Of a stretch of DNA of 64,000 bases, positions 1 through 64,000 are shown piece after piece (the stretch's first letter is position 1; each line of letters opens with the position of its first letter). The position numbers were made by a program, and so were the translations under genes. The stretch spans positions 186,001 to 250,000 of the forward strand of contig JAIXUC010000025.1 in the NCBI GenBank assembly GCA_027483665.1, given 5' to 3'. The notes beneath the pieces are model-generated. The model saw nothing but the letters and a program-made list of their open reading frames with translations, made no database searches and was not told the DNA's origin. This stretch comes from Comamonadaceae bacterium (GTDB lineage: Bacteria > Pseudomonadota > Gammaproteobacteria > Burkholderiales > Burkholderiaceae_C).

Positions 1-453
1 AAGGTACTCCACCCGCAGGATCGGCTCCCCCCGCTCCTCAGCAAAGGTGAACCCCAGCAAAGCGAGAGGCGTACCCGGCTTGATTTCTGGGACCTGCCAA
101 GCTTGCATGCGAAACAGCGGTGCCAACTCAATTTCCCATCGGATGTCTTGACGCGTTGGAAGAACAGCACGCTGCAACAGTCTGCGTCCATCTACTGAAG
201 CAGTTTGCGCCGGGATTGCCCGCTGGGACAGATCGGGGGGAACACGCCCGATGGCTGCACGCTCCAGGACCATCTCCACGTGTGGGTTGCGCCACTGAAC
301 ACTGGCTGCACGCCCTTCCATGTAGATGGGGCGGTCTTGGTCAAAACTGCTCCAGCCGTGATGGGCGTGGGCAGCGGCTGAAGCGAGCAAAGTGCCCGCC
401 GGCCATGCCAAAGCAGCGCCGCCCTTGATCCATTCGCGTCTGTTGATGCTCAC
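1..453 (-). CDS. DUF6152-like exported protein, Tat-type leader (3' end outside window)
   Basis: This reading frame enters from the left edge and is incomplete at its C-terminus. I place the start at GTG 453-451 because AAGGAG lies 7 bases upstream and the frame stays open to base 1. The N-terminus carries twin arginines (SINRREWIKGG) followed by an Ala-rich stretch, which suggests a Tat leader. Just after it comes AHHGWSSFDQDRPIYMEG and then a QWRNPHVEM segment, the pattern I associate with DUF6152 proteins, which are small, periplasmic and of unknown function. It is probably the third gene of a minus-strand run asparaginase-DUF6644-DUF6152, 111 bases after the DUF6644 stop. The family call comes from remembered motifs and was not tested by alignment. 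Confidence 0.7.
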   Translation of the reverse strand, partial: MSINRREWIKGGAALAWPAGTLLASAAAHAHHGWSSFDQDRPIYMEGRAASVQWRNPHVEMVLERAAIGRVPPDLSQRAIPAQTASVDGRRLLQRAVLPTRQDIRWEIELAPLFRMQAWQVPEIKPGTPLALLGFTFAEERGEPILRVEYL

Positions 454-564
454 GTGAACACTCCTTGATTGGCCGCTGTTCTAGCAGGCCGTTGATAAAA
501 CGAATAAAACTCACAGCATGGTTTGCGAAACAAGCGGTCGCCAAAAGGCGCTGCGGCCATGGGC

Positions 565-984
565 TCAGATGTAGGCGATCCAGCGACCGCATGTCAAAAC
601 GCCCAACCAAATCAGCGACGACAGCAGCATTTGCGCCCGGGCGGTCACATCAAGCAGCAGCAAAGACTCGCGGGCGTGAAACCAGCCAGCGTTGCATCCG
701 GCCAAGCACAGCAGCAGCATCTTGAGCGTGAAGGCCCGGTTAGAAAGCAGCTCGCCTGCTTGCCCGACAAACATCAACAAGCCGGACGCTCCAGCCAAGC
801 CAAAACCGAACACCGACAAACCGAGGGCCAGTCTAGCCAGCGGCTGCACCGCCAGGGCAGCGCCCCACCCAAAGACACGCATTTCAAGAAGCGCCAAATT
901 GCCAAGCAGCAAGCCCACGCCGAGCAGATGCATCACCTCCAGCATGGGATATGCCCATGCGCTGGTCTGAATGGCAGTCACCAT
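565..984 (-). CDS. DUF6644-like four-helix membrane protein
   Basis: The 139-residue product is almost entirely hydrophobic, with four likely membrane helices at about residues 14-38, 50-75, 84-105 and 116-137. The N-terminal MLEVMHLLGVGLLLGN pattern, with a His in the first helix, resembles the DUF6644 family of unknown function. Its ATG overlaps the end of the upstream asparaginase frame by 7 bases (ATGGTGA), so the two are probably translationally coupled. A DUF6152 gene follows on the same strand. My recollection is that DUF6644 and DUF6152 genes often neighbour each other, which supports the call. No metal-binding cluster is obvious and I cannot give a function. Confidence 0.7.
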   Translation of the reverse strand: MVTAIQTSAWAYPMLEVMHLLGVGLLLGNLALLEMRVFGWGAALAVQPLARLALGLSVFGFGLAGASGLLMFVGQAGELLSNRAFTLKMLLLCLAGCNAGWFHARESLLLLDVTARAQMLLSSLIWLGVLTCGRWIAYI

Positions 985-1946
985 GACACTTGGGCAGATC
1001 CGGGCATGAGCGACAGCATCAATGCAATGCGCGCCTTGACAGCCGATAAGCCAACCAATGGGAAGGACTGCTGCCCGGCAGACTCAGCGCCCAGCACGCC
1101 ACGCCCTTCAGCGCACCGGCTCGTGCGCCAAACTCGCCAGCCCCGGCGCTGAGCTTCAAACAATGCTGGTTCTAAGCGCGTGTGCAGGGTTGCATTGCCG
1201 GTGCCAGCGGCCACCACGCCAAACGCTGGTGCGCCCTGAGCATTCGCTTGCGCCAGCCAAGCCAGCAACGCCTCTCCGTCAGCTCCCGCATGACTGAGCC
1301 AGATGGATACATGGGGCCACTGGTCTTCAGCGGGCAAGTGCATTGCCGGCAGCACCAAATCAGCCTGGCACGGCACCTGCCACCAACGCACGTTGCCCTG
1401 TTCGACAACGCCCAAACAACCGCCATCAACGGATGCGAAAGCATCTGTTCTATAGGGGTGAACTTTGCTCACCCGCCTAGGACAGTGGATAGCACCCGCC
1501 GCCACCACCAATACCCCCTTGAGGCCCGAGCTCGCTACGTGGATGGCGTCCTGAAGATTTTGGGGACCATCCGGGCTTAGCGCAGCAGCTGGCCTCATCG
1601 CACAGGTCAAAACCACCGGTTTGGAGGGTGCCAGCACACACGAAAGGAAAAAAGCGGTCTCCTCGAGGGTGTCTGTGCCATGGGTGATGACCACCCCGGC
1701 AACTGACGGGTCGGACATCAAAGCATCGACGCGTTGCGCAAGGCGCCGCCACGTGCCGTGGTCCATGTCCTTGCTATCCATTTGTGCGAGCTGCTCTGCG
1801 CGCCAACCGCCAGTTGGCCACTGAATACCCCCCAGCAAATCTTCCACGGGCACCTCACCCGATCGGTAATCCACGTGGTCGTGGGCATTCTTTGCACGGC
1901 CTGCGATGGTGCCTCCGGTCCCAATGACAAGGATTTGCTGGTCCAA
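978..1946 (-). CDS. ansA: L-asparaginase (type I/II asparaginase family)
   Basis: The protein should hydrolyse L-asparagine to aspartate and ammonia. The first threonine motif, GTGGTIAG, is at the extreme N-terminus and the second catalytic box, [10 protein letters not shown], is near residue 90. A later [15 protein letters not shown] segment is also typical of the family. The open frame extends upstream to 2048, but that would run through the LexA boxes. TTG 1946 has AAGGAG 7 bases upstream and gives 322 residues, a normal length. No signal peptide is seen from this start, so a cytoplasmic enzyme is likely. It is divergent from lexA and overlaps the downstream DUF6644 gene by 7 bases. Confidence 0.85.
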
Positions 1947-1974
1947 CTTCCTACTCCTTGCAGAAAAAAAGAAA

Positions 1975-1990
1975 CTGGTCAAAAATACAG
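1975..1990. promoter_or_regulatory. LexA (SOS) box 1
   Basis: The sequence CTGGTCAAAAATACAG fits the gamma/betaproteobacterial LexA consensus CTG-N10-CAG. It lies 74 bases upstream of the lexA ATG and 29 bases upstream of the divergent asparaginase TTG. Together with box 2 it probably gives LexA autoregulation, and it could also repress the asparaginase operon. Confidence 0.8.
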
Positions 1991-1993
1991 CTA

Positions 1994-2009
1994 CTGGATA
2001 TTTAGTCAG
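1994..2009. promoter_or_regulatory. LexA (SOS) box 2
   Basis: The sequence CTGGATATTTAGTCAG is a second CTG-N10-CAG element with an AT-rich centre. Its start is 19 bases from that of box 1, about two helical turns, so two LexA dimers could sit on the same DNA face. Tandem boxes are typical of lexA promoters in other proteobacteria. Confidence 0.8.
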
Positions 2010-2063
2010 ATAAAGCGTCCAGCCGTGCCCTCGCAGCAGTCCCTCCAACTCAAAAGGTCAGCC

Positions 2064-2738
2064 ATGAGAGAGATGCCCAAACTCACAGCCCGCCAGCAGC
2101 AGATTCTCGACTTGATTCAAAGCGCCATCGCGCGCACGGGCGCCCCGCCTACCCGCGCTGAAATTGCGGCTGAGCTGGGGTTCAAGTCGGCCAATGCTGC
2201 TGAAGAGCACCTGCAGGCGCTGGCCCGTAAGGGCGCTATTGAGTTGCTGAGCGGCACCTCACGCGGCATACGGCTCAACGGCGAGACCCTGCGCAGCATC
2301 AACGAGTCGCGCATGAAGCAGTTTTCACTGCCCCTTCCCAGCTTAGATCAGCTGGTGTTGCCTCTCATCGGCCGCGTGGCAGCGGGCTCGCCCATATTGG
2401 CGCAGGAGCATGTGGACCGGAGCTTTCACCTCGAATCCAGCTTGTTCCAACGCAAGCCCGACTACTTGCTGAAAGTGCGGGGGATGTCCATGCGGGACGC
2501 GGGCATCATGGACGGCGACTTGCTCGCTGTGCAAAGCACTCGCGAGGCCAAAAACGGACAGATCGTGGTGGCCCGGCTTGGCGACGAAGTGACGGTCAAG
2601 CGGTTTCGCCGCCACAGGGACGTTATTGAGTTGCATGCAGAAAACCCAGAGTTTCAGACCATCGTCGTGCAGCCTGGCGACCCTTTCGAGATCGAGGGCC
2701 TGGCCGTTGGACTGATTCGCAACACCATGCTGATGTAG
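2064..2738 (+). CDS. lexA: LexA repressor, SOS regulator
   Basis: LexA represses DNA-damage genes and cleaves itself when stimulated by RecA filaments. The 224-residue product starts [17 protein letters not shown] winged helix-turn-helix covers about residues 1-70. The self-cleavage bond is Ala107-Gly108 in GRVAAGSP. The catalytic pair is Ser142 in RGMSM and Lys179 in TVKRF. All key residues are present, so it should be functional. The frame is open upstream to 1734, but ATG 2064 is preceded by a purine-rich AAAAGG and matches known LexA N-termini. Two LexA boxes lie immediately upstream. Confidence 0.97.
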
Positions 2739-2806
2739 GCGCCGCTCTTCCAAGCGCCCCGCTCTTCGCCACACTTTTCCCGCCCATTCCTATGCAGGAG
2801 CCCCAC

Positions 2807-3235
2807 GTGCCCGCTCTTCTCTCATCCACATTGACTGACAAGCTGGTCGGCCCATCGTCGTCTTGGTCGCGGCTCTGGAGCCCGGTTCAGGCGATGGTTA
2901 GCCGCTTCATTCAGTCCAGCGCAACGGCTGTCCAACCCCCAGCGTCACGTGCGCTCAGCCCGTCATCTATTCCGGCTTGCATGCGCTCGACCAGTGGCGT
3001 CCATCGGCCAAACGGTCTGCTGTTATCCCGCGTCTCGGACAAGTCGGCTGCAAGCGACACCCGCTGCGCACTAGGCGGGCTGCATTCTTTTCGCAAAGAT
3101 CCCGTGCGCGTGATTCGCTTGTCGGAGCAGGGCATACACCGAGGTCAGGCTGGACGCATGGTCATCTCTGGTCGCATGGCAGATGTCTGTGCCGAACTCG
3201 ATCGACTAGCTGATCGCGAAGCCATCGTTCACTGA
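2807..3235 (+). CDS. hypothetical protein downstream of lexA
   Basis: I prefer GTG 2807, with AGGAG 6 bases upstream, over the in-frame ATG 2792; this gives about 142 residues. I recognise no domain. The N-terminal half is Ser/Pro-rich and looks disordered. The C-terminal 45 residues (from VRVIRLSEQGIHRG to the end) are more ordered and charged, with a predicted helix rich in Asp, Glu and Arg, and look like the constrained part. It follows lexA by about 70 bases on the same strand, so it could belong to the SOS transcript. An opposing frame at 2911-3135 is less convincing. Confidence 0.45.
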   Translation: MPALLSSTLTDKLVGPSSSWSRLWSPVQAMVSRFIQSSATAVQPPASRALSPSSIPACMRSTSGVHRPNGLLLSRVSDKSAASDTRCALGGLHSFRKDPVRVIRLSEQGIHRGQAGRMVISGRMADVCAELDRLADREAIVH

Positions 3236-3357
3236 GATCTGCTCTGCCGAATTCTTCGATCTGATAGTGGCTCAGGTCCCTCAGGGCTCCAGGTCGATCG
3301 ATGCTCGACTGGCACAGCGCTGGCTGCTGTGCCTGCTGCGAGATGCACAATGAAATC

Positions 3358-4365
3358 ATGAACATTGTGATCCTCGACGACTATCAAGATGCAGTGCGAA
3401 AGCTGGCGTGCGCAGGAAAACTAGATGCCTACTCGGCCAAGGTCTACACGAACACCGTCAAGGGGCTAGGCCAGTTGGCAGTTCGCCTGCGGGACGCTGA
3501 TGTTTTGGTGCTTAACCGCGAACGCACGCACATATCACGTCAGTTGGTAGACAAGCTGCCACGCCTCAAGATGATCGCCCAGACGGGTCGGGCTGGGCCT
3601 CACATTGACATACCGGCGTGTACCGAGCGCGGCATCGTCGTAGCGGAGGGTATCGGCTCACCAGTGGCCCCCGCGGAGCTGACCTGGGCACTGATCATGG
3701 CCGCCATGCGTCGGCTGCCGCAATACATCTCCAACCTAAAACATGGCGTGTGGCAGCAGTCCGGGCTGAAGTCTGCTGCGATGCCCCCTAACTTTGGGTT
3801 GGGAGCGGTGTTGCGCGGGCGAACCCTGGGGGTCTGGGGCTACGGCCGAGTGGGTCAGTTGGTGTGTGCTTTTGGCCGAGCGTTTGGCATGCGGGTACTG
3901 GTTTGGGGTAGCGAAGCTTCGATGACGCGTGCTGTAGCCGATGGCTACGTGCGAGCTGATGGGCGGGACACCTTTTTTCAAGATTGCGATGTGTTGAGCT
4001 TGCACTTGCGTCTGTGTGAGCAGACAGTCGGCCTCGTCGTTGCAGATGACTTGCAACGCATGAAGCCCACTGCCCTGCTGGTCAACACATCGCGCGCAGA
4101 GTTGATCGAGTCTGGCGCTTTATTGGCGGCCCTCAACCGAGGACGGCCTGGCATGGCAGCAGTGGACGTCTTTGAGAGCGAGCCCATCTTGCAAGGCCAT
4201 GCCCTGCTGCGTCTTGAGAACTGCGTGTGTACGCCGCACATCGGTTACGTGGAGCAAGACAGCTACGAGCTCTACTACGGTGCTGCTTTCGACAACGTGG
4301 TGAACTTCATCAAGGGCACACCAACACACATCGTCAACCCCGGCGCCCTGCAAGTCAGGCGTTGA
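3358..4365 (+). CDS. D-2-hydroxyacid dehydrogenase (NAD-dependent)
   Basis: This 335-residue protein should interconvert a 2-hydroxyacid and a 2-oxoacid using NAD(H). It has the substrate-domain start MNIVILDDYQDA, the Rossmann fingerprint GVWGYGRVGQLV near residue 155, and the catalytic Arg (NTSRAELIE), Glu (DVFESEP) and His (CTPHIGY). It resembles the phosphoglycerate dehydrogenase-like subgroup, but there is no C-terminal ACT domain, so it is not a classical SerA and its substrate is open. The start could instead be ATG 3343, five codons earlier. It is followed by a convergent hypothetical gene 25 bases away. Confidence 0.88.
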   Translation: MNIVILDDYQDAVRKLACAGKLDAYSAKVYTNTVKGLGQLAVRLRDADVLVLNRERTHISRQLVDKLPRLKMIAQTGRAGPHIDIPACTERGIVVAEGIGSPVAPAELTWALIMAAMRRLPQYISNLKHGVWQQSGLKSAAMPPNFGLGAVLRGRTLGVWGYGRVGQLVCAFGRAFGMRVLVWGSEASMTRAVADGYVRADGRDTFFQDCDVLSLHLRLCEQTVGLVVADDLQRMKPTALLVNTSRAELIESGALLAALNRGRPGMAAVDVFESEPILQGHALLRLENCVCTPHIGYVEQDSYELYYGAAFDNVVNFIKGTPTHIVNPGALQVRR

Positions 4366-4390
4366 CCGAATAGATCGAGATGGGGGTGTT

Positions 4391-5086
4391 TCAGACAGTG
4401 ACGTCTGGCGACAGGCTACCAATCGCGGATTCGGCACCCGACAGGAACACGCGAACCCCTTGCTGGAGCACCGCCAGATCTGAAGGCGTGTGTTGTATGC
4501 GCAAATAAATGCGACCCCTCAGCAAAGCCATGGTGATCGGTGCGCCGAACATGTGGGGCATTTCAGTCAGTTCGAGCAAAAGATCGGCCAAGCCCGGATG
4601 CAGCCAAACAGAGGCCTGCTGGCGGTGACTCGACAACACGACGAAGCGCTCCCAGAACAAGGCTGGCATGCCCAACCACGTGATGGCGGGCCATCTCTGC
4701 AGCCAAACTTGCTCCTCTAGCAATCCGGGTTCGTGCTGTGAAAAAACAGAGTCGGCCATGTCGCTGACCTTTGACACACCTCCAGGAATAGACAAGCGGT
4801 CTCTTAGTGAGCGCGCCATCAAGACAATTGCCAAATCTGCCGGAGTGCCACATTCCACGCGAGCGCGCAGCTCGAACCCTTTGATAAATGGGCGGCTGCT
4901 GCGACCACGCTCCATGCGCCACCCGCGCCCCGAAACTTGCCCTTCGATGTGAAACCGACCAGGCTCTCCGTGGCCGAAAACTTCGAGCTGTTTTGAGCGT
5001 GCCCATGCTGCTAGGCGTGCCTGAGCCTCCGCCGACATGCCTGCTGTCAAACTATCTTGAAAGCGCTGTTTGATGTGTCGCAACAT
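4391..5086 (-). CDS. conserved hypothetical protein
   Basis: The 231-residue soluble protein has no motif I recognise and no signal peptide or membrane segment. It is rich in Arg, Trp and Leu and reads as a compact globular protein, with no long low-complexity stretches. I accept it as a gene because of its length, protein-like composition and fit between two flanking genes: it is convergent with the dehydrogenase and its start faces a GST gene 97 bases away. No function is proposed. Confidence 0.6.
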   Translation of the reverse strand: MLRHIKQRFQDSLTAGMSAEAQARLAAWARSKQLEVFGHGEPGRFHIEGQVSGRGWRMERGRSSRPFIKGFELRARVECGTPADLAIVLMARSLRDRLSIPGGVSKVSDMADSVFSQHEPGLLEEQVWLQRWPAITWLGMPALFWERFVVLSSHRQQASVWLHPGLADLLLELTEMPHMFGAPITMALLRGRIYLRIQHTPSDLAVLQQGVRVFLSGAESAIGSLSPDVTV

Positions 5087-5183
5087 GACTGCAGCTTATG
5101 CCATAAAGTGCAGCGCAGGCGAAGCAAAGAAATGAGCATCCGCCTATTTCTTGGTCTGTTGCGCCAACGAATGAAGGAAAACC

Positions 5184-5879
5184 ATGATCGACGTCTACAC
5201 CTGGCCCACACCCAACGGGCACAAGGTTCACATCATGCTCGAGGAATGTGGCCTGCCCTATCGCGTGCATGCAGTCGATATCGGGGCCGGCGATCAGTTC
5301 AAGCCCGAGTTCTTGGCAATCAGCCCCAACAACAAGATACCCGCCATCGTAGACGACGATGGGCCAGGCGGCAAACCCATATCTCTTTTTGAATCGGGAG
5401 CGATTCTGCTATACCTCGCCAGCAAAACGGGGCGGTTTCTTGCTGCAGACATCCGAGTTCGCTACCAAACTTTAGAGTGGTTGATGTTCCAAGTAGGTGG
5501 CGTGGGTCCGATGCTGGGGCAGGCTCATCATTTCAGGATTTACGCGCCGGAGAAAATCCCCTATGCCATCGACCGCTACACCAACGAGGCCAAACGGCTC
5601 TACGGAGTGCTTGATCGTCGGCTAGCAAAATCAAGCTATCTGGCTGGAGAGGAATACTCGATCGCCGACATGGCGGTCTTCCCATGGCTGCGCAGCTGGG
5701 AAAACCAGGGCATCGACTGGGCCGACTACCCCAAGCTGAAGTTCTGGTTTGACGACATCGCCTCTCGAGGGGCTGCAAAACGCGCCGTCGCCGTCCTTGC
5801 GGAGCGCCGCAAGCCGATCACCGACGATCGAGCGAGAGAGGTGCTTTTTGGTGCTACACAGTATCGCGCTCGGCAGTAG
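5184..5879 (+). CDS. glutathione S-transferase, YfcG/Ure2p-like (nu class)
   Basis: The 231-residue protein has an N-terminal thioredoxin-like domain (about 1-85) and an all-helical C-terminal domain. The opening TWPTPNGHKVHIMLEE is the Ure2p/YfcG signature, with Thr and Asn replacing the usual Tyr, Ser or Cys near the glutathione thiol. SPNNKIPAIVDDD holds the cis-Pro loop and FESGAILLYLA the glutathione-binding Glu-Ser. Family members act as disulfide-bond reductases more than classical transferases. An AAGGA precedes the ATG by 8 bases. It probably has its own transcript. Confidence 0.9.
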   Translation: MIDVYTWPTPNGHKVHIMLEECGLPYRVHAVDIGAGDQFKPEFLAISPNNKIPAIVDDDGPGGKPISLFESGAILLYLASKTGRFLAADIRVRYQTLEWLMFQVGGVGPMLGQAHHFRIYAPEKIPYAIDRYTNEAKRLYGVLDRRLAKSSYLAGEEYSIADMAVFPWLRSWENQGIDWADYPKLKFWFDDIASRGAAKRAVAVLAERRKPITDDRAREVLFGATQYRARQ

Positions 5880-5915
5880 CGGCGTCAGCCTAGATGGTTA
5901 ATAGCCGGCGCGGAC

Positions 5916-5946
5916 TTGACCAACGTCCCCCACGCCCACCTATACT
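5916..5946 (+). promoter_or_regulatory. candidate sigma-70 promoter for the H-NS gene
   Basis: TTGACC (5916-5921) and TATACT (5941-5946) are good -35 and -10 matches, but the spacer is 19 bases, longer than the preferred 17. They lie 31 bases upstream of the H-NS ATG. This is the only promoter-like pair I see in the gap between the GST gene and this one. Confidence 0.4.
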
Positions 5947-5976
5947 CGCGCTGGTATTAACTTTAGAAAGAGCACC

Positions 5977-6276
5977 ATGGCAAATCTAAAAGAACTTCTG
6001 GCCCAGAAAGCGGAAATCGAAAAGGCCATTGAAGACGCAAGGCGCCAAGGCAAAGCTGAGAGCATTGCTAAAGTCCGCGCGCTCATGGCCGAACTGGACG
6101 TTTCGTTGGAAGACCTTAAATCGCGTGGCAAAGGCGACAGCAAACCCACTGGCAAGGTACCGCCCAAGTATCGTCATGCCGCTACCGGTGACACGTGGAG
6201 CGGACGCGGGCTGAAACCCAAGTGGCTGACTGCGGCCATGGCAACAGGCAAGAAGCTAGAGGATTTCGCCATCTGA
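5977..6276 (+). CDS. H-NS family nucleoid-associated protein
   Basis: The 99-residue protein has a charged N-terminal coiled coil (about 1-55) for oligomerisation. It ends in the H-NS DNA-binding core YRHAATGDTWSGRGLKPKWL, which reads AT-rich minor grooves. The length and the linker around residues 56-70 match the short betaproteobacterial H-NS type such as BpH3/HvrA. It would act as a nucleoid organiser and silencer of AT-rich acquired genes. GAAAG lies upstream of the ATG. Confidence 0.93.
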   Translation: MANLKELLAQKAEIEKAIEDARRQGKAESIAKVRALMAELDVSLEDLKSRGKGDSKPTGKVPPKYRHAATGDTWSGRGLKPKWLTAAMATGKKLEDFAI

Positions 6277-6652
6277 ACCTGGCCTCCTGAAATCCAGTTA
6301 TCGAGTTCGGGCGGTGGTATCAAGCTGCCGCCCGATGCAGTTCAGATAACCATCCCGGACGCGACAACCGCCTTCTGTCGAGGTGCCAAATATTTCTTCG
6401 CTGACAGTATTGGCCAGGCACCATTTCTGAAGGTGAAATTGGCCGTGATTGCTTTTGAGTGGGAAAGAGGAGCGGAGCCCGCTCAATGCCCCACGGGTGG
6501 CCTGCCAGACAGTGCTGGCCAAACTGAACTGCCATGTCGCTCGGTTTTCGTGCCAGCGTCTGCGGCGGCTTAGACCAAGCGCCAGCCGTACCTGGTGCCG
6601 AATGCAAACACTACCGCGCCGCGTCAGCCTCAGGGCCTAGATCGGCGTCTGA
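6277..6652. other. 376-base interval with no confident gene
   Basis: Short frames exist on both strands but none has a good ribosome site plus recognisable protein. A GC-rich inverted repeat (CGGGCGG and CCGCCCG with a 13-base loop, about 6308-6334) lies just after the H-NS gene but lacks a T run. It might still stop H-NS transcription with Rho. A minus-strand frame ending near 6298 (SEEIFGTSTEGGCRVRDGYL) reads slightly protein-like and may be a decayed gene. Confidence 0.4.
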
Positions 6653-7138
6653 TCACTGGAAGCTGAGCAAGCCCCACATTCCCAACAGCAAAAGCAGGTA
6701 GCGAGTGCCTTTGCCTATAGCAACCCACGCCATGCAGGGCCAAAACGGCAATCGCATCCAACCAGCCGCCAAAACCAAGGCGTCGCCCACCAAGGGCAGA
6801 AAAGAAAGCACCATGGCTGGCGGTCCCCAGCGGCGCAAGCGCTGAACGTGGACGCCTTGGTTGTTGATTTGGTATTTCTGGAAGCGCTGATATCCCTGCC
6901 TAGACCATGCGCCCATCCAGTAGGTCAGCACACAACCGAGAACGTTGCCACTTAATGCGGCTGCAAAACCGGGCCATGCCTGATCAGGATATGCAGTGAT
7001 CAGCGCTGCCAGAACCAGCTCGCTGGAGCCGGGCAAGACAGTGGCCGACAAAAACGCAGAAGCGAAAACACCCGCAAGCCCCCAGTCAGGTGGGACCCAC
7101 GACTGTAGCCACAGGGACAGGTCAGTAATAGAGACCAT
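6653..7138 (-). CDS. YqaA family (DedA/SNARE-associated type) inner-membrane protein
   Basis: The 161-residue protein has about four membrane segments. An early FLSATVLPGSSELVLAAL segment and a central GNVLGCVLTYWMGAW match the YqaA subgroup of the DedA superfamily, small relatives of flippase-like membrane proteins. The SFLPLVGDALVLAAGWMRLP stretch corresponds to the conserved re-entrant region. The physiological substrate is not established. Two tRNA genes on the same strand lie upstream; its own transcript is likely. Confidence 0.82.
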   Translation of the reverse strand: MVSITDLSLWLQSWVPPDWGLAGVFASAFLSATVLPGSSELVLAALITAYPDQAWPGFAAALSGNVLGCVLTYWMGAWSRQGYQRFQKYQINNQGVHVQRLRRWGPPAMVLSFLPLVGDALVLAAGWMRLPFWPCMAWVAIGKGTRYLLLLLGMWGLLSFQ

Positions 7139-7182
7139 GAGCGAACCTGAGTAGCGACTGAATGAAGAGCTTGATGAGGTGG

Positions 7183-7256
7183 CCTGCCCGGAGGGGATCG
7201 AACCCCCGACCCACAGCTTAGAAGGCTGTTGCTCTATCCAACTGAGCTACGGACAG
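7183..7256 (-). tRNA. tRNA-Arg, anticodon TCT
   Basis: On the minus strand a complete 74-base cloverleaf folds. The acceptor CTGTCCG pairs with CGGGCAG (one G-T), the D arm is GCTC/GAGC, the anticodon stem is ACAGC/GCTGT with loop CTTCTAA, and the T arm contains TTCGATC. Anticodon TCT reads AGA/AGG. No 3' CCA is encoded. Confidence 0.95.
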
Positions 7257-7322
7257 TGGGTTTGCCGCTTGCCCAGTTCAGCAGCAGATGCTGCGCGTTA
7301 GAGGACGCAGCGAAAAAGAAGA

Positions 7323-7399
7323 TGGTCGGAGTACAAGGATTCGAACCTTGGACCCCCTGGTCCCAAACCAGGTGCGCTACCAGACTGCGCCACACTCCG
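7323..7399 (-). tRNA. tRNA-Pro, anticodon TGG
   Basis: The minus strand gives a full tRNA starting CGGAGTG and ending CACTCCG-like pairing with an encoded CCA (7325-7323). The anticodon loop is TTTGGGA within CCTGG/CCAGG stems and the T loop is TTCGAAT. Anticodon TGG reads CCN proline codons. It is about 66 bases upstream of tRNA-Arg on the same strand and may be co-transcribed with it. Confidence 0.95.
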
Positions 7400-7510
7400 A
7401 CGGCTGCATTCTAGCCCGCGAAATTCGGCATTTGCACAGACATCGGTTCGCCGTCCCCGCTGCAGCATCTGATGCCCGCAACCTGCACGAAAACACGGTG
7501 TACGTTGACC

Positions 7511-8284
7511 CTAAAGCAAAGGGCGCCACTGCTTCACGGCAGCTTGCAATTCACCCAGCGAAGGCAGCAACCTGTCGGGGGCGTCTAGAGCATTACAGGG
7601 CGCCACCATGTTCAGTGCCCCGACGACTTCGCCGTTCATAGCCTGAACCGGAACTGCAATGGCAGATATCCCGGGCTCGTGCTGTTCGCAGGCCAAGCAC
7701 CAACCCCGCTGACGCACTTCGCTCAAGGTGCGCCGAAGAACCGAAGACTGCCAAACGGTGTGGGGCGTATGCCGCATCAGTGGCCGACCCTTGAGCCAGG
7801 CTACCAATTCGACACGGGGCAACGCCGCCAACAAGATGCGTCCTGTTGACGTGGCGTGCAGGGGCAGCCTGGCGCCTAGGTGAAGGCCGTAGGCAAGTAC
7901 TTGTGGCACGCCACTGCGTGCCACGATGACGCATTCATCACCGTCTCGTACAACCACCGACATGGAGTGACGGCAGTGCATCGCGAGCCGCTCGAGCAGC
8001 GGTTGCACCAAGCGCGGTAGCCGCGAAGACGCCAAGTAGCTGCCCGAAAACCGCAAAACTTTGGTCGATAACCAGAACCAACTGCCATCGGTTTCCAGGT
8101 AACCCAGATGTGCCAATGTCAACAAGTGCCTGCGCGCTGCAGCTCGGGTAATGCCCGCTCGCTGAGCTGCCAGGGTGGCGTTCAGGCGCTGGCGCTCCGT
8201 ATCAAAACTCTCCAGCACCGCCATGCCCCGAGCCATGCCCTCGATCAGATCGGCCTTGGCGATGGCGTCGTTCGGTTGCGGCAT
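7511..8284 (-). CDS. pobR: IclR-family regulator, PobR-like
   Basis: The 257-residue protein has an N-terminal winged helix (about 10-75, with ARGMAVLESFD leading in) and a C-terminal IclR effector domain containing GLHLGARLPLHATSTGRILLAA. It is divergent from the 4-hydroxybenzoate hydroxylase gene, the usual place for PobR of the IclR family, which activates pobA in response to 4-hydroxybenzoate. The frame continues upstream to 8449, but ATG 8284 avoids overlap with the operator and matches typical IclR length. Two palindromic repeats in the shared intergenic region are its likely binding sites. Confidence 0.85.
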   Translation of the reverse strand: MPQPNDAIAKADLIEGMARGMAVLESFDTERQRLNATLAAQRAGITRAAARRHLLTLAHLGYLETDGSWFWLSTKVLRFSGSYLASSRLPRLVQPLLERLAMHCRHSMSVVVRDGDECVIVARSGVPQVLAYGLHLGARLPLHATSTGRILLAALPRVELVAWLKGRPLMRHTPHTVWQSSVLRRTLSEVRQRGWCLACEQHEPGISAIAVPVQAMNGEVVGALNMVAPCNALDAPDRLLPSLGELQAAVKQWRPLL

Positions 8285-8307
8285 GAGGCTGGTTTTCTTC
8301 TGGTTGA

Positions 8308-11714
<3,407 letters not shown>

Positions 11715-11747
11715 GGGGGTTGGCGACTGCCTGAGTTGAGCCTTGCT

Positions 11748-14096
11748 TCAGCGAGGCCGGCGTGGCGCGCGCGGCGCTTTCGGGTCCGCAGACCCTGTCA
11801 CGCGCGGCGGCAAGCCTGTGTGCTGAGTCAGCAGACGGGCTCTGGCAGGTGCCTTGCCAGACGAAGGTGGCGGGGTCGAGTTCTTGCGTCTGGCGGTGCT
11901 GTAGCCACCATCCGTCAGGGGCTGGAAGGTAGGGATCAAGTGCTGCTTGCCGTTGCCGATCAGGTCGCTGCGCCCCATGCCTTTGAGCGCCTCGCGCAGC
12001 AAGGGCCAGTTATTGGGATCGTGGTAGCGCAGAAACGCCTTGTGCAGACGCCGTCGCTTTTCGCCACGAACGATGTCCACCACATCCTCGGGCGCTACTT
12101 CCCTTCGAACGCGGCGCAGTGGGTTGCGGTTGCTGTGGTACATCGCCGTGGCAGTGGCCATGGGCGAAGGGTAAAAGGTTTGCACCTGATCCGCGCGAAA
12201 CCCGTTTCGCTTGAGCCACAGCGCCAAATTCATCATGTCCGCGTCGGTGGTGCCGGGGTGTGCTGCGATGAAGTAAGGAATCAGGTACTGCTTCTTGCCA
12301 GCCTCGGCAGAGAACTTTTCGAACATCTGCTTGAAACGGTCGTAGCTGCCAATGCCAGGCTTCATCATTTTGGACAGCGGCCCGCCTTCGGTGTGTTCGG
12401 GCGCAATCTTGAGGTAGCCACCCACATGGTGCTGCACCAGTTCCTTGACGTATTCAGGGCTTTGCACGGCCAGGTCGTAGCGCAGGCCAGAACCAATGAG
12501 TATCTTTTTGATGCCCTTGAGCGCCCGCGCCCGCCGGTACATGTGGATGAGCGGTGTGTGGTCGGTGTTGAGGTTGGGGCAGATGCCGGGGTATACGCAA
12601 CTCGGCTTGCGGCAGGCTGATTCCACCTCTGGGCTTTTGCAGCCAATGCGGTACATGTTGGCGGTTGGCCCGCCCAAATCAGAGATGACGCCGGTGAAGC
12701 CCTCGACCTTATCGCGAATGTCTTCGATTTCGCGAATAACAGAATCTTCGGAACGGCTCTGAATGATTCGACCCTCGTGCTCTGTGATGGAGCAAAAGGT
12801 GCAGCCGCCAAAGCAGCCGCGCATGATGTTGACCGAGAACCGAATCATTTCCCAAGCCGGGATCTTGGTGGGACCATCGTGGCGGCCTTGCTCATCGGCG
12901 TAGACGGGGTGCGGGCTGCGCGCGTAGGGCAGATCAAACACATGGTCCATCTCGGCTGTCGTCAGTGGAATCGGGGGCGGGTTGATCCACACATCGCGGG
13001 CCGTCTGGTCCTCACCGTGCGCTTGGACCAAGGCGCGTGCGTTGCCGGGGTTGGTCTCCAGGTGCAACACGCGGTTGGCATGTGCGTACAGCACCGGGTC
13101 CGCGCGGACTTGCTCGTAGCTCGGCAGCCTGATGACCGTGCGTTCACGCGGCGGAACCTTCAAGCGTCCCTTGCCATGCAGGGCCGGGTTGGGCATGAAC
13201 TGAACCACCGATTGCAATGGCGCCGGGGCTGACAACTCGCCTGCGGCGGCAGACGAGTCATCCTTGGAGCAAGTCGTGCCCTGAGCTTGCGCCTGTTCGC
13301 TGGTGGTGAGGTAAGGGTTGACGTGTGCTTCCACGCGCCCTGGTTCATCGATGGAAGTCGAATCGACTTCAAACCAGCCCAAGCGATTGGGGTCATCTGG
13401 CCGCCGCACGAATGCAGTGCCACGCACGTCCGTTATTTGCTGCACCGGCTCCCGAGCGGCCAGACGGTGGGCAATCTCCACAATGGCGCGCTCAGCGTTG
13501 CCATAAAGCAGCAGGTCGCACTTGGCGTCCACCACGATGCTGCGGCGCACCTTGTCGCTCCAATAGTCATAGTGGGCAATGCGTCGCAGGCTGCCTTCAA
13601 TGCCACCCAGCACGATGGGCACGTCTTTGTAGGCTTCCCGGCAGCGCTGGCTGTAGACGATGGCAGCCCGGTCTGGCCGCCGGCCACCTATGTCGCCCGC
13701 GGTATAGGCATCGTCCGTTCGGATTTTCCGGTCTGCGGTATACCGGTTGATCATCGAATCCATGTTCCCCGAAGTCACGCCCCAAAACAGATTGGGCCGC
13801 CCCAGCGCCATGAACGGCTCGGCGCTGTGCCAGTCGGGCTGCGCGATGATGCCGACCCTAAAGCCTTGGTCAGCCAGCGTGCGGCCGATGACGGCCATGC
13901 CAAAGCTCGGATGATCCACGTAAGCGTCGCCGGTGACGATCACGATGTCGCAGCTGTCCCAGCCCAAGGCCGCCATCTCCTGCTGGTTCATGGGCAAAAA
14001 CTTCGGCTGCCCGAACCGATGCGCCCAATGCTTGCGGTAGCTGGTTATGGGCTTGGCTGCCCGTGCGAAGAAGGAGACGTCTGCGGGGGCATTCAT
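11748..14096 (-). CDS. YgiQ family radical SAM protein
   Basis: The protein belongs to the large YgiQ family of radical SAM enzymes of unknown reaction. From ATG 14096 it has 782 residues; an in-frame ATG at 14135 would add 13. The conserved N-terminal [11 protein letters not shown] and [18 protein letters not shown] segments bind cobalamin-like space in related proteins. The radical SAM cluster [11 protein letters not shown] (Cx3Cx2C) is near residue 390. A Lys/Arg-rich, Pro-rich tail ends the protein. Family identity is strong; substrate is unknown. It is 33 bases upstream of the GGDEF-EAL gene on the same strand. Confidence 0.9.
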
Positions 14097-14295
14097 GAAA
14101 AATCCTGGGCTGCGGTCGGAGGTCGCTACACCCATGAGGGTGCCGGTCGCGGTAAAACTGTGTACACGCTTTGCTTAGTTTAGGTGTCGCAAGCCCTCAT
14201 GCCGAGATTTTGAATGATTGCCCCCTACCCATTGGCTGCTGGGCCGAGCCCAACTGACCTCCAGTAACCCCCACCCGAGAGCCACCGCCCGTTCA

Positions 14296-14916
14296 ATGAC
14301 AGCAGCCCAATCCGACCAACACACCCAGCGAGCAGCCCCACGCTCGCCCGGCGACCTTTTCGTATCGTTCACTTGGTTAGCCTTGCAGGGCTTCGGGGGG
14401 GTACTGGCCGTCGTGCAAAGGGAGCTGGTTGAGAAAAAGCAGTGGCTCACGCGGGAGGAATTCATCGAGGATTGGGCCGTCGCCCAAATCTTGCCAGGTC
14501 CCAACGTTGTCAACTTGGCCCTCATGATCGGGAGTCGGCACTTCGGCTTGAAGGGTGGCCTTGCTGCCTTGGCCGGCATGCTGTGCGTGCCCACACTGGT
14601 CGTTGTTGCTTTGGCGGTGGGATATGCCAATGTGCAAAGCCATCCAGCTGCCGTTGGCGCACTGCGCGGTATGGGCGCCGTGGCCGGCGGGTTGATCCTC
14701 GCCACGGCTCTGCGACTGCTCCCCTCTCTTGTCAGCAGCCCCATGAGCCGTTCAGCCTGTTGGTTGATTGGCGGCACGACGCTGCTGGCCGTGGCCTGGC
14801 TGCGATGGCCATTGGCTGCTGTGTTGGCCGCCGTGGGCTCGGTCGCCTGGGCTTGGGCTTGGCACTGCTTGGCGCCAAAAAACGTGTCGCGTGACCCCAA
14901 CGGGGGGACGCATTGA
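14296..14916 (+). CDS. chrA: chromate transporter, N-terminal-half type (CHR family)
   Basis: The 206-residue membrane protein carries the CHR-family signatures LQGFGGVLAVVQREL and QILPGPNVVNLALMIG, and has several hydrophobic helices. CHR proteins export chromate, probably by exchange or proton coupling. Classical ChrA is one chain with two homologous halves. Here the halves are separate genes overlapping by 4 bases (ATGA), as in two-gene short-chain systems. ATG 14296 is chosen over the longer frame from 14218 because it begins just before the conserved GDLFVSF region. Confidence 0.85.
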   Translation: MTAAQSDQHTQRAAPRSPGDLFVSFTWLALQGFGGVLAVVQRELVEKKQWLTREEFIEDWAVAQILPGPNVVNLALMIGSRHFGLKGGLAALAGMLCVPTLVVVALAVGYANVQSHPAAVGALRGMGAVAGGLILATALRLLPSLVSSPMSRSACWLIGGTTLLAVAWLRWPLAAVLAAVGSVAWAWAWHCLAPKNVSRDPNGGTH

Positions 14917-15515
14917 TGATCGCAGTGACCATGGGTGGTTTGGACTGGTGGGCCCTGTTCTTTCACTTCTTCTTGTTGTCTTTGCTGGCGGTGGGTGGGG
15001 CCATCACTACAGCGCCCGATATGCATCGCTATCTGGTGAACAACCAAAGCTGGCTGACCGACGCGCAGTTCAGTTCATCCATCGCTTTGGCCCAGGCTGC
15101 CCCCGGGCCTAATGTCTTGTTCGTTGCCTTGATGGGATGGAACGTGGGCCTCAACGCCGGGGGCGGCTTGCAGGCTGGGTGGACTGGCTGGGCCACGGCC
15201 GCCCTGGGACTGCTGCTGGCCATGTTGGGCACTCTCATCCCATCTTCCACCCTCACCTACTTTGCCACCCGGTGGGCGCACCATCACCGGGAACTGCGAG
15301 CCGTGCGTGCTTTCAAAGCAGGCATGGCACCCTTGGTGGTCGCCCTTCTGGCGGCTACTTCCTGGCTACTCACACAAGCCACAGACCCGGATCTGAATCG
15401 CCCGATGGTGTGGGTACTGGCCGTAGCGACAGCCTGGGTTGTATGGAAAACCAAAGTTCACATGTTGTGGCTGCTGGCGGCCGGTGCGGTGGTCGGCGCT
15501 TTAGGCTGGGTCTAG
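14913..15515 (+). CDS. chrA: chromate transporter, second half type (CHR family)
   Basis: This 200-residue partner has the matching signatures FFLLSLLAVGGAITTAPDM and ALAQAAPGPNVLFVALMGW, plus about five or six membrane helices. Its start overlaps the stop of the first half (ATGA), so the two subunits are probably made in equal amounts and form one transporter. The second half of CHR proteins has the opposite predicted membrane topology. No chrB-type regulator is next to it. Confidence 0.85.
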   Translation: MMIAVTMGGLDWWALFFHFFLLSLLAVGGAITTAPDMHRYLVNNQSWLTDAQFSSSIALAQAAPGPNVLFVALMGWNVGLNAGGGLQAGWTGWATAALGLLLAMLGTLIPSSTLTYFATRWAHHHRELRAVRAFKAGMAPLVVALLAATSWLLTQATDPDLNRPMVWVLAVATAWVVWKTKVHMLWLLAAGAVVGALGWV

Positions 15516-15530
15516 GCACCCGCGCGACGC

Positions 15531-16268
15531 TCAAGCTTGGCGCTGCCGCAACGCCTCGTACAAACACACCCCGCTGGCCACGGACACATTCAAACTTTCA
15601 ACTGCACCCTGCATGGGAATCTTGACCAACTGGTCGCAACTCTTTCGCGTGAGCTGGCGCATACCGGTGCCCTCTGCGCCCAGTACCAAGGCCGTTGGCA
15701 CGGACAAATCGGCTTGATACAAGGAGATTGGTGCGTCTTCGCTGGTACCTACGCACCAAATCAGGCGCTCCTTCAGCTCGGCCAGCGTCCTGGACAGGTT
15801 GGTCACCATGAAATAAGGCACGGTCTCTGCCGCACCGCTGGCCACTTTGGCCACCGTCGCGTTGATTCCGGCGGCGTGGTCCTTGGGCGCGATCACCGCG
15901 TGTGCGCCGGCACCGTCAGCCACGCGCAAACAAGCGCCTAGGTTGTGCGGGTCGGTCACGCCGTCGAGCACCAGCAGCAGCGCTGGCGACTGGAGGGCAT
16001 CCAGCAAGTCGTCAAGTGAGTGGGCGGTGTCCAGCGCCTCGACGCGGGCGGCAACACCTTGGTGGCCGTGGCTGCCACATAACTTGGACAGCCGGGGCCC
16101 GTCAGCTTCGACCAATCGGACACCGGCTTCCTTGGCCCGCTCAGTGAACTGGCGCATGCGGGCGTCACGTCTGGAAGGGTCCAAGTAGACCTCCAGTACC
16201 GAAGTGGGCGCTGTTTTCAGGCGCACGCCCACAGCATGGAATCCGAACAAAACTTTGGCTGCAGACAT
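15531..16268 (-). CDS. rlmB: 23S rRNA (guanosine-2251-2'-O)-methyltransferase RlmB
   Basis: RlmB methylates the ribose of G2251 in the ribosomal P-site loop using SAM. The 245-residue protein has an N-terminal substrate-binding domain beginning VLFGFHAVGVRLK and a SPOUT methyltransferase domain with LDGVTDPHNLGACLR, ALVLGAEGTGMRQL and the knot motif ESLNVSVASGV. Length and motifs match the family closely. It is convergent with the chromate transporter genes. Confidence 0.95.
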   Translation of the reverse strand: MSAAKVLFGFHAVGVRLKTAPTSVLEVYLDPSRRDARMRQFTERAKEAGVRLVEADGPRLSKLCGSHGHQGVAARVEALDTAHSLDDLLDALQSPALLLVLDGVTDPHNLGACLRVADGAGAHAVIAPKDHAAGINATVAKVASGAAETVPYFMVTNLSRTLAELKERLIWCVGTSEDAPISLYQADLSVPTALVLGAEGTGMRQLTRKSCDQLVKIPMQGAVESLNVSVASGVCLYEALRQRQA

Positions 16269-16340
16269 CGTCGGATTATCGACTTGGCAGCTTCACCGAA
16301 TTCTTGGCCACCCACGCATGCCGACTAGCACGCCGGTCGC

Positions 16341-17036
16341 TCAAGTCGCAGCGATGCGTCCAGCTTCGATGGTGATCACACGTTCGCAACGCGCAGCGAT
16401 CCCCCGGTCATGCGTCACCAAAACCAAAGTGGTGCCGCGCTCGCGGTTGAGATCAAACATGAGTTGCATCACTGTTTCTCCAGTCGCAAAGTCCAAACTG
16501 CCCGTGGGTTCATCAGCCAACAGCACCGCGGGTTCGACAACGAAGGCACGCGCAAGGGCCACGCGCTGTTGCTCGCCCCCAGACAAGACTTTTGGATACT
16601 GTGCGAGCCGCGCTGACAGTCCCACCCGGCTGAGCATGTCTGTCGCAGCGCTGCGCGCGTCTTTGCGGCCGGCCAGTTCCAGCGGCAACATCACGTTTTC
16701 CAGGGCTGTCAAATTACCGAGCAGTTGAAAGCTTTGGAACACAAACCCCACTTTGCGGGCGCGAAGTGCGGCTCTGGCGTCTTCGTCTCGGGCGAACAAA
16801 TCATCGCCATCGAGCACCACGGTCCCGCGTGTAGGCGTGTCCAGGCCAGCCAAGATAGACAACAAAGTGCTCTTGCCAGACCCTGAGGCGCCCACAATGG
16901 CCACAGTCTCCCGGCGAGAGAGGGTGAAATCGATATCCCGCAAAATATCGAGTGTTCCCACCGAATCAGTAACTGATTTGAAGACATGCTGGACGGCGAT
17001 GATCGGACCATCGTTGGACGGCTTGGCAACAGACAT
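16341..17036 (-). CDS. ybbA: ABC transporter ATP-binding protein, YbbA-like
   Basis: The 231-residue ATPase has Walker A GASGSGKSTLL, signature LSGGEQQRVALAR and Walker B VLLADEPTGSLD, with the GFVFQSFQLLGNLTALENV Q-loop typical of the LolD/MacB/YbbA group. In many proteobacteria ybbA is divergent from tesA, as here, and is followed by a large permease (YbbP). No permease follows in this window; rlmB is next on the same strand. Its partner must be encoded elsewhere or is missing. Confidence 0.87.
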   Translation of the reverse strand: MSVAKPSNDGPIIAVQHVFKSVTDSVGTLDILRDIDFTLSRRETVAIVGASGSGKSTLLSILAGLDTPTRGTVVLDGDDLFARDEDARAALRARKVGFVFQSFQLLGNLTALENVMLPLELAGRKDARSAATDMLSRVGLSARLAQYPKVLSGGEQQRVALARAFVVEPAVLLADEPTGSLDFATGETVMQLMFDLNRERGTTLVLVTHDRGIAARCERVITIEAGRIAAT

Positions 17037-17048
17037 GAAAGGCCTTGG

Positions 17049-17714
17049 GTGTTGAATCGCAGAGACTGTATCGCGGGTGCACTGGCGGCTTCGGCTCTGG
17101 GGCCAACATGGGCGCAGGCTCCCACTACAAGCCGTCCTGCGCCCGCCACTGCTTCAAGCCAGAAGATTTTGGTGCTGGGTGATTCTTTAAGCGCGGAGTA
17201 CGGCCTGCGCCGGGGCACTGGCTGGGTCGGATTGCTTGAGCAAAGGCTGTCGGCACAAAAGCTGAACGCTGCCGTCATCAACGCGAGCGTCAGCGGCGAC
17301 ACCACGTCGGGGGGCCGATCTCGCTTGGGTGCGCTGCTGACACAGCACAAACCGACTGTGGTGGTGATCGAGTTGGGCGGCAACGACGCGTTACGCGGTT
17401 TGCCGCTCAACATGACCCAGGACAACCTTCAACAGATGACCCAGTCCGCACAGCGCGCGGGCGCCAAGGTGTTGCTGGTGGGCATGCAAGTGCCGCCCAA
17501 CTATGGCGCTGACTACACGAAGCGCTTTTCTGGCTTGTTCCAACAAGTTGCCAGTCAGAACCAAGCCGCTTTGGTGCCCTTCTTTCTCAAAGGCGTGGCC
17601 GACGGCCCCGACCCTCTGGCACTGTTCCAGCGCGATCGCATCCACCCCAACGAAGCAGCCCAAGCCATCATGCTGGACAACGTTTGGCCCGAGCTGCGGC
17701 GTCTGCTGCGGTGA
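17049..17714 (+). CDS. tesA: arylesterase / acyl-CoA thioesterase I, GDSL family
   Basis: This SGNH hydrolase has the nucleophile block GDSLSAEYG near residue 43, GGNDALRG with the oxyanion Asn, and the Asp-His pair in RDRIHPNEAAQ near the C-terminus. A leader with NRR at residues 3-5 and a hydrophobic, Ala-rich stretch precedes the domain, so it is probably periplasmic. I chose GTG 17049 because GAAAGG lies about 6 bases upstream; TTG 17052 is equally possible. Its stop shares bases with the start of mnmH (GTGA), indicating coupling. Confidence 0.88.
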   Translation: MLNRRDCIAGALAASALGPTWAQAPTTSRPAPATASSQKILVLGDSLSAEYGLRRGTGWVGLLEQRLSAQKLNAAVINASVSGDTTSGGRSRLGALLTQHKPTVVVIELGGNDALRGLPLNMTQDNLQQMTQSAQRAGAKVLLVGMQVPPNYGADYTKRFSGLFQQVASQNQAALVPFFLKGVADGPDPLALFQRDRIHPNEAAQAIMLDNVWPELRRLLR

Positions 17715-18802
17715 GTTTGCACAGCGTTTGTGCGGCGGCTGTGCTTGATGACCACGCCACCTGGGGCACCCTGATCGACGCCCGAAGCCCCAGAGAATTC
17801 GACCACGACGCCATTCCCGGTGCTGTCAACTGGCCCTCGCTGAACGACCAGCAGCGCCATGAGATCGGGACTCTCTACAAGCAAGTCAGTCCGTTCGAGG
17901 CCAACAAACTCGGCGCGGCGCTGGTGGCGGCCAACATCGCCCAACACATCCACACGCATGTCTTGAACAAGCCACGCGATTGGCAGCCGTTGGTGTACTG
18001 CTGGCGCGGCGGCAAGCGCAGCGGCGCGCTCGCGTTGGTGCTGAGCCAAATTGGCTTTCGAACATCGGTCTTGGAGGGTGGCTACAAGGCTTGGCGCTCA
18101 GCTTTGCTGATGCGGCTTCCAGTGCTGTGCGAAACCCTGCAACTACGAGTGCTTTGCGGACCCACCGGCAGTGGCAAAACCCGTCTGCTGCAGGCACTTC
18201 AAAGCCAAGGCGAGCAGGTGCTCGATCTGGAGGCGTTGGCGAACCACAGGAGCTCTGTCTTGGGCCGTGTTCCGGGGGTTGATCAGCCATCACAAAAGCG
18301 CTTTGAGACCCGCATTTGGCAGGCCCTTTCTGCGATGGATCCGACCCGACCCGTATACATAGAAGGCGAAAGCCGAAAGGTGGGTGATGTCGCTGTTCCA
18401 GAGCCACTCATCTTGCGTATGCGCTCAGCGGCCTGCACGAAACTGCGGTTGGCCGACCCCTTGCGTGTGGCCCTGCTGCTTGAGGACTACCCGCACCTGT
18501 TGCTGCAGGATGGCCATTTGAAAGAACGTCTGCAAGCGCTGCTGGCGCTGCGCGGTCGGGCACAGGTGTTGCAGTGGCAGACCCAGGTTGATCAAGGCCA
18601 CTGGGAAGCTCTCGCAGCAAGCCTGCTTCAGGCTCACTACGACCCCGGGTACGAAAGATCCACCAATCATGCCTTTCCTCGCAGCGCGGGGGCCCCGGTG
18701 GTCGACATCTGCGGTCTGTCCAACTCAGACTTTGAGCGTGCTGCTCAGGAGGTGGTCTTTGCTTTCAACCAACTGGAGTTTGCTGACTCCAAAGCAAGCT
18801 GA
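17711..18802 (+). CDS. mnmH: tRNA 2-selenouridine synthase
   Basis: MnmH (SelU) replaces sulfur by selenium at wobble uridine 34 via a geranylated intermediate. The 363-residue protein has an N-terminal rhodanese domain with active-site Cys in LVYCWRGGKRSG near residue 98. A C-terminal P-loop domain carries GPTGSGKTRLL near residue 155. The GTG start overlaps the tesA stop (GTGA) and gives a length equal to characterised MnmH. No selD is visible in the window, so the selenophosphate source lies elsewhere. Confidence 0.93.
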   Translation: MSLHSVCAAAVLDDHATWGTLIDARSPREFDHDAIPGAVNWPSLNDQQRHEIGTLYKQVSPFEANKLGAALVAANIAQHIHTHVLNKPRDWQPLVYCWRGGKRSGALALVLSQIGFRTSVLEGGYKAWRSALLMRLPVLCETLQLRVLCGPTGSGKTRLLQALQSQGEQVLDLEALANHRSSVLGRVPGVDQPSQKRFETRIWQALSAMDPTRPVYIEGESRKVGDVAVPEPLILRMRSAACTKLRLADPLRVALLLEDYPHLLLQDGHLKERLQALLALRGRAQVLQWQTQVDQGHWEALAASLLQAHYDPGYERSTNHAFPRSAGAPVVDICGLSNSDFERAAQEVVFAFNQLEFADSKAS

Positions 18803-18837
18803 GGTGATTCTCCGAGCCAGGCGAGCGGTGGCGATAT

Positions 18838-19026
18838 TCAGCTGCCATTCGGCGAAGGAGGCACAGGCGCTGTAGCAGCCGAGTCCTGCTCCATGTCCGA
18901 CGAGGAATCTCCATCTTCAGCGGAGCCTGTTTTACGGTCTGCTCGGGCCTTGAGCTTGTCTTCTTTCTTGCGCTTCTTCGCCAGTTCCTTCTGACGCTTT
19001 TCGTAACCGTAATTGGGAGTGGCCAA
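18838..19026 (-). CDS. small highly charged conserved protein
   Basis: The 62-residue product starts at TTG 19026, with GAAAG 6 bases upstream, and reads MATPNYGYEKRQKELAKKRK. The N-terminal half is strongly basic and helical, and the C-terminal half is Ser/Asp/Pro-rich and acidic. I recall very similar small proteins in many Burkholderiales, where the N-terminal segment is the conserved part; their function is unknown. It lies downstream of metC on the same strand. The overlapping longer frame 18765-19067 is a shadow. Confidence 0.6.
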   Translation of the reverse strand: MATPNYGYEKRQKELAKKRKKEDKLKARADRKTGSAEDGDSSSDMEQDSAATAPVPPSPNGS

Positions 19027-19109
19027 GTTGCGCTTTCAAATGATTTTTTCGACTGTACCACCGGCATTCAGTACCTTTGGTGCCTCTGCTTGACGCTGCG
19101 TTTCCTAAG

Positions 19110-20321
19110 TCAAACCAGTGCCTGAGCCATGGCTTGATCCAGGTCATCGCGCAGGTCTTGCCAGTCCTCCAGACCAATCGAAAAGCGAACCAAGGTTCCC
19201 CGCTCCATGTGAGCTGGCCATACCGAGCGCATGCCCGCAAGGTCGTAGGGAACGACCAAACTCATGAAGCTGCCCCAGCTAAACCCTAAGCGAAACAAAC
19301 GCAAGGCGTCACAAAACGCATCGACCTGCTCGACGCTGTAGCGTTCGTTCAAGATGATGCTGAACAAGCCGGCCGCTCGCCCCTGGGGGCCACCGCACAG
19401 CGCAGACCAAGCGGCATGCCCGGGAGATTCGGGCAAAGCCGGGTGCAATACCTGAGCCACCTCTGGCCTGTCTTGGCACCAGTTTGCTAACTGGCGGGCC
19501 GCCGCATCGTGCGCGTCGTAGCGCAAAGCGATGCTGGGTAGAGACCGCAACACCAGCTCCAAGTCATTGGCTGCAACGCCCAGCCCCAGGCGCATGTGGG
19601 TGAGCTTGATCTTGAGATGCAAGGCCTCGTCGCGCGTGATGATGCTGCCCATCAAGACATCGCCGCCGCCGCTCGGGTACTTGGTCAGCGCTTGAATGGA
19701 TACATCGACGCCCAGAGGCGCATGCGCCTCTTCGGGCAGCAGGTCGAATGGGCGGAATGCGAGCCCTGCTCCCCAGGTGTTGTCCAGGGCGCAACACACG
19801 CCCCGGTCGCGGCAAACGCGCACCAGCGTGATCAGATCCGGGAATTCCATCGACACGGAGCCCGGCGCCTCTAGCCATACAAGGCGGGTGGAAGGTCCTA
19901 TCTTGTCCGCCAGGTCTTGTGCATCCAGGGGGTTGTAGAGCCGGTGGCGAATGCCGAAGTTGGCCAGTTCGCCTTCAGCCAGCGCCTTGTTTGGACCGTA
20001 GGCGTTGTCTGGAATGAGCACCTCGTCACCAGCACGCAGCAAAGCCAGAGATACGTTGGCAATTGCGGCGAGCCCACTGGGAACCAGTACGCACTGCAAG
20101 CCGCCCTCCAAGGTGCACAACCGCTCTTCAAGCGTGAACGAGGTCGGCGTGCCGTGTAAGCCGTAGGTGTAAGCATCGCGCCGTTTCCAGTCTCGAGAGC
20201 GCAGCGCGGCGACGTTGTCGAAGATGACGGTTGAGGCCTTGTAGACACCAGGTAGCGGGGCCCGAAAACCGTTTGGGGCGCTGTATGGGTGGTGTACCAA
20301 GGTGGTGGTTAGATCGATCAC
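19110..20321 (-). CDS. metC: cystathionine beta-lyase
   Basis: This PLP enzyme of the Cys/Met metabolism family should cleave cystathionine to homocysteine, pyruvate and ammonia. The 403-residue protein has YTYGLHGTPTSFTLEERL near the N-terminus, the phosphate-binding PSGLAAIAN region and the PLP lysine in QALTKYPSGGGDVLMG near residue 200. A longer frame from 20369 would overlap the upstream gene. GTG 20321 is preceded by AGGGAG at a suitable distance and matches the conserved start VIDLTTTLVHHP. Confidence 0.9.
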   Translation of the reverse strand: MIDLTTTLVHHPYSAPNGFRAPLPGVYKASTVIFDNVAALRSRDWKRRDAYTYGLHGTPTSFTLEERLCTLEGGLQCVLVPSGLAAIANVSLALLRAGDEVLIPDNAYGPNKALAEGELANFGIRHRLYNPLDAQDLADKIGPSTRLVWLEAPGSVSMEFPDLITLVRVCRDRGVCCALDNTWGAGLAFRPFDLLPEEAHAPLGVDVSIQALTKYPSGGGDVLMGSIITRDEALHLKIKLTHMRLGLGVAANDLELVLRSLPSIALRYDAHDAAARQLANWCQDRPEVAQVLHPALPESPGHAAWSALCGGPQGRAAGLFSIILNERYSVEQVDAFCDALRLFRLGFSWGSFMSLVVPYDLAGMRSVWPAHMERGTLVRFSIGLEDWQDLRDDLDQAMAQALV

Positions 20322-20356
20322 TTGAACTCCCTGCGGTACTGCTGAGGGCGGATGGC

Positions 20357-20881
20357 TCAAACGGACCACTTGGCCAGCAGCTGTTCTGGCCGCATGGCGT
20401 CGTAGCCTTCGAAGGGCTGGTGAATCCAGGGGTTGGAAGGCAAAAACTCCACCGAATAGTCGGGCATGAAGCTCGACATTGCCTTGGTCCAGACGACTGC
20501 GCTGCGCAACTCGCTGATGGGCGGATAGTTGTTGCGCAGCATCTCGATCACGGCGCTTAGCGTGTGACCAGAATCAGCGAGATCGTCGACCAACAGCACC
20601 CGACCAGCGATTTCGCCGCGCGGTGTGGTGATGTATCGGGCGATGTCCAAATGCCCTTGCAGCTTGCCCGCATCTGCGCGGTAAGAGCTGGTAGACATGA
20701 TGGCCAGCGGCTTGTCGAAAATGCGCGACAAGATGTCCCCCGGCCGCATGCCGCCACGGGCCAAGCAAAGGATGGTGTCGAACTGCCAGCCCGACTGATG
20801 GATCTTGATGGCGAGCTTTTCAATAAGGTTGTGGTACTCGTCGTAGCTTACGTAGAGATGTTTTCCGTCTTCGGTCAGCAT
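20357..20881 (-). CDS. type I phosphoribosyltransferase (purine type)
   Basis: The 174-residue protein has the PRPP-binding signature RVLLVDDLADSGHT near residue 95 and an early LCLARGGMRPGDILSR loop. It resembles xanthine/hypoxanthine phosphoribosyltransferases, which make a nucleotide from a purine base and PRPP. It follows purA by 22 bases on the same strand, a frequent arrangement in this bacterial group that supports a purine role. The exact base preference cannot be read from sequence. Confidence 0.85.
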   Translation of the reverse strand: MLTEDGKHLYVSYDEYHNLIEKLAIKIHQSGWQFDTILCLARGGMRPGDILSRIFDKPLAIMSTSSYRADAGKLQGHLDIARYITTPRGEIAGRVLLVDDLADSGHTLSAVIEMLRNNYPPISELRSAVVWTKAMSSFMPDYSVEFLPSNPWIHQPFEGYDAMRPEQLLAKWSV

Positions 20882-20903
20882 GCCGGTCTCCGGGGTTGTT
20901 GTT

Positions 20904-23538
<2,635 letters not shown>

Positions 23539-23694
23539 GGAAAGGGCGTGCTGTTAAAACCGGCATTCTATTGGCGCACCCTTGCTGACGAATCTGGCAT
23601 TAGCGCTTTTTCAGAGGCAGCACAGGCCTCGTTTGGCCTTCGTCAACGCAGGACCTCATCGACCCCAGTACAACACAGCGTCTATCGTCAACCT

Positions 23695-24594
23695 TCAACG
23701 GCGTGGCGCAGGGGTAGCCGGTTGAGTGCCGCGGAATGCCTTGAAAAACTCGGTGGATTGATCGATCACCATCACGTCGCTCTTGTTGGCAAAGCTGGAT
23801 TTGTACGCCTCCAGGCTTCGGTAGAACTGCGCGAACTGCGGGTCCCGTCCAAACGCCTCTGCGTAAGCGCGCGAGGCTTCGGCGTCGCCCTCACCTTTGA
23901 TCTTCTGTGCTTCCCGGTAGGCGTTAGCCACCGTCACTTCGCGTTGCCGGTCTGCATCAGCGCGAATTTTTTCACCTTCTGCAGCACCGGTTGACCGCAA
24001 CTCATTGGCGACCCTGCGTCGCTCGGCCTCCATGCGGCGATACACCGACTCGGTGATAGCGTCCACGTAATCTACCCGCGTGATACGGACGTCAACAACA
24101 TCCACGCCCCATGGCTTTTCGCCCACCACCGCCTCGAGGGCTTCACGCTTTACCGCTGCCATCAACTCCTCGCGGCGGCTAGAAAGAAGCTCTAGCACCG
24201 TGCGACGGTTGACTTCTTCTTGAAAAGCATTGCGGATGACTCGGTTGAGTTGGTTGGTACCTGCAGCCTCATTCAAGCCCACGTTGCGGATGTACTGACC
24301 AGGGTCAGTGATGCGCCAACGTACATACCAATCGATGACGACGCGCTGCTTCTCAGCTGTCAGCATGGGCTCGGCGTCCGTGCTGTCGAGGGTCAGCAAA
24401 CGTTTGTCGATGTAGGACACATTCTGGAAAGGTGGGGGAAGTTTGAAGTTCAACCCCGGCTCTGTGATGACTTCCTTGATTTGCCCCAGCGCGTAAACCA
24501 CACCAAATTGGCGCTGGTCCACCACGAATAAAGAGGAACTCAATAGCGCCAGCAAGACGACGGCGCTCGACAAGTAAATACCAATTCTGTTCAT
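23695..24594 (-). CDS. hflC: HflC, modulator of FtsH protease
   Basis: The 299-residue protein has one N-terminal membrane anchor (about 5-25) followed by a periplasmic SPFH/prohibitin domain beginning VDQRQFGVVYALGQIKEV. The region around 175-260 is an Arg/Glu/Ala-rich helix. HflC and HflK form a large cage around FtsH in the inner membrane. It lies 8 bases downstream of hflK. The 156 bases after it, before hisZ, contain no gene. Confidence 0.95.
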   Translation of the reverse strand: MNRIGIYLSSAVVLLALLSSSLFVVDQRQFGVVYALGQIKEVITEPGLNFKLPPPFQNVSYIDKRLLTLDSTDAEPMLTAEKQRVVIDWYVRWRITDPGQYIRNVGLNEAAGTNQLNRVIRNAFQEEVNRRTVLELLSSRREELMAAVKREALEAVVGEKPWGVDVVDVRITRVDYVDAITESVYRRMEAERRRVANELRSTGAAEGEKIRADADRQREVTVANAYREAQKIKGEGDAEASRAYAEAFGRDPQFAQFYRSLEAYKSSFANKSDVMVIDQSTEFFKAFRGTQPATPAPRR

Positions 24595-24602
24595 GTCAGG
24601 TC

Positions 24603-26030
24603 CTAGCGAACTTCACGCTCACGCGAACGCGCGGTATCGCGCGAACGGGCATCTGCAACGCCTGCAGCCGGTGCGGTGCTTACCGGACTGCCCGCGCTGG
24701 CAGGCGCGGCTGGGGCGTTCATGACGGCCGCGCCTGCCTCGCCACTGGCTGACAGCTGCATGATCTTGTCCAGCGGCAAATACAGCAGGTTGGAGCCCTG
24801 CCGGGAATCCACCATGACCTTGGTCACGTTGGAGTAGACCTGCTGCATGGCATCGACGTACATCCGCTCCCGGGTCACCTGCGGAGCCCTCTGGTACTCG
24901 GTCAGCACCGAGCGAAAGCGCTGTGCGTCACCCTGTGCCTGAGCAACGATCCTTGCCTTGTAGCCTTCTGCCTCTTCGCGCAGACGAGCCGCCGTACCGG
25001 CAGCGCGCGGGATAACGTCATTGGCATACGCCTCGGCCTCATTCTTGGCGCGCTCTCGCTCCTGCCCAGCCTTCAACACGTCATCGAAGGATGCCTGCAC
25101 CTGTTCTGGCGGGCGAACACCGCCCTGTTGCAGATTGATACCCACCACCTCAATACCCACTTTGTATCGGTCGAGGATGGTCTGCATCAGCGCGCGAACA
25201 CGGGGGGCGATCTGGTCGCGCTCTTCAGACAGTGCAGAGTCCATCTTCATGTTGCCGACAACCTCGCGCACAGCAGTCTCTGCAGCCTGCACTACAGCGC
25301 CGGTAGGGTCACGGCTCTCGAACAGAAAAGCGCGCGCATCGTTGAGGCGGTACTGCACAGCGAACTTGATCTCAACGATGTTTTCATCCTGCGTCAACAT
25401 CGCCGATTCGCGCAAACCAGTGGCCTTGACGATGGCGTCGCGCCCAATGTCAAGCGATCGGATTTGGGTCACGAACACGGTTTCGTGCCGCTGCACCGGG
25501 TAGGGAAGACGCCAGTTGAAACCCGCACCTACGGTCGATTGATAGCGGCCAAATTGGGTAATGACTGCCTGCTGGCCTTCTTGAACGATGAAGAACCCCG
25601 TGCCCAGCCAAATCAAGAGTGCCACAGCACCGATGAGGCCTGCACCAATGCCAGCGCTTTTCATACTCGGCTGAAAGTTGCCGCCGCCACCACCGCCAAA
25701 TCCACCGCCTTGGCCTGGTCGGCGGGACTTGCCACCACCTCCAAACAAGCCACCAAGCTTCCGGTTGAAGTCACGCCACAGCTCATCGAGATCTGGAGGC
25801 CCTTGGTTTGGCCCGCGCCCGCCTGGATTTGGGCGCTCTGGCCGCTCTGCCGACCGGTCGCGATCTGGCTCAGCGCCATTTGAGCCGCTGGCGTTGGGGC
25901 CGCCCTGGTTGGGCTTGTCATCCGGAGCGTTGTTGTCGCCCCGGCCCCATCGGGGGTCGTTGAGGTTAAACATGCCCCTCACCCGGGTCGGCAATGCCAT
26001 CAGGCGCTGCGCGATGCTGTTGTGGTTCAT
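24603..26030 (-). CDS. hflK: HflK, modulator of FtsH protease
   Basis: The 475-residue protein has a Gly/Pro/Asp-rich, probably disordered N-terminus (about 15-120), a membrane segment at about 128-150, and a periplasmic SPFH domain starting VQEGQQAVITQFG. The Ala-rich C-terminus is low complexity. It acts with HflC around FtsH. Its ATG overlaps the hflX stop (ATGA) and hflC follows at 8 bases, so the three are one translation-coupled block. Confidence 0.95.
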   Translation of the reverse strand: MNHNSIAQRLMALPTRVRGMFNLNDPRWGRGDNNAPDDKPNQGGPNASGSNGAEPDRDRSAERPERPNPGGRGPNQGPPDLDELWRDFNRKLGGLFGGGGKSRRPGQGGGFGGGGGGNFQPSMKSAGIGAGLIGAVALLIWLGTGFFIVQEGQQAVITQFGRYQSTVGAGFNWRLPYPVQRHETVFVTQIRSLDIGRDAIVKATGLRESAMLTQDENIVEIKFAVQYRLNDARAFLFESRDPTGAVVQAAETAVREVVGNMKMDSALSEERDQIAPRVRALMQTILDRYKVGIEVVGINLQQGGVRPPEQVQASFDDVLKAGQERERAKNEAEAYANDVIPRAAGTAARLREEAEGYKARIVAQAQGDAQRFRSVLTEYQRAPQVTRERMYVDAMQQVYSNVTKVMVDSRQGSNLLYLPLDKIMQLSASGEAGAAVMNAPAAPASAGSPVSTAPAAGVADARSRDTARSREREVR

Positions 26031-27307
26031 CCGTGCGTTCTCTTGTAATCGACCTGCGTCATTGTGCCCAATCGGAAGCCGCCCTCATCCGTGTCGGGGA
26101 CATGCACTGCGGCAGGGCTGGGGTAAGCGTCAGCTTGGTCTGCGTCTGCCACAGATGGGTCGGAGCGCACTGTTGTCGATTCGGATCGCGACGCCAGAGC
26201 AGCTTGTGCCACAGCCAGGCGCAAGGTTGCCAGTCCTTGCCCAGTCACTGCGCTGACGTAGACGCGAGGCACAGCTTGTCCAGAGAGGTCGTAGGTGTCT
26301 TGCTCGACCAACGGTTTGACGTCATCGGCGATGACATCGACTTTGTTGAAAACCAGCAACTGCGGAACATGCTGAGCGCCAATCTCTTCCAAAACCCTTT
26401 GTACCTCGGCCATCTGCTCGGTACAGCTGGCACTGGAAGCGTCAACCACGTGCAGCAGCAAATCGGCGTCGACCGCCTCTTGCAAGGTAGCCTCAAACGC
26501 ATCAATCAGCCCGTGCGGCAAATCACGAATGAAACCCACCGTGTCCGACAAAGAAACCGAACGCCCTGCTTCACCCAAATAGAGCTGGCGCGTTGTGGTG
26601 TCTAGCGTTGCAAAGAGTTGATCGGCTGTGTAGGCACGGGCCTTCACCAAAGCATTGAACAGTGTGGACTTGCCGGCGTTGGTGTAACCAACCAAAGAAA
26701 CATTGAACGTGTCGCGGCGTTCGCGCTGACGGCGCTGCGTTTGGCGCTGGCGCTTGACTTTGGCCAACCGCTCGCGGGTGCGCTTGATGGAGTCCCCAAT
26801 CATGCGCCGGTCGAGTTCAATCTGCGTCTCGCCGGGACCACCACGGGCGCCGATGCCACCACGTTGCCGCTCCAAGTGAGACCAGCGGCGAACCAGGCGA
26901 GTGCTGAGGTACTGGAGGCGGGCCAATTCAACCTGCAACTTACCCTCGTGACTGCGCGCGCGCTGCGCAAAGATCTCCAAAATCAGCAAGGTTCTGTCGT
27001 TGACAGGCAACTCCAGAACACGCTCCAAGTTGCGCTGCTGGGCCGGGCTCAGAGATTGGTCAAACAAGACCTCAGAGGCACCCTCTGCCAAGGCCAACTC
27101 TTTGATTTCTTGTACTTTGCCCGACCCCACAAAGGTCGCAGCGTCGGGGGCTTTGCGCTTACAGGTCAGCCGGGCTACCGGCTGCATGCCAGCCGTCTGT
27201 GCGAGCTGCCCCAGCTCTTCCAGATCGCCGTCGAAGTGCGGAAGCCCGAAATCAACGCCCACCAGCAGCACGTTGGCTGCAACCAGTTGGGTCGCCTCAG
27301 ACAGCAT
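26027..27307 (-). CDS. hflX: ribosome-associated GTPase HflX
   Basis: HflX splits stalled or heat-damaged 70S ribosomes. The 426-residue protein has an N-terminal HflX domain (about 1-195, including [15 protein letters not shown]-like [20 protein letters not shown]). The G domain carries G1 [11 protein letters not shown] near 212, G3 [10 protein letters not shown] and G4 NKVD. A C-terminal tail of about 60 residues is variable. It overlaps hfq by 11 bases upstream and hflK by 4 bases downstream. Confidence 0.96.
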
Positions 27308-27548
27308 CGGGCTCGCTGGAGGTCTCGCTCACGTTGAAATTCACTGCCCGCCCAGGGACTATGGTGGAGATGGCGTGCTTGTAGACCATCTGGGTGACGG
27401 TGTTGCGTAGCAACACGACGTACTGGTCAAAAGATTCGATTTGTCCTTGCAACTTGATGCCGTTGACCAGATAGATCGACACCGGCACATGCTCCCGACG
27501 CAAGGCATTCAGGAAAGGATCTTGCAGCAATTGGCCTTTGTTGCTCAC
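27297..27548 (-). CDS. hfq: RNA chaperone Hfq
   Basis: Hfq is a hexameric ring that pairs small RNAs with messages. The 83-residue product contains the Sm1 motif [21 protein letters not shown] and the Sm2 motif [10 protein letters not shown], which place all RNA-binding residues. The start is GTG 27548 (GTGAGCAACAAAGG), with GGA about 7 bases upstream. The acidic tail after residue 70 is short. It is the first gene of the hfq-hflX-hflK-hflC-hisZ-purA run. Confidence 0.97.
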
Positions 27549-27674
27549 GATATGTTCCGTGTTCAGTAGTTAAACGAGATTCACCATAACACAGGGCTTT
27601 CGTCGCCCGGACTGCGGGGACTTGCCAAACCCTGCAAGAAGAAACAGTGCGGCTGGCGCCAGCAGGAAAGCAAG

Positions 27675-27702
27675 AAAAAGGCCACCCGAAGGTGGCCTTT
27701 TT
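27675..27702 (-). terminator. intrinsic terminator after the livK-type gene
   Basis: Read on the minus strand, GGCCACC-TTCG-GGTGGCC forms a 7-bp stem with a stable UUCG loop, followed by five T. It begins 18 bases after the stop of the binding-protein gene at 27721. A-rich sequence on the other side makes it potentially bidirectional. It separates the livK gene from the hfq operon. Confidence 0.9.
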
Positions 27703-27720
27703 ACACAACAAAAAAGCCGA

Positions 27721-28854
27721 TCAGTTCAGAGCGGACTTCTTGCCATCCTTGTAAACATACAGAGTGATGGACGGGTTCTTCAACTCACCATTGGGCTCGA
27801 AAGCGATGGTGGTCGTCACACCCTTGAAGTTGGTCTGGATCAACCTTGGCGTGTAGACCTTGGGGTCCACCGAGTTGGCGCGTTTCATGGCATCAACCAA
27901 AACAAAGGTCGCGTCGTAGGTGTACGGGCTGTAGACCTGGAACTGGTTGGGGTACTTGGCGTCGTAGCGCTTCTTCCAGGCTTCGCCGCCAGGCATCTTG
28001 GCCAGCGAGGCGCCGCCTTCGGCGCAAACCACGTTACCCAGCGTCTTGGCGCCAGCAGCCAACTTGGCAATCTCGGAGGTGCAGATGCCATCGCCGCCGA
28101 AGAACTTCACATTGCCCAAACCGAGTTGCTCCATCTGGCGCAGCATCGGGCCGGCTTGAGGGTCCATGCCGCCGAAGAAGATGGCGTCAGGGTTCTTGGC
28201 TTTAACAGCCGTCAGAATGGCCATGAAGTCCGTCGCTTTGTCGGTGGTGAACTGCTCGTCAACCACCGTCATGCCCTTGCTCAAGGCGGTGCGCTTGAAC
28301 ACTTCTGCCACGCCTTGGCCGTATGCGGTGCGGTCATCAATGACGGCCACGCGCTTGAGCTTCAAGGCATCTGCAGCGTAGAAAGCCAAACCAGCGCCCA
28401 AGGCGTTGTCATTGGCAATGATGCGGTAGGTGGTCTTGTAGCCAGGCTTGGTCAGGTTGGGGTTGGTGGCCGCGCCCGTGATATGAGGAATGCCGCAGTC
28501 GTTGTAGACCTTGGAAGCTGGGATGGTGGTGCCCGAGTTGAGGTGACCCACCACACCGGCGACCTTGGCGTCACACAGCTTTTGCGCAGCAGCAGTGCCC
28601 TGCTTCGGATCAGCGGCGTCGTCTTCAGCTTGGATTTCGAAACGAATACGCTTGCCGCCAATGACGACGTTTTGCGCGTTCAGATCTTCGATGGCCATGC
28701 GCACGCCGTTTTCGTTGTCCTTGCCGTAGTGGGCTTGGGCACCGGAAATCGGGGCAACGTGACCAATCTTCACGACCTGCACGTCTTGCGCGGCTGCGAG
28801 GCCGGCGACGGCAGCTGCTGCCGACGCGATGGTCAGCTTCAACTTCAGTTGCAT
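27721..28854 (-). CDS. branched-chain amino-acid-type ABC substrate-binding protein (LivK-like)
   Basis: The 377-residue periplasmic protein begins with a signal peptide (about 1-22, cleaved near LAAAQ) and belongs to the type 1 periplasmic-binding family. VVKIGHVAPISGAQAHYGKD and the NSGTTIPASKVYNDCGIP segment are typical of leucine/isoleucine/valine-binding proteins. ATG 28854 has GGAG 6 bases upstream. No permease or ATPase gene accompanies it, so it feeds a transporter encoded elsewhere. The actual ligand is uncertain, since this family binds many small amides and acids. A palindrome lies over its candidate -35 and a strong terminator follows. Confidence 0.88.
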   Translation of the reverse strand: MQLKLKLTIASAAAAVAGLAAAQDVQVVKIGHVAPISGAQAHYGKDNENGVRMAIEDLNAQNVVIGGKRIRFEIQAEDDAADPKQGTAAAQKLCDAKVAGVVGHLNSGTTIPASKVYNDCGIPHITGAATNPNLTKPGYKTTYRIIANDNALGAGLAFYAADALKLKRVAVIDDRTAYGQGVAEVFKRTALSKGMTVVDEQFTTDKATDFMAILTAVKAKNPDAIFFGGMDPQAGPMLRQMEQLGLGNVKFFGGDGICTSEIAKLAAGAKTLGNVVCAEGGASLAKMPGGEAWKKRYDAKYPNQFQVYSPYTYDATFVLVDAMKRANSVDPKVYTPRLIQTNFKGVTTTIAFEPNGELKNPSITLYVYKDGKKSALN

Positions 28855-28882
28855 AGATAACTCCATTCGATGTGAAACATTA

Positions 28883-28907
28883 GTTGAGACAAATTGTCAA
28901 ACTCAAC
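28883..28907. promoter_or_regulatory. palindrome upstream of the livK-type gene
   Basis: GTTGAG (28883-28888) and CTCAAC (28902-28907) are perfect inverted arms. An inner palindrome GACAAATTGTC (28888-28898) is centred 2 bases off. On the minus strand it contains TTGACA (28900-28895), a perfect -35 box, although the matching -10 is weak. It is a good candidate operator for a repressor or activator of the binding-protein gene. Confidence 0.5.
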
Positions 28908-28978
28908 TGCCTGAGGGTACAGCAAATTTCGGGCCGCCACCACGGTAGAAAACCGGGGTACGAGGGCTGCGCCATCGC

Positions 28979-29374
28979 TTAAGAGCTGGGTGGCCGGACC
29001 TGCGCGCTGGGGGTCTGGGTAAGCTCTTTGGAAAGAGCCTCACTGACCGATTCGCGCACCGCTTGCTCCACCACGTCGCGCAGCCTTGGCGCTAAGGTAG
29101 ACACATGTTCGGCTACCACCAAAGAAACCAGCTCGCGCAGGCGCCTCTCCAGCACCAAGTCAACCCGTTGCATCAACCGGTGGGCCATGGCATCTGAGTT
29201 TGCCGAGTCTGGCGTTGAACGTCCAGCCAGAACGGATACGGCGGGTTGTCCAGCTTGTTCCCCGTCAGTGGTCGAGCGCATCAAGTCATTGGGCCGCACC
29301 ACTTCGGTGAGCGTTGGAATGGTCCGCGCCCCGCTTTTGGGCGTCTTGCCACCACCTCCCGGCTGGGCGCTCAT
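28979..29374 (-). CDS. hypothetical protein, DUF2486-like
   Basis: The 131-residue protein has an IPTLTEVV motif near residue 19, which I associate with DUF2486 proteins of Burkholderiales. A long amphipathic C-terminal helix (about 65-115) is rich in Arg, Glu, Val and Leu. Its ATG overlaps the holC stop (ATGA), and it is third in pepA-holC-DUF2486. Function is unknown; its constant position after holC suggests only operon conservation. Confidence 0.65.
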   Translation of the reverse strand: MSAQPGGGGKTPKSGARTIPTLTEVVRPNDLMRSTTDGEQAGQPAVSVLAGRSTPDSANSDAMAHRLMQRVDLVLERRLRELVSLVVAEHVSTLAPRLRDVVEQAVRESVSEALSKELTQTPSAQVRPPSS

Positions 29375-29802
29375 GCAGCCGCTCCAGCCAGATCGTGGCG
29401 TTCAATGGCATAGCCGCGATCCCGGTAGTGTGTCCAGCGCAGCCTTGCCTGCTGACGGGTGTGTTCGTCCGCTGTGACAACCTCGATCAAGCGCTCGTAA
29501 CGCTCATAACCTGCAGGCACCTCCAGGCCAAGGTTCACCAATACCGAATGACGAGGCTGCTGCGGGGGAGACGCAGCCAGCAAGACAGGCGAGCGACGCT
29601 GAACCGCATCGGGCGCAGCGCTGTTGGCATGTGCCAGAAAGTCAAGCGGGGAAAAGCGCCACAAGGCAACGTCTAGGGCATCCAGCAAGTCTTGCGGGCC
29701 CGTCACCACCAACCGTGAGCCAGCCCCCAGCGCCTTTCTCACCAGCCTGCAGGCGTATCCACAGGCATCGGGCGCGTTGAAGTGGAAAGAAATGTCGGTC
29801 AC
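29371..29802 (-). CDS. holC: DNA polymerase III chi subunit
   Basis: Chi links the clamp-loader psi subunit to single-strand-binding protein. The 143-residue product begins TDISFHFNAPDACGYACRLVRKA and has the CACRLVRKAL helix, RRSPVLLA region and NLGLEVP segment typical of HolC. The GTG start overlaps the pepA stop (GTGA), a gene order (pepA-holC) widely shared in proteobacteria. Confidence 0.88.
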   Translation of the reverse strand: MTDISFHFNAPDACGYACRLVRKALGAGSRLVVTGPQDLLDALDVALWRFSPLDFLAHANSAAPDAVQRRSPVLLAASPPQQPRHSVLVNLGLEVPAGYERYERLIEVVTADEHTRQQARLRWTHYRDRGYAIERHDLAGAAA

Positions 29803-31355
29803 GCTGACTTGGTCGCGGGCTTCACGGTGGGCTTGGGCAAGCGCTTCAAGGCAGGACGCTTTACAGGCACAGTCGGTGTGCGTTGCTCTGCAGCCGCCAG
29901 CAGGTAGTGAACCAACAAACCAACAGGCCTGCCCGTAGCCCCTTTAGCACCGCCACTCTTCCAGGCGCTACCCGCGATGTCCAGGTGCGCCCACTCCATA
30001 CCGGTCACAAAACGCTGCAAGAACTTGGCGGCAGTCACGGCCCCCGCGGCGCGACCAGCGACGTTGGCGACGTCTGCAAAGTTTGTCTTCAAGCCCTCTG
30101 CGTACTCGTCGTCCAGTGGCAAGCGCCAGCAGGGGTCCAGCGCCGAGTCTCCGGCTGCCTGCAGCGCCTGCGCCAAGGCGTCGGAGCTTGCGAAGAGTCC
30201 ACTGCGAACGCCCCCCAGCGCCACCACGCAGGCGCCAGTGAGCGTGGCGATGTCAATGACGGCACGCGGCTCGAAGCGTTTGGCGTAGGTCAAGGCGTCG
30301 CACAAGATCAAGCGGCCTTCGGCGTCGGTGTTGAGGATTTCAATGGTCTGGCCGCTCATGCTGGTGACGACGTCACCCGGCTTGATGGCGCGGCCGTCGG
30401 GCATGTTCTCGCAGGTCGGTATCAGACCCACCACATTGATGGCAGGCCTGATGTCGGCCAGCGCGCGGAAAGTGCCCAGCACGCTGGCGGCGCCACACAT
30501 GTCGAACTTCATTTCATCCATCTCGGCGGCCGGCTTGATGGAAATGCCGCCGGTGTCGAAGGTGATGCCTTTGCCCACCAGAACGACCGGGGCATCTGCC
30601 TTGGGAGCGCCTTGGTACCTGAGCACGATGAACCGAAGTGGCTCTGCCGAGCCCTGAGCCACTGCTTCGAATGCGCCCATGCCAAGTTTGCGAACCTCTT
30701 TGGGGCCTAGCACCTCGCATTGCAAGGCCGTGCCCTTGACCAGATCTTTCGCTGCCTGTGCAAGTTGGCTGGGTGTGGCGTGGTTGCCCGGGCGGTTACC
30801 CCACTCGCGGGCCAGCGCGACACCGCGGGCCAACGAACAGGCGCGCTCGAATGCCTGCTTGAAGGCTCGGAGTTCGGGCACGATCAAGCGAATTTTCTTG
30901 AGGGACTGGGGAAGTCCAATAGGCGCGGTCGCTTCGGGCTTGGACCGCGTCAGGGCATAGTGGTAGCTGGCTTCACTGGCAGCCATCACAGCGGGCTCCA
31001 GGGAGATCGTTGATATGCCGCCAACAAAGAGGCTCAATTCGCTAACAGGTGCGCCTTTCAAAGCAGCAAACGCAGCCGATACAGCCTGCCGAACGGCCCG
31101 CGGGCCACCGTCTCCTGCGCCACACAACACCAGCCGGCGCGCGGAAACGCCGGGCAGGCTGTAGACGGACAACACGGAGCCGGGCTTGGTGCTGAGGTCT
31201 TTGTGTGCCAGCGCTTGGGCGATCACAGGACCCATCTGCGAGCCTTTGAGAAAAGACGCCTTGGCATCTTGTTCAGTTACCAACACCACCAGTGCATCGC
31301 ACTTTTGACTATCCAAAGACGCGGCAGTCAAACCTTTGAGTTCAAAATCGGGCAT
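29799..31355 (-). CDS. pepA: leucyl aminopeptidase (M17), cytosol aminopeptidase
   Basis: This two-metal aminopeptidase removes N-terminal residues and, in some bacteria, also binds DNA. The 518-residue protein has the metal-ligand segments VGKGITFDTGGISIKPA and the signature NTDAEGRLILCDALTYA near residue 350. The C-terminus carries an extra basic Pro/Lys/Arg-rich tail of about 25 residues. ATG 31355 has AAGGA upstream. It is divergent from lptF with 20 bases between starts. Confidence 0.95.
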   Translation of the reverse strand: MPDFELKGLTAASLDSQKCDALVVLVTEQDAKASFLKGSQMGPVIAQALAHKDLSTKPGSVLSVYSLPGVSARRLVLCGAGDGGPRAVRQAVSAAFAALKGAPVSELSLFVGGISTISLEPAVMAASEASYHYALTRSKPEATAPIGLPQSLKKIRLIVPELRAFKQAFERACSLARGVALAREWGNRPGNHATPSQLAQAAKDLVKGTALQCEVLGPKEVRKLGMGAFEAVAQGSAEPLRFIVLRYQGAPKADAPVVLVGKGITFDTGGISIKPAAEMDEMKFDMCGAASVLGTFRALADIRPAINVVGLIPTCENMPDGRAIKPGDVVTSMSGQTIEILNTDAEGRLILCDALTYAKRFEPRAVIDIATLTGACVVALGGVRSGLFASSDALAQALQAAGDSALDPCWRLPLDDEYAEGLKTNFADVANVAGRAAGAVTAAKFLQRFVTGMEWAHLDIAGSAWKSGGAKGATGRPVGLLVHYLLAAAEQRTPTVPVKRPALKRLPKPTVKPATKSA

Positions 31356-31375
31356 TGTTTGTTCCTTCTCGATTG

Positions 31376-32491
31376 ATGTTATTCCATTCATCCCTGCGCA
31401 GAGAGCTGTCAAGAACCTTCGGGGCCTCCCTTGTGGTTCTGGTGACCATCATCATGACCATGATGCTGGTGCGCACGCTCAAGCAAGCGTCGCGCGGCTC
31501 GGTCAACCCGCAAGAAATCATGCTGGTGCTGGGCTACAACGTGCTGGGCAACCTGCCCACCGTGATGGCGCTGTGCCTGTTCATCGCCATCGTGGCCACG
31601 CTCAGCCGCATGTACCGCGACAGCGAAATGGTGATTTGGTTTGCCAGTGGCAACGGTCTGCTGGGCATGGTGCGGCCGCTCTTGCGCTTTTCATGGCCGG
31701 TGCTGTTGTTGATTGCGGGGCTCGCTTTGTTCGCGGCACCTTGGACCGAAGGCCAGCGGCAATCACTGCGTGACCGCTACGAGCAGCGCGACGACCTGGA
31801 GCGCATCAGTCCGGGGCAGTTTCAAGAGTCCGCTGACGGCAGCAAAGTTTTCTTCATAGACCGCGACAGCACGTCTGACCTGGGCGCACGCAACGTGTTC
31901 ATTGCCACGCGAGAGCCGGGGCGCGAAACGGTGACTTCTGCGCGCAGTGGCGAAATCACCACCATTGGTGACACCCGCTACCTGTTGCTTAGCAACGGCC
32001 AGCGCTTGGAAACAGACAGCACAACGGCCAGCAAGCAGGTCAGCGAATTCGAGACCTACGGCACGCGGGTGGGTCAGGCATTGGTCCGTGGCAGTGGTCA
32101 GCGGGCTTTGCGAACCCAGGCAACCTGGGAGCTTCTTTTGGCTCCCACGCCAGCGGCGCTGGGCGAACTGTCTTGGCGCGTTGGCTTGGTGTTGGCGGCT
32201 TGCAACTTCGTGCTCATCGGGCTGGCTGTTGTCAACATCAACCCGCGCATCGGCCGCGCTGGCAACTTGCTGTTTGCCGTGTTTGCTTTCAACCTCTACT
32301 ACAACCTTGTCAACTTGGGTAACAACTGGATCGCTGGTGGCGAGGCCAGCTTCTGGGCCTACACGCTCTTGCTTCACTTGGGCGTGTTTGTGGGGGTGGG
32401 CTTGTGGTTGCTGGCGCGTCATCTGCAATGGAGTTGGCGGGATTTTTGGCCGCAGCGCCCCAGGGTTGAGCTCCCACGAGCTGCCGCATGA
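31376..32491 (+). CDS. lptF: LPS export ABC transporter permease LptF
   Basis: LptF and LptG form the membrane part of the LptB2FGC extractor that feeds lipopolysaccharide to the outer membrane. The 371-residue protein has the N-terminal SSLRRELSRTFGASLVVL and three further helices at the C-terminus, with a periplasmic beta-jellyroll between (about 130-265). ATG 31376 was chosen over the in-frame TTG 31355, which lies inside the pepA start. lptG overlaps by 4 bases. Confidence 0.93.
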   Translation: MLFHSSLRRELSRTFGASLVVLVTIIMTMMLVRTLKQASRGSVNPQEIMLVLGYNVLGNLPTVMALCLFIAIVATLSRMYRDSEMVIWFASGNGLLGMVRPLLRFSWPVLLLIAGLALFAAPWTEGQRQSLRDRYEQRDDLERISPGQFQESADGSKVFFIDRDSTSDLGARNVFIATREPGRETVTSARSGEITTIGDTRYLLLSNGQRLETDSTTASKQVSEFETYGTRVGQALVRGSGQRALRTQATWELLLAPTPAALGELSWRVGLVLAACNFVLIGLAVVNINPRIGRAGNLLFAVFAFNLYYNLVNLGNNWIAGGEASFWAYTLLLHLGVFVGVGLWLLARHLQWSWRDFWPQRPRVELPRAAA

Positions 32492-33585
32492 AGATCCTCA
32501 GGCGCTTCCTCTACCGCGAGATCGTCTCAGCCGTCGCTTTTGCCACGGTCGGGTTCTTGGCTTTGTTCTTCTTCTTTGATTTGGTCGACCAACTGACCGC
32601 CATCGGCAGAGATGGCTACACCCTGCGGCACGCGGTGTTCTACGCGCTGCTGCTGGTGCCGGGTCACCTCTACGAGCTGCTGCCCATCACAGTGCTGATC
32701 GGCACCATTTTCGTCATGGCCCGGCTGGCACAAAGCTCCGAGTTCACGATCCTGCGCACCAGCGGCCTGGGGCCTTGGCGGGCGCTGCGCATGTTGCTGG
32801 GTTTGGGTGCCGTGTTCGTCATGTTCACTTTTCTGGTGGGCGACTATTTGGCGCCCTCGGCTGACCGCAGTGCGCAGCTGCTCAAAGCGCAGTTCCGTGG
32901 CGACATCACCATCGGACAAACGGGCGCTTGGTTGCGCGAAAAGCAGCCAGAAGGCTCGTTTTCGGTGAACGTGGGCGCTTTAGCAGCCGACGGGCAGATG
33001 CGCGCCGTGCGGATTTTTGATTTCGCACCAGACGGCAGGTTGCGCAGCATCACGCAGGCCGACACCGCCAGCGTCGGGCCAGAAAGTGTCTGGACCATGC
33101 CCAGTGCCGACCGAACCAGCTTCGCCCAAGATGTTCAGGGCAACAGCATCATCAACCGGCAGCAAATTTCACCTTTTGTGTGGCCCACAGACATCACCGC
33201 AGAAATGGTGTCGGTGGCGCTGCTGCGCCCCGAGCGCATGGGCACGATTGACCTGTTCAGCTACATCGCCCACCTCAAAGCCAACGGCCAGTCGACCCAG
33301 CTCTACGACATCGAGTTCTGGAAAAAAGTGTTCTATCCCTTGAGCTGCCTGGTGATGGTGATGCTGGCCCTGCCTTTTGCCTACCTGCATTTCCGCAGCG
33401 GCGGCCTGGCCACCTATGTTTTCGGTGGAATCATGGTGGGCATCAGCTTCTTCCTGCTCACCAATCTGTTTGGCTACTTGGGCAACCTGCAGAACTGGCA
33501 GCCCTGGCTGACCGCTGCAGCGCCTAGCTTGCTGTACACAGCGGTGTCGCTTGCGGCTTTTGGCTGGCTGGTGTTGCGGCGCTGA
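32488..33585 (+). CDS. lptG: LPS export ABC transporter permease LptG
   Basis: The 365-residue permease pairs with LptF. It starts MKILRRFLYREIVSAVAF, has two N-terminal helices, a periplasmic jellyroll and a C-terminal group of helices including the conserved YDIEFWKKVFYPLSCLVMV coupling region. The ATGA overlap with lptF ensures balanced expression. The matching ATPase gene lptB is not in this window. Confidence 0.95.
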   Translation: MKILRRFLYREIVSAVAFATVGFLALFFFFDLVDQLTAIGRDGYTLRHAVFYALLLVPGHLYELLPITVLIGTIFVMARLAQSSEFTILRTSGLGPWRALRMLLGLGAVFVMFTFLVGDYLAPSADRSAQLLKAQFRGDITIGQTGAWLREKQPEGSFSVNVGALAADGQMRAVRIFDFAPDGRLRSITQADTASVGPESVWTMPSADRTSFAQDVQGNSIINRQQISPFVWPTDITAEMVSVALLRPERMGTIDLFSYIAHLKANGQSTQLYDIEFWKKVFYPLSCLVMVMLALPFAYLHFRSGGLATYVFGGIMVGISFFLLTNLFGYLGNLQNWQPWLTAAAPSLLYTAVSLAAFGWLVLRR

Positions 33586-34002
33586 GTGGTCAGCATGCAA
33601 GACGCCCTGACAACAGGCCCGATGGATGAGCGCCAAGCGGTGGTTTTGTTTGCGCACGGCTCGCGAGACCCGCTTTGGCACAAGCCCATCCAAGCCGTAT
33701 CTGAGCGCTTGCAAGCCCAGCACCCTGGCTTGGTGGTGCGCACCGCTTACTTGGAACTCACACAGCCCGACCTGCCCACCGTCGTTGATGCCTTGGTCGA
33801 TCAGGGCGTGCTTCGGGTACGGGTCGTGCCTCTTTTTCTAGGCGTTGGCCGCCACGCGCGAGAAGACTTGCCAGCGCTGGTAGCGGCGCTGCGCAGCCGA
33901 CACGCAGCACTCGCGTTGGAGTTGGCCCGCGCTGTGGGCGAGGAAGGACGGCTGTTGGATTTGTTGGCTGCTTTGGCATGGCCGGTTGGTGCAGAACCCT
34001 GA
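33586..34002 (+). CDS. CbiX-type sirohydrochlorin chelatase-like protein
   Basis: The product has about 138 residues from GTG 33586, or 135 from ATG 33595. The N-terminal VVLFAHGSRDPLWHKP carries the catalytic His of short CbiX/SirB chelatases, and VVPLFLGVGRHAREDLP carries the second His. Such proteins insert Fe2+ or Co2+ into sirohydrochlorin. Siroheme is the cofactor of CysI, encoded in this window, so an iron-chelatase role is plausible; that link is my inference. It directly abuts lptG. Confidence 0.82.
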   Translation: MVSMQDALTTGPMDERQAVVLFAHGSRDPLWHKPIQAVSERLQAQHPGLVVRTAYLELTQPDLPTVVDALVDQGVLRVRVVPLFLGVGRHAREDLPALVAALRSRHAALALELARAVGEEGRLLDLLAALAWPVGAEP

Positions 34003-34100
34003 GGAAACGCACACTCCAGTGAAGCCGCAGGTGCAGATTCAGCAGGGTCTCTTTAGTAGCAAATCGGCATAATGCGCGCCACATTTCAGGCGAAAGCGTT

Positions 34101-35069
34101 ATGAATCTGCACCAATTCAAGTTCGTCCAGGAAGCCGCTCGCCGCAACCTGAACCTGACAGAAGCCGCCAAGGCGCTGCACACCTCGCAGCCCGGCGTGT
34201 CCAAGGCCATCATCGAACTGGAAGAAGAGCTGGGCATCGACATCTTTGCGCGCCACGGCAAACGGCTCAAGCGCATCACCGAACCCGGTCAACACGTGCT
34301 GCGCAGCATTGAGGTGATCATGCGCGAGGTGAGCAACCTGAAGCGCATTGGCGAGCAGTTCAGTGCACAAGACAGCGGCACTTTGTCGATTGCCACCACG
34401 CACACCCAGGCCCGCTACGTTTTGCCGAAACCGGTGGCTCGCCTGCGCCAGGCTTATCCGAAAGTCAACATCAGCCTGCACCAAGGCTCGCCAGACCAAG
34501 TGGCGCGCATGCTGATCGAAGATGTGGCGGAAATCGGCATTGCGACCGAATCCCTGGCGGACTATGAAGAACTCGTCACCCTGCCCTGCTACGAATGGCA
34601 GCACGTGCTCGTCATGCCCGCAGACCATCCGCTGGCGCAGCGTGAACGCATTGAGCTGGCCGATGTGGCTGCCGAGCCGATCATCACCTACCACCCTTCA
34701 TTCACGGGCCGCACCCGCATCGACCGCGCTTTTGCGGCGCAAAAGCTGGTGCCACGCATTGCACTGGAGGCCATCGATTCCGACGTCATCAAAACCTATG
34801 TCCGACTGGGCCTGGGTTTGGGCATCGTCGCGGAGATGGCCATGCGTCCGGGTGCTGACGGCACCGACCCGAAAGTAGACCCTGCAGAAGGTTTTGCGGT
34901 GCGCCCAGCAGGAGGGCTGTTTGGCATGAACGTCACCCGCGTGGCCTTCAAGCGTGGTGCTTACCTGCGCACTTTCGTCTTGGAGTTCGCAGAGTTGCTC
35001 AACGACCGCCTGAACCGCCAACTCGTCGCCCGCGCCCTGACCGGCCATGTCGCCGACTACGAGCTTTGA
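34101..35069 (+). CDS. cysB: LysR-type regulator CysB
   Basis: CysB controls sulfur assimilation genes, using N-acetylserine or O-acetylserine as inducer. The 322-residue protein starts MNLHQFKFVQEAARRNLNLT, the standard CysB helix-turn-helix opening, with HTSQPGVSKAI as the recognition helix. The effector domain has ATTHTQARYVLP and the YHPSFTGRTRIDRAF segment typical of CysB/Cbl. Sulfate-import and sulfite-reductase genes in this window are its expected targets. An aminotransferase gene follows 10 bases later. Confidence 0.92.
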   Translation: MNLHQFKFVQEAARRNLNLTEAAKALHTSQPGVSKAIIELEEELGIDIFARHGKRLKRITEPGQHVLRSIEVIMREVSNLKRIGEQFSAQDSGTLSIATTHTQARYVLPKPVARLRQAYPKVNISLHQGSPDQVARMLIEDVAEIGIATESLADYEELVTLPCYEWQHVLVMPADHPLAQRERIELADVAAEPIITYHPSFTGRTRIDRAFAAQKLVPRIALEAIDSDVIKTYVRLGLGLGIVAEMAMRPGADGTDPKVDPAEGFAVRPAGGLFGMNVTRVAFKRGAYLRTFVLEFAELLNDRLNRQLVARALTGHVADYEL

Positions 35070-35079
35070 GAACTTCGCC

Positions 35080-36270
35080 ATGAACAGCCTTGCCACCGCT
35101 ACCCTGCCCCGCACGCCGGTCGTGCAAACCAAGCTGCCCGCTGTGGGCACAACCATCTTCACCACCATGTCGGCGCTGGCCGCAGAAGTGGGCGCGGTCA
35201 ACCTGGGCCAGGGCTTTCCAGATTTCGCCTGCGACCCGCGCTTGGTCGATGAAGTCACGGCCGCCATGCAACGCGGCCTCAACCAATACCCGCCCATGAC
35301 TGGCGTGCCGGCCTTGCGCCAAGCCGTGGCCGACAAGATGGCGGCGCTCTACGGCCACCGCTACGACGCGGGCACCGAGATCACCATCACCGCTGGCGCA
35401 ACACAGGCCATCATCACGGCCGTCTTGGCGGTGGTACGACCGGGCGATGAAGTGATCGTGCTGGAGCCCTGCTACGACAGCTATGTGCCCAACATCGAGT
35501 TGGCAGGCGGCACCGTGGTGCGTGTGCCGCTGACACCGGGCACCTTCCGGCCTGACTTGGCACGCATCGAGCAGGCTTTGAGCCCACGCACCCGAGCCAT
35601 CCTCATCAACTCGCCGCACAACCCGAGTGCCACGACGTGGAGCGAGGGCGACATGCTGGCGCTGCAAGACCTGCTGGCCCCCACCGAGGTGCTGTTGATC
35701 AGCGACGAGGTCTACGAGCACATGGTCTTCGATGGCCAGCCGCACCAAAGCGCTGCCCGTTTCCCGCAGCTGGCAGCGCGCGCGCTGGTGGTGTCGAGCT
35801 TCGGCAAGACCTACCACGTGACCGGCTGGAAAGTGGGCTATGTCGCAGCGCCAGCAGCACTCAGCACCGAGTTTCGAAAGGTGCACCAGTTCAATGTGTT
35901 CACAGTCAACACGCCCGTGCAGCACGCCCTGGCTGCCTACATGTCAGACCCCGCGCCGTATCTGAACTTGCCGGCCTTCTACCAAGCCAAGCGCGACTTG
36001 TTTCGCGAAGGCTTGACCAACACGAAGTTCCGCCTGCTGCCCACCACGGGCAGCTACTTTCAGGTGGCAGACATCTCAGGTCTGGGTGTGCCCGAGCGCC
36101 ATTTGTCTGAGGCGGATTTCTGCCTATGGCTCACGCGCGAAATCGGCGTGGCCGCCATTCCGCTGTCTGCTTTCTACGGCAACGGCTTCGACCAGCGCCT
36201 GATCCGCTTTTGCTTTGCCAAAAAAGACAGCACGTTGGCCGACGCTTTGGCGCGCTTGGCAAGGCTCTGA
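35080..36270 (+). CDS. PLP aminotransferase class I/II, methionine/kynurenine type (YbdL-like)
   Basis: The 396-residue fold-type I aminotransferase has NLGQGFPDFACDP near residue 44, NSPHNPSATTW near 180, SDEVYEHMVFDG near 208 and the PLP Lys in SSFGKTYHVTGWKVGY near 246. The GFPDF opening is typical of the kynurenine aminotransferase / YbdL methionine aminotransferase group. It is probably co-transcribed with cysB, and a role in methionine or another sulfur amino acid is suggested by that neighbour only. Confidence 0.85.
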   Translation: MNSLATATLPRTPVVQTKLPAVGTTIFTTMSALAAEVGAVNLGQGFPDFACDPRLVDEVTAAMQRGLNQYPPMTGVPALRQAVADKMAALYGHRYDAGTEITITAGATQAIITAVLAVVRPGDEVIVLEPCYDSYVPNIELAGGTVVRVPLTPGTFRPDLARIEQALSPRTRAILINSPHNPSATTWSEGDMLALQDLLAPTEVLLISDEVYEHMVFDGQPHQSAARFPQLAARALVVSSFGKTYHVTGWKVGYVAAPAALSTEFRKVHQFNVFTVNTPVQHALAAYMSDPAPYLNLPAFYQAKRDLFREGLTNTKFRLLPTTGSYFQVADISGLGVPERHLSEADFCLWLTREIGVAAIPLSAFYGNGFDQRLIRFCFAKKDSTLADALARLARL

Positions 36271-36350
36271 GACCCACAGCCGCAGACCGGCACACCGGCA
36301 CAGCGGCACCCTGGCGCCTCAGCGTCCTGCCGCTGCCAAAAGCCTTGGCT

Positions 36351-39300
36351 TCAGGCGTTGACCTGCGCCCAGGCCTTCTCCAGCCGCTTCAAACTGACCG
36401 GTTGCGGTGTGCGCAGTTCTTGCGCAAAGAAGCTGACGCGCAACTCTTCAATGAGCCAGCGCACCTCGTCCAGCCGTGCATCGGCCACACCTTTGCGTTC
36501 GGCCAGCGCACGTTGCAATCGTTGTTCTTGCGGGCGCAACTCGGCCAGACGAGCCACATCGCGGCCCGGGTCTGCGCGCAGCTTGTCCAGGCGCAGCACC
36601 ACCGCTTTGAGGTAGCGCGGCAAATGCTGCAACTGCGTCCAAGGCGTCTGCGCCAAAAAGCGCGGGTGAACCAGCCGGGCGAGTTGCTGCTGCACGTCGG
36701 CAGCCACGTCGGCGGGCGGTTTGGAGTCGCGCAGCTTGCGCGTGGCCGCCGCGTGTTCGCCGATCACTGCAGCCCCCAAGCGGCCCACTTCCTGCGCAAT
36801 CAACACCAGCCGCGGCCTGCCATCGGCCAGGCGCTGGGTGAAAGCCGCCGCGTCGGTCGGCCAGGGCTCTGCCAGAAAGGCGCGGTCCAGCGCCACATCC
36901 ACGATCTGCTGGCGCAAGGCGTCCGGCGAGGCATCGGCGCCTTTGCCCACCTGCGTCCAGGCGATGGCCATTTTTTGCAAGTCCGGGATGCTGCGGTCCA
37001 TGTGCTTCAAGGTGTCGCGCAGCGCCAGCGCGAACAAACGCCGCAAGCCTGCGCGGTGTTTCGCGGCAGCCATCTCCGGCTCGTCAAAGACCGACAAACT
37101 GACCGCATCGCCCTGGTCGACCAGCGCCGGGAAACCCACCAAGGTCTGCCCGCCCCGGCGGATTTCCATCAGCTCTGGCAACTCGCCGAAGCTCCAGTCG
37201 ATGTAGCGCTGCTCAGGGCTGCGGGCCACTGCCGGCGTGTTTGCAGGGGTTGTTGCGGGCACCTTTGCGGGTTCAGCGGGTTCAGCGGCCTCAGAGGCCT
37301 CAGCGTCATCAGCCGCTTCAGCAACCGCAGCGGCCCCACCCAAGCCCGCCAGCTTCAACTGCGCCAGTGCCTGAAACGCCCCGCGCGCCTGGGTGCCCAG
37401 CTCGGCTTTCAGAGCGGCCAGGCTTCGGCCTTGGCCCAGTTGCCTGCCGTGCTCATCGACCACGCGCAGGTGCATGAGGTGGTGCGGGCTTAAAGCGTCC
37501 AGCTTGAGGTCGGCCCGCTTCACGTCGAGGTCGGTGTCGGCGCGCACCTCGCGCAGCAAGGCGTCCACCAGACCGCCCACGCCGAATCGCTCGGGCGCGG
37601 CCAAGCGCTCAGCGAAGCGTGCCGCGCTCTCGGGCAAGGGCACCAGCCGCCCGCGCGAGCGCTGCGGCAGGCTTTTCAGCAAGGCGTGTAGTTTCTCGCG
37701 CAGCATGCCGGGCACCAGCCATTCGCAGCGCTCGTCGGACACCTGGTTCAACACGAACAGCGGGACGGCCACGCTCAGGCCGTCGCGCGGGTCGCCCGGC
37801 TCATGCAGGTAGCTGGTGGCGCAGTCCACACCGCCCAGGCGAATGGTCTTGGGAAAAGCCTGCGCCGAAATGCCAGCCGCCTCGTGGCGCATCAGCTCTT
37901 CGCGGGTCAGGTGCAGCAAACGCGGTTGCTGGCGCGATGCCACCCTCCACCAAGCTTCACAGCCCGCGCCGCTGTGCACATCGGTCGGAATGTGGGCGTC
38001 GTAGAAGGCAAAGATGAGTTCTTCGTCCACCAGCACATCTTGGCGACGCGCTTTGTGCTCTAGCTCCGCCACCTGCGCCACCAACTTCCGGTTGGCGGTG
38101 AGGAAAGGCAGCTTGCTGTCCCATTCGCCAGCCACCAGCGCTTCGCGGATGAAGATCTCGCGTGCAGCACGCGGGTCGAGGCGGCCAAAGTTCACGCGGC
38201 GGCCGTTGTAGACCACCAAGCCGTAAAGCGTGGCGCGCTCCAAGGCCACCACCTCGCCGGCCTTCTTTTCCCAATGCGGCTCGAGCATTTGTTTTTTCAG
38301 CAAATGGGCGCCCACCTGCTCGAGCCAACCCGGGTCGATGTTGGCCAAGCCGCGCCCGAACAAGCGCGTGGTCTCGACCAGCTCCGCCGCCATGATCCAG
38401 CGCCCCGGCTTTTTCTTCAGGTGCGCGCCCGGGTGCCGAAAGAACTTGATGCCGCGCGCGCCGAGGTATTCGCCCTGCGCGCTGTCTTCTTCGAGCTTGC
38501 AACCCACGTTGCCCAGCAAGCCGGCCAGCAAAGACAGGTGCAGCGCCTCGTAACCAGCGGGCTGCTTGTTGGGCGTCCACTTTTGTTCGCCCACCACGGC
38601 CAGCAACTGCGAATGGATGTCCCGCCACTCGCGCACACGCCGCAGGTTGATGAACTGCTGGCGCAGCAACTGCTCCCATTGGCGGTTGGAGAGCTTGTGC
38701 TCAGCAGCCCCGGCGCCCGCCGCAGAGGCCGCTGGTGACGAAGGCCCTGCTGCGCCACTGCCGCCGCGGCTGGTCTCCAGCCAATCCCACAGGCGCAGCA
38801 GCCCGGAGAACTCGCTTTTCTCGTCGTCAAAGCGGGCGTGGGCCGCGTCGGCTTGTGCTTGCACATCCATGGGTCGGTCGCGCACGTCTTGCACTGACAG
38901 CGCCGAGGCAATCACCAGCACCTCGTGCAGCGCGCCACGCTGGCGCGCTTCCAAAATCATGCGGCCCACGCGCGGGTCGAGCGGCAGGCGCGCCAGCGTC
39001 TCGCCCAAGGGCGTCAGCGCCAGCGCCTCGTCCACCGCGCCCAACTCTTGCAGCAGTTGATAGCCGTCCACGATGGCGCGGCGTTGCGGCGCGTCGATGA
39101 AAGGAAACTCGTCGATGGCGCGCAAGCGCAGCGCCTTCATGCGCAAGATCACCCCGGCCAGTGAGGAACGCAGGATTTCCGGGTCTGTGAAGCGCGGGCG
39201 CTGGGCGAACGAGGCTTCGTCGTAGAGCCGGATGCAAATGCCATCGGCCACACGGCCACAGCGCCCGGCGCGCTGGTTGGCCGCTGCTTGGCTGATGGGC

Positions 39301-40322
39301 TCCACCAAGAGCTGCTCGACCTTGCTGCGAAAGCTGTAGCGCTTGACCCGTGCGCTGCCGCTGTCGATCACATAGCGAATGCCGGGCACCGTGAGCGAAG
39401 TTTCTGCCACGTTGGTGGCCAGCACGATGCGCAAGCCTTGGTGTGGATCGAACACACGCTCTTGTTCGGCTTGGCTCAGGCGTGCGAACAAGGGCAACAC
39501 CTCGGCTCGCCGAAGCAGCGGGTGTTGCGAAGCTTCGTGGGCCAGGTGGCGGCGCAGGTGGTCAGCGGCTTCGCGAATTTCGCGCTCGCCGGGCAAAAAC
39601 ACCAAGATGTCGCCTGCTCCTCTCGCTGCACCCGGCCCGGCCCACAGCTCGTCCACCGCCGAGGCGATGGCGTCGTTCAAGTCGAAGTCCCGGCTTTCCT
39701 CGAAAGGCCGCCAACGTTGCTCCACCGGGAACATACGCCCGGACACCGTGAGCACCGGCGCTGGCCCGTCGCGTCCGGCGAAGTGCTCGGCGAAGCGATC
39801 GGCGTCGATCGTGGCCGAGGTGACGATCACCTTCAAGTCGGGCCTGCGCGGCAAGATCTCCCGCAGGTAGCCCAGCAGAAAGTCGATGTTCAGGCTGCGC
39901 TCGTGGGCCTCATCGATGATCAGCGTGTCGTAAGCCTGCAGCAGCGGGTCGCTCTGCGTTTCCGCGAGCAAGATGCCGTCGGTCATGAGCTTGACCGATG
40001 CGCCTGCGGAGAGCCGGTCTGCAAAGCGCACCTTGTAGCCCACCACCTCGCCCAAGGGCGAGTCCAACTCCTGTGCGATGCGCCGCGCTACGGTGGTGGC
40101 TGCTATGCGCCGGGGCTGGGTGTGGCCAATCAGCCGACCGCGCTCGCCCGGCTTGGCATTCAGGCGGCCCCGACCCAGGGCCAGCGCCATCTTGGGCAAC
40201 TGCGTGGTTTTGCCGGAGCCCGTCTCACCGCAGACGATCACCACCGGATGCCGGGCGATGGCCTGCATGATCGCCTCGCGCTGGGCGCTGACCGGCAGAG
40301 ATTCGGGGAAGTCGATGCGCAC
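36351..40322 (-). CDS. hrpA: ATP-dependent RNA helicase HrpA (DEAH box)
   Basis: The 1323-residue protein has Walker A GETGSGKTTQLPKMAL near residue 34, the box LIIDEAHERSLN near 137, TSATID, and a C-terminal helicase motif with QRAGRCGRVADGICIRL near 350. Winged-helix and OB-like domains and a long HrpA-specific tail follow. Ala/Glu/Pro-rich low complexity around residue 1020 looks like a linker. HrpA resolves stalled ribosomes and processes some mRNAs. The start is GTG 40322 without a visible ribosome site, so the N-terminus may be off by a few codons. Confidence 0.95.
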   Translation of the reverse strand: MRIDFPESLPVSAQREAIMQAIARHPVVIVCGETGSGKTTQLPKMALALGRGRLNAKPGERGRLIGHTQPRRIAATTVARRIAQELDSPLGEVVGYKVRFADRLSAGASVKLMTDGILLAETQSDPLLQAYDTLIIDEAHERSLNIDFLLGYLREILPRRPDLKVIVTSATIDADRFAEHFAGRDGPAPVLTVSGRMFPVEQRWRPFEESRDFDLNDAIASAVDELWAGPGAARGAGDILVFLPGEREIREAADHLRRHLAHEASQHPLLRRAEVLPLFARLSQAEQERVFDPHQGLRIVLATNVAETSLTVPGIRYVIDSGSARVKRYSFRSKVEQLLVEPISQAAANQRAGRCGRVADGICIRLYDEASFAQRPRFTDPEILRSSLAGVILRMKALRLRAIDEFPFIDAPQRRAIVDGYQLLQELGAVDEALALTPLGETLARLPLDPRVGRMILEARQRGALHEVLVIASALSVQDVRDRPMDVQAQADAAHARFDDEKSEFSGLLRLWDWLETSRGGSGAAGPSSPAASAAGAGAAEHKLSNRQWEQLLRQQFINLRRVREWRDIHSQLLAVVGEQKWTPNKQPAGYEALHLSLLAGLLGNVGCKLEEDSAQGEYLGARGIKFFRHPGAHLKKKPGRWIMAAELVETTRLFGRGLANIDPGWLEQVGAHLLKKQMLEPHWEKKAGEVVALERATLYGLVVYNGRRVNFGRLDPRAAREIFIREALVAGEWDSKLPFLTANRKLVAQVAELEHKARRQDVLVDEELIFAFYDAHIPTDVHSGAGCEAWWRVASRQQPRLLHLTREELMRHEAAGISAQAFPKTIRLGGVDCATSYLHEPGDPRDGLSVAVPLFVLNQVSDERCEWLVPGMLREKLHALLKSLPQRSRGRLVPLPESAARFAERLAAPERFGVGGLVDALLREVRADTDLDVKRADLKLDALSPHHLMHLRVVDEHGRQLGQGRSLAALKAELGTQARGAFQALAQLKLAGLGGAAAVAEAADDAEASEAAEPAEPAKVPATTPANTPAVARSPEQRYIDWSFGELPELMEIRRGGQTLVGFPALVDQGDAVSLSVFDEPEMAAAKHRAGLRRLFALALRDTLKHMDRSIPDLQKMAIAWTQVGKGADASPDALRQQIVDVALDRAFLAEPWPTDAAAFTQRLADGRPRLVLIAQEVGRLGAAVIGEHAAATRKLRDSKPPADVAADVQQQLARLVHPRFLAQTPWTQLQHLPRYLKAVVLRLDKLRADPGRDVARLAELRPQEQRLQRALAERKGVADARLDEVRWLIEELRVSFFAQELRTPQPVSLKRLEKAWAQVNA

Positions 40323-40399
40323 TGGAGGGATGGGCGGGCGGCGGCGGTGGTTGCAAAGCCAAGGATTATCCCGGCCTCGGTGCTGTGAGGTTTGATCGG

Positions 40400-40431
40400 A
40401 ATGCCATCAAACGCATTACATTGATGGCATT
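40400..40431. promoter_or_regulatory. inverted-repeat operator of the FitAB-type toxin-antitoxin operon
   Basis: Perfect 11-base arms AATGCCATCAA (40400-40410) and TTGATGGCATT (40421-40431) flank a 10-base centre. It ends 27 bases before the antitoxin ATG. The core reads TGCCATCA-N12-TGATGGCA, close to the operator I recall for Neisseria FitAB (TGCTATCA...TGATAGCA). It is the probable autoregulation site. Confidence 0.75.
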
Positions 40432-40457
40432 GCAGTCAAAACATGGAGTTCGCCATC

Positions 40458-40712
40458 ATGGCCGCTGTCACCATTCGCCACCTCTCTGAAGAAGCGCATC
40501 GAGCCCTCAAGGTCAGAGCGGCGCAGCACAACCGAAGCACCGAAGCGGAGATGCGCGCCATCCTCGAGGCCGCCGTCCGCCCCGAGGGGCGGGTCCGGCT
40601 TGGCACCGCGCTGTCGGAGATGAGTCGCCAGATGGGGCTTACCAATGCCGACGTCGAGGCCCTCGAAAAAGTCCGCGAAGTACGCCCAGCAGAACCGATG
40701 CGCTTCGAATGA
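40458..40712 (+). CDS. FitA-like ribbon-helix-helix antitoxin
   Basis: The 84-residue protein opens MAAVTIRHLSEEAHRALKVR and continues RSTEAEMRAILEAAV, a ribbon-helix-helix DNA-binding domain of the Arc/FitA type. The C-terminal 35 residues would wrap the toxin. An in-frame ATG at 40443 would add five residues, but its own GGAG sits 9 bases before ATG 40458, favouring the latter. It overlaps the PIN-domain toxin gene by 4 bases. It should neutralise the toxin and repress the operon. Confidence 0.87.
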   Translation: MAAVTIRHLSEEAHRALKVRAAQHNRSTEAEMRAILEAAVRPEGRVRLGTALSEMSRQMGLTNADVEALEKVREVRPAEPMRFE

Positions 40713-41131
40713 TCCTGCTCGACACCAACGTCGTCTCAGAGGCGATGAAACCCGAACCCCACCCATCCGTCATTGCCTGGCTGGATGCGCAATCGGCGGA
40801 GACCTTGTTCCTCTCCAGCATCACCGTCGCTGAACTTCTTTTCGGCATCGGCGCACTGCCCGAGGGCAAGCGACGGGACATGCTGGCAGAGCGGATCGAT
40901 GGCTTGCTGAATCAGTTCGTTGGCCGCGTCCTGAACTTCGACACATCAGCGGCGCGCCGGTATGCCGATTTGGCTGTCAAAGCGCGCACCAATCGAAAGG
41001 GTTTCCCCACGCCTGACGGTTACATCGCGGCTATCGCAGCTGCTCACGGTTTCACGGTGGCATCGCGCGACGCAAGCGCGTTCAATGCAGCAGGGCTGAA
41101 GGTGATGGACCCGTGGGGATGGGCGAACTGA
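40709..41131 (+). CDS. PIN-domain ribonuclease toxin, FitB/VapC type
   Basis: The 140-residue toxin opens MILLDTNVVSEAMKP. The PIN acidic residues are Asp5, Glu42 (TVAELLFG), Asp103 (TPDGYIAAIA) and Asp121 (ASRDASAF), all present, so it should be an active Mg2+-dependent RNase. It is translationally coupled to the antitoxin (ATGA). VapC-type toxins cleave tRNA or rRNA; the target here is unknown. Confidence 0.88.
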   Translation: MILLDTNVVSEAMKPEPHPSVIAWLDAQSAETLFLSSITVAELLFGIGALPEGKRRDMLAERIDGLLNQFVGRVLNFDTSAARRYADLAVKARTNRKGFPTPDGYIAAIAAAHGFTVASRDASAFNAAGLKVMDPWGWAN

Positions 41132-41258
41132 TCACAAATCCAGTCAAGCGCTGGCCTTCGCCACCACAATCGCCAGATCACAGCGGCCAGCAACAACGCC
41201 GTGATGTCGAGGTGGGACAACCAAAACCGTCGTCGTCATCAATCACGGAGAGATTCAC

Positions 41259-41468
41259 ATGGACACCGCACGCCTGTTTCAGTCTGGCCGCAGCCAAGCC
41301 GTCCGGCTGCCGAAGCAATATCGGTTTTCGGGCACCGAAGTGCTTATCAAGCACTTGGGTAAGGGTGTGCTGCTTCTGCCTATGGACGACCCTTGGGAAA
41401 CGCTAGAAGCGGGCTTGGCCGCCTTTGAGCCTGACCTTGTGCTCAAGCGCGAACAGCCGCCAATGTGA
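41259..41468 (+). CDS. vapB: orphan VapB-type antitoxin (AbrB/SpoVT fold)
   Basis: The 69-residue product contains TARLFQSGRSQAVRLPKQYRF, a swapped-hairpin AbrB domain typical of VapB. The C-terminal toxin-binding part WETLEAGLAAFEPDLVLKRE is also present. CGGAGAG lies 8 bases before the ATG. The stop at 41466-41468 seems to arise at a deletion junction, so the last few natural residues may be lost. No intact vapC follows; only a remnant does. It may persist as a DNA-binding antitoxin without partner. Confidence 0.83.
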   Translation: MDTARLFQSGRSQAVRLPKQYRFSGTEVLIKHLGKGVLLLPMDDPWETLEAGLAAFEPDLVLKREQPPM

Positions 41469-41529
41469 CCCACAACACGCGTGAGTTCGCGCAGGTCAGG
41501 GGCTGCAACTGGCCGACTGGACGGTCTAG
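41467..41529 (+). pseudogene. vapC: vapC remnant (C-terminal end only, frameshifted)
   Basis: Immediately after vapB the sequence reads THNTREFAQVRG in one frame (41468-41503), then LQLADWTV-stop in the frame starting at 41503. Together these match the usual VapC ending T-x-N-T-R-E-F-x-R-V-x-G-L-x-L-E-D-W. One base is missing in the GGGGC run near 41500. The rest of vapC, about 350 bases, is absent, so a deletion appears to have joined the vapB tail to the vapC tail. Confidence 0.7.
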
Positions 41530-41584
41530 GGCCTGACCGCGCTCATTGAGTTGGCTTGGCACTGAAGGAGTGGCGTTCCTGATA

Positions 41585-42979
41585 ATGAATTCGCCTGTCA
41601 TCGACTCCCCACCCCCATCACCCATCCACATGTCCGCCGTCTTCAACTTCACCTTCGTGCCCTGGTTCCGCTCGGTGGCGCCTTACATCCACAAATTTCG
41701 CAACCAGACCTTTGTGATCGGCGTGGCGGGCGAGGCAGTTGCTGCTGGCAAGCTGCATCACTTGGTTCAAGACTTGGCCATGATCCAGAGCATGGGCGTG
41801 AAGCTGGTGCTGGTGCACGGCTTTCGGCCGCAGGTCAATGAGCAGTTGCGCGCCAAAGGGCACCAACCGCGCTACTCGCACGGCATCCGCATCACCGACG
41901 AGGTGGCGCTGGATTGCGCGCAGGAAGCGGCCGGCCAGCTGCGCTACGAGATTGAGGCGGCCTTCAGCCAAGGCCTGCCCAACACGCCCATGGCCGACTC
42001 CACGGTTCGAGTGATTTCAGGCAACTTCATCACTGCGCGCCCGGTGGGCATCGTCGATGGCGTGGACTTTCAGCACTCCGGGCTGGTGCGCAAGGTCGAT
42101 GCAGGCGGCATTCAGCGCAGCTTGGACATGGGCGCTTTGGTGTTGATGTCGCCTTTTGGCTTCTCGCCCACGGGCGAAGCTTTCAACCTGACCATGGAAG
42201 ACGTGGCCACCTCAGTTGCCGTGGCCTTGCAGGCTGACAAGCTGTTGTTTGTCACTGAAGTGGCAGGCATTGCGCTGGACCCTGCTCAACCCGTGTCTGA
42301 AGACAACCCCATCGACACCGAACTGCCACTGGCCGCCGCAGAAAAGATGCTGGCCGAGCTGCCCTCGCCCACCCAGCCCACCGACACCGCGTTTTATCTG
42401 CAGCACTGTGTGCGCGCTTGCAAAGGCGGCGTGGAGCGCAGCCACATCATTCCGTTCCACGTGGACGGCGCACTGCTGCTGGAGATTTACGTGCACGACG
42501 GCATCGGCACCATGGTGGTCGATGAAAAGCTGGAGAGCCTGCGCGAGGCCACGGCCGACGACGTGGGTGGCATCTTGCAGTTGATCGAGCCTTTTGAGCG
42601 CGACGGCACCTTGGTCAAGCGCAGCCGCACGGAAATTGAGCGCGACGTGGACCACTACACCATCATCGAACACGACGGCGTCATCTTTGCCTGTGCCGCG
42701 CTCTACCCCTACCCTGAGAAGCGCACCGCCGAGATGGCCGCCCTCACGGTGTCACCGCAGGCGCAGGGTCAAGGTGACGGCGAGCGGGTGCTCAAGCGCA
42801 TCGAGCAACGCGCGCGCGCTGCCGGGTTGGAGAGCATCTTCGTGCTAACCACTAGAACGATGCATTGGTTCATCAAGCGCGGGTTCGAGCCCGCTGGCCC
42901 CGACTGGTTGCCCGAGGGGCGCAAGGGCAAATACAACTGGGACCGCAAGAGCCAGGTTTTGGTCAAGAAGCTGGTCTGA
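41585..42979 (+). CDS. argA: amino-acid N-acetyltransferase (N-acetylglutamate synthase)
   Basis: ArgA makes N-acetylglutamate from glutamate and acetyl-CoA, the first arginine step. The protein has an N-terminal amino-acid-kinase-like domain (about 30-320, with LVLVHGFRPQVNEQL) and a C-terminal GNAT domain (about 330-464, with ALTVSPQAQGQGDGERVL for acetyl-CoA binding). The kinase-like part mediates arginine feedback. The start is uncertain: ATG 41585 is 14 bases after AAGGAG, whereas ATG 41630 lacks a ribosome site but matches the conserved N-terminus MSAVFNFTFVPWFR. Confidence 0.93.
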   Translation: MNSPVIDSPPPSPIHMSAVFNFTFVPWFRSVAPYIHKFRNQTFVIGVAGEAVAAGKLHHLVQDLAMIQSMGVKLVLVHGFRPQVNEQLRAKGHQPRYSHGIRITDEVALDCAQEAAGQLRYEIEAAFSQGLPNTPMADSTVRVISGNFITARPVGIVDGVDFQHSGLVRKVDAGGIQRSLDMGALVLMSPFGFSPTGEAFNLTMEDVATSVAVALQADKLLFVTEVAGIALDPAQPVSEDNPIDTELPLAAAEKMLAELPSPTQPTDTAFYLQHCVRACKGGVERSHIIPFHVDGALLLEIYVHDGIGTMVVDEKLESLREATADDVGGILQLIEPFERDGTLVKRSRTEIERDVDHYTIIEHDGVIFACAALYPYPEKRTAEMAALTVSPQAQGQGDGERVLKRIEQRARAAGLESIFVLTTRTMHWFIKRGFEPAGPDWLPEGRKGKYNWDRKSQVLVKKLV

Positions 42980-43016
42980 GCGCGGTGTTGCTGCCGGGCC
43001 GCGTGGAGCCAGGGCG

Positions 43017-43532
43017 CTACCTTGAAGAGCGCAACCGGGTCAGCATCAATGCAGCCAGTACAACGCCGAAAGCCACGAAGCACAGGAAAGACCAGTTCGC
43101 AATCGACAGGCCCAGGAAGGTCCAGTCGATCACGGTGCAATCACCGCTGCCCCGAAAAATCATCGGGATGGCGCGCTTGAGCGGGAAGGTCTCGATCATT
43201 CCGTAGAAGTCACGACCGCAAGAGGCGATCTCGGGTGGGTACCACTGCAACCAGCTTTGGCGCGCCGCCACGAAAGCGCCAAAACCGGCAAAGCCCAAAG
43301 CCGTGCCGCCGCCCAACCAAACCCCCAGCGGCGGCTTCAGCACAGCGCCCAATCCGCAGCCCAGAGCCACCAAGATCAAGGCGTATCGCTGGACGATGCA
43401 CATGGGGCAAGGCTCCAGCCCCACCACGTGCTGCAAGTACAAACCAAAGGCCAACATGGCCACACAAGCTGCCGCCAGAGCGGTCAGAACAGAACGAGGC
43501 CGGACCGCCAGAATTCGAGCAATTTCCACCAT
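43017..43532 (-). CDS. dsbB: disulfide bond formation protein DsbB
   Basis: DsbB reoxidises DsbA and passes electrons to quinone. The 171-residue protein has four membrane helices. The first periplasmic Cys pair is EPCPMCIVQR and the second pair lies in ASCGRDFYGM and GSGDCTVIDW, so all four redox cysteines are present. ATG 43532 has AGGGA nearby; the longer frame from 43580 overlaps cysA and is unsupported. It is the next minus-strand gene after cysA. Confidence 0.93.
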   Translation of the reverse strand: MVEIARILAVRPRSVLTALAAACVAMLAFGLYLQHVVGLEPCPMCIVQRYALILVALGCGLGAVLKPPLGVWLGGGTALGFAGFGAFVAARQSWLQWYPPEIASCGRDFYGMIETFPLKRAIPMIFRGSGDCTVIDWTFLGLSIANWSFLCFVAFGVVLAALMLTRLRSSR

Positions 43533-43576
43533 GAAATCCCTGTTGGTGCCGACCCAGCGGCCCCACCTGGGACGGC

Positions 43577-44770
43577 TCAAGCCGGCTCTTCGACGAACAC
43601 ACGGGCTTTACGCGGCGTCACCAACAAAGTGTCGCCTTCGGTCAGACCCAACTCACGGAACCGCAGCGCAGGAATCTGCGCTTCGATCAAACGGTCGCGC
43701 GGCTTGCTGTCGTGCTGGGTTTCAGCGACGCCTTTGGCCGCGCCCTCCGCTGGATTGTCTTTCAGTGGAGTCCTCGAGGCTGCGCCGGGTTCCCCAGCTT
43801 CGGCCAAAGGCTTCAGCTCGAGCCGCGCAGTCGGCCCGACCACAATGGCCCGGTCCAGCACCACGACGATGCCCCGTGGTTTGCCGTCCCCATCGCGCTC
43901 GGCGCCCGGCACGTAGCGTTCGACCTCGAAATCGTGCGGGCGCACGAAGGCAGCTGCGGGCGCGTTGTGAGACTGGGCGTGTTCTGGCGAAGCCAAGGAA
44001 ATGCCGCCCAGGTGCACCTCGCCTTCGTGGGCACGCCCCTGGAACAGGTTCACATCGCCCAAAAACCCGTAAACGAAGGGGCTGGCGGGTTGGTCCCACA
44101 CCTCTTGCGGCGAGCCCACCTGCTCGATGCGTCCCTTGTTGATCACCACCACACGGTCGGCCACTTCCAGCGCTTCTTCCTGGTCGTGCGTGACGAAGAT
44201 GCTGGTGACGTGCAGTTCATCGTGCAGGCGACGCAGCCAGCGGCGCAGCTCCTTGCGCACCTTGGCATCCAGCGCGCCGAAAGGCTCGTCGAGCAGCAGC
44301 ACCTTGGGCTCGACAGCCAAAGCGCGCGCCAAGGCGATGCGTTGGCGCTGGCCGCCGGAGAGTTGCGATGGGAATCGATCGGCCAGCCAATCCAGTTGCA
44401 CCAGGCTCAGCAGTTCGTGCACCTTTTGCTTGATCTGCGCTTCGCTGGGTCGCTGATGGCGCGGCTTGACGCGCAAGCCGAAGGCGACGTTCTCGAACAC
44501 CGTCATGTGGCGAAACAGCGCGTAGTGCTGGAAGACAAAACCCACCTGGCGTTCGCGCACGTGCACGTCTGTCGTGTCTTCGCCAGAAAACAAAATGCTG
44601 CCCTGATCGGCAAACTCCAAGCCCGCGATGATGCGCAGCAGCGTGGTCTTGCCACAGCCCGAAGGCCCGAGCAAAGCCACCAATTCGCCGGAAGCGATGT
44701 TCAGTGACACGTCGCGCAGGGCGTGGAAATCACCGAACTGCTTGCTGACTTGACGGATCTCGATGCTCAT
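43577..44770 (-). CDS. cysA: sulfate/thiosulfate ABC transporter ATPase CysA
   Basis: CysA energises sulfate uptake. The 397-residue protein has Walker [13 protein letters not shown] near 35, signature [13 protein letters not shown] near 135, Walker [13 protein letters not shown], and a C-terminal regulatory TOBE-like domain. Compared with E. coli CysA it has an extra Gly/Ala-rich insertion near residues 320-345. The start overlaps the cysW stop by 4 bases. Confidence 0.96.
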
Positions 44771-45795
44771 GGCGTTTCCTTGACGATGGTGGCTGCGCGC
44801 AGCGGCCCGCTGAACAGCCTTTCAGCTTGGGTGCCTGCGGATGCGGCCAAAGACGTTGGCTGCTCAGGCGGCAGCTCGGCAGATGCTTTGAGTTCCCGCT
44901 CGTGACGCCACTCGACCACCGACTTGATGACCAGCGTCACCAAAGCCAGCAGCGCGAGCAGCGAAGCCACGGCAAACGCAGCGACCGATTGGTACTCGTT
45001 GTAGAGCACCTCCACATGCAGCGGCATGGTGTTGGTCTGGCCGCGAATGTGGCCTGACACCACCGACACCGCACCGAACTCACCCATGGCGCGTGCGTTG
45101 CACAAGATGACGCCGTACATCAAGCCCCACTTGATGTTGGGCAAGGTCACCCGCCAGAAGGTCTGCCACCCTGTGGCACCCAGCACGATGGCGGCCTGCT
45201 CTTCGTCGTTGCCTTGCGCTTGCATCAGCGGAATCAACTCGCGCGCGACGAAGGGGAAGGTCACAAAAATGGTCGCCAGCAAGATGCCGGGCACAGCAAA
45301 GATGATCTTGATGTCGTTGGCCATCAGCCACGGTCCGAACCAGCCCTGCGCACCGAACACCAACACATAGATCAAGCCGGCCACCACAGGCGACACAGAA
45401 AACGGCAAGTCCACCAAAGTGATGAGGAAGGCCTTGCCCCGGAACTCGTACTTGGCAATGGCCCAAGCCGCAGCCACACCAAAAACCAGGTTGAGTGGCA
45501 CAGCCAAGGCAGCAATCAACAGCGTCAGGCGAATGGCTGACCATGCATCAGGCTCTTTCAGCGCCTCCCAGTAAGCATCGAAGCCCTTGCGGAAAGCCTC
45601 GGCGAACACGGCGGCCAAGGGCAGCACCAAGAACAGCGCCATCAAGGACAGGGCCAAGCCGATGAACAGCCAACGCACCCAAGGCGCTTCGGTCGTGCCT
45701 CGGCTTGTGCGTTGGGGCCGCGCCGTGGTCGCGTATGCGACGCTAGGCTGCGCTGGCCCTGGCAAACCCGGCGTTGGTACAGGAGCCGTGTTCAT
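44767..45795 (-). CDS. cysW: sulfate ABC transporter permease CysW
   Basis: The 342-residue protein has six or more membrane helices and the permease loop [22 protein letters not shown] that contacts the ATPase. A Thr/Pro-rich N-terminal extension (about 1-45) and a charged C-terminal tail are longer than in E. coli. ATG 45795 shares one base with the cysT stop (TGATG). It forms the channel with CysT. Confidence 0.94.
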
Positions 45796-46628
45796 CACAC
45801 ACCTCCTGCCCGGCGGCGCTGCCACGCCTGGAGCGCGTTGATGATGAACAGCAACACAAAGGAGATCAGCAGCATCACCAAGGCCACAGCTGTAGCTCCG
45901 GCGTAGTCGTACTGCTCCAGCTTGGCCACAATGATCAGCGGCGTGATCTCGGACACCATGGGCATGTTGCCCGCGATGAAGATGACCGAGCCGTATTCAC
46001 CAATGGCGCGCGCAAAGGCCAAGGCAAAGCCGGTCAGCAATGCCGGCAGGATGGTCGGCAAGATCACACGCAGAAAGGTTTGCAAGCGCGTCGCGCCCAG
46101 CGACACAGCGGCTTCTTCGAGCTCTTTTTCTGCGTCTTCCAACACCGGCTGCACCGTGCGCACCACAAAGGGCAGACCGATAAAGATGAGCGCAATCACC
46201 ACGCCCGTGGGGTTGTAGGCCAGCTTGATGCCGTGCGGCTCAAAGAACTGCCCCACCCAGCCGTTGCCTGCCAGCAGCGCGGTGAGCGCAATGCCCGCCA
46301 CCGCGGTGGGTAGCGCAAAGGGCAAGTCCACCAGCGCATCGACGATGCGCTTGCCCGGAAAGCTGTAGCGCACCAAGACCCAGGCCACCAAGAGCCCAGC
46401 GAACAGGTTGACCACCGCTGCGAGCAAAGAAGCGCCGAAGGTCAGGCGGTAAGAGGCCACGACCCGCGGTGAAGACACCGCTGCCCAAAACTGCTCCCAA
46501 GTCATCGAGAGCGTCTTGAACAGCAGCGCAGACAGTGGGATGAGAACGATCAGGCTCAGGTAGAAAAGCGAGTAGCCCAAGGTCAGATGGAAGCCGGGCA
46601 GCACCCGGCGTTGAACCAACCCCATCAC
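45795..46628 (-). CDS. cysT: sulfate ABC transporter permease CysT
   Basis: The 277-residue permease has six membrane helices and the ATPase-contact loop [45 protein letters not shown] at the start matches CysT (also called CysU) family openings. It overlaps the sulfate-binding protein stop by 4 bases and cysW by 1, so the four genes form one coupled operon. Confidence 0.94.
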
Positions 46629-47617
46629 TTCACCGTGTAGATCTTGTCGAACTCACCGCCGTCGTTGAAGTGCACCTTTTGCGCTTGGGCGAGCGAGCCA
46701 AAAAACTCCGACACCGGCACCAGCGTGAGTGGCTTGAACTGCGCGGCGTACTTGCGCAGCACAGCGGCAGAGCGGGGGCGCAGCGCGTGCTTGGCAGCAA
46801 TTTCCTGGCCTTCTTCCGAGTACAAGAAATTCAAGTAAGCCGTGGCCAGCTCGGTCGTGTCCTTTTTCGTGGTGGTGCGCTCCACGACGGCCACTGGGTT
46901 TTCGGCCACGATGCTCACCGAAGGCACGACCACGTCCACCTTGCCGGCACCGAACTCGCGATCCACCGACACCACCTCGGATTCGAAGGTGATCAGCACA
47001 TCGCCGATGTTGCGTTGCAGAAAAGTGCCGGTGGCGTCACGCCCGCCGCGCGCCAGCACAGGAACATTGGCGTAGAGCTTCTTCAAGAACTCAGTGGCTT
47101 GCGCGTCGGTGCCGCCCTTCTTGCGCACGTAGCTCCAAGCAGCCAAGTAAGCCATGCGGCCATTGCCCCCGGTCTTGGGGTTGACCACCACCACCTGCAC
47201 GCCGGGCTTGATCAGGTCGTCCCAGTCTTTGATGCCTTTGGGGTTGCCCTGGCGCACCAGAAACAACATGGTCGATGTGGTGGGCGAGGCTTCGTTAGGA
47301 AAGCGTTTGGCCCAGTCTTTGGCCACCAAACCTTTTTCTGCCAAGAACTCGATGTCGGTGGTGGTGTTCATGGTCACCACATCGGCCTCTAAGCCGTCGG
47401 CCACAGCGCGTGCTTGGGCGCTCGACCCGGCGTGCGACTGATCAACCTTCACGACGCGGCCTGGGTTTTTCCGAGCCTGATCGGCCACAAAGGCAGTGTT
47501 GATGTCTTTGTAGAACTCGCGCGACACGTCGTAGGACACGTTGAGCAGCGTTTGTGCACCCACAAAGCCCGACAAAGACAGGGCGGTCACGGCGAGGATG
47601 GTTTTGATGGCGTTCAT
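46625..47617 (-). CDS. sbp: periplasmic sulfate-binding protein
   Basis: The 330-residue protein starts with a signal peptide (about 1-21, ending VGAQ). It contains LLNVSYDVSREFYKDINTAF and the sulfate-contact region DQSHAGSSAQARAVADGLEADVV characteristic of Sbp. It delivers sulfate to CysTWA. AAGGA precedes the ATG. The 190-base upstream gap holds a motif shared with the cysI upstream region, so CysB control is likely. Confidence 0.94.
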   Translation of the reverse strand: MNAIKTILAVTALSLSGFVGAQTLLNVSYDVSREFYKDINTAFVADQARKNPGRVVKVDQSHAGSSAQARAVADGLEADVVTMNTTTDIEFLAEKGLVAKDWAKRFPNEASPTTSTMLFLVRQGNPKGIKDWDDLIKPGVQVVVVNPKTGGNGRMAYLAAWSYVRKKGGTDAQATEFLKKLYANVPVLARGGRDATGTFLQRNIGDVLITFESEVVSVDREFGAGKVDVVVPSVSIVAENPVAVVERTTTKKDTTELATAYLNFLYSEEGQEIAAKHALRPRSAAVLRKYAAQFKPLTLVPVSEFFGSLAQAQKVHFNDGGEFDKIYTVK

Positions 47618-47693
47618 GACAGGTTCCTTGCAATTTCAAAGGGCCTCGAAGCGAGGCGAACGACGGGGATTGTGGAAACGCCCTCAGCAATCA

Positions 47694-47703
47694 CCAACGA
47701 CTT
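47694..47703 (-). promoter_or_regulatory. shared sulfur-gene motif AAGTCGTTGG upstream of sbp
   Basis: The minus strand reads AAGTCGTTGG 77 bases upstream of the sbp ATG. The identical 10-mer lies upstream of cysI at 61805-61814. In both places an ATAASCAAAC element lies further upstream. Candidate recognition site for CysB or another sulfur regulator. Confidence 0.45.
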
Positions 47704-47807
47704 CTTCGTTGTTTGCTTATGTCAAGCCCAGCTTTTGGGGTTGTTCTTGGTAGAGTGCAGCGCGTTCGACCCACAGCGGTCACCCATTAACTCTCTGCAA
47801 AGTTGTC

Positions 47808-48083
47808 ATGCCACGCACCGTCCATTGCATCAAGCTCGGCACCGATGCCGAAGGCCTGGATTTCCCGCCCTACCCCGGTGAGTTAGGCAAGCGCCTGTGG
47901 GAAAACGTCAGCAAGGAAGCCTGGGCCGCATGGCTCAAGCACCAAACCATGCTGGTCAATGAAAACCGGCTCAACCTGGCCGATGCCCGCGCCCGCCAGT
48001 ACCTGGCGCGCCAAATGGAAAACCACTTTTTTGGCAGCGGTGCCGATGTGGCTCAGGGCTATGTGCCCCCGCCCAGCGCCTAA
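47808..48083 (+). CDS. yggX: Fe(2+)-trafficking / oxidative damage protection protein YggX
   Basis: The 91-residue protein matches YggX throughout: [21 protein letters not shown] with the conserved Cys7, [30 protein letters not shown] and the helical C-terminus. It protects Fe-S enzymes and quenches labile iron. It is divergent from sbp, and an oxidoreductase gene continues in the same reading frame after its stop. Confidence 0.95.
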
Positions 48084-48107
48084 CGGCTTGCATCTGGGGT
48101 TGCACCG

Positions 48108-49295
48108 CTGAGCCAGCGCCAAGCCCTCATCGCCGGCGACGGCCTGGCAGGTGCTTCCTGCGCAGCTGCTCTGGCCCAGCGCGGTTGGCAGGTGTCTGTG
48201 TTGGGCTTGGGAGATGCGCCGGCCAGTGGCGCTTCAGGCTTGCCAGTGGGCGTGGCGGCCCCGGTGTTGTCGGCCGACGACTCACCAGCTTCCCAGTTGC
48301 AGCGTTTGGCCTTGGCCTCTACGGTGGCCTACGCTCAGTCCCACCTTCGCCCAGGTATCGACTTTTCAGCCAACGGGGTGTTGGAGCGGCGCGTGGGGAA
48401 AAAGCTGTTGACCACCCGCTTTAGCCGAGCGGCGAACGAGCAAGAAATGGCGGTATTGCTGGCGCACTCGCCGACACACCCAACGGTTCACCCTTTTGAC
48501 CTTAGCAAACGCGACAGCTCCGAAGGCGACCCCGTGGTTTGGCACACGCTGGGTGGCTGGGTGCGACCGGCGGCCCTGGTGCGCGCTTTGTTGGCCACGC
48601 CCGGCGTGCAGTGGCAGGGGCAAACGCGGCTGGTGTCGGCCCACAGCACCGGCGCAGGGGCTGTCGCCTTGGTGCAAAACCTGGCAGCGCCCCAAGCCGA
48701 GCCCACCACTCAGACGGTAGACCTCATTGTGTTGGCCTTGGGCGCATCGAGCACCGAGTTGTTGGGCGCTACCAGGGGTCTGTACCCGGTGCGCGGGCAG
48801 GTCAGCATGGGCCGAATGCCTGCCAAGTTGCAAGGCGACAAGTCACTGGCGGCACATCCCATCAATGGCCACGGCAGCTGGGTGGGTGGCATTGATCTCG
48901 GCGCCGAGCCCGGCGGCCCGACGAGTTGGGTCTGCGGCGCCACCTACGAGCGCGGCGTCAGTCAACCTTTAGTGAAATCGGAGGACCACACTGCCAATCT
49001 GTTGAAGTTGCAACGCCTGCTGCCCGCTGCCGCAGCCGCTGTTCAACAGCAGTTCGATGCCGGTGAGGTGCGCGGATGGTCAGGTGTGCGCTGCACCACC
49101 GCAGACCGGCTGCCGGTGGTCGGCCCGAGCGAAGTTGGTGACTGCAAGGTGTGGCTATGTACCGGGCTGGGCTCGCGGGGCTTGAGCTGGTCGGTCTGGT
49201 GCGGCGAGCTGTTGGCAGCGCGCTGGCTGGGCGCAGCCTTGCCAGCGTCGCCGGAACAGGCCGCTTTGGTCGACAGCTTGCGGCGGCTGCGCTAG
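48108..49295 (+). CDS. FAD-dependent oxidoreductase, MnmC C-terminal-domain-like, non-standard start
   Basis: The DAAO-type flavoprotein has its FAD dinucleotide motif LIAGDGLAGASCAAALAQRG upstream of the first ordinary in-frame start (GTG 48192). From the yggX stop at 48083 to 48192 there is no in-frame ATG, GTG or TTG. CTG 48108, with GGGG 8 bases upstream, is the most plausible start and gives about 395 residues. The C-terminus GWSGVRCTTADRLPVVGP and the GLGSRGL segment match MnmC2/DadA-like oxidases, which remove carboxymethyl from tRNA wobble cmnm5U. The MnmC methyltransferase half is not fused here. A lost start codon or frameshift is the alternative. Confidence 0.7.
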   Translation: MSQRQALIAGDGLAGASCAAALAQRGWQVSVLGLGDAPASGASGLPVGVAAPVLSADDSPASQLQRLALASTVAYAQSHLRPGIDFSANGVLERRVGKKLLTTRFSRAANEQEMAVLLAHSPTHPTVHPFDLSKRDSSEGDPVVWHTLGGWVRPAALVRALLATPGVQWQGQTRLVSAHSTGAGAVALVQNLAAPQAEPTTQTVDLIVLALGASSTELLGATRGLYPVRGQVSMGRMPAKLQGDKSLAAHPINGHGSWVGGIDLGAEPGGPTSWVCGATYERGVSQPLVKSEDHTANLLKLQRLLPAAAAAVQQQFDAGEVRGWSGVRCTTADRLPVVGPSEVGDCKVWLCTGLGSRGLSWSVWCGELLAARWLGAALPASPEQAALVDSLRRLR

Positions 49296-49319
49296 GGCCT
49301 TGCGCGAGCGCTCAGCCGA

Positions 49320-49925
49320 TCAGCGCTGCGCGTCCAGCTTGCGGGCCAGCGCCGCCAAGCGGCGGGCGATTGCCAAGTCTTGCTCCGTCAAAGCGGCACG
49401 CGCTGTGGCGCTGGCGGCGTCAAGACCAGCCCGTCGTGCGGCGCTGCGCTTTGGGCGAAAAAACGCAAGGGTGGCAGACGCAGGTGCTTGGGTGACAGGC
49501 TGCTTTTCGGGTTGCTTGTCTGGCCTGGTTCTCCGAGCCTTGTTGTCATCGTCACCTGCACTTCGGTGCGCGCTCACCAAACGCCAGCCTTGCCAGACCA
49601 ACCAGCCCAAGCTGAAAGCCAAGCCAACGTGCCGCATGGCGGGCCAACGCCAGCGCGACAGGCCCCAGGAGGCAGCCGAGCCCAGGACCGGTCCCCAGGA
49701 GGGGTACTGCCGGGCCAGCGACAACAAGCGACCGAAGCGCTGAAGCGTCAAGGGGCGCAGGGCTGCGTCAAGCCACCCCGTTTGGCTGGGCCCAGTGCCG
49801 CGCAGGGCGCGCACGTGTCCAGCCAGTTCTTCTCTTTGCAAGCCGGCGCGCAAGATCAGCATTTGCTTGCGCAAAGCCAAAGGCGTGCGCCTGCCTTCCA
49901 AAGGGGCGTAGTGCTCGGGCTTCAA
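49320..49925 (-). CDS. hypothetical protein, YqjK-like position
   Basis: The 201-residue protein from TTG 49925 overlaps the preceding gene's stop (TTGA). The N-terminal 50 residues form a charged helix (LALRKQMLILRAGLQREELAGHV). A single hydrophobic segment near 95-115 (HVGLAFSLGWLVWQGW) may anchor it, and the rest is basic. Its position as third gene after DUF883 and DUF1469 matches yqjK in the yqjDEK order, and the similarity is mostly positional. No function is assigned. Confidence 0.6.
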   Translation of the reverse strand: MKPEHYAPLEGRRTPLALRKQMLILRAGLQREELAGHVRALRGTGPSQTGWLDAALRPLTLQRFGRLLSLARQYPSWGPVLGSAASWGLSRWRWPAMRHVGLAFSLGWLVWQGWRLVSAHRSAGDDDNKARRTRPDKQPEKQPVTQAPASATLAFFRPKRSAARRAGLDAASATARAALTEQDLAIARRLAALARKLDAQR

Positions 49926-50347
49926 GGCGTGCCCTGAGAAGAAGCCTGAGACGCCTGAGGCGCCTGCATCCCACGGGCCAGCGCTTCGCGGTCTTTCGCC
50001 AGTTCCGCGAGGGTGGCCTCCAGCAAGGGGGGCCGCTCACTCAGCGCTGCGCGAATGCGCCAGGCAAACCACAGAGCCGCAGCGATGTACAAAACCGACA
50101 TCACGGCCAGCACGGTCAAACGCTGCTCCGGCGAAAACACCAGCACCAGCAGCAGGCTCACGCACAGCAAACCCACCATGCCAAAGATCAGCAGGCCCAA
50201 AGCCAGTACCAGCACGGCACCCAGGCGCTGAAACTCTTCTTCCAACTCGGCGCCGGCCAGCGCCAGCCGGGTTTGCAGCACGCCCACGGCACTGGCGCCC
50301 ATATCGCGCAGTCCCTGCACGAAGCCAGGCTTTTCAGGGCTACTCAC
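49922..50347 (-). CDS. yqjE: phage holin-like / DUF1469 membrane protein (YqjE-like)
   Basis: The 141-residue product from GTG 50347, with CGGAG 7 bases upstream, has an amphipathic start (GFVQGLRDMGASAVGVLQTRLALAGAELEEE) and two closely spaced membrane helices at about 45-70 and 77-98. These are the hallmarks of YqjE/DUF1469 (Phage_holin_3_6). These proteins accompany YqjD in stress-response operons; their biochemical role is unclear. The open frame upstream to 50458 is not supported. Confidence 0.8.
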   Translation of the reverse strand: MSSPEKPGFVQGLRDMGASAVGVLQTRLALAGAELEEEFQRLGAVLVLALGLLIFGMVGLLCVSLLLVLVFSPEQRLTVLAVMSVLYIAAALWFAWRIRAALSERPPLLEATLAELAKDREALARGMQAPQASQASSQGTP

Positions 50348-50402
50348 CGCAGCGCTCCGCGTCTTGCTGCCTGCACAACCGGGCTGGTGCGAAAAGAAAA
50401 GT

Positions 50403-50726
50403 TCACTTGCGGTTGAGCAGCAAGCCCAAGACGATGCCCGCAGCCGCTGCAATACCAACGGCCTGCCATGGATGGTCGTGAACGTAGTCGTCCGTCACGC
50501 GCACGGCTTGCTTGCCGCGCTGAACCGCAGCTTCTTGCAGGTCTGCAAATTTGCCCGACGCCACGCGCAGCTGGTCGGCTGCGCGCTCACGCAGCTCGGT
50601 GGCGCGCTCGCCGGTTGCGGCGGCGGCTTGGGACAACAGGTCTTCAACGTCTGTCAGGACCACTTTGAGGTCTGTGACCAACTTGTCTTTGCTGGCGCTG
50701 GCGGCGGCGGAGGCGGCTTCGGTCAT
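50403..50726 (-). CDS. yqjD: DUF883 family protein (ElaB/YqjD-like)
   Basis: The 107-residue protein has a long Ala/Glu-rich helix ending in a single hydrophobic C-terminal anchor (WQAVGIAAAAGIVLGLLLNRK). DDYVHDHPWQAVGIAA is the DUF883 signature. E. coli relatives sit on the inner membrane and bind ribosomes in stationary phase. It heads the run DUF883-YqjE-YqjK. ATG 50726 is preferred to 50741 because GGGAG lies upstream. Confidence 0.85.
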   Translation of the reverse strand: MTEAASAAASASKDKLVTDLKVVLTDVEDLLSQAAAATGERATELRERAADQLRVASGKFADLQEAAVQRGKQAVRVTDDYVHDHPWQAVGIAAAAGIVLGLLLNRK

Positions 50727-50880
50727 GTTGGTTTCTCCCAAATCGGTGGAAAGTTGAAAAGCAAAAAACGAAGGGCCTCAACAAGCGAACCCGAAAAGCC
50801 CGTCGCGAACATTCAGCATAGCGTCTGAATTTGACGGGGTCGGTACGCCCACGCACCAAGTGCCCATGCGTCTGAAGATG

Positions 50881-50897
50881 AGCGGCGGTCCGCCGCT
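50881..50897. other. GC-rich stem-loop after the nucleoside permease gene
   Basis: AGCGGCG-GTC-CGCCGCT forms a perfect 7-bp stem 21 bases beyond the stop of the permease gene at 50918. No T run follows on either strand, so it is not a classical terminator. It could be a Rho-assisted stop or mRNA stabiliser at the end of the transporter operon. Confidence 0.35.
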
Positions 50898-50917
50898 GCT
50901 TGCCAGAGAACGCGGCT

Positions 50918-51886
50918 TCAGCGCTCTTTGATGTAAGGCTTACCCAAGGCCTTGGGAGCGACAGCCTTGCCGATGAAACCAGCCAGTAGCACCACGGTCA
51001 GCACGTAAGGCAGCGCCTGAATAACCTGTACCGGAACCTCGCCAATCACTGGCAAAACGACGCCCTGCAACCGAATGGCCACCGCGTCCAGAAAGCCGAA
51101 TAGCAGGCAAGCCCACAAGGCGGGCACCGGTTTCCAGCGCCCGAAAATCAACGCAGCCAAGGCCATGAAGCCCCGACCTGCCGTCATGTTGTTGGAAAAG
51201 CCTGCGCTTTGCGCCAGAACCAGATACGCCCCGGCCAGCCCGCACAGCGCGCCATTCAGCGTGAGCGCCAGATAGCGCAGCCTGGTCACAGAAACACCCG
51301 CTGCGTCGACCATGTGCGGGTTCTCACCGACGGCGCGCAGGCGCAGGCCAAAGCGGGTGCGGTAGACCAAAAACCAAACCGCTGGAACCATCAGCAGCGC
51401 CACATAAACCATGGCGTTGTGCGAGAGCAAACCTTCGCCCAACAAAGGGCCAACCCAAGGAATGCCGGCCAAGGCGGCTGCGGCGCCTGGCCACAGCGCC
51501 TGCAAGCGAACGTCTGAGCCCAATGGCGGTGTTTGGCCGCCTTGGGCAAACCACGCAATGCCCAAGACCATGGTCATGCCCACGGCCACGATGTTGATGG
51601 CCACACCCGACACCACCTGGTCGCCCGGGTGACTGACACAGGCCAGGCCATGAAGCCAAGACAAAGCCACGGCCACGGCCATGGCGGCCATGAGCGCCAA
51701 AGCAGTGGAGCCCATGGCAGCCCCGGCAGCACCAGCGGCAAAAGCACCGAACAACATCTTGCCTTCCAGGCCGATGTCGACCACGCCCGATCGTTCGGCC
51801 AGCAAGCCAGCCAAAGCACACAGGATCAGCGGCGTGGAAACGCGCAAAGTCGAGGCCAGCATGGCGGCCAGCAGCGTGTCATCCAT
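50918..51886 (-). CDS. nucleoside-type ABC transporter permease (NupQ/YufQ-like)
   Basis: The 322-residue protein has eight or more membrane helices. RSGVVDIGLEGKMLFGAFAAGAAG near residue 30 and GENPHMVDAAGVSVTRLR near 190 are the signatures of BPD_transp_2 permeases that work with BMP-family binding proteins. It overlaps the partner permease stop by 8 bases. It is the last gene of the importer part of the nucleoside island. Confidence 0.9.
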   Translation of the reverse strand: MDDTLLAAMLASTLRVSTPLILCALAGLLAERSGVVDIGLEGKMLFGAFAAGAAGAAMGSTALALMAAMAVAVALSWLHGLACVSHPGDQVVSGVAINIVAVGMTMVLGIAWFAQGGQTPPLGSDVRLQALWPGAAAALAGIPWVGPLLGEGLLSHNAMVYVALLMVPAVWFLVYRTRFGLRLRAVGENPHMVDAAGVSVTRLRYLALTLNGALCGLAGAYLVLAQSAGFSNNMTAGRGFMALAALIFGRWKPVPALWACLLFGFLDAVAIRLQGVVLPVIGEVPVQVIQALPYVLTVVLLAGFIGKAVAPKALGKPYIKER

Positions 51887-52988
51887 GGCTCGGCCTTCGA
51901 TTGAAAAGAATCAGAGCGCGTGCCAGCCAAGGCGCAATGACGTAGGTCATGGCGCCCGAGAACAACACAATGAAGCCTTGCAGCATCACCACCATGTCGC
52001 GGCTGAAGCCTTGCACCTGAAACGCCACTTCAGCACCACCCTGAAACAAGGCACCGAACAACAAGCTGGCCAACACCACGCCCACTGGGTGGTTGCGCCC
52101 CATCAGCGCCACGGCAATGCCTGTGAAGCCCGCACCGCTGACAAACTCGAGCAGCAGCTTGCGGTTCACCCCAGCAATTTCATTCATACCGACCATGCCG
52201 GCCAGGGCACCAGAAATGGCCATGGCCAGCAAGATCTGCCGCCTGGGGTCGATGCCTGCATAGGCTGCGGCACTGGGACTGGAGCCCACGGCTCGCAGCC
52301 GATAGCCCGCGCGGGTGTGCCACAGGAACAAATAAACGCCCACAGCCGCCAAGACCGCCAGCAACACGCTCAAGTTCAGCGGCGAACGCGGCCACTGCAC
52401 ATCGAACCAGGCCATGGCCTCGCGCATGTTGGGCAAGTGGCCTGCTGCGGCGATGGGCACGCTCTCCACCGACATCACGCCGTCAGGCCGCAGGTGGTTG
52501 ACCATGAGGTAGACCAACAGACTGCTGGCGATGAAATTGAACATGATGGTGGTGATCACCACATGGCTGCCGCGCCACGCTTGTAGATAACCCGGAACCA
52601 TGGCCCAGGCCATGCCGAACGCGGCACCGGCCAGCAGCATGAGCGGCAACACCACCCAGACCGGCAAGGTCGCCCCCAGCCACAACCCCACCAAGCCCGT
52701 GCCCAAGCCACCCAACACCGCCTGGCCTTCGCCACCGATGTTGAACAAACCACCGTGGAAGGCCACGGCAACGGCCAGGCCGGTGAAGGTGAAGGTGGTG
52801 GCGTAGTAGAGCGTGTAGCTGATGCCACGCGCAGAGCCGAAGGCCCCATCGACCAGCACAGAGATGACGCGCACCGGGTCTTGCCCCACCAGCGCCACCA
52901 CCACACCGGCAGCGAGCAGCGAAATGAGCAGGCACACCGCTGGCAGCAGCGTGAGGTCGGCCCAACGCGGAAGTTTGGCGGTCTTCAT
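51879..52988 (-). CDS. nucleoside-type ABC transporter permease (NupP/YufP-like)
   Basis: The 369-residue permease has GGLFNIGGEGQAVLGGLG near residue 75 and AVGSSPSAAAYAGIDPRRQ near 235, typical of the first permease in BMP-type importers. About nine membrane helices are visible. Its ATG overlaps the ATPase gene's stop by 4 bases. It forms the pore with the next gene. Confidence 0.9.
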   Translation of the reverse strand: MKTAKLPRWADLTLLPAVCLLISLLAAGVVVALVGQDPVRVISVLVDGAFGSARGISYTLYYATTFTFTGLAVAVAFHGGLFNIGGEGQAVLGGLGTGLVGLWLGATLPVWVVLPLMLLAGAAFGMAWAMVPGYLQAWRGSHVVITTIMFNFIASSLLVYLMVNHLRPDGVMSVESVPIAAAGHLPNMREAMAWFDVQWPRSPLNLSVLLAVLAAVGVYLFLWHTRAGYRLRAVGSSPSAAAYAGIDPRRQILLAMAISGALAGMVGMNEIAGVNRKLLLEFVSGAGFTGIAVALMGRNHPVGVVLASLLFGALFQGGAEVAFQVQGFSRDMVVMLQGFIVLFSGAMTYVIAPWLARALILFNRRPSHG

Positions 52989-54613
52989 GGCGCGGGCTGC
53001 GCCTCCACCGCTTCGCTCACCGTTTGTTCCACCATTTGTTCCGCCGTTTGTTCCACCGCCTGGCCGGTCATCAAGAGGCCCAGCTTGGCTTCAGAACACT
53101 GCTCGATCGGCAGTTCCCCGGTGATTCGGCCCTGGCACATCACGACCACACGGTCGGCCAGCGCCAGGATTTCGTCGAGCTCGCTGGACACGACGAGCAA
53201 CGCGCAGCCCGCGTCGCGCAGCTGGCGCAACTGGGCGTAGATGAACTCGATGGCGCCGATGTCCACGCCGCGCGTGGGCTGGCCGACCAGCAGCACCTTG
53301 GGAGATTGGCCCAGCTCGCGCGCCAGCACCAGCTTTTGTTGGTTGCCGCCAGAAAAGCTCGCGCTCTTGAGGTCGCAGTTGCGAGGTCGCACGTCGAATT
53401 GCTCCATCAGCCGGGCAGTGTCACCACGCATGCGCTGGTGGCGCATCCAACCGCCTCGGCTGTAAGCCGGCAGCGCTTCGTAACCCAACACCGAAGACTC
53501 CCAGGCCATGAACTCCATCACCATCGCCCTGGCTTGGCGGTCTTCAGGCACATGGGCCAGCCCCAAATGGCGCGCCTGCTCGGGGTCGAGCCAGTGCGCG
53601 GGCTGGAAGGTTTGACCAAGCAAAGTCAGGCTGCCCGACTGGGGCGCGCGCAACCCGCACAGCACCTCTAACAGCTCGCTTTGGCCATTGCCCGATACGC
53701 CCGCCACGCCCACGATTTCGCCGGCGCGCAGCTGCAACGCCACGTCTTGCAAACGCGCCACACCCCACTCGTCGCGCCAAGCTAGGCCTTCTGCCTGCAG
53801 CAACACCTCGCCCGCCGAGCGACCGCCGTCGACCCGACCCATCTGCACCTTGCGCCCGACCATGGCTTCGGCCAGAGCCTCGACCGAGGTGTCGGCAATC
53901 AGGGTTTCGTGCACCACGCGGCCGCCGCGCATGACCGTTACGGCGTCGCATAAACCCATCACTTCCTTGAGCTTGTGCGTGATGAGCACGATGGTGGTGC
54001 CCTGGCTGCGCAGCAGCCGCAGCACGCCGAACAGTTGCTCGGTTTCCTGGGGTGTCAGCACCGCCGTAGGCTCATCCAGAATAAGAATGCGCGCACCCCG
54101 ATACAGCGCCTTCAAAATTTCCAGCCGCTGGCGGTCGCCCACCGGCAAATCGGACACCACGGTGTCCAGCGCCACGCGCAGGCCAGTGCTGTCCATCAGG
54201 TGCTCGAGCTCCACTCGCACTTGCTGCTCTGCGCGGCCCAGCCACAAACCGGGTTCTGCGCCCAGCATCACGTTGTCTAGCGCGCTCAGGCTGTCGACGA
54301 GCATGAAATGCTGGTGGACCATGCCAATGCCATAGGTAATAGCGTCGTGGGCGTTGTGGATGCGGGCGGGCTGTCCAAACACCGCCACTTCTCCGCTGTC
54401 GGCGCTGTAGAAACCATAGAGCACCGACATCAGCGTGCTCTTGCCAGCGCCGTTCTCACCCACGATGCCATGCACAGTTCCAGCGCGAATGTCCAAGCTG
54501 ACGTCGTCGTTGGCCAGTACCGCACCAAAGCGCTTGCTGATATGCCGCACCGACACCGCCACGCCCTGTGCGGGCAGAGCGGCTGGGGTTGTCGTCAATG
54601 TTGGCGTAGACAC
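52985..54613 (-). CDS. nucleoside-type ABC transporter ATPase, double domain (NupO/YufO-like)
   Basis: The 542-residue protein has two ATPase domains as in sugar/nucleoside importers. The first has Walker A GENGAGKSTLMS, LPVGDRQRLEILKAL in place of LSGGQ, and ILDEPTAVLTPQE. The second has the degenerate loop GVSGNGQSELLEVL, FSGGNQQKLVLARE and a LLVGQPTRGVDIG Walker B. The start is GTG 54613 without a clear ribosome site. The C-terminus ends in three 4-residue repeats from a 12-base repeat in the DNA. An intrinsic terminator separates it from the binding-protein gene upstream. Confidence 0.92.
   Translation of the reverse strand: MSTPTLTTTPAALPAQGVAVSVRHISKRFGAVLANDDVSLDIRAGTVHGIVGENGAGKSTLMSVLYGFYSADSGEVAVFGQPARIHNAHDAITYGIGMVHQHFMLVDSLSALDNVMLGAEPGLWLGRAEQQVRVELEHLMDSTGLRVALDTVVSDLPVGDRQRLEILKALYRGARILILDEPTAVLTPQETEQLFGVLRLLRSQGTTIVLITHKLKEVMGLCDAVTVMRGGRVVHETLIADTSVEALAEAMVGRKVQMGRVDGGRSAGEVLLQAEGLAWRDEWGVARLQDVALQLRAGEIVGVAGVSGNGQSELLEVLCGLRAPQSGSLTLLGQTFQPAHWLDPEQARHLGLAHVPEDRQARAMVMEFMAWESSVLGYEALPAYSRGGWMRHQRMRGDTARLMEQFDVRPRNCDLKSASFSGGNQQKLVLARELGQSPKVLLVGQPTRGVDIGAIEFIYAQLRQLRDAGCALLVVSSELDEILALADRVVVMCQGRITGELPIEQCSEAKLGLLMTGQAVEQTAEQMVEQTVSEAVEAQPAP
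53022..53057 (-). repeat. three 12-base tandem repeats in the ATPase C-terminus
   Basis: The unit GTTTGTTCCACC (plus strand) occurs at 53022-53033 and 53046-53057, with ATTTGTTCCGCC between. On the coding strand it yields VEQT-AEQM-VEQT. Such in-frame short repeats can expand or contract without breaking the frame. Confidence 0.85.
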
Positions 54614-54645
54614 AGCAGTTAAAGCAACAGACCAGGGCCTTGAAC

Positions 54646-54666
54646 AAAAACGCCCCTCTCGGGGCG
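54646..54666 (-). terminator. intrinsic terminator between bmpA-type and ATPase genes
   Basis: On the minus strand CGCCCC-GAGA-GGGGCG forms a 6-bp GC stem with a GNRA loop followed by five T. It lies 33 bases after the binding-protein stop and 33 bases before the ATPase start. Partial termination here would give more binding protein than membrane components, a common importer strategy. Confidence 0.85.
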
Positions 54667-54698
54667 CTTTGTGCTTGTGACGCTTGAGCGTCGGGTGC

Positions 54699-55730
54699 TC
54701 AGAACTTGCAGGCGTTGCCGGCCATGTAGTCCACCACCTTGATCTTGCCGGAAATGATGTCGGCCTTGGCAGCTTCGACCTTGGTCTTCATTTCTTCGGT
54801 GACCAGCTTGGCGTTGTTGTCGTCCACGGCGTAGTCCACACCGCCTTCAGCCAAGCCCAGCACCGTCACGCCCGGCTTGTGTTCTTTGGCCACGTTGTAC
54901 ACGGCCACGTCCACGCGCTTGAGCATCGAGGTCAGCATGGTGCCGGGGTGCAGGTGGTTCTGGTTGCTGTCCACACCAATGGCCAGCTTGCCGCCGTCCT
55001 TGGCTGCTTGGTAGACACCCATGCCTGTGCCGCCAGCGGCTGCAAAGACCACGTCTGCACCCTTGGAGAACTGGGCCTTGGCCAACTCACCGCCGCGGGC
55101 TGGGTCGTTCCAGGCTGCACCGGTGGTGCCGGTCATGTTGGCCAGCAACTGGGCCTTGGGGTTGACGAACTTGGCACCTTGCTCGTAGCCGCACTGGAAG
55201 CGGCGAATCAGCGGAATGTCCATGCCGCCCACAAAGCCGACCTTCCCGGTCTTGCTGGCCATGGCGGCCATGGCGCCCACCAAGAAGCTGCCTTCTTGTT
55301 CCTTGAAGACCACCGACTGGACGTTGGGCAACTCAACCACCATGTCGATGATGGCGAACTTCAGGTTGGGGAATTCTTTGGCGACTTTTTCGATGCTGGA
55401 AGCTTGACCAAAACCGATGCCGATGATGGGGCTGGCGCCTTGTTCTGCCATGCGGCGGATGGCCTGCTCGCGCTGGGACTCGTTAGTGACTTCGAATTCG
55501 AGGTAGGTCTTGCCGGTTTCCTTCTTCCACTTTTCGATGCCGGTGTAGGCAGCCTCGTTGAAGGACTTGTCGAACTTACCGCCCATGTCAAAGATGACCG
55601 CGGGCGATGGGCCTGCAGCCACGACCGGGGCCGGTGCTGGTGCCGGCGCGGCAGCAGCTGGCTCTTCTTTTTTGCCGCAGGCAACAAGGGTGAATGCGAC
55701 GGTCATGGCCGCCATCAGCTTCATGTTCAT
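54699..55730 (-). CDS. BMP-family nucleoside-binding lipoprotein (BmpA/PnrA-like)
   Basis: The 343-residue protein has a lipoprotein leader with lipobox TLVAC, then a Lys/Glu then Ala/Pro-rich linker, then a type 1 binding domain with AVIFDMGGKFDKSFNEAAYTG. This matches the BMP/PnrA family whose members bind purine or pyrimidine nucleosides. In-frame ATG 55724 is an equally good start. It feeds the ATPase and two permeases downstream, and lies just below the phyH-psuG-psuK genes, which supports nucleosides as ligand. Confidence 0.9.
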   Translation of the reverse strand: MNMKLMAAMTVAFTLVACGKKEEPAAAAPAPAPAPVVAAGPSPAVIFDMGGKFDKSFNEAAYTGIEKWKKETGKTYLEFEVTNESQREQAIRRMAEQGASPIIGIGFGQASSIEKVAKEFPNLKFAIIDMVVELPNVQSVVFKEQEGSFLVGAMAAMASKTGKVGFVGGMDIPLIRRFQCGYEQGAKFVNPKAQLLANMTGTTGAAWNDPARGGELAKAQFSKGADVVFAAAGGTGMGVYQAAKDGGKLAIGVDSNQNHLHPGTMLTSMLKRVDVAVYNVAKEHKPGVTVLGLAEGGVDYAVDDNNAKLVTEEMKTKVEAAKADIISGKIKVVDYMAGNACKF

Positions 55731-55784
55731 GGAAACGTGCTCTCGGGTGGTGGGTGAAAGGGGGCCGCAGAAATTTGTTGGGGA

Positions 55785-56711
55785 TCAACCGCGGGTGGCG
55801 GATTCTAGGTCGATAAAACCCGAAAAAGGTGCGTTTTGCGGGCCATCGCGCTGTATCCAGTTGTCCTTTGCATAAGTCGTGCCCGCGCTGACCGCGTGCA
55901 AGGTGTAGGCGTGGCGCGATTGCGCCAAGCGGTTGGCCAGTGACAGGTGTGGAAAGAGGCCGTGGAACACGATGAGGCTGCCGCGCGGCACCGCCAGCCA
56001 CTGCAAGCGCTGCATATCCCATTCGGGCCGTGGGTGAATGGGGTGCAGCCGCAGAACCCCGTCCGGGTCGCGCCGAAACAGCTCTTTGAGGCCCTTGGCG
56101 TGTTCTCCCGGCAGGCCGCCGAGGCAACCGTTGCCTTGGTGCGCGTCTTCGATGGCCAACCAGAACCCGACCACCGACTGTGGCTGAGTCGACAAAAAGG
56201 TGGCGTCTTGGTGGCAGTTCACCTCGCCACCGATGCCGGGCTGTTTGAAGATGTACATCGACTGCACCAGCAAGGGGTCGGCCAAGCCCACACCCTCGGC
56301 CACCGCTTGCCAGCGCGGGCCGTGCGAGTGGCGCTGAAACACCGGGTCCAGGTCGTGCATGGCGTGGCCCAGCTTGTTCACGGCACGCGACAACGGCACC
56401 TTTAACTGACCTTGCGCGTCCAGCGCCTCCTCCTCAAAAAACACGCCCATGCCCGCGGCGGTGGATTCGAAGTAAGCGTCGCGCGCGTGGCGCTGGTCAC
56501 GCGTTGAAAAAACCGTTGCAGGTGACTGCGGGGCCAGCACCTCCACCAGACGCTCGGCTTGGGCGCGCAGCTCGGCACAAGCCTGCGCATCGAGGAAGTC
56601 TTCGACGATCAAAACGCCGTCTTGCTGATAAGCGGCCTGGGCCTCGGTGTCCAAGCCCCAACGCAGGGCGTTGTTGCTGCGGCGCAGATGGGTCCGGTGC
56701 ACTGGCTTCAT
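55785..56711 (-). CDS. phytanoyl-CoA-dioxygenase-type Fe(II)/2-oxoglutarate oxygenase (PhyH family)
   Basis: The 308-residue protein has the PhyH-type opening AYQQDGVLIVEDFLDAQACAEL, the metal HxD pair in VNCHQDATFLS near residue 180, and a distal His in FHGLFPHLS followed by SRHAYTLH for 2-oxoglutarate binding. It should therefore be an active Fe(II) oxygenase. PhyH relatives hydroxylate very diverse small molecules, so the name does not reveal the substrate. Its ATG overlaps the psuG stop by 4 bases (ATGA), tying it to pseudouridine breakdown. The bmpA-type gene starts 54 bases downstream. Confidence 0.85.
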   Translation of the reverse strand: MKPVHRTHLRRSNNALRWGLDTEAQAAYQQDGVLIVEDFLDAQACAELRAQAERLVEVLAPQSPATVFSTRDQRHARDAYFESTAAGMGVFFEEEALDAQGQLKVPLSRAVNKLGHAMHDLDPVFQRHSHGPRWQAVAEGVGLADPLLVQSMYIFKQPGIGGEVNCHQDATFLSTQPQSVVGFWLAIEDAHQGNGCLGGLPGEHAKGLKELFRRDPDGVLRLHPIHPRPEWDMQRLQWLAVPRGSLIVFHGLFPHLSLANRLAQSRHAYTLHAVSAGTTYAKDNWIQRDGPQNAPFSGFIDLESATRG

Positions 56712-57679
56712 GGCTGCGCTCCACCGGCCGCGGCTGGCCCCACCGCGCAGAACCGGGAAAAGCAAACCGCCACCTGGGCCGCCACATGGGCGTTGTGGCG
56801 CACCAAGGCCACGTTGCTGCTGAGGCTATGCCCGCCCGTCAGGGCGTTGACACGGGCCAGCAAAAACGGGGTGGCGGCTTTACCAACGATGCCCTGCGCC
56901 TGTGCCTCGGCCAGCGCTTGCGCCACCGCAGCATCGATGGCTGCCTGGGGCATGGCCTGTGCCGCGGGAATGGGGTTGGCCAAAACGATGCCGCCCATCC
57001 GCAGGGCCGACAAGCCCGGTGCCCACTGCATGGTCATCACTCGGGCTACCTGCTCTGGCGTGTCCATGCGCGCATCGACGACGAGGCCGCTGTCTCGCGT
57101 GAAAAAGGCAGGGAACCGATCGGTCTGGTAGCCCAGCACGGGCACGCCTTGGGTTTCGAGGTACTCCAGAGTCAGCGGCAAATCCAAGATGGACTTGGCA
57201 CCGGCGCACACCACCAGCACCGGCGTGCGGGCCAGCTCTTGCAGGTCGGCGGAAATGTCGAAGCTTTGCGGCGCACCCCGGTGGACACCGCCAATGCCGC
57301 CCGTGGCAAACACCCGAATGCCCGCTAACGCGGCCAGCATCATGGTGGCGGCCACGGTCGTCGCCCCCGTCGCACCGCTGGCCAGCACCCGCGCCAGATC
57401 GCGGCGACTCACCTTCACCACCGCTTGCCCTTCAAGGCCCAAGCGTTCCACCTGCTCGTCGCTCAGGCCGACCTTCAAACGTCCATCCATCAAGGCCATG
57501 GTGGCTGGCACCGCACCCGCCGCGCGCACATCGGCCTGCACAGCTTGCGCGGTTTGCACGTTCTGCGGATACGGCATGCCGTGAGAAATGATGGTGGACT
57601 CCAAGGCCACCACCGGGCGACCGGCGGCCAGCGCCTGCGCCACGTCTTCTTGCACATCGATCAGGTTTTCCAGGCTCAT
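56708..57679 (-). CDS. psuG: pseudouridine-5'-phosphate glycosidase
   Basis: PsuG splits the C-C bond of pseudouridine 5'-phosphate to uracil and ribose 5-phosphate. The 323-residue protein has VVALESTIISHGMPYPQN near residue 25, SRRDLARVLASGATGATTVAATM near 95, ATGGIGGVHRGA near 125 and LDLPLTLEYLETQGVPVLGYQT, all highly conserved in PsuG. ATG 57679 matches the known start of the family; the longer frame has no support. It follows psuK by 107 bases and overlaps the PhyH gene. Confidence 0.95.
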   Translation of the reverse strand: MSLENLIDVQEDVAQALAAGRPVVALESTIISHGMPYPQNVQTAQAVQADVRAAGAVPATMALMDGRLKVGLSDEQVERLGLEGQAVVKVSRRDLARVLASGATGATTVAATMMLAALAGIRVFATGGIGGVHRGAPQSFDISADLQELARTPVLVVCAGAKSILDLPLTLEYLETQGVPVLGYQTDRFPAFFTRDSGLVVDARMDTPEQVARVMTMQWAPGLSALRMGGIVLANPIPAAQAMPQAAIDAAVAQALAEAQAQGIVGKAATPFLLARVNALTGGHSLSSNVALVRHNAHVAAQVAVCFSRFCAVGPAAAGGAQP

Positions 57680-57786
57680 GGTTGGCGGCTCGGTGGGGGT
57701 TGCTTGACTGCTTGCTTCATGGTGTGGGTGGGCTTGCTTTGGAGGGTGTATTTGGTTTGAGGCGCGAAGGGTTGGGTCGCGAGCGG

Positions 57787-58809
57787 TTATTCCACGACGG
57801 TATGGGGCGCTTGACGAAGCAATTCCTCCACAGCTTGCACGGACAGGTCGGGGTTGTTGGCAGCCGTGTCTTGCAAGGTGAGTGCTGCGCAGGCCATGCC
57901 CCAGGCCAGCGCCCGCTCCAGCGGCCAGCCCTGGGCCAAGCCCCAAACCAAGCCTGCCATGAGCGCGTCGCCAGCGCCGGTTGTGCTTTTGATGGGCACG
58001 GCCAGCGCCGGGCAAAAACCCGCACTTTGGCCCGGACTGCACCACACAGCGCCAGCGCGCCCCAGGCTCAACACCACGTGCTGCACGCCAGCGGCGACCA
58101 GCGCTTGTGCTGCGGCGTGCGCGTCGGCCTGGGTTTGCAGCTTGTGCGTGGGCCAGGACAACAAGGCGCAGGCCTCGAGCCGATTCACCTTCAACAGGTG
58201 AAGGCTGCGCAGATGGGGCAACAAGCGCGTGCATTTGGCAGCCGACACCGCATCGGCCAAGACCATTTTTCCTGGGCACTGCTGGAACACCGCAGCCAAG
58301 GCAGCCGGGTTGAGGTTGGCGTCCACCAGGCACAGCTGCGCAGCTTCGAACATGGCCGAAGAGCCCAGCAAGCCCTGGGGCCCGAGTTGTTCCAGCACGG
58401 CCATGTCGTTGACCGCGTGCAGCAGTTGTCCATCGGCGCTGTGAATCGACAGGTAAGTGGCAGTGGCGTGACCTGCCAGCACCTGCACGCCTTTAACACC
58501 TACACCGACGCGGCTGCAGGCATCCAGCAACTGCTGACCATGAAGGTCGTCGCCCACGGCGCTCACCAGCTCGACAGCCATGCCCAAACGCGCCAAGTTT
58601 CCTGCGATGTTGCGCCCCACGCCCCCTGGTGCAGTGGTCACGGTGCCTGGCGTCGAGTCGCCTGGCTGGGCCGCCTGCGAGGCCACCGCCGTGATGTCCA
58701 TGTTCATGCCCCCCACAACCACCACAGCGCTTGAGCCGAGCGCCCGCATGGCCGCTTGATCAAAGGGCTTGGGGCCAGCGGGGCTGTGCTTTGGCGTGGG
58801 AAGGTTCAT
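57787..58809 (-). CDS. psuK: pseudouridine kinase, PfkB family
   Basis: PsuK phosphorylates pseudouridine at the 5' hydroxyl. The protein has VVVVGGMNMDITAVAS near the N-terminus, PGGVGRNIAGNLARLG with the sugar-binding Gly-Gly, and the catalytic STTGAGDALMAGL near residue 275. The start is unclear: ATG 58809 gives 340 residues with a variable N-terminus, ATG 58839 and 58758 are alternatives, and no ribosome site stands out. Pairing with psuG makes the pseudouridine assignment strong. It faces the ribokinase gene across a 128-base divergent region. Confidence 0.9.
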   Translation of the reverse strand: MNLPTPKHSPAGPKPFDQAAMRALGSSAVVVVGGMNMDITAVASQAAQPGDSTPGTVTTAPGGVGRNIAGNLARLGMAVELVSAVGDDLHGQQLLDACSRVGVGVKGVQVLAGHATATYLSIHSADGQLLHAVNDMAVLEQLGPQGLLGSSAMFEAAQLCLVDANLNPAALAAVFQQCPGKMVLADAVSAAKCTRLLPHLRSLHLLKVNRLEACALLSWPTHKLQTQADAHAAAQALVAAGVQHVVLSLGRAGAVWCSPGQSAGFCPALAVPIKSTTGAGDALMAGLVWGLAQGWPLERALAWGMACAALTLQDTAANNPDLSVQAVEELLRQAPHTVVE

Positions 58810-58937
58810 GAGCGACAGGTCAACGGGAAGGGCGGGCATGGGGAAACGAGCCGCGTATTTTGAGGGGCACACGCCCAACCCGATGGCTTCGACCCGAGCC
58901 CCCGAGCAGGGCAAAGCCCACGGCACAATCTACAACC

Positions 58938-59864
58938 ATGATCCTTGTTGCTGGCTCTGCCAACCTCGATTTCGTCGTCCGCGCCGATCACATTCCAGCA
59001 CCGGGCGAGACCGTGCTGGGCCAAGACTTTCGGACCTTCCCTGGCGGCAAAGGTGCCAATCAAGCGGTGGCCAGCGCCCGCGCTGGCGCTGCGCCCACCC
59101 ACATGCTGCTGGCCGTTGGCGCTGACCCTTTTGCAGGCCCGCTGCTGGACTCGTTGGACCAAGCGGGCGTGGTGCGTCACACCGTGCAGTGCTCCGATCA
59201 GCCCACCGGCACGGCGTTCATCTGTGTCTCTGCCAGTGGCGAGAACGCCATCACCGTGGCCCCGGGTGCCAACACCGCTTTGCGGCCAGAACACCTGCCA
59301 CCGCTGCAAGGTGCACACGCGCTGCTCATGCAGTTGGAGACGCCCTTGCCCACGGTGCTCGCTTTTGCGCAGGCGGCACGAGCAACCGGCGTTCGGGTCT
59401 TGCTCAACGCAGCACCCGCACCCCAAGACGGCCTGCCAGAGGCGCTGCTGGCAGCGATCGACGTGCTGGTGGTCAACGAAGGCGAGTTGAGCGCGATCGC
59501 CGGCCCTGGCAGCGTGGCCGAGCAACTGGCGCGCTTGGCGGTGCCTTGTGTGGTGGTCACCCTCGGTTCACAGGGCTGCCTGGCGCAGCTTCGCCAGACG
59601 CAGGGCGAGCCAACCGACCCACCACAACTGCTGCAACAAGCCGGGTTTGCCGTGGACGTTTTGGACACCACGGCGGCTGGCGACACCTTTTGCGGTGTGT
59701 TGGCGGCCAGCCTGCCATCCCACGGCCCGCTGCATCCAGAGCCCCTGTCACAAGCCCTGCGCAGAGCCTGTGCTGCCGCCGCCTTGGCCTGCACCCGCGC
59801 TGGTGCGCAGACCAGCATTCCCAGTGCCGCAGAAATCAACCAATTCCTCACACTCAACCCCTGA
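58938..59864 (+). CDS. rbsK: ribokinase, PfkB family
   Basis: Ribokinase makes ribose 5-phosphate. The 308-residue protein has ILVAGSANLDFVVRADHIPAPG at the start, TFPGGKGANQAVASARAG near residue 37 and the catalytic DTTAAGDTFCGVLAA near 248, all in the ribokinase pattern. It heads the plus-strand arm of the nucleoside island, followed 16 bases later by a nucleoside hydrolase whose ribose product it would phosphorylate. Confidence 0.92.
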   Translation: MILVAGSANLDFVVRADHIPAPGETVLGQDFRTFPGGKGANQAVASARAGAAPTHMLLAVGADPFAGPLLDSLDQAGVVRHTVQCSDQPTGTAFICVSASGENAITVAPGANTALRPEHLPPLQGAHALLMQLETPLPTVLAFAQAARATGVRVLLNAAPAPQDGLPEALLAAIDVLVVNEGELSAIAGPGSVAEQLARLAVPCVVVTLGSQGCLAQLRQTQGEPTDPPQLLQQAGFAVDVLDTTAAGDTFCGVLAASLPSHGPLHPEPLSQALRRACAAAALACTRAGAQTSIPSAAEINQFLTLNP

Positions 59865-59880
59865 CCCGAGCACAGAGCCC

Positions 59881-60912
59881 ATGACCTCCGCCAGCACCCA
59901 GAACCGCCAGTCCACCCAGCCGCGCAAAGTCATTTATGACACCGATCCCGGCGTAGACGACGCCATGGCCCTGTACTTCGCCCTGGCGCACCCCGGCATC
60001 GAGCTGGTGGGCATCACCACCACCTTTGGCAACGTGACGGTCGAGCAAGCCACGGTCAATGCGCTCTACCTCACGCAGCTCTCTGGGCACGACATCCCGG
60101 TCACGTGCGGCGTGGCCAAGCCTTGGGCCATGCCCGGCAAGCCGCCGCCGACCTTCATTCACGGCGATGACGGCTTGGGCAACCTAGGCCAGCGCCAGCC
60201 GGCCAAGCGGCAACGTGACCCGCGCAGCTCGGCCCAGTTCATCGTGGACATGGCCCGTGCCCACCCCGGCGAGATCACGCTGGTGCCTGTGGGGCCGCTG
60301 GGTAACTTGGCACTGGCCCTGAAGCTGGAGCCGGAACTGCCCAAGCTCATCCGTGAAGTGGTGCTCATGGGCGGCACGGTGATCGAGCCGGGCAATGTCT
60401 CGCCGGTGGCAGAAGCCAACATCTGGAACGACCCCCACGCCGCTGATTTGGTGTTCACCGCTGGCTGGCCGCTGACCATGGTGGGGCTGGACGTGACGCA
60501 CCAGCTCATCTTGCCCGGTGCTTTGTTTGACGACATCGCAGCGCACCACCGCCACCCCGCCACCGATGCGCTGCGCCACGCCGTGGCTTTCTATGCCGAC
60601 TTCTACAGCAACCTATACGCCCACGTGGGTGCCGTGCGCGGCTGCTACGGCCACGACGTGCTGGCTTTCATTCGGCTGGTCGCGCCCGAGCTGTTCACCA
60701 CGCTGAACGGTCGCATCCGCGTCACCACCGACGGCATCGGCCAAGGCCAAACCATGATGCACCGCCGTGGCGACATGTTCTTCGTGCAACCCGGTTGGGG
60801 CGATGACTGCCCGGTCTCCACGGCCTGCCTGACTGTGGACGCTGAAGCCGCCAAAGCCTTGTTTCTGAACACGCTGATGTCGCCGTGGTTGCCCGCAGCA
60901 CCGAAACACTGA
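59881..60912 (+). CDS. inosine-uridine-preferring nucleoside hydrolase
   Basis: The 343-residue enzyme cleaves the N-glycosidic bond of ribonucleosides to base and ribose. The metal-binding signature YDTDPGVDDAMAL is near residue 19, HGDDGLGN near 98 and the EANIWNDPHAADLV segment with metal and ribose contacts near 180. The pyrimidine/purine preference (RihA, RihB or RihC type) cannot be read safely. It lies between ribokinase and an IPNS-type dioxygenase on the same strand. Confidence 0.93.
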   Translation: MTSASTQNRQSTQPRKVIYDTDPGVDDAMALYFALAHPGIELVGITTTFGNVTVEQATVNALYLTQLSGHDIPVTCGVAKPWAMPGKPPPTFIHGDDGLGNLGQRQPAKRQRDPRSSAQFIVDMARAHPGEITLVPVGPLGNLALALKLEPELPKLIREVVLMGGTVIEPGNVSPVAEANIWNDPHAADLVFTAGWPLTMVGLDVTHQLILPGALFDDIAAHHRHPATDALRHAVAFYADFYSNLYAHVGAVRGCYGHDVLAFIRLVAPELFTTLNGRIRVTTDGIGQGQTMMHRRGDMFFVQPGWGDDCPVSTACLTVDAEAAKALFLNTLMSPWLPAAPKH

Positions 60913-60925
60913 GCCCGCTCTAGCC

Positions 60926-61768
60926 ATGCAACTGCCCATCGTCGACTACCGCAGCCCGGACGCCCCGCGTCAGTTCTGCCAATCGCTGCACGACACCGGC
61001 TTTGGTGTACTGGCCCACCACCCGCTGGATGCGCAGTTGGTGCACGGCATCTACGCGGAATGGCTGGCTTTTTTCAACTCATCCGCCAAGCAGCAGTACC
61101 CCTTTGACAAAGAGCGGCTCGACGGCCACTTCTCCACCGACGTGTCGGAGACGGCCAAAGGCCACGAGGTGCGTGACTTCAAGGAGTTCTTCCACATCTA
61201 CAGCTGGGGGCGTTACCCCACCGAGGTGAGCGACGCGGCCCAGCGCTACTTTGCCCAAGGCCACGCCTTGGCCTCGGAGCTGCTGCGCTGGGTCGAAGAA
61301 GCCTCACCGCCCGAGGTGCGCCAGCGCTACAGCATGCCGCTGCCGCACATGATCGAAGGCGGCGACCAAACCTTGCTGCGCGTGCTGCACTACCCGCCGC
61401 TCACCGGCGCTGAGCAGCCGGGCTCCATCCGTGCGGCTGCGCACGGCGACATCAACCTGCTCACGTTGCTACCCGCAGCCACCGAGCCGGGCCTGCAGAT
61501 CTTCGGGCAAGACGGGCAGTGGCACGACGTCCCCTGCGACTTCGGCCTGCTCATCGTCAACATCGGCGACATGCTGGAAGAAGCTTCTGGCGGCTACTAC
61601 CCGTCCACCGTGCACCGCGTACTCAACCCCACAGGCGATGCCCGCCACAAGCCGCGCGTCTCATTGCCGCTGTTCCTGCACCCCCGCCGCGAAGTGGTGC
61701 TGTCCGAGCGCCACACCGTGGGCAGCTACTTCGAAGAGCGCATGCGGGAGCTGCGGCGCAACGGCTGA
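60926..61768 (+). CDS. isopenicillin-N-synthase-type Fe(II)/2-oxoglutarate dioxygenase
   Basis: The 280-residue protein has the DIOX_N-like opening LPIVDYRSPDAPRQFCQSL with DTGFGVLAHH. The core has the metal pair in AAAHGDINLLTLLPA near residue 172, a distal His in YPSTVHRVLNP near 225 and the 2-oxoglutarate-binding RxS in KPRVSLPLF. Residues for catalysis are all present. The superfamily includes fungal thymine-7-hydroxylase, which oxidises the methyl group of free thymine. Its position 13 bases after a nucleoside hydrolase makes a nucleobase substrate plausible. Substrate not proven. Confidence 0.87.
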   Translation: MQLPIVDYRSPDAPRQFCQSLHDTGFGVLAHHPLDAQLVHGIYAEWLAFFNSSAKQQYPFDKERLDGHFSTDVSETAKGHEVRDFKEFFHIYSWGRYPTEVSDAAQRYFAQGHALASELLRWVEEASPPEVRQRYSMPLPHMIEGGDQTLLRVLHYPPLTGAEQPGSIRAAAHGDINLLTLLPAATEPGLQIFGQDGQWHDVPCDFGLLIVNIGDMLEEASGGYYPSTVHRVLNPTGDARHKPRVSLPLFLHPRREVVLSERHTVGSYFEERMRELRRNG

Positions 61769-61804
61769 ATTCATATAACCAAACCCCATACAGGCATCGC
61801 CAAA

Positions 61805-61814
61805 AAGTCGTTGG
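61805..61814 (+). promoter_or_regulatory. shared sulfur-gene motif AAGTCGTTGG upstream of cysI
   Basis: AAGTCGTTGG ends 31 bases before the cysI ATG and is identical to the motif upstream of sbp (47694-47703, minus strand). ATAACCAAAC lies 20 bases further upstream (about 61776-61785). Candidate CysB-related site. Confidence 0.45.
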
Positions 61815-61845
61815 GGTTTGAAGGGGCGCTGCCTACAGTGTCGGC

Positions 61846-63729
61846 ATGTATGCCTACACCGAGTTCGATCGCGCCTTCATCAGGGCGCGCGCCGCGCAGT
61901 ACCGCGAGCAGTTGCAGCGTCATCTGTCCGGCGATCTTCCAGACGACCTGTTTCGCCCGCTGCGCTTGCAGAACGGCTGGTACGTGCAGCGCTATGCGCC
62001 CATGCTGCGCGTGGCCGTGCCTTACGGCGAGTTGTCCAGCCGCCAGTTGCGCACGCTGGCCCGTGTGGCGCGCGAGTTCGATGTGCCTGAGGAATCGGTT
62101 TATCAACACGCCGTTCAAACCCAAGCGCGCCTGGGCAGCGGCCCGCTGCCGCGCCAATGCGCGCACTTCACCACGCGCCAGAACCTGCAGTTCAACTGGA
62201 TTCCCCTGCACCGCAGCGCCGACGTGATGGAACTGCTGGCCAGCGTGGACATGCACGGCATCCAGACCAGCGGCAACTGCATCCGCAACATCACCAGCGA
62301 CGCACTGGCTGGCATTGCGCCAGACGAGGTGGCAGACCCGAGGCCTTTCTGCGAAATCCTGCGCCAATGGAGCACGGTGCACCCCGAGTTCGCCTACCTG
62401 CCGCGCAAGTTCAAGGTGGCGGTCACGGGTGCGCGCGAAGACCGCGCCGCCATCGGCTGGCACGACGTCGGTCTGCAATTGGTGCGCGCCACAGCCCAGC
62501 AGGCGGCCGATGCGCCAGCGTTCGAGCAGGTGACAGAAGGCGACTTGGGCTTTCGCGTGCTGGTGGGCGGCGGCATGGGCCGCACGCCAGTGATCGCGAG
62601 TGAGCTGCGCGCCTTTCTGCCTTGGAATCAGGTGCTCAACCACCTCGAAGCCATCGTGCGCGTCTACAACCGCTGGGGCAGGCGCGACAACATGTACAAG
62701 GCGCGCATCAAGATCTTGGTGAAGGCCGAGGGCGAGCGCTTTCGCGAAGAGGTGGCCGTCGAGTACCAGCGCGTGGTGCAAGAAGACGGCGGGCCGCACA
62801 CCATCAGCCAAGCTGAGTTGGACCGCGTGGGTGCTTCGTTTGCTGACCCGGCCTTGTCGCAGCCTCAGGCCGATCGGCCCGATGAGCAGCAAGGCGCACC
62901 CGAGGGCGAGGCCGCTGCCTTTGCCCGCTGGCAGCAGCGCAACGTCTTGGCGCACCGCAACCCGGAACTGCGCGCGGTCACCTTGTCGTTCAAGCGCCTG
63001 GGCCACGCGCCGGGTGACGCCACGGCAGACCAGCTCGACGCAGCAGCCGACCTGGCTGAGCGCTTCAGCGCTGGCGAAGCGCGTGTGACGCACGAGCAAA
63101 ACCTGGTGCTGCCCTGGGTCCACCAGTCAGACCTTATTTCTCTTTGGCAAGCGGCCCGCGCTCTCGGCCTGGCCCAGCCCACCATCGGCCTGCTGACCGA
63201 CGTCATCGCCTGCCCTGGCGGCGATTTCTGCTCGCTGGCCAACGCCCGCTCCATCCCTGTAGCTGATGCCATCTTGCAGCGCTACCAAGACTTGGACGAA
63301 CTCGACGACCTGGGATTGATCGACCTGCACATCAGCGGTTGCATCAACTCCTGCGGGCACCACCACAGCGGCCACATCGGCGTTCTGGGCGTGGATAAAG
63401 ACGGGCAGGAGTGGTACCAAATCACCTTGGGCGGCTCTGATGGCACGCACCTGTCGGGTGCGGCCACGCCGGGCAAAGTGATCGGCCCATCGTTTGCTGC
63501 TGCAGAAGTGGTGGATGTGGTCGAAGCCCTGTTGCAGACCTACCGGCGGCTGCGCGTGCCGGCCACCACCAACGATCCCAACGTTGGACCCAAGGTGGGG
63601 CCCACCTCCTTTGAGACCTTCGTCGACACCGTGCGCCGCGTCGGCCTGCCGCCCTTCCGCGAAGCCGCCGACGGCGTTCGCGTGCTCACCGCGCGAACCA
63701 CCACGACCACCGACGAAGCCGCGGCTTGA
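61846..63729 (+). CDS. cysI: sulfite reductase hemoprotein subunit (siroheme/4Fe-4S)
   Basis: The enzyme reduces sulfite to sulfide with six electrons. The 627-residue protein has two repeats of the nitrite/sulfite reductase ferredoxin-like half domain. The first siroheme-binding domain holds PRQCAHFTTRQNLQFNW near 105 and SGNCIRNITSD near 145. The 4Fe-4S/siroheme cysteines appear in ACPGGDFCSLA (Cx5C) and SGCINSCGHHHSGHIG (Cx3C) near 455-510. It resembles the bacterial single-subunit CysI of Burkholderiales that is followed by a DUF934 gene, as here. The siroheme partner chelatase candidate is at 33.6 kb. Confidence 0.93.
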   Translation: MYAYTEFDRAFIRARAAQYREQLQRHLSGDLPDDLFRPLRLQNGWYVQRYAPMLRVAVPYGELSSRQLRTLARVAREFDVPEESVYQHAVQTQARLGSGPLPRQCAHFTTRQNLQFNWIPLHRSADVMELLASVDMHGIQTSGNCIRNITSDALAGIAPDEVADPRPFCEILRQWSTVHPEFAYLPRKFKVAVTGAREDRAAIGWHDVGLQLVRATAQQAADAPAFEQVTEGDLGFRVLVGGGMGRTPVIASELRAFLPWNQVLNHLEAIVRVYNRWGRRDNMYKARIKILVKAEGERFREEVAVEYQRVVQEDGGPHTISQAELDRVGASFADPALSQPQADRPDEQQGAPEGEAAAFARWQQRNVLAHRNPELRAVTLSFKRLGHAPGDATADQLDAAADLAERFSAGEARVTHEQNLVLPWVHQSDLISLWQAARALGLAQPTIGLLTDVIACPGGDFCSLANARSIPVADAILQRYQDLDELDDLGLIDLHISGCINSCGHHHSGHIGVLGVDKDGQEWYQITLGGSDGTHLSGAATPGKVIGPSFAAAEVVDVVEALLQTYRRLRVPATTNDPNVGPKVGPTSFETFVDTVRRVGLPPFREAADGVRVLTARTTTTTDEAAA

Positions 63730-63738
63730 GGCTGCGCC

Positions 63739-64000
63739 ATGAATTCCCTTCAAGCCGCTGGCCATCTGAAACACCTCATGCACCTCCTCCCCCCGAGCAC
63801 CGAGTCCAATGCCTTGGCAGAAGCCGCGCCAGATCCCAGCGTGCTGCGCCTGCCCAACGACGCCGACGCGCCCGCTGCGCTGTCGGCCCACCTTCAACAG
63901 CACGGCCTGCAAGCTGGCGACTTAGCGCGCATCGAGTTGGCGTTCCCCAAGTTCACCGATGGCCGCGCCTACAGCCAGGCCGTGGCGCTGCGCAGGCGCG
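63739..64000 (+). CDS. DUF934 family protein (3' end outside window)
   Basis: The frame opens at ATG 63739, nine bases after the cysI stop, and is still open at the window end after 87 codons. The last residues ARIELAFPKFTDGRAYSQAV match the DUF934 signature, usually found between cysI and cysH in Burkholderiales and thought to support sulfite reduction. The N-terminus is Ala/Leu/Pro-rich. cysH, cysD and cysN probably follow. Confidence 0.88.
   Translation, partial: MNSLQAAGHLKHLMHLLPPSTESNALAEAAPDPSVLRLPNDADAPAALSAHLQQHGLQAGDLARIELAFPKFTDGRAYSQAVALRRR

Follow-up and report, generated by a model that had tools for sequence, protein, structure and literature searches.

An oxygenase encoded directly after a nucleoside hydrolase is a candidate bacterial deoxynucleoside 2′-hydroxylase

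What does a 2-oxoglutarate-dependent oxygenase do when its gene directly follows that of a nucleoside hydrolase? The question is raised by a 64,000-nucleotide stretch of a Comamonadaceae genome (contig JAIXUC010000025.1, positions 186,001 to 250,000), called the window below, in which two groups of genes diverge. The plus-strand group holds a ribokinase-like PfkB sugar kinase (RbsK, 58938..59864), a nucleoside hydrolase of 343 aa (59881..60912) and an isopenicillin N synthase (IPNS)-type 2OG-Fe(II) oxygenase of 280 aa (60926..61768); 16 bases separate the first two genes and 13 bases the last two. The minus-strand group runs from 58725 down to 50918 and encodes a pseudouridine-kinase-like PfkB kinase (PsuK, 57787..58725, start uncertain), the pseudouridine-5′-phosphate glycosidase PsuG of the Indigoidine_A family (56708..57679), a second 2OG oxygenase, of the PhyH family and PHYHD1-like (55785..56711, overlapping PsuG by 4 bases), and a nucleoside-type ABC importer consisting of a BMP-family substrate-binding lipoprotein (54699..55730), an ATPase (52985..54613) and two permeases (51879..52988 and 50918..51886). 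A gene downstream of the oxygenase that reads as sulfite reductase (61846-63729) is part of another pathway. The hydrolase matches PF01156 at 290.8 bits (cut-off 34.2) and is the single PF01156 match in the 2.9-Mb draft genome; four NCBIfam equivalogs matched it, none at its own cut-off. Two more PF03171 oxygenases are found elsewhere in the genome.

The first-pass annotation of this locus had noted the 13-base spacing and the intact HxD...H and RxS residues of the oxygenase, and both are borne out: the hydrolase stop lies at 60912 and the oxygenase ATG at 60926, and H173, D175, H230, R244 and S246 are all present. It had further proposed that the oxygenase acts like fungal thymine-7-hydroxylase (T7H) on thymine that the hydrolase releases from the 5-methyluridine of tRNA, converting it toward uracil. 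We suggest a different step. The best-supported reading, to which we give a probability of roughly 40%, is that the enzyme is an Fe(II)/2-oxoglutarate-dependent deoxyribonucleoside 2′-hydroxylase. What is observed is the order and the families of the genes, an intact metal site and 2OG site, the conservation of the module, and two absences, that of deo genes within reach of the contigs and that of deoC from most of the linked genomes checked; we infer the substrate, the position that is hydroxylated and the direction in which the pathway runs. PF01156-family hydrolases split ribonucleosides and generally require the 2′-hydroxyl. In the proposed route, the importer would take up nucleosides from degraded nucleic acid, the oxygenase would use O2 and 2-oxoglutarate to turn a deoxyribonucleoside into a ribonucleoside by adding the 2′-hydroxyl, the hydrolase would split the product into free base and ribose, and the ribokinase would convert the ribose to ribose 5-phosphate. 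The sugar of DNA could in this way be used without thymidine phosphorylase, purine nucleoside phosphorylase or deoxyribose-phosphate aldolase.

By family, the oxygenase is a clear IPNS-type enzyme (PF03171 at 63.0 bits, PF14226 just at its cut-off) with the iron triad, the RxS motif and the double-stranded beta-helix, and the best listed fold matches of its AlphaFold2 model (pLDDT 87.5) are of the same type. The closest solved relative is 3on7 (released in 2010, titled putative oxygenase), which is SO_2589 of Shewanella oneidensis and an orthologue (E 1.3e-110 over 276 residues; fold Z 36.8 and 56% identity against the model). A literature search for SO_2589 did not find a function, and at the Shewanella locus that was examined the hydrolase is not beside the oxygenase, unlike in the window. 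The nearest solved fold of known substrate is T7H from Neurospora (5c3q; Z 29.5, rmsd 2.3 Å, 263 residues aligned), but SpoC comes next at Z 28.4, and several unrelated activities are only about 1 to 3 Z units away from T7H. Because other activities are so close in Z, we do not use this rank as evidence on the substrate. In sequence comparison, T7H is slightly outscored by an ancestral ethylene-forming enzyme (9ovh).

The roles of the metal, 2OG and substrate residues of T7H are taken from PMC4787775. The oxygenase residues H173, D175, H230, R244 and S246 align with T7H H214, D216, H271, R286 and S288, and the two enzymes also have R152, Y156 and F250 in common. Two of the six T7H substrate residues, R190 and F292, have counterparts in R152 and F250, and both of these also occur in 3oox and 9ovh. 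In place of N87, Y217 and N294 the oxygenase has L65, I176 and H252, and E122 stands opposite a gap in the MAFFT alignment; hand placement on the common K-E motif gives H90 at this position. I176, H252 and D175 do not vary among 135 distinct relatives, and H90 occurs in 134, so the pocket is conserved, yet it is not that of T7H. With two of six substrate residues kept, we reject membership of the oxygenase in T7H. The fungal enzyme shares the IPNS-type fold, the metal and 2OG residues, R190 and F292 with the window oxygenase, and differs from it in that three of its six substrate residues are replaced here and one is without a partner, and in the bacterial operon context here.

The oxygenase belongs to a conserved, uncharacterized module, whose extent was studied in a comparison set of 143 loci with 135 distinct oxygenase sequences (a few loci are the same contig twice). 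A locus is called linked when no more than 400 bases separate a hydrolase from the oxygenase, which is the case for 57 of the 143 (55 distinct oxygenases). In all 57 the hydrolase is directly upstream on the same strand, with a median gap of 14 bases and a gap of 60 bases or less in 51, and this adjoining of a hydrolase gene is genomic context consistent with hydrolysis of a ribonucleoside as the following step. Three further loci are linked to a NupC-type transporter, and 83 have neither neighbor, counting one that is ended by a contig end. The linked loci are betaproteobacterial in 52 cases (Comamonadaceae, Oxalobacteraceae and kin, together with further genomes from the order of the window), and the other five belong to one family, f95, which shares the phylum of the window without being listed under its class and which we call alphaproteobacterial since the DNA of one locus matches, weakly, 11 plasmid records from alphaproteobacterial genera only. 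In a scan of named genomes, 44 of the best 80 of 537 loci were linked and 36 were not. At E 1e-40 the oxygenase has matches in 24 of 300 genomes from the order and, in further searches with an alignment of 15 relatives at E 1e-60, in 32 of 398 genomes of the phylum, 22 of 150 genomes of the family of the window (f1) and 5 of 149 genomes of f95.

Module composition was counted in the 50 of the 55 distinct linked loci that have usable gene calls, leaving out the other five. Beside the hydrolase and the oxygenase (50 each), these encode a PfkB kinase in 45, a BMP protein in 33, an ABC ATPase in 32 and, more rarely, cytidine deaminase and PsuG (8 each); the end product of the module is a sugar phosphate. 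Some high-GC loci (e.g. L050, L089, L093, L098, L192, L215 and L217) have gene calls on the wrong strand, and for these tblastn to known proteins was used instead. Linked loci of beta and of alpha type fall into separate clades of the oxygenase tree, and in the hydrolase tree they likewise form two distinct clades on an unresolved backbone; a single ancient origin of the pair is possible. The number of linked loci, the common strand, the short gaps and the two separate clades argue that the pairing is beyond chance. As Comamonadaceae, Undibacterium and f95 each arrange the surrounding importer genes in an order of their own, we suggest that selection acts on the pair itself. A literature search found nothing that joins a nucleoside hydrolase with an IPNS-type oxygenase.

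A third context is found in seven gammaproteobacterial genomes of one family (f53), in which a NupC-type transporter gene takes the place of the hydrolase directly upstream of the oxygenase on the same strand. These comprise the three NupC-linked loci of the 143, in two of which the transporter is confirmed by Pfam, and short loci from the phylum search. The three NupC-linked genomes that were checked (G314, G550 and G615) are without deoC and PYNP_C and have a kinase-hydrolase pair elsewhere in the genome.

The remaining contexts could be taken to mean that the enzyme is a housekeeping oxygenase with some other substrate, whose proximity to nucleoside genes reflects co-regulation only. The unlinked loci, 83 of 143, are what such an explanation has in its favor, and some of them stand beside rng, metG, sucCD or mnmA (gene names by reading of the sequence). 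Within 9.5 kb or up to the contig end, none of the 83 has a hydrolase, BMP, Cdd, DeoA, DeoC, PNP or NupC gene; an ATPase was matched three times and a sulfite reductase once, and the neighbors of the unlinked copies have no consistent theme. The unlinked orthologues are mostly 50-66% identical to the window oxygenase. Plasmid copies occur in 13 records, and the two that were inspected are both unlinked and give no functional hint. We nevertheless hold the housekeeping explanation to be unlikely, as it has to account for three nucleoside contexts (hydrolase in beta, hydrolase in alpha, and NupC) and for the tight coupling to the hydrolase.

The substrate may differ between linked and unlinked enzymes. 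Position 65 corresponds in the alignment to the T7H residue that contacts O2 of the base. Of the unlinked proteins, 75 of 77 have Q here, as do all three NupC-linked ones; the 50 linked beta proteins differ among themselves (H, M, L, G, Y and others), and the five linked alpha proteins have Q, Q, S, P and V. A relaxed base contact at this position would be in keeping with an enzyme that accepts several nucleosides. If it reflects a difference in substrate, on the other hand, the same variation may count against 2′-hydroxylation, for which any deoxyribose contact in the pocket is hypothetical.

A pointer to deoxynucleosides is what the linked loci and genomes lack. DeoC, PNP and DeoA, searched with one query per gene, were found in none of the 57 linked loci within 9.5 kb or up to the contig end; both flanks reach at least 5 kb in 30 of the 57 and at least 9 kb in 15. 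The same queries do find deo genes in importer clusters without the oxygenase, and the protein families of these matches were verified. Two such clusters (L236 and L237) have hydrolase, Cdd, PNP, DeoC and DeoA, a third (L238) has hydrolase, Cdd, DeoC and DeoA, and a fourth (L216) has Cdd, PNP, DeoC and DeoA with no hydrolase match, while in L214, whose genome (G876) carries the oxygenase elsewhere, the importer cluster has hydrolase, PNP and DeoC. Four of these (L214, L236, L237 and L238) resemble the window in combining importer and hydrolase, with a ribokinase in three of the four, and differ from it in having DeoC throughout, PNP in L214, L236 and L237, DeoA and Cdd in L236, L237 and L238, and no oxygenase. 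As the deo genes are absent from linked clusters within reach of the contigs and present in these, the oxygenase seems to replace the deo enzymes in the linked clusters. A deoxynucleoside 2′-hydroxylase would make this possible, since ribonucleoside and ribose would be handled by the hydrolase and the ribokinase.

On the genome level, deoC was scored by TIGR00126, and in f1 and f95 the genome sets were matched between the oxygenase, deoC and hydrolase searches by genome handle; some genomes are incomplete (G850, for example, at 74%). Of 13 linked genomes checked, 11 are without deoC. In f95, where deoC is above the cut-off in 136 of 149 genomes, it is missing from four of the five oxygenase carriers versus 9 of 144 non-carriers (Fisher p 1.7e-4, kinship ignored). 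The 150 f1 genomes include 37 with deoC, 43 with the hydrolase and 22 with the oxygenase; none of the six linked ones (G000, G849, G850, G873, G915 and G918) has deoC versus 23 of the 37 other hydrolase-bearing genomes (Fisher p 0.006, kinship ignored), and deoC occurs in 8 of the 22 hydrolase-bearing genomes without the oxygenase. Hydroxylation of deoxynucleosides gives a direct reason for the absence of deoC from linked genomes, whereas a T7H activity gives none.

Several observations speak against a 2′-hydroxylase. Two linked genomes, G209 and G677, do have deoC, G677 being the sole f95 carrier (n=5) with it. Without conditioning on the hydrolase, and with kinship ignored, deoC is not rarer in linked than in oxygenase-free f1 genomes (p 0.59). 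All 16 of the other f1 oxygenase carriers have deoC, compared with 21 of 128 oxygenase-free genomes, and in none of the 11 inspected for context is a hydrolase beside the oxygenase; this co-occurrence probably represents one clade. In a mixed set, deoC is found in 22 of 33 genomes with unlinked orthologues. As deoC is present in such unlinked carriers, 2′-hydroxylation looks redundant there, unless the substrate or role differs. Finally, five genomes of another family (f22; G279, G249, G068, G219 and G188) have the oxygenase and neither hydrolase nor deoC.

Could the module serve thymine after all? Oxidation of the methyl group on thymine or 5-methyluridine, as by T7H, would agree with the nearest fold of known substrate and with the two kept residues, and PYNP_C phosphorylase, a possible source of thymine, is present in many genomes with unlinked orthologues. 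Hydrolase and PYNP_C were examined in 60 oxygenase carriers, and a PYNP_C match is missing in 11 of the 13 linked genomes (the two matches are in G209 and, weakly, in G850), so that there is probably little thymine in them. DeoA is absent from all 143 loci within 9.5 kb or up to the contig end. In the 50 linked loci with usable gene calls, no decarboxylase, pyrimidine-ring, pyrimidine-catabolic or other base-degrading family recurs in the module within 9.5 kb, the 5-carboxyuracil decarboxylase family included. 5-Methyluridine from tRNA would also be a minor substrate for so tightly coupled a gene. Taken with the replaced residues N87, Y217 and N294 and with E122 being without an aligned partner, this makes the T7H activity an improbable one. 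The link to nucleoside metabolism made in the first-pass annotation does hold; it had the pathway partly right but probably the step wrong.

The step that precedes T7H in the same fungal pathway is 2′-hydroxylation, which by analogy would be the better fit. The fungal pyrimidine-deoxynucleoside 2′-hydroxylase, which we take to be EC 1.14.11.3, would carry out the same reaction with the same next step as proposed here. According to PMC4787775, the fungal hydroxylase converts thymidine to the ribonucleoside of thymine, which is then hydrolyzed. Our searches did not find a gene or sequence for the fungal enzyme, and the likeness is by reaction alone.

A second precedent is found within the superfamily, where nucleotide C2′ halogenases lack the Asp iron ligand. 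The window oxygenase has this ligand (D175), and we reject it as a member of this group. AdaV belongs to the same superfamily as the oxygenase (E 3.5e-9), the halogenase structure 7w5s matches the model at a Foldseek E of 8.6e-18, and the F272/H274 spacing of CtNTH equals that of F250/H252, a likeness by position alone and not by alignment. PMC11186838 describes such halogenases as acting at C2′ of deoxynucleotides and, in a side reaction, hydroxylating dGMP to GMP. AdaV and CtNTH halogenate nucleotides, while we propose that the oxygenase here hydroxylates nucleosides.

Two other activities would leave much of this route in place. If the oxygenase acted after the hydrolase and converted free 2-deoxyribose to ribose for the kinase, the sum of the pathway and the fit to the missing deoC would be equal. 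This would require efficient cleavage of deoxynucleosides by the hydrolase, an unusual property in PF01156, and a T7H-like pocket with the conserved aromatic F250 suits a base or nucleoside, for which reasons we regard it as very unlikely. Somewhat less improbable, though still doubtful, is a demethylase of modified ribonucleosides from RNA turnover (2′-O-methyl, N-methyl or 5-methyl), restoring a form that the hydrolase accepts. The logic of the module would be unchanged, the enzyme would be useful also in genomes that have deoC, and PsuG lies near 9 of the 52 beta linked loci, so that modified RNA nucleosides are handled beside several of them. However, a demethylase leaves without reason both the absence of deoC from most linked carriers and the absence of deo genes from linked clusters when other importer clusters have them.

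We therefore favor, tentatively, the deoxynucleoside 2′-hydroxylase. Slightly less probable than the activity itself is the broader proposal that it forms an oxidative bacterial route for DNA sugars, replacing phosphorylases and aldolase and brought together with nucleoside genes in at least two lineages. Deoxynucleoside 2′-hydroxylation is so far known from fungi. If the bacterial route is real, bacteria would have a deoxynucleoside pathway that avoids the textbook deo route and amounts, at the level of nucleosides, to a reversal of ribonucleotide reduction; a widespread oxygenase family, for whose solved structure 3on7 no function was found, would gain one; and the fungal activity for which our searches found no gene would gain candidate sequences. 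Even with another substrate, the conserved module makes the question testable.

We point out some further features of these loci. The PhyH oxygenase of the window (55785-56711, minus strand) adjoins the BMP gene and is nearest to PHYHD1 (2opw, E 9.6e-57). It is found beside one of the 57 linked loci, that of the window, and might act on modified pseudouridine; a literature search found nothing connecting PHYHD1 with pseudouridine. The importer cluster of G876 (L214) with its BMP, PNP and DeoC genes contains an apparent ribokinase-hydrolase fusion of 650 aa (13780-15732). Among the unlinked orthologues, two from one family (L046 and L047, f42) directly follow nudix-like and mnmA-like (tRNA thiouridylase) genes and precede tol-like genes. 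Judged from sequence, one orthologue (L176, G527) stands beside sucCD, and another (L084) faces a 2-oxoglutarate dehydrogenase gene. In L178 (G572) the oxygenase is highly diverged (31% identity, on a very long branch) while its SulP and GTPase neighbors are kept, which suggests a relaxed or altered function.
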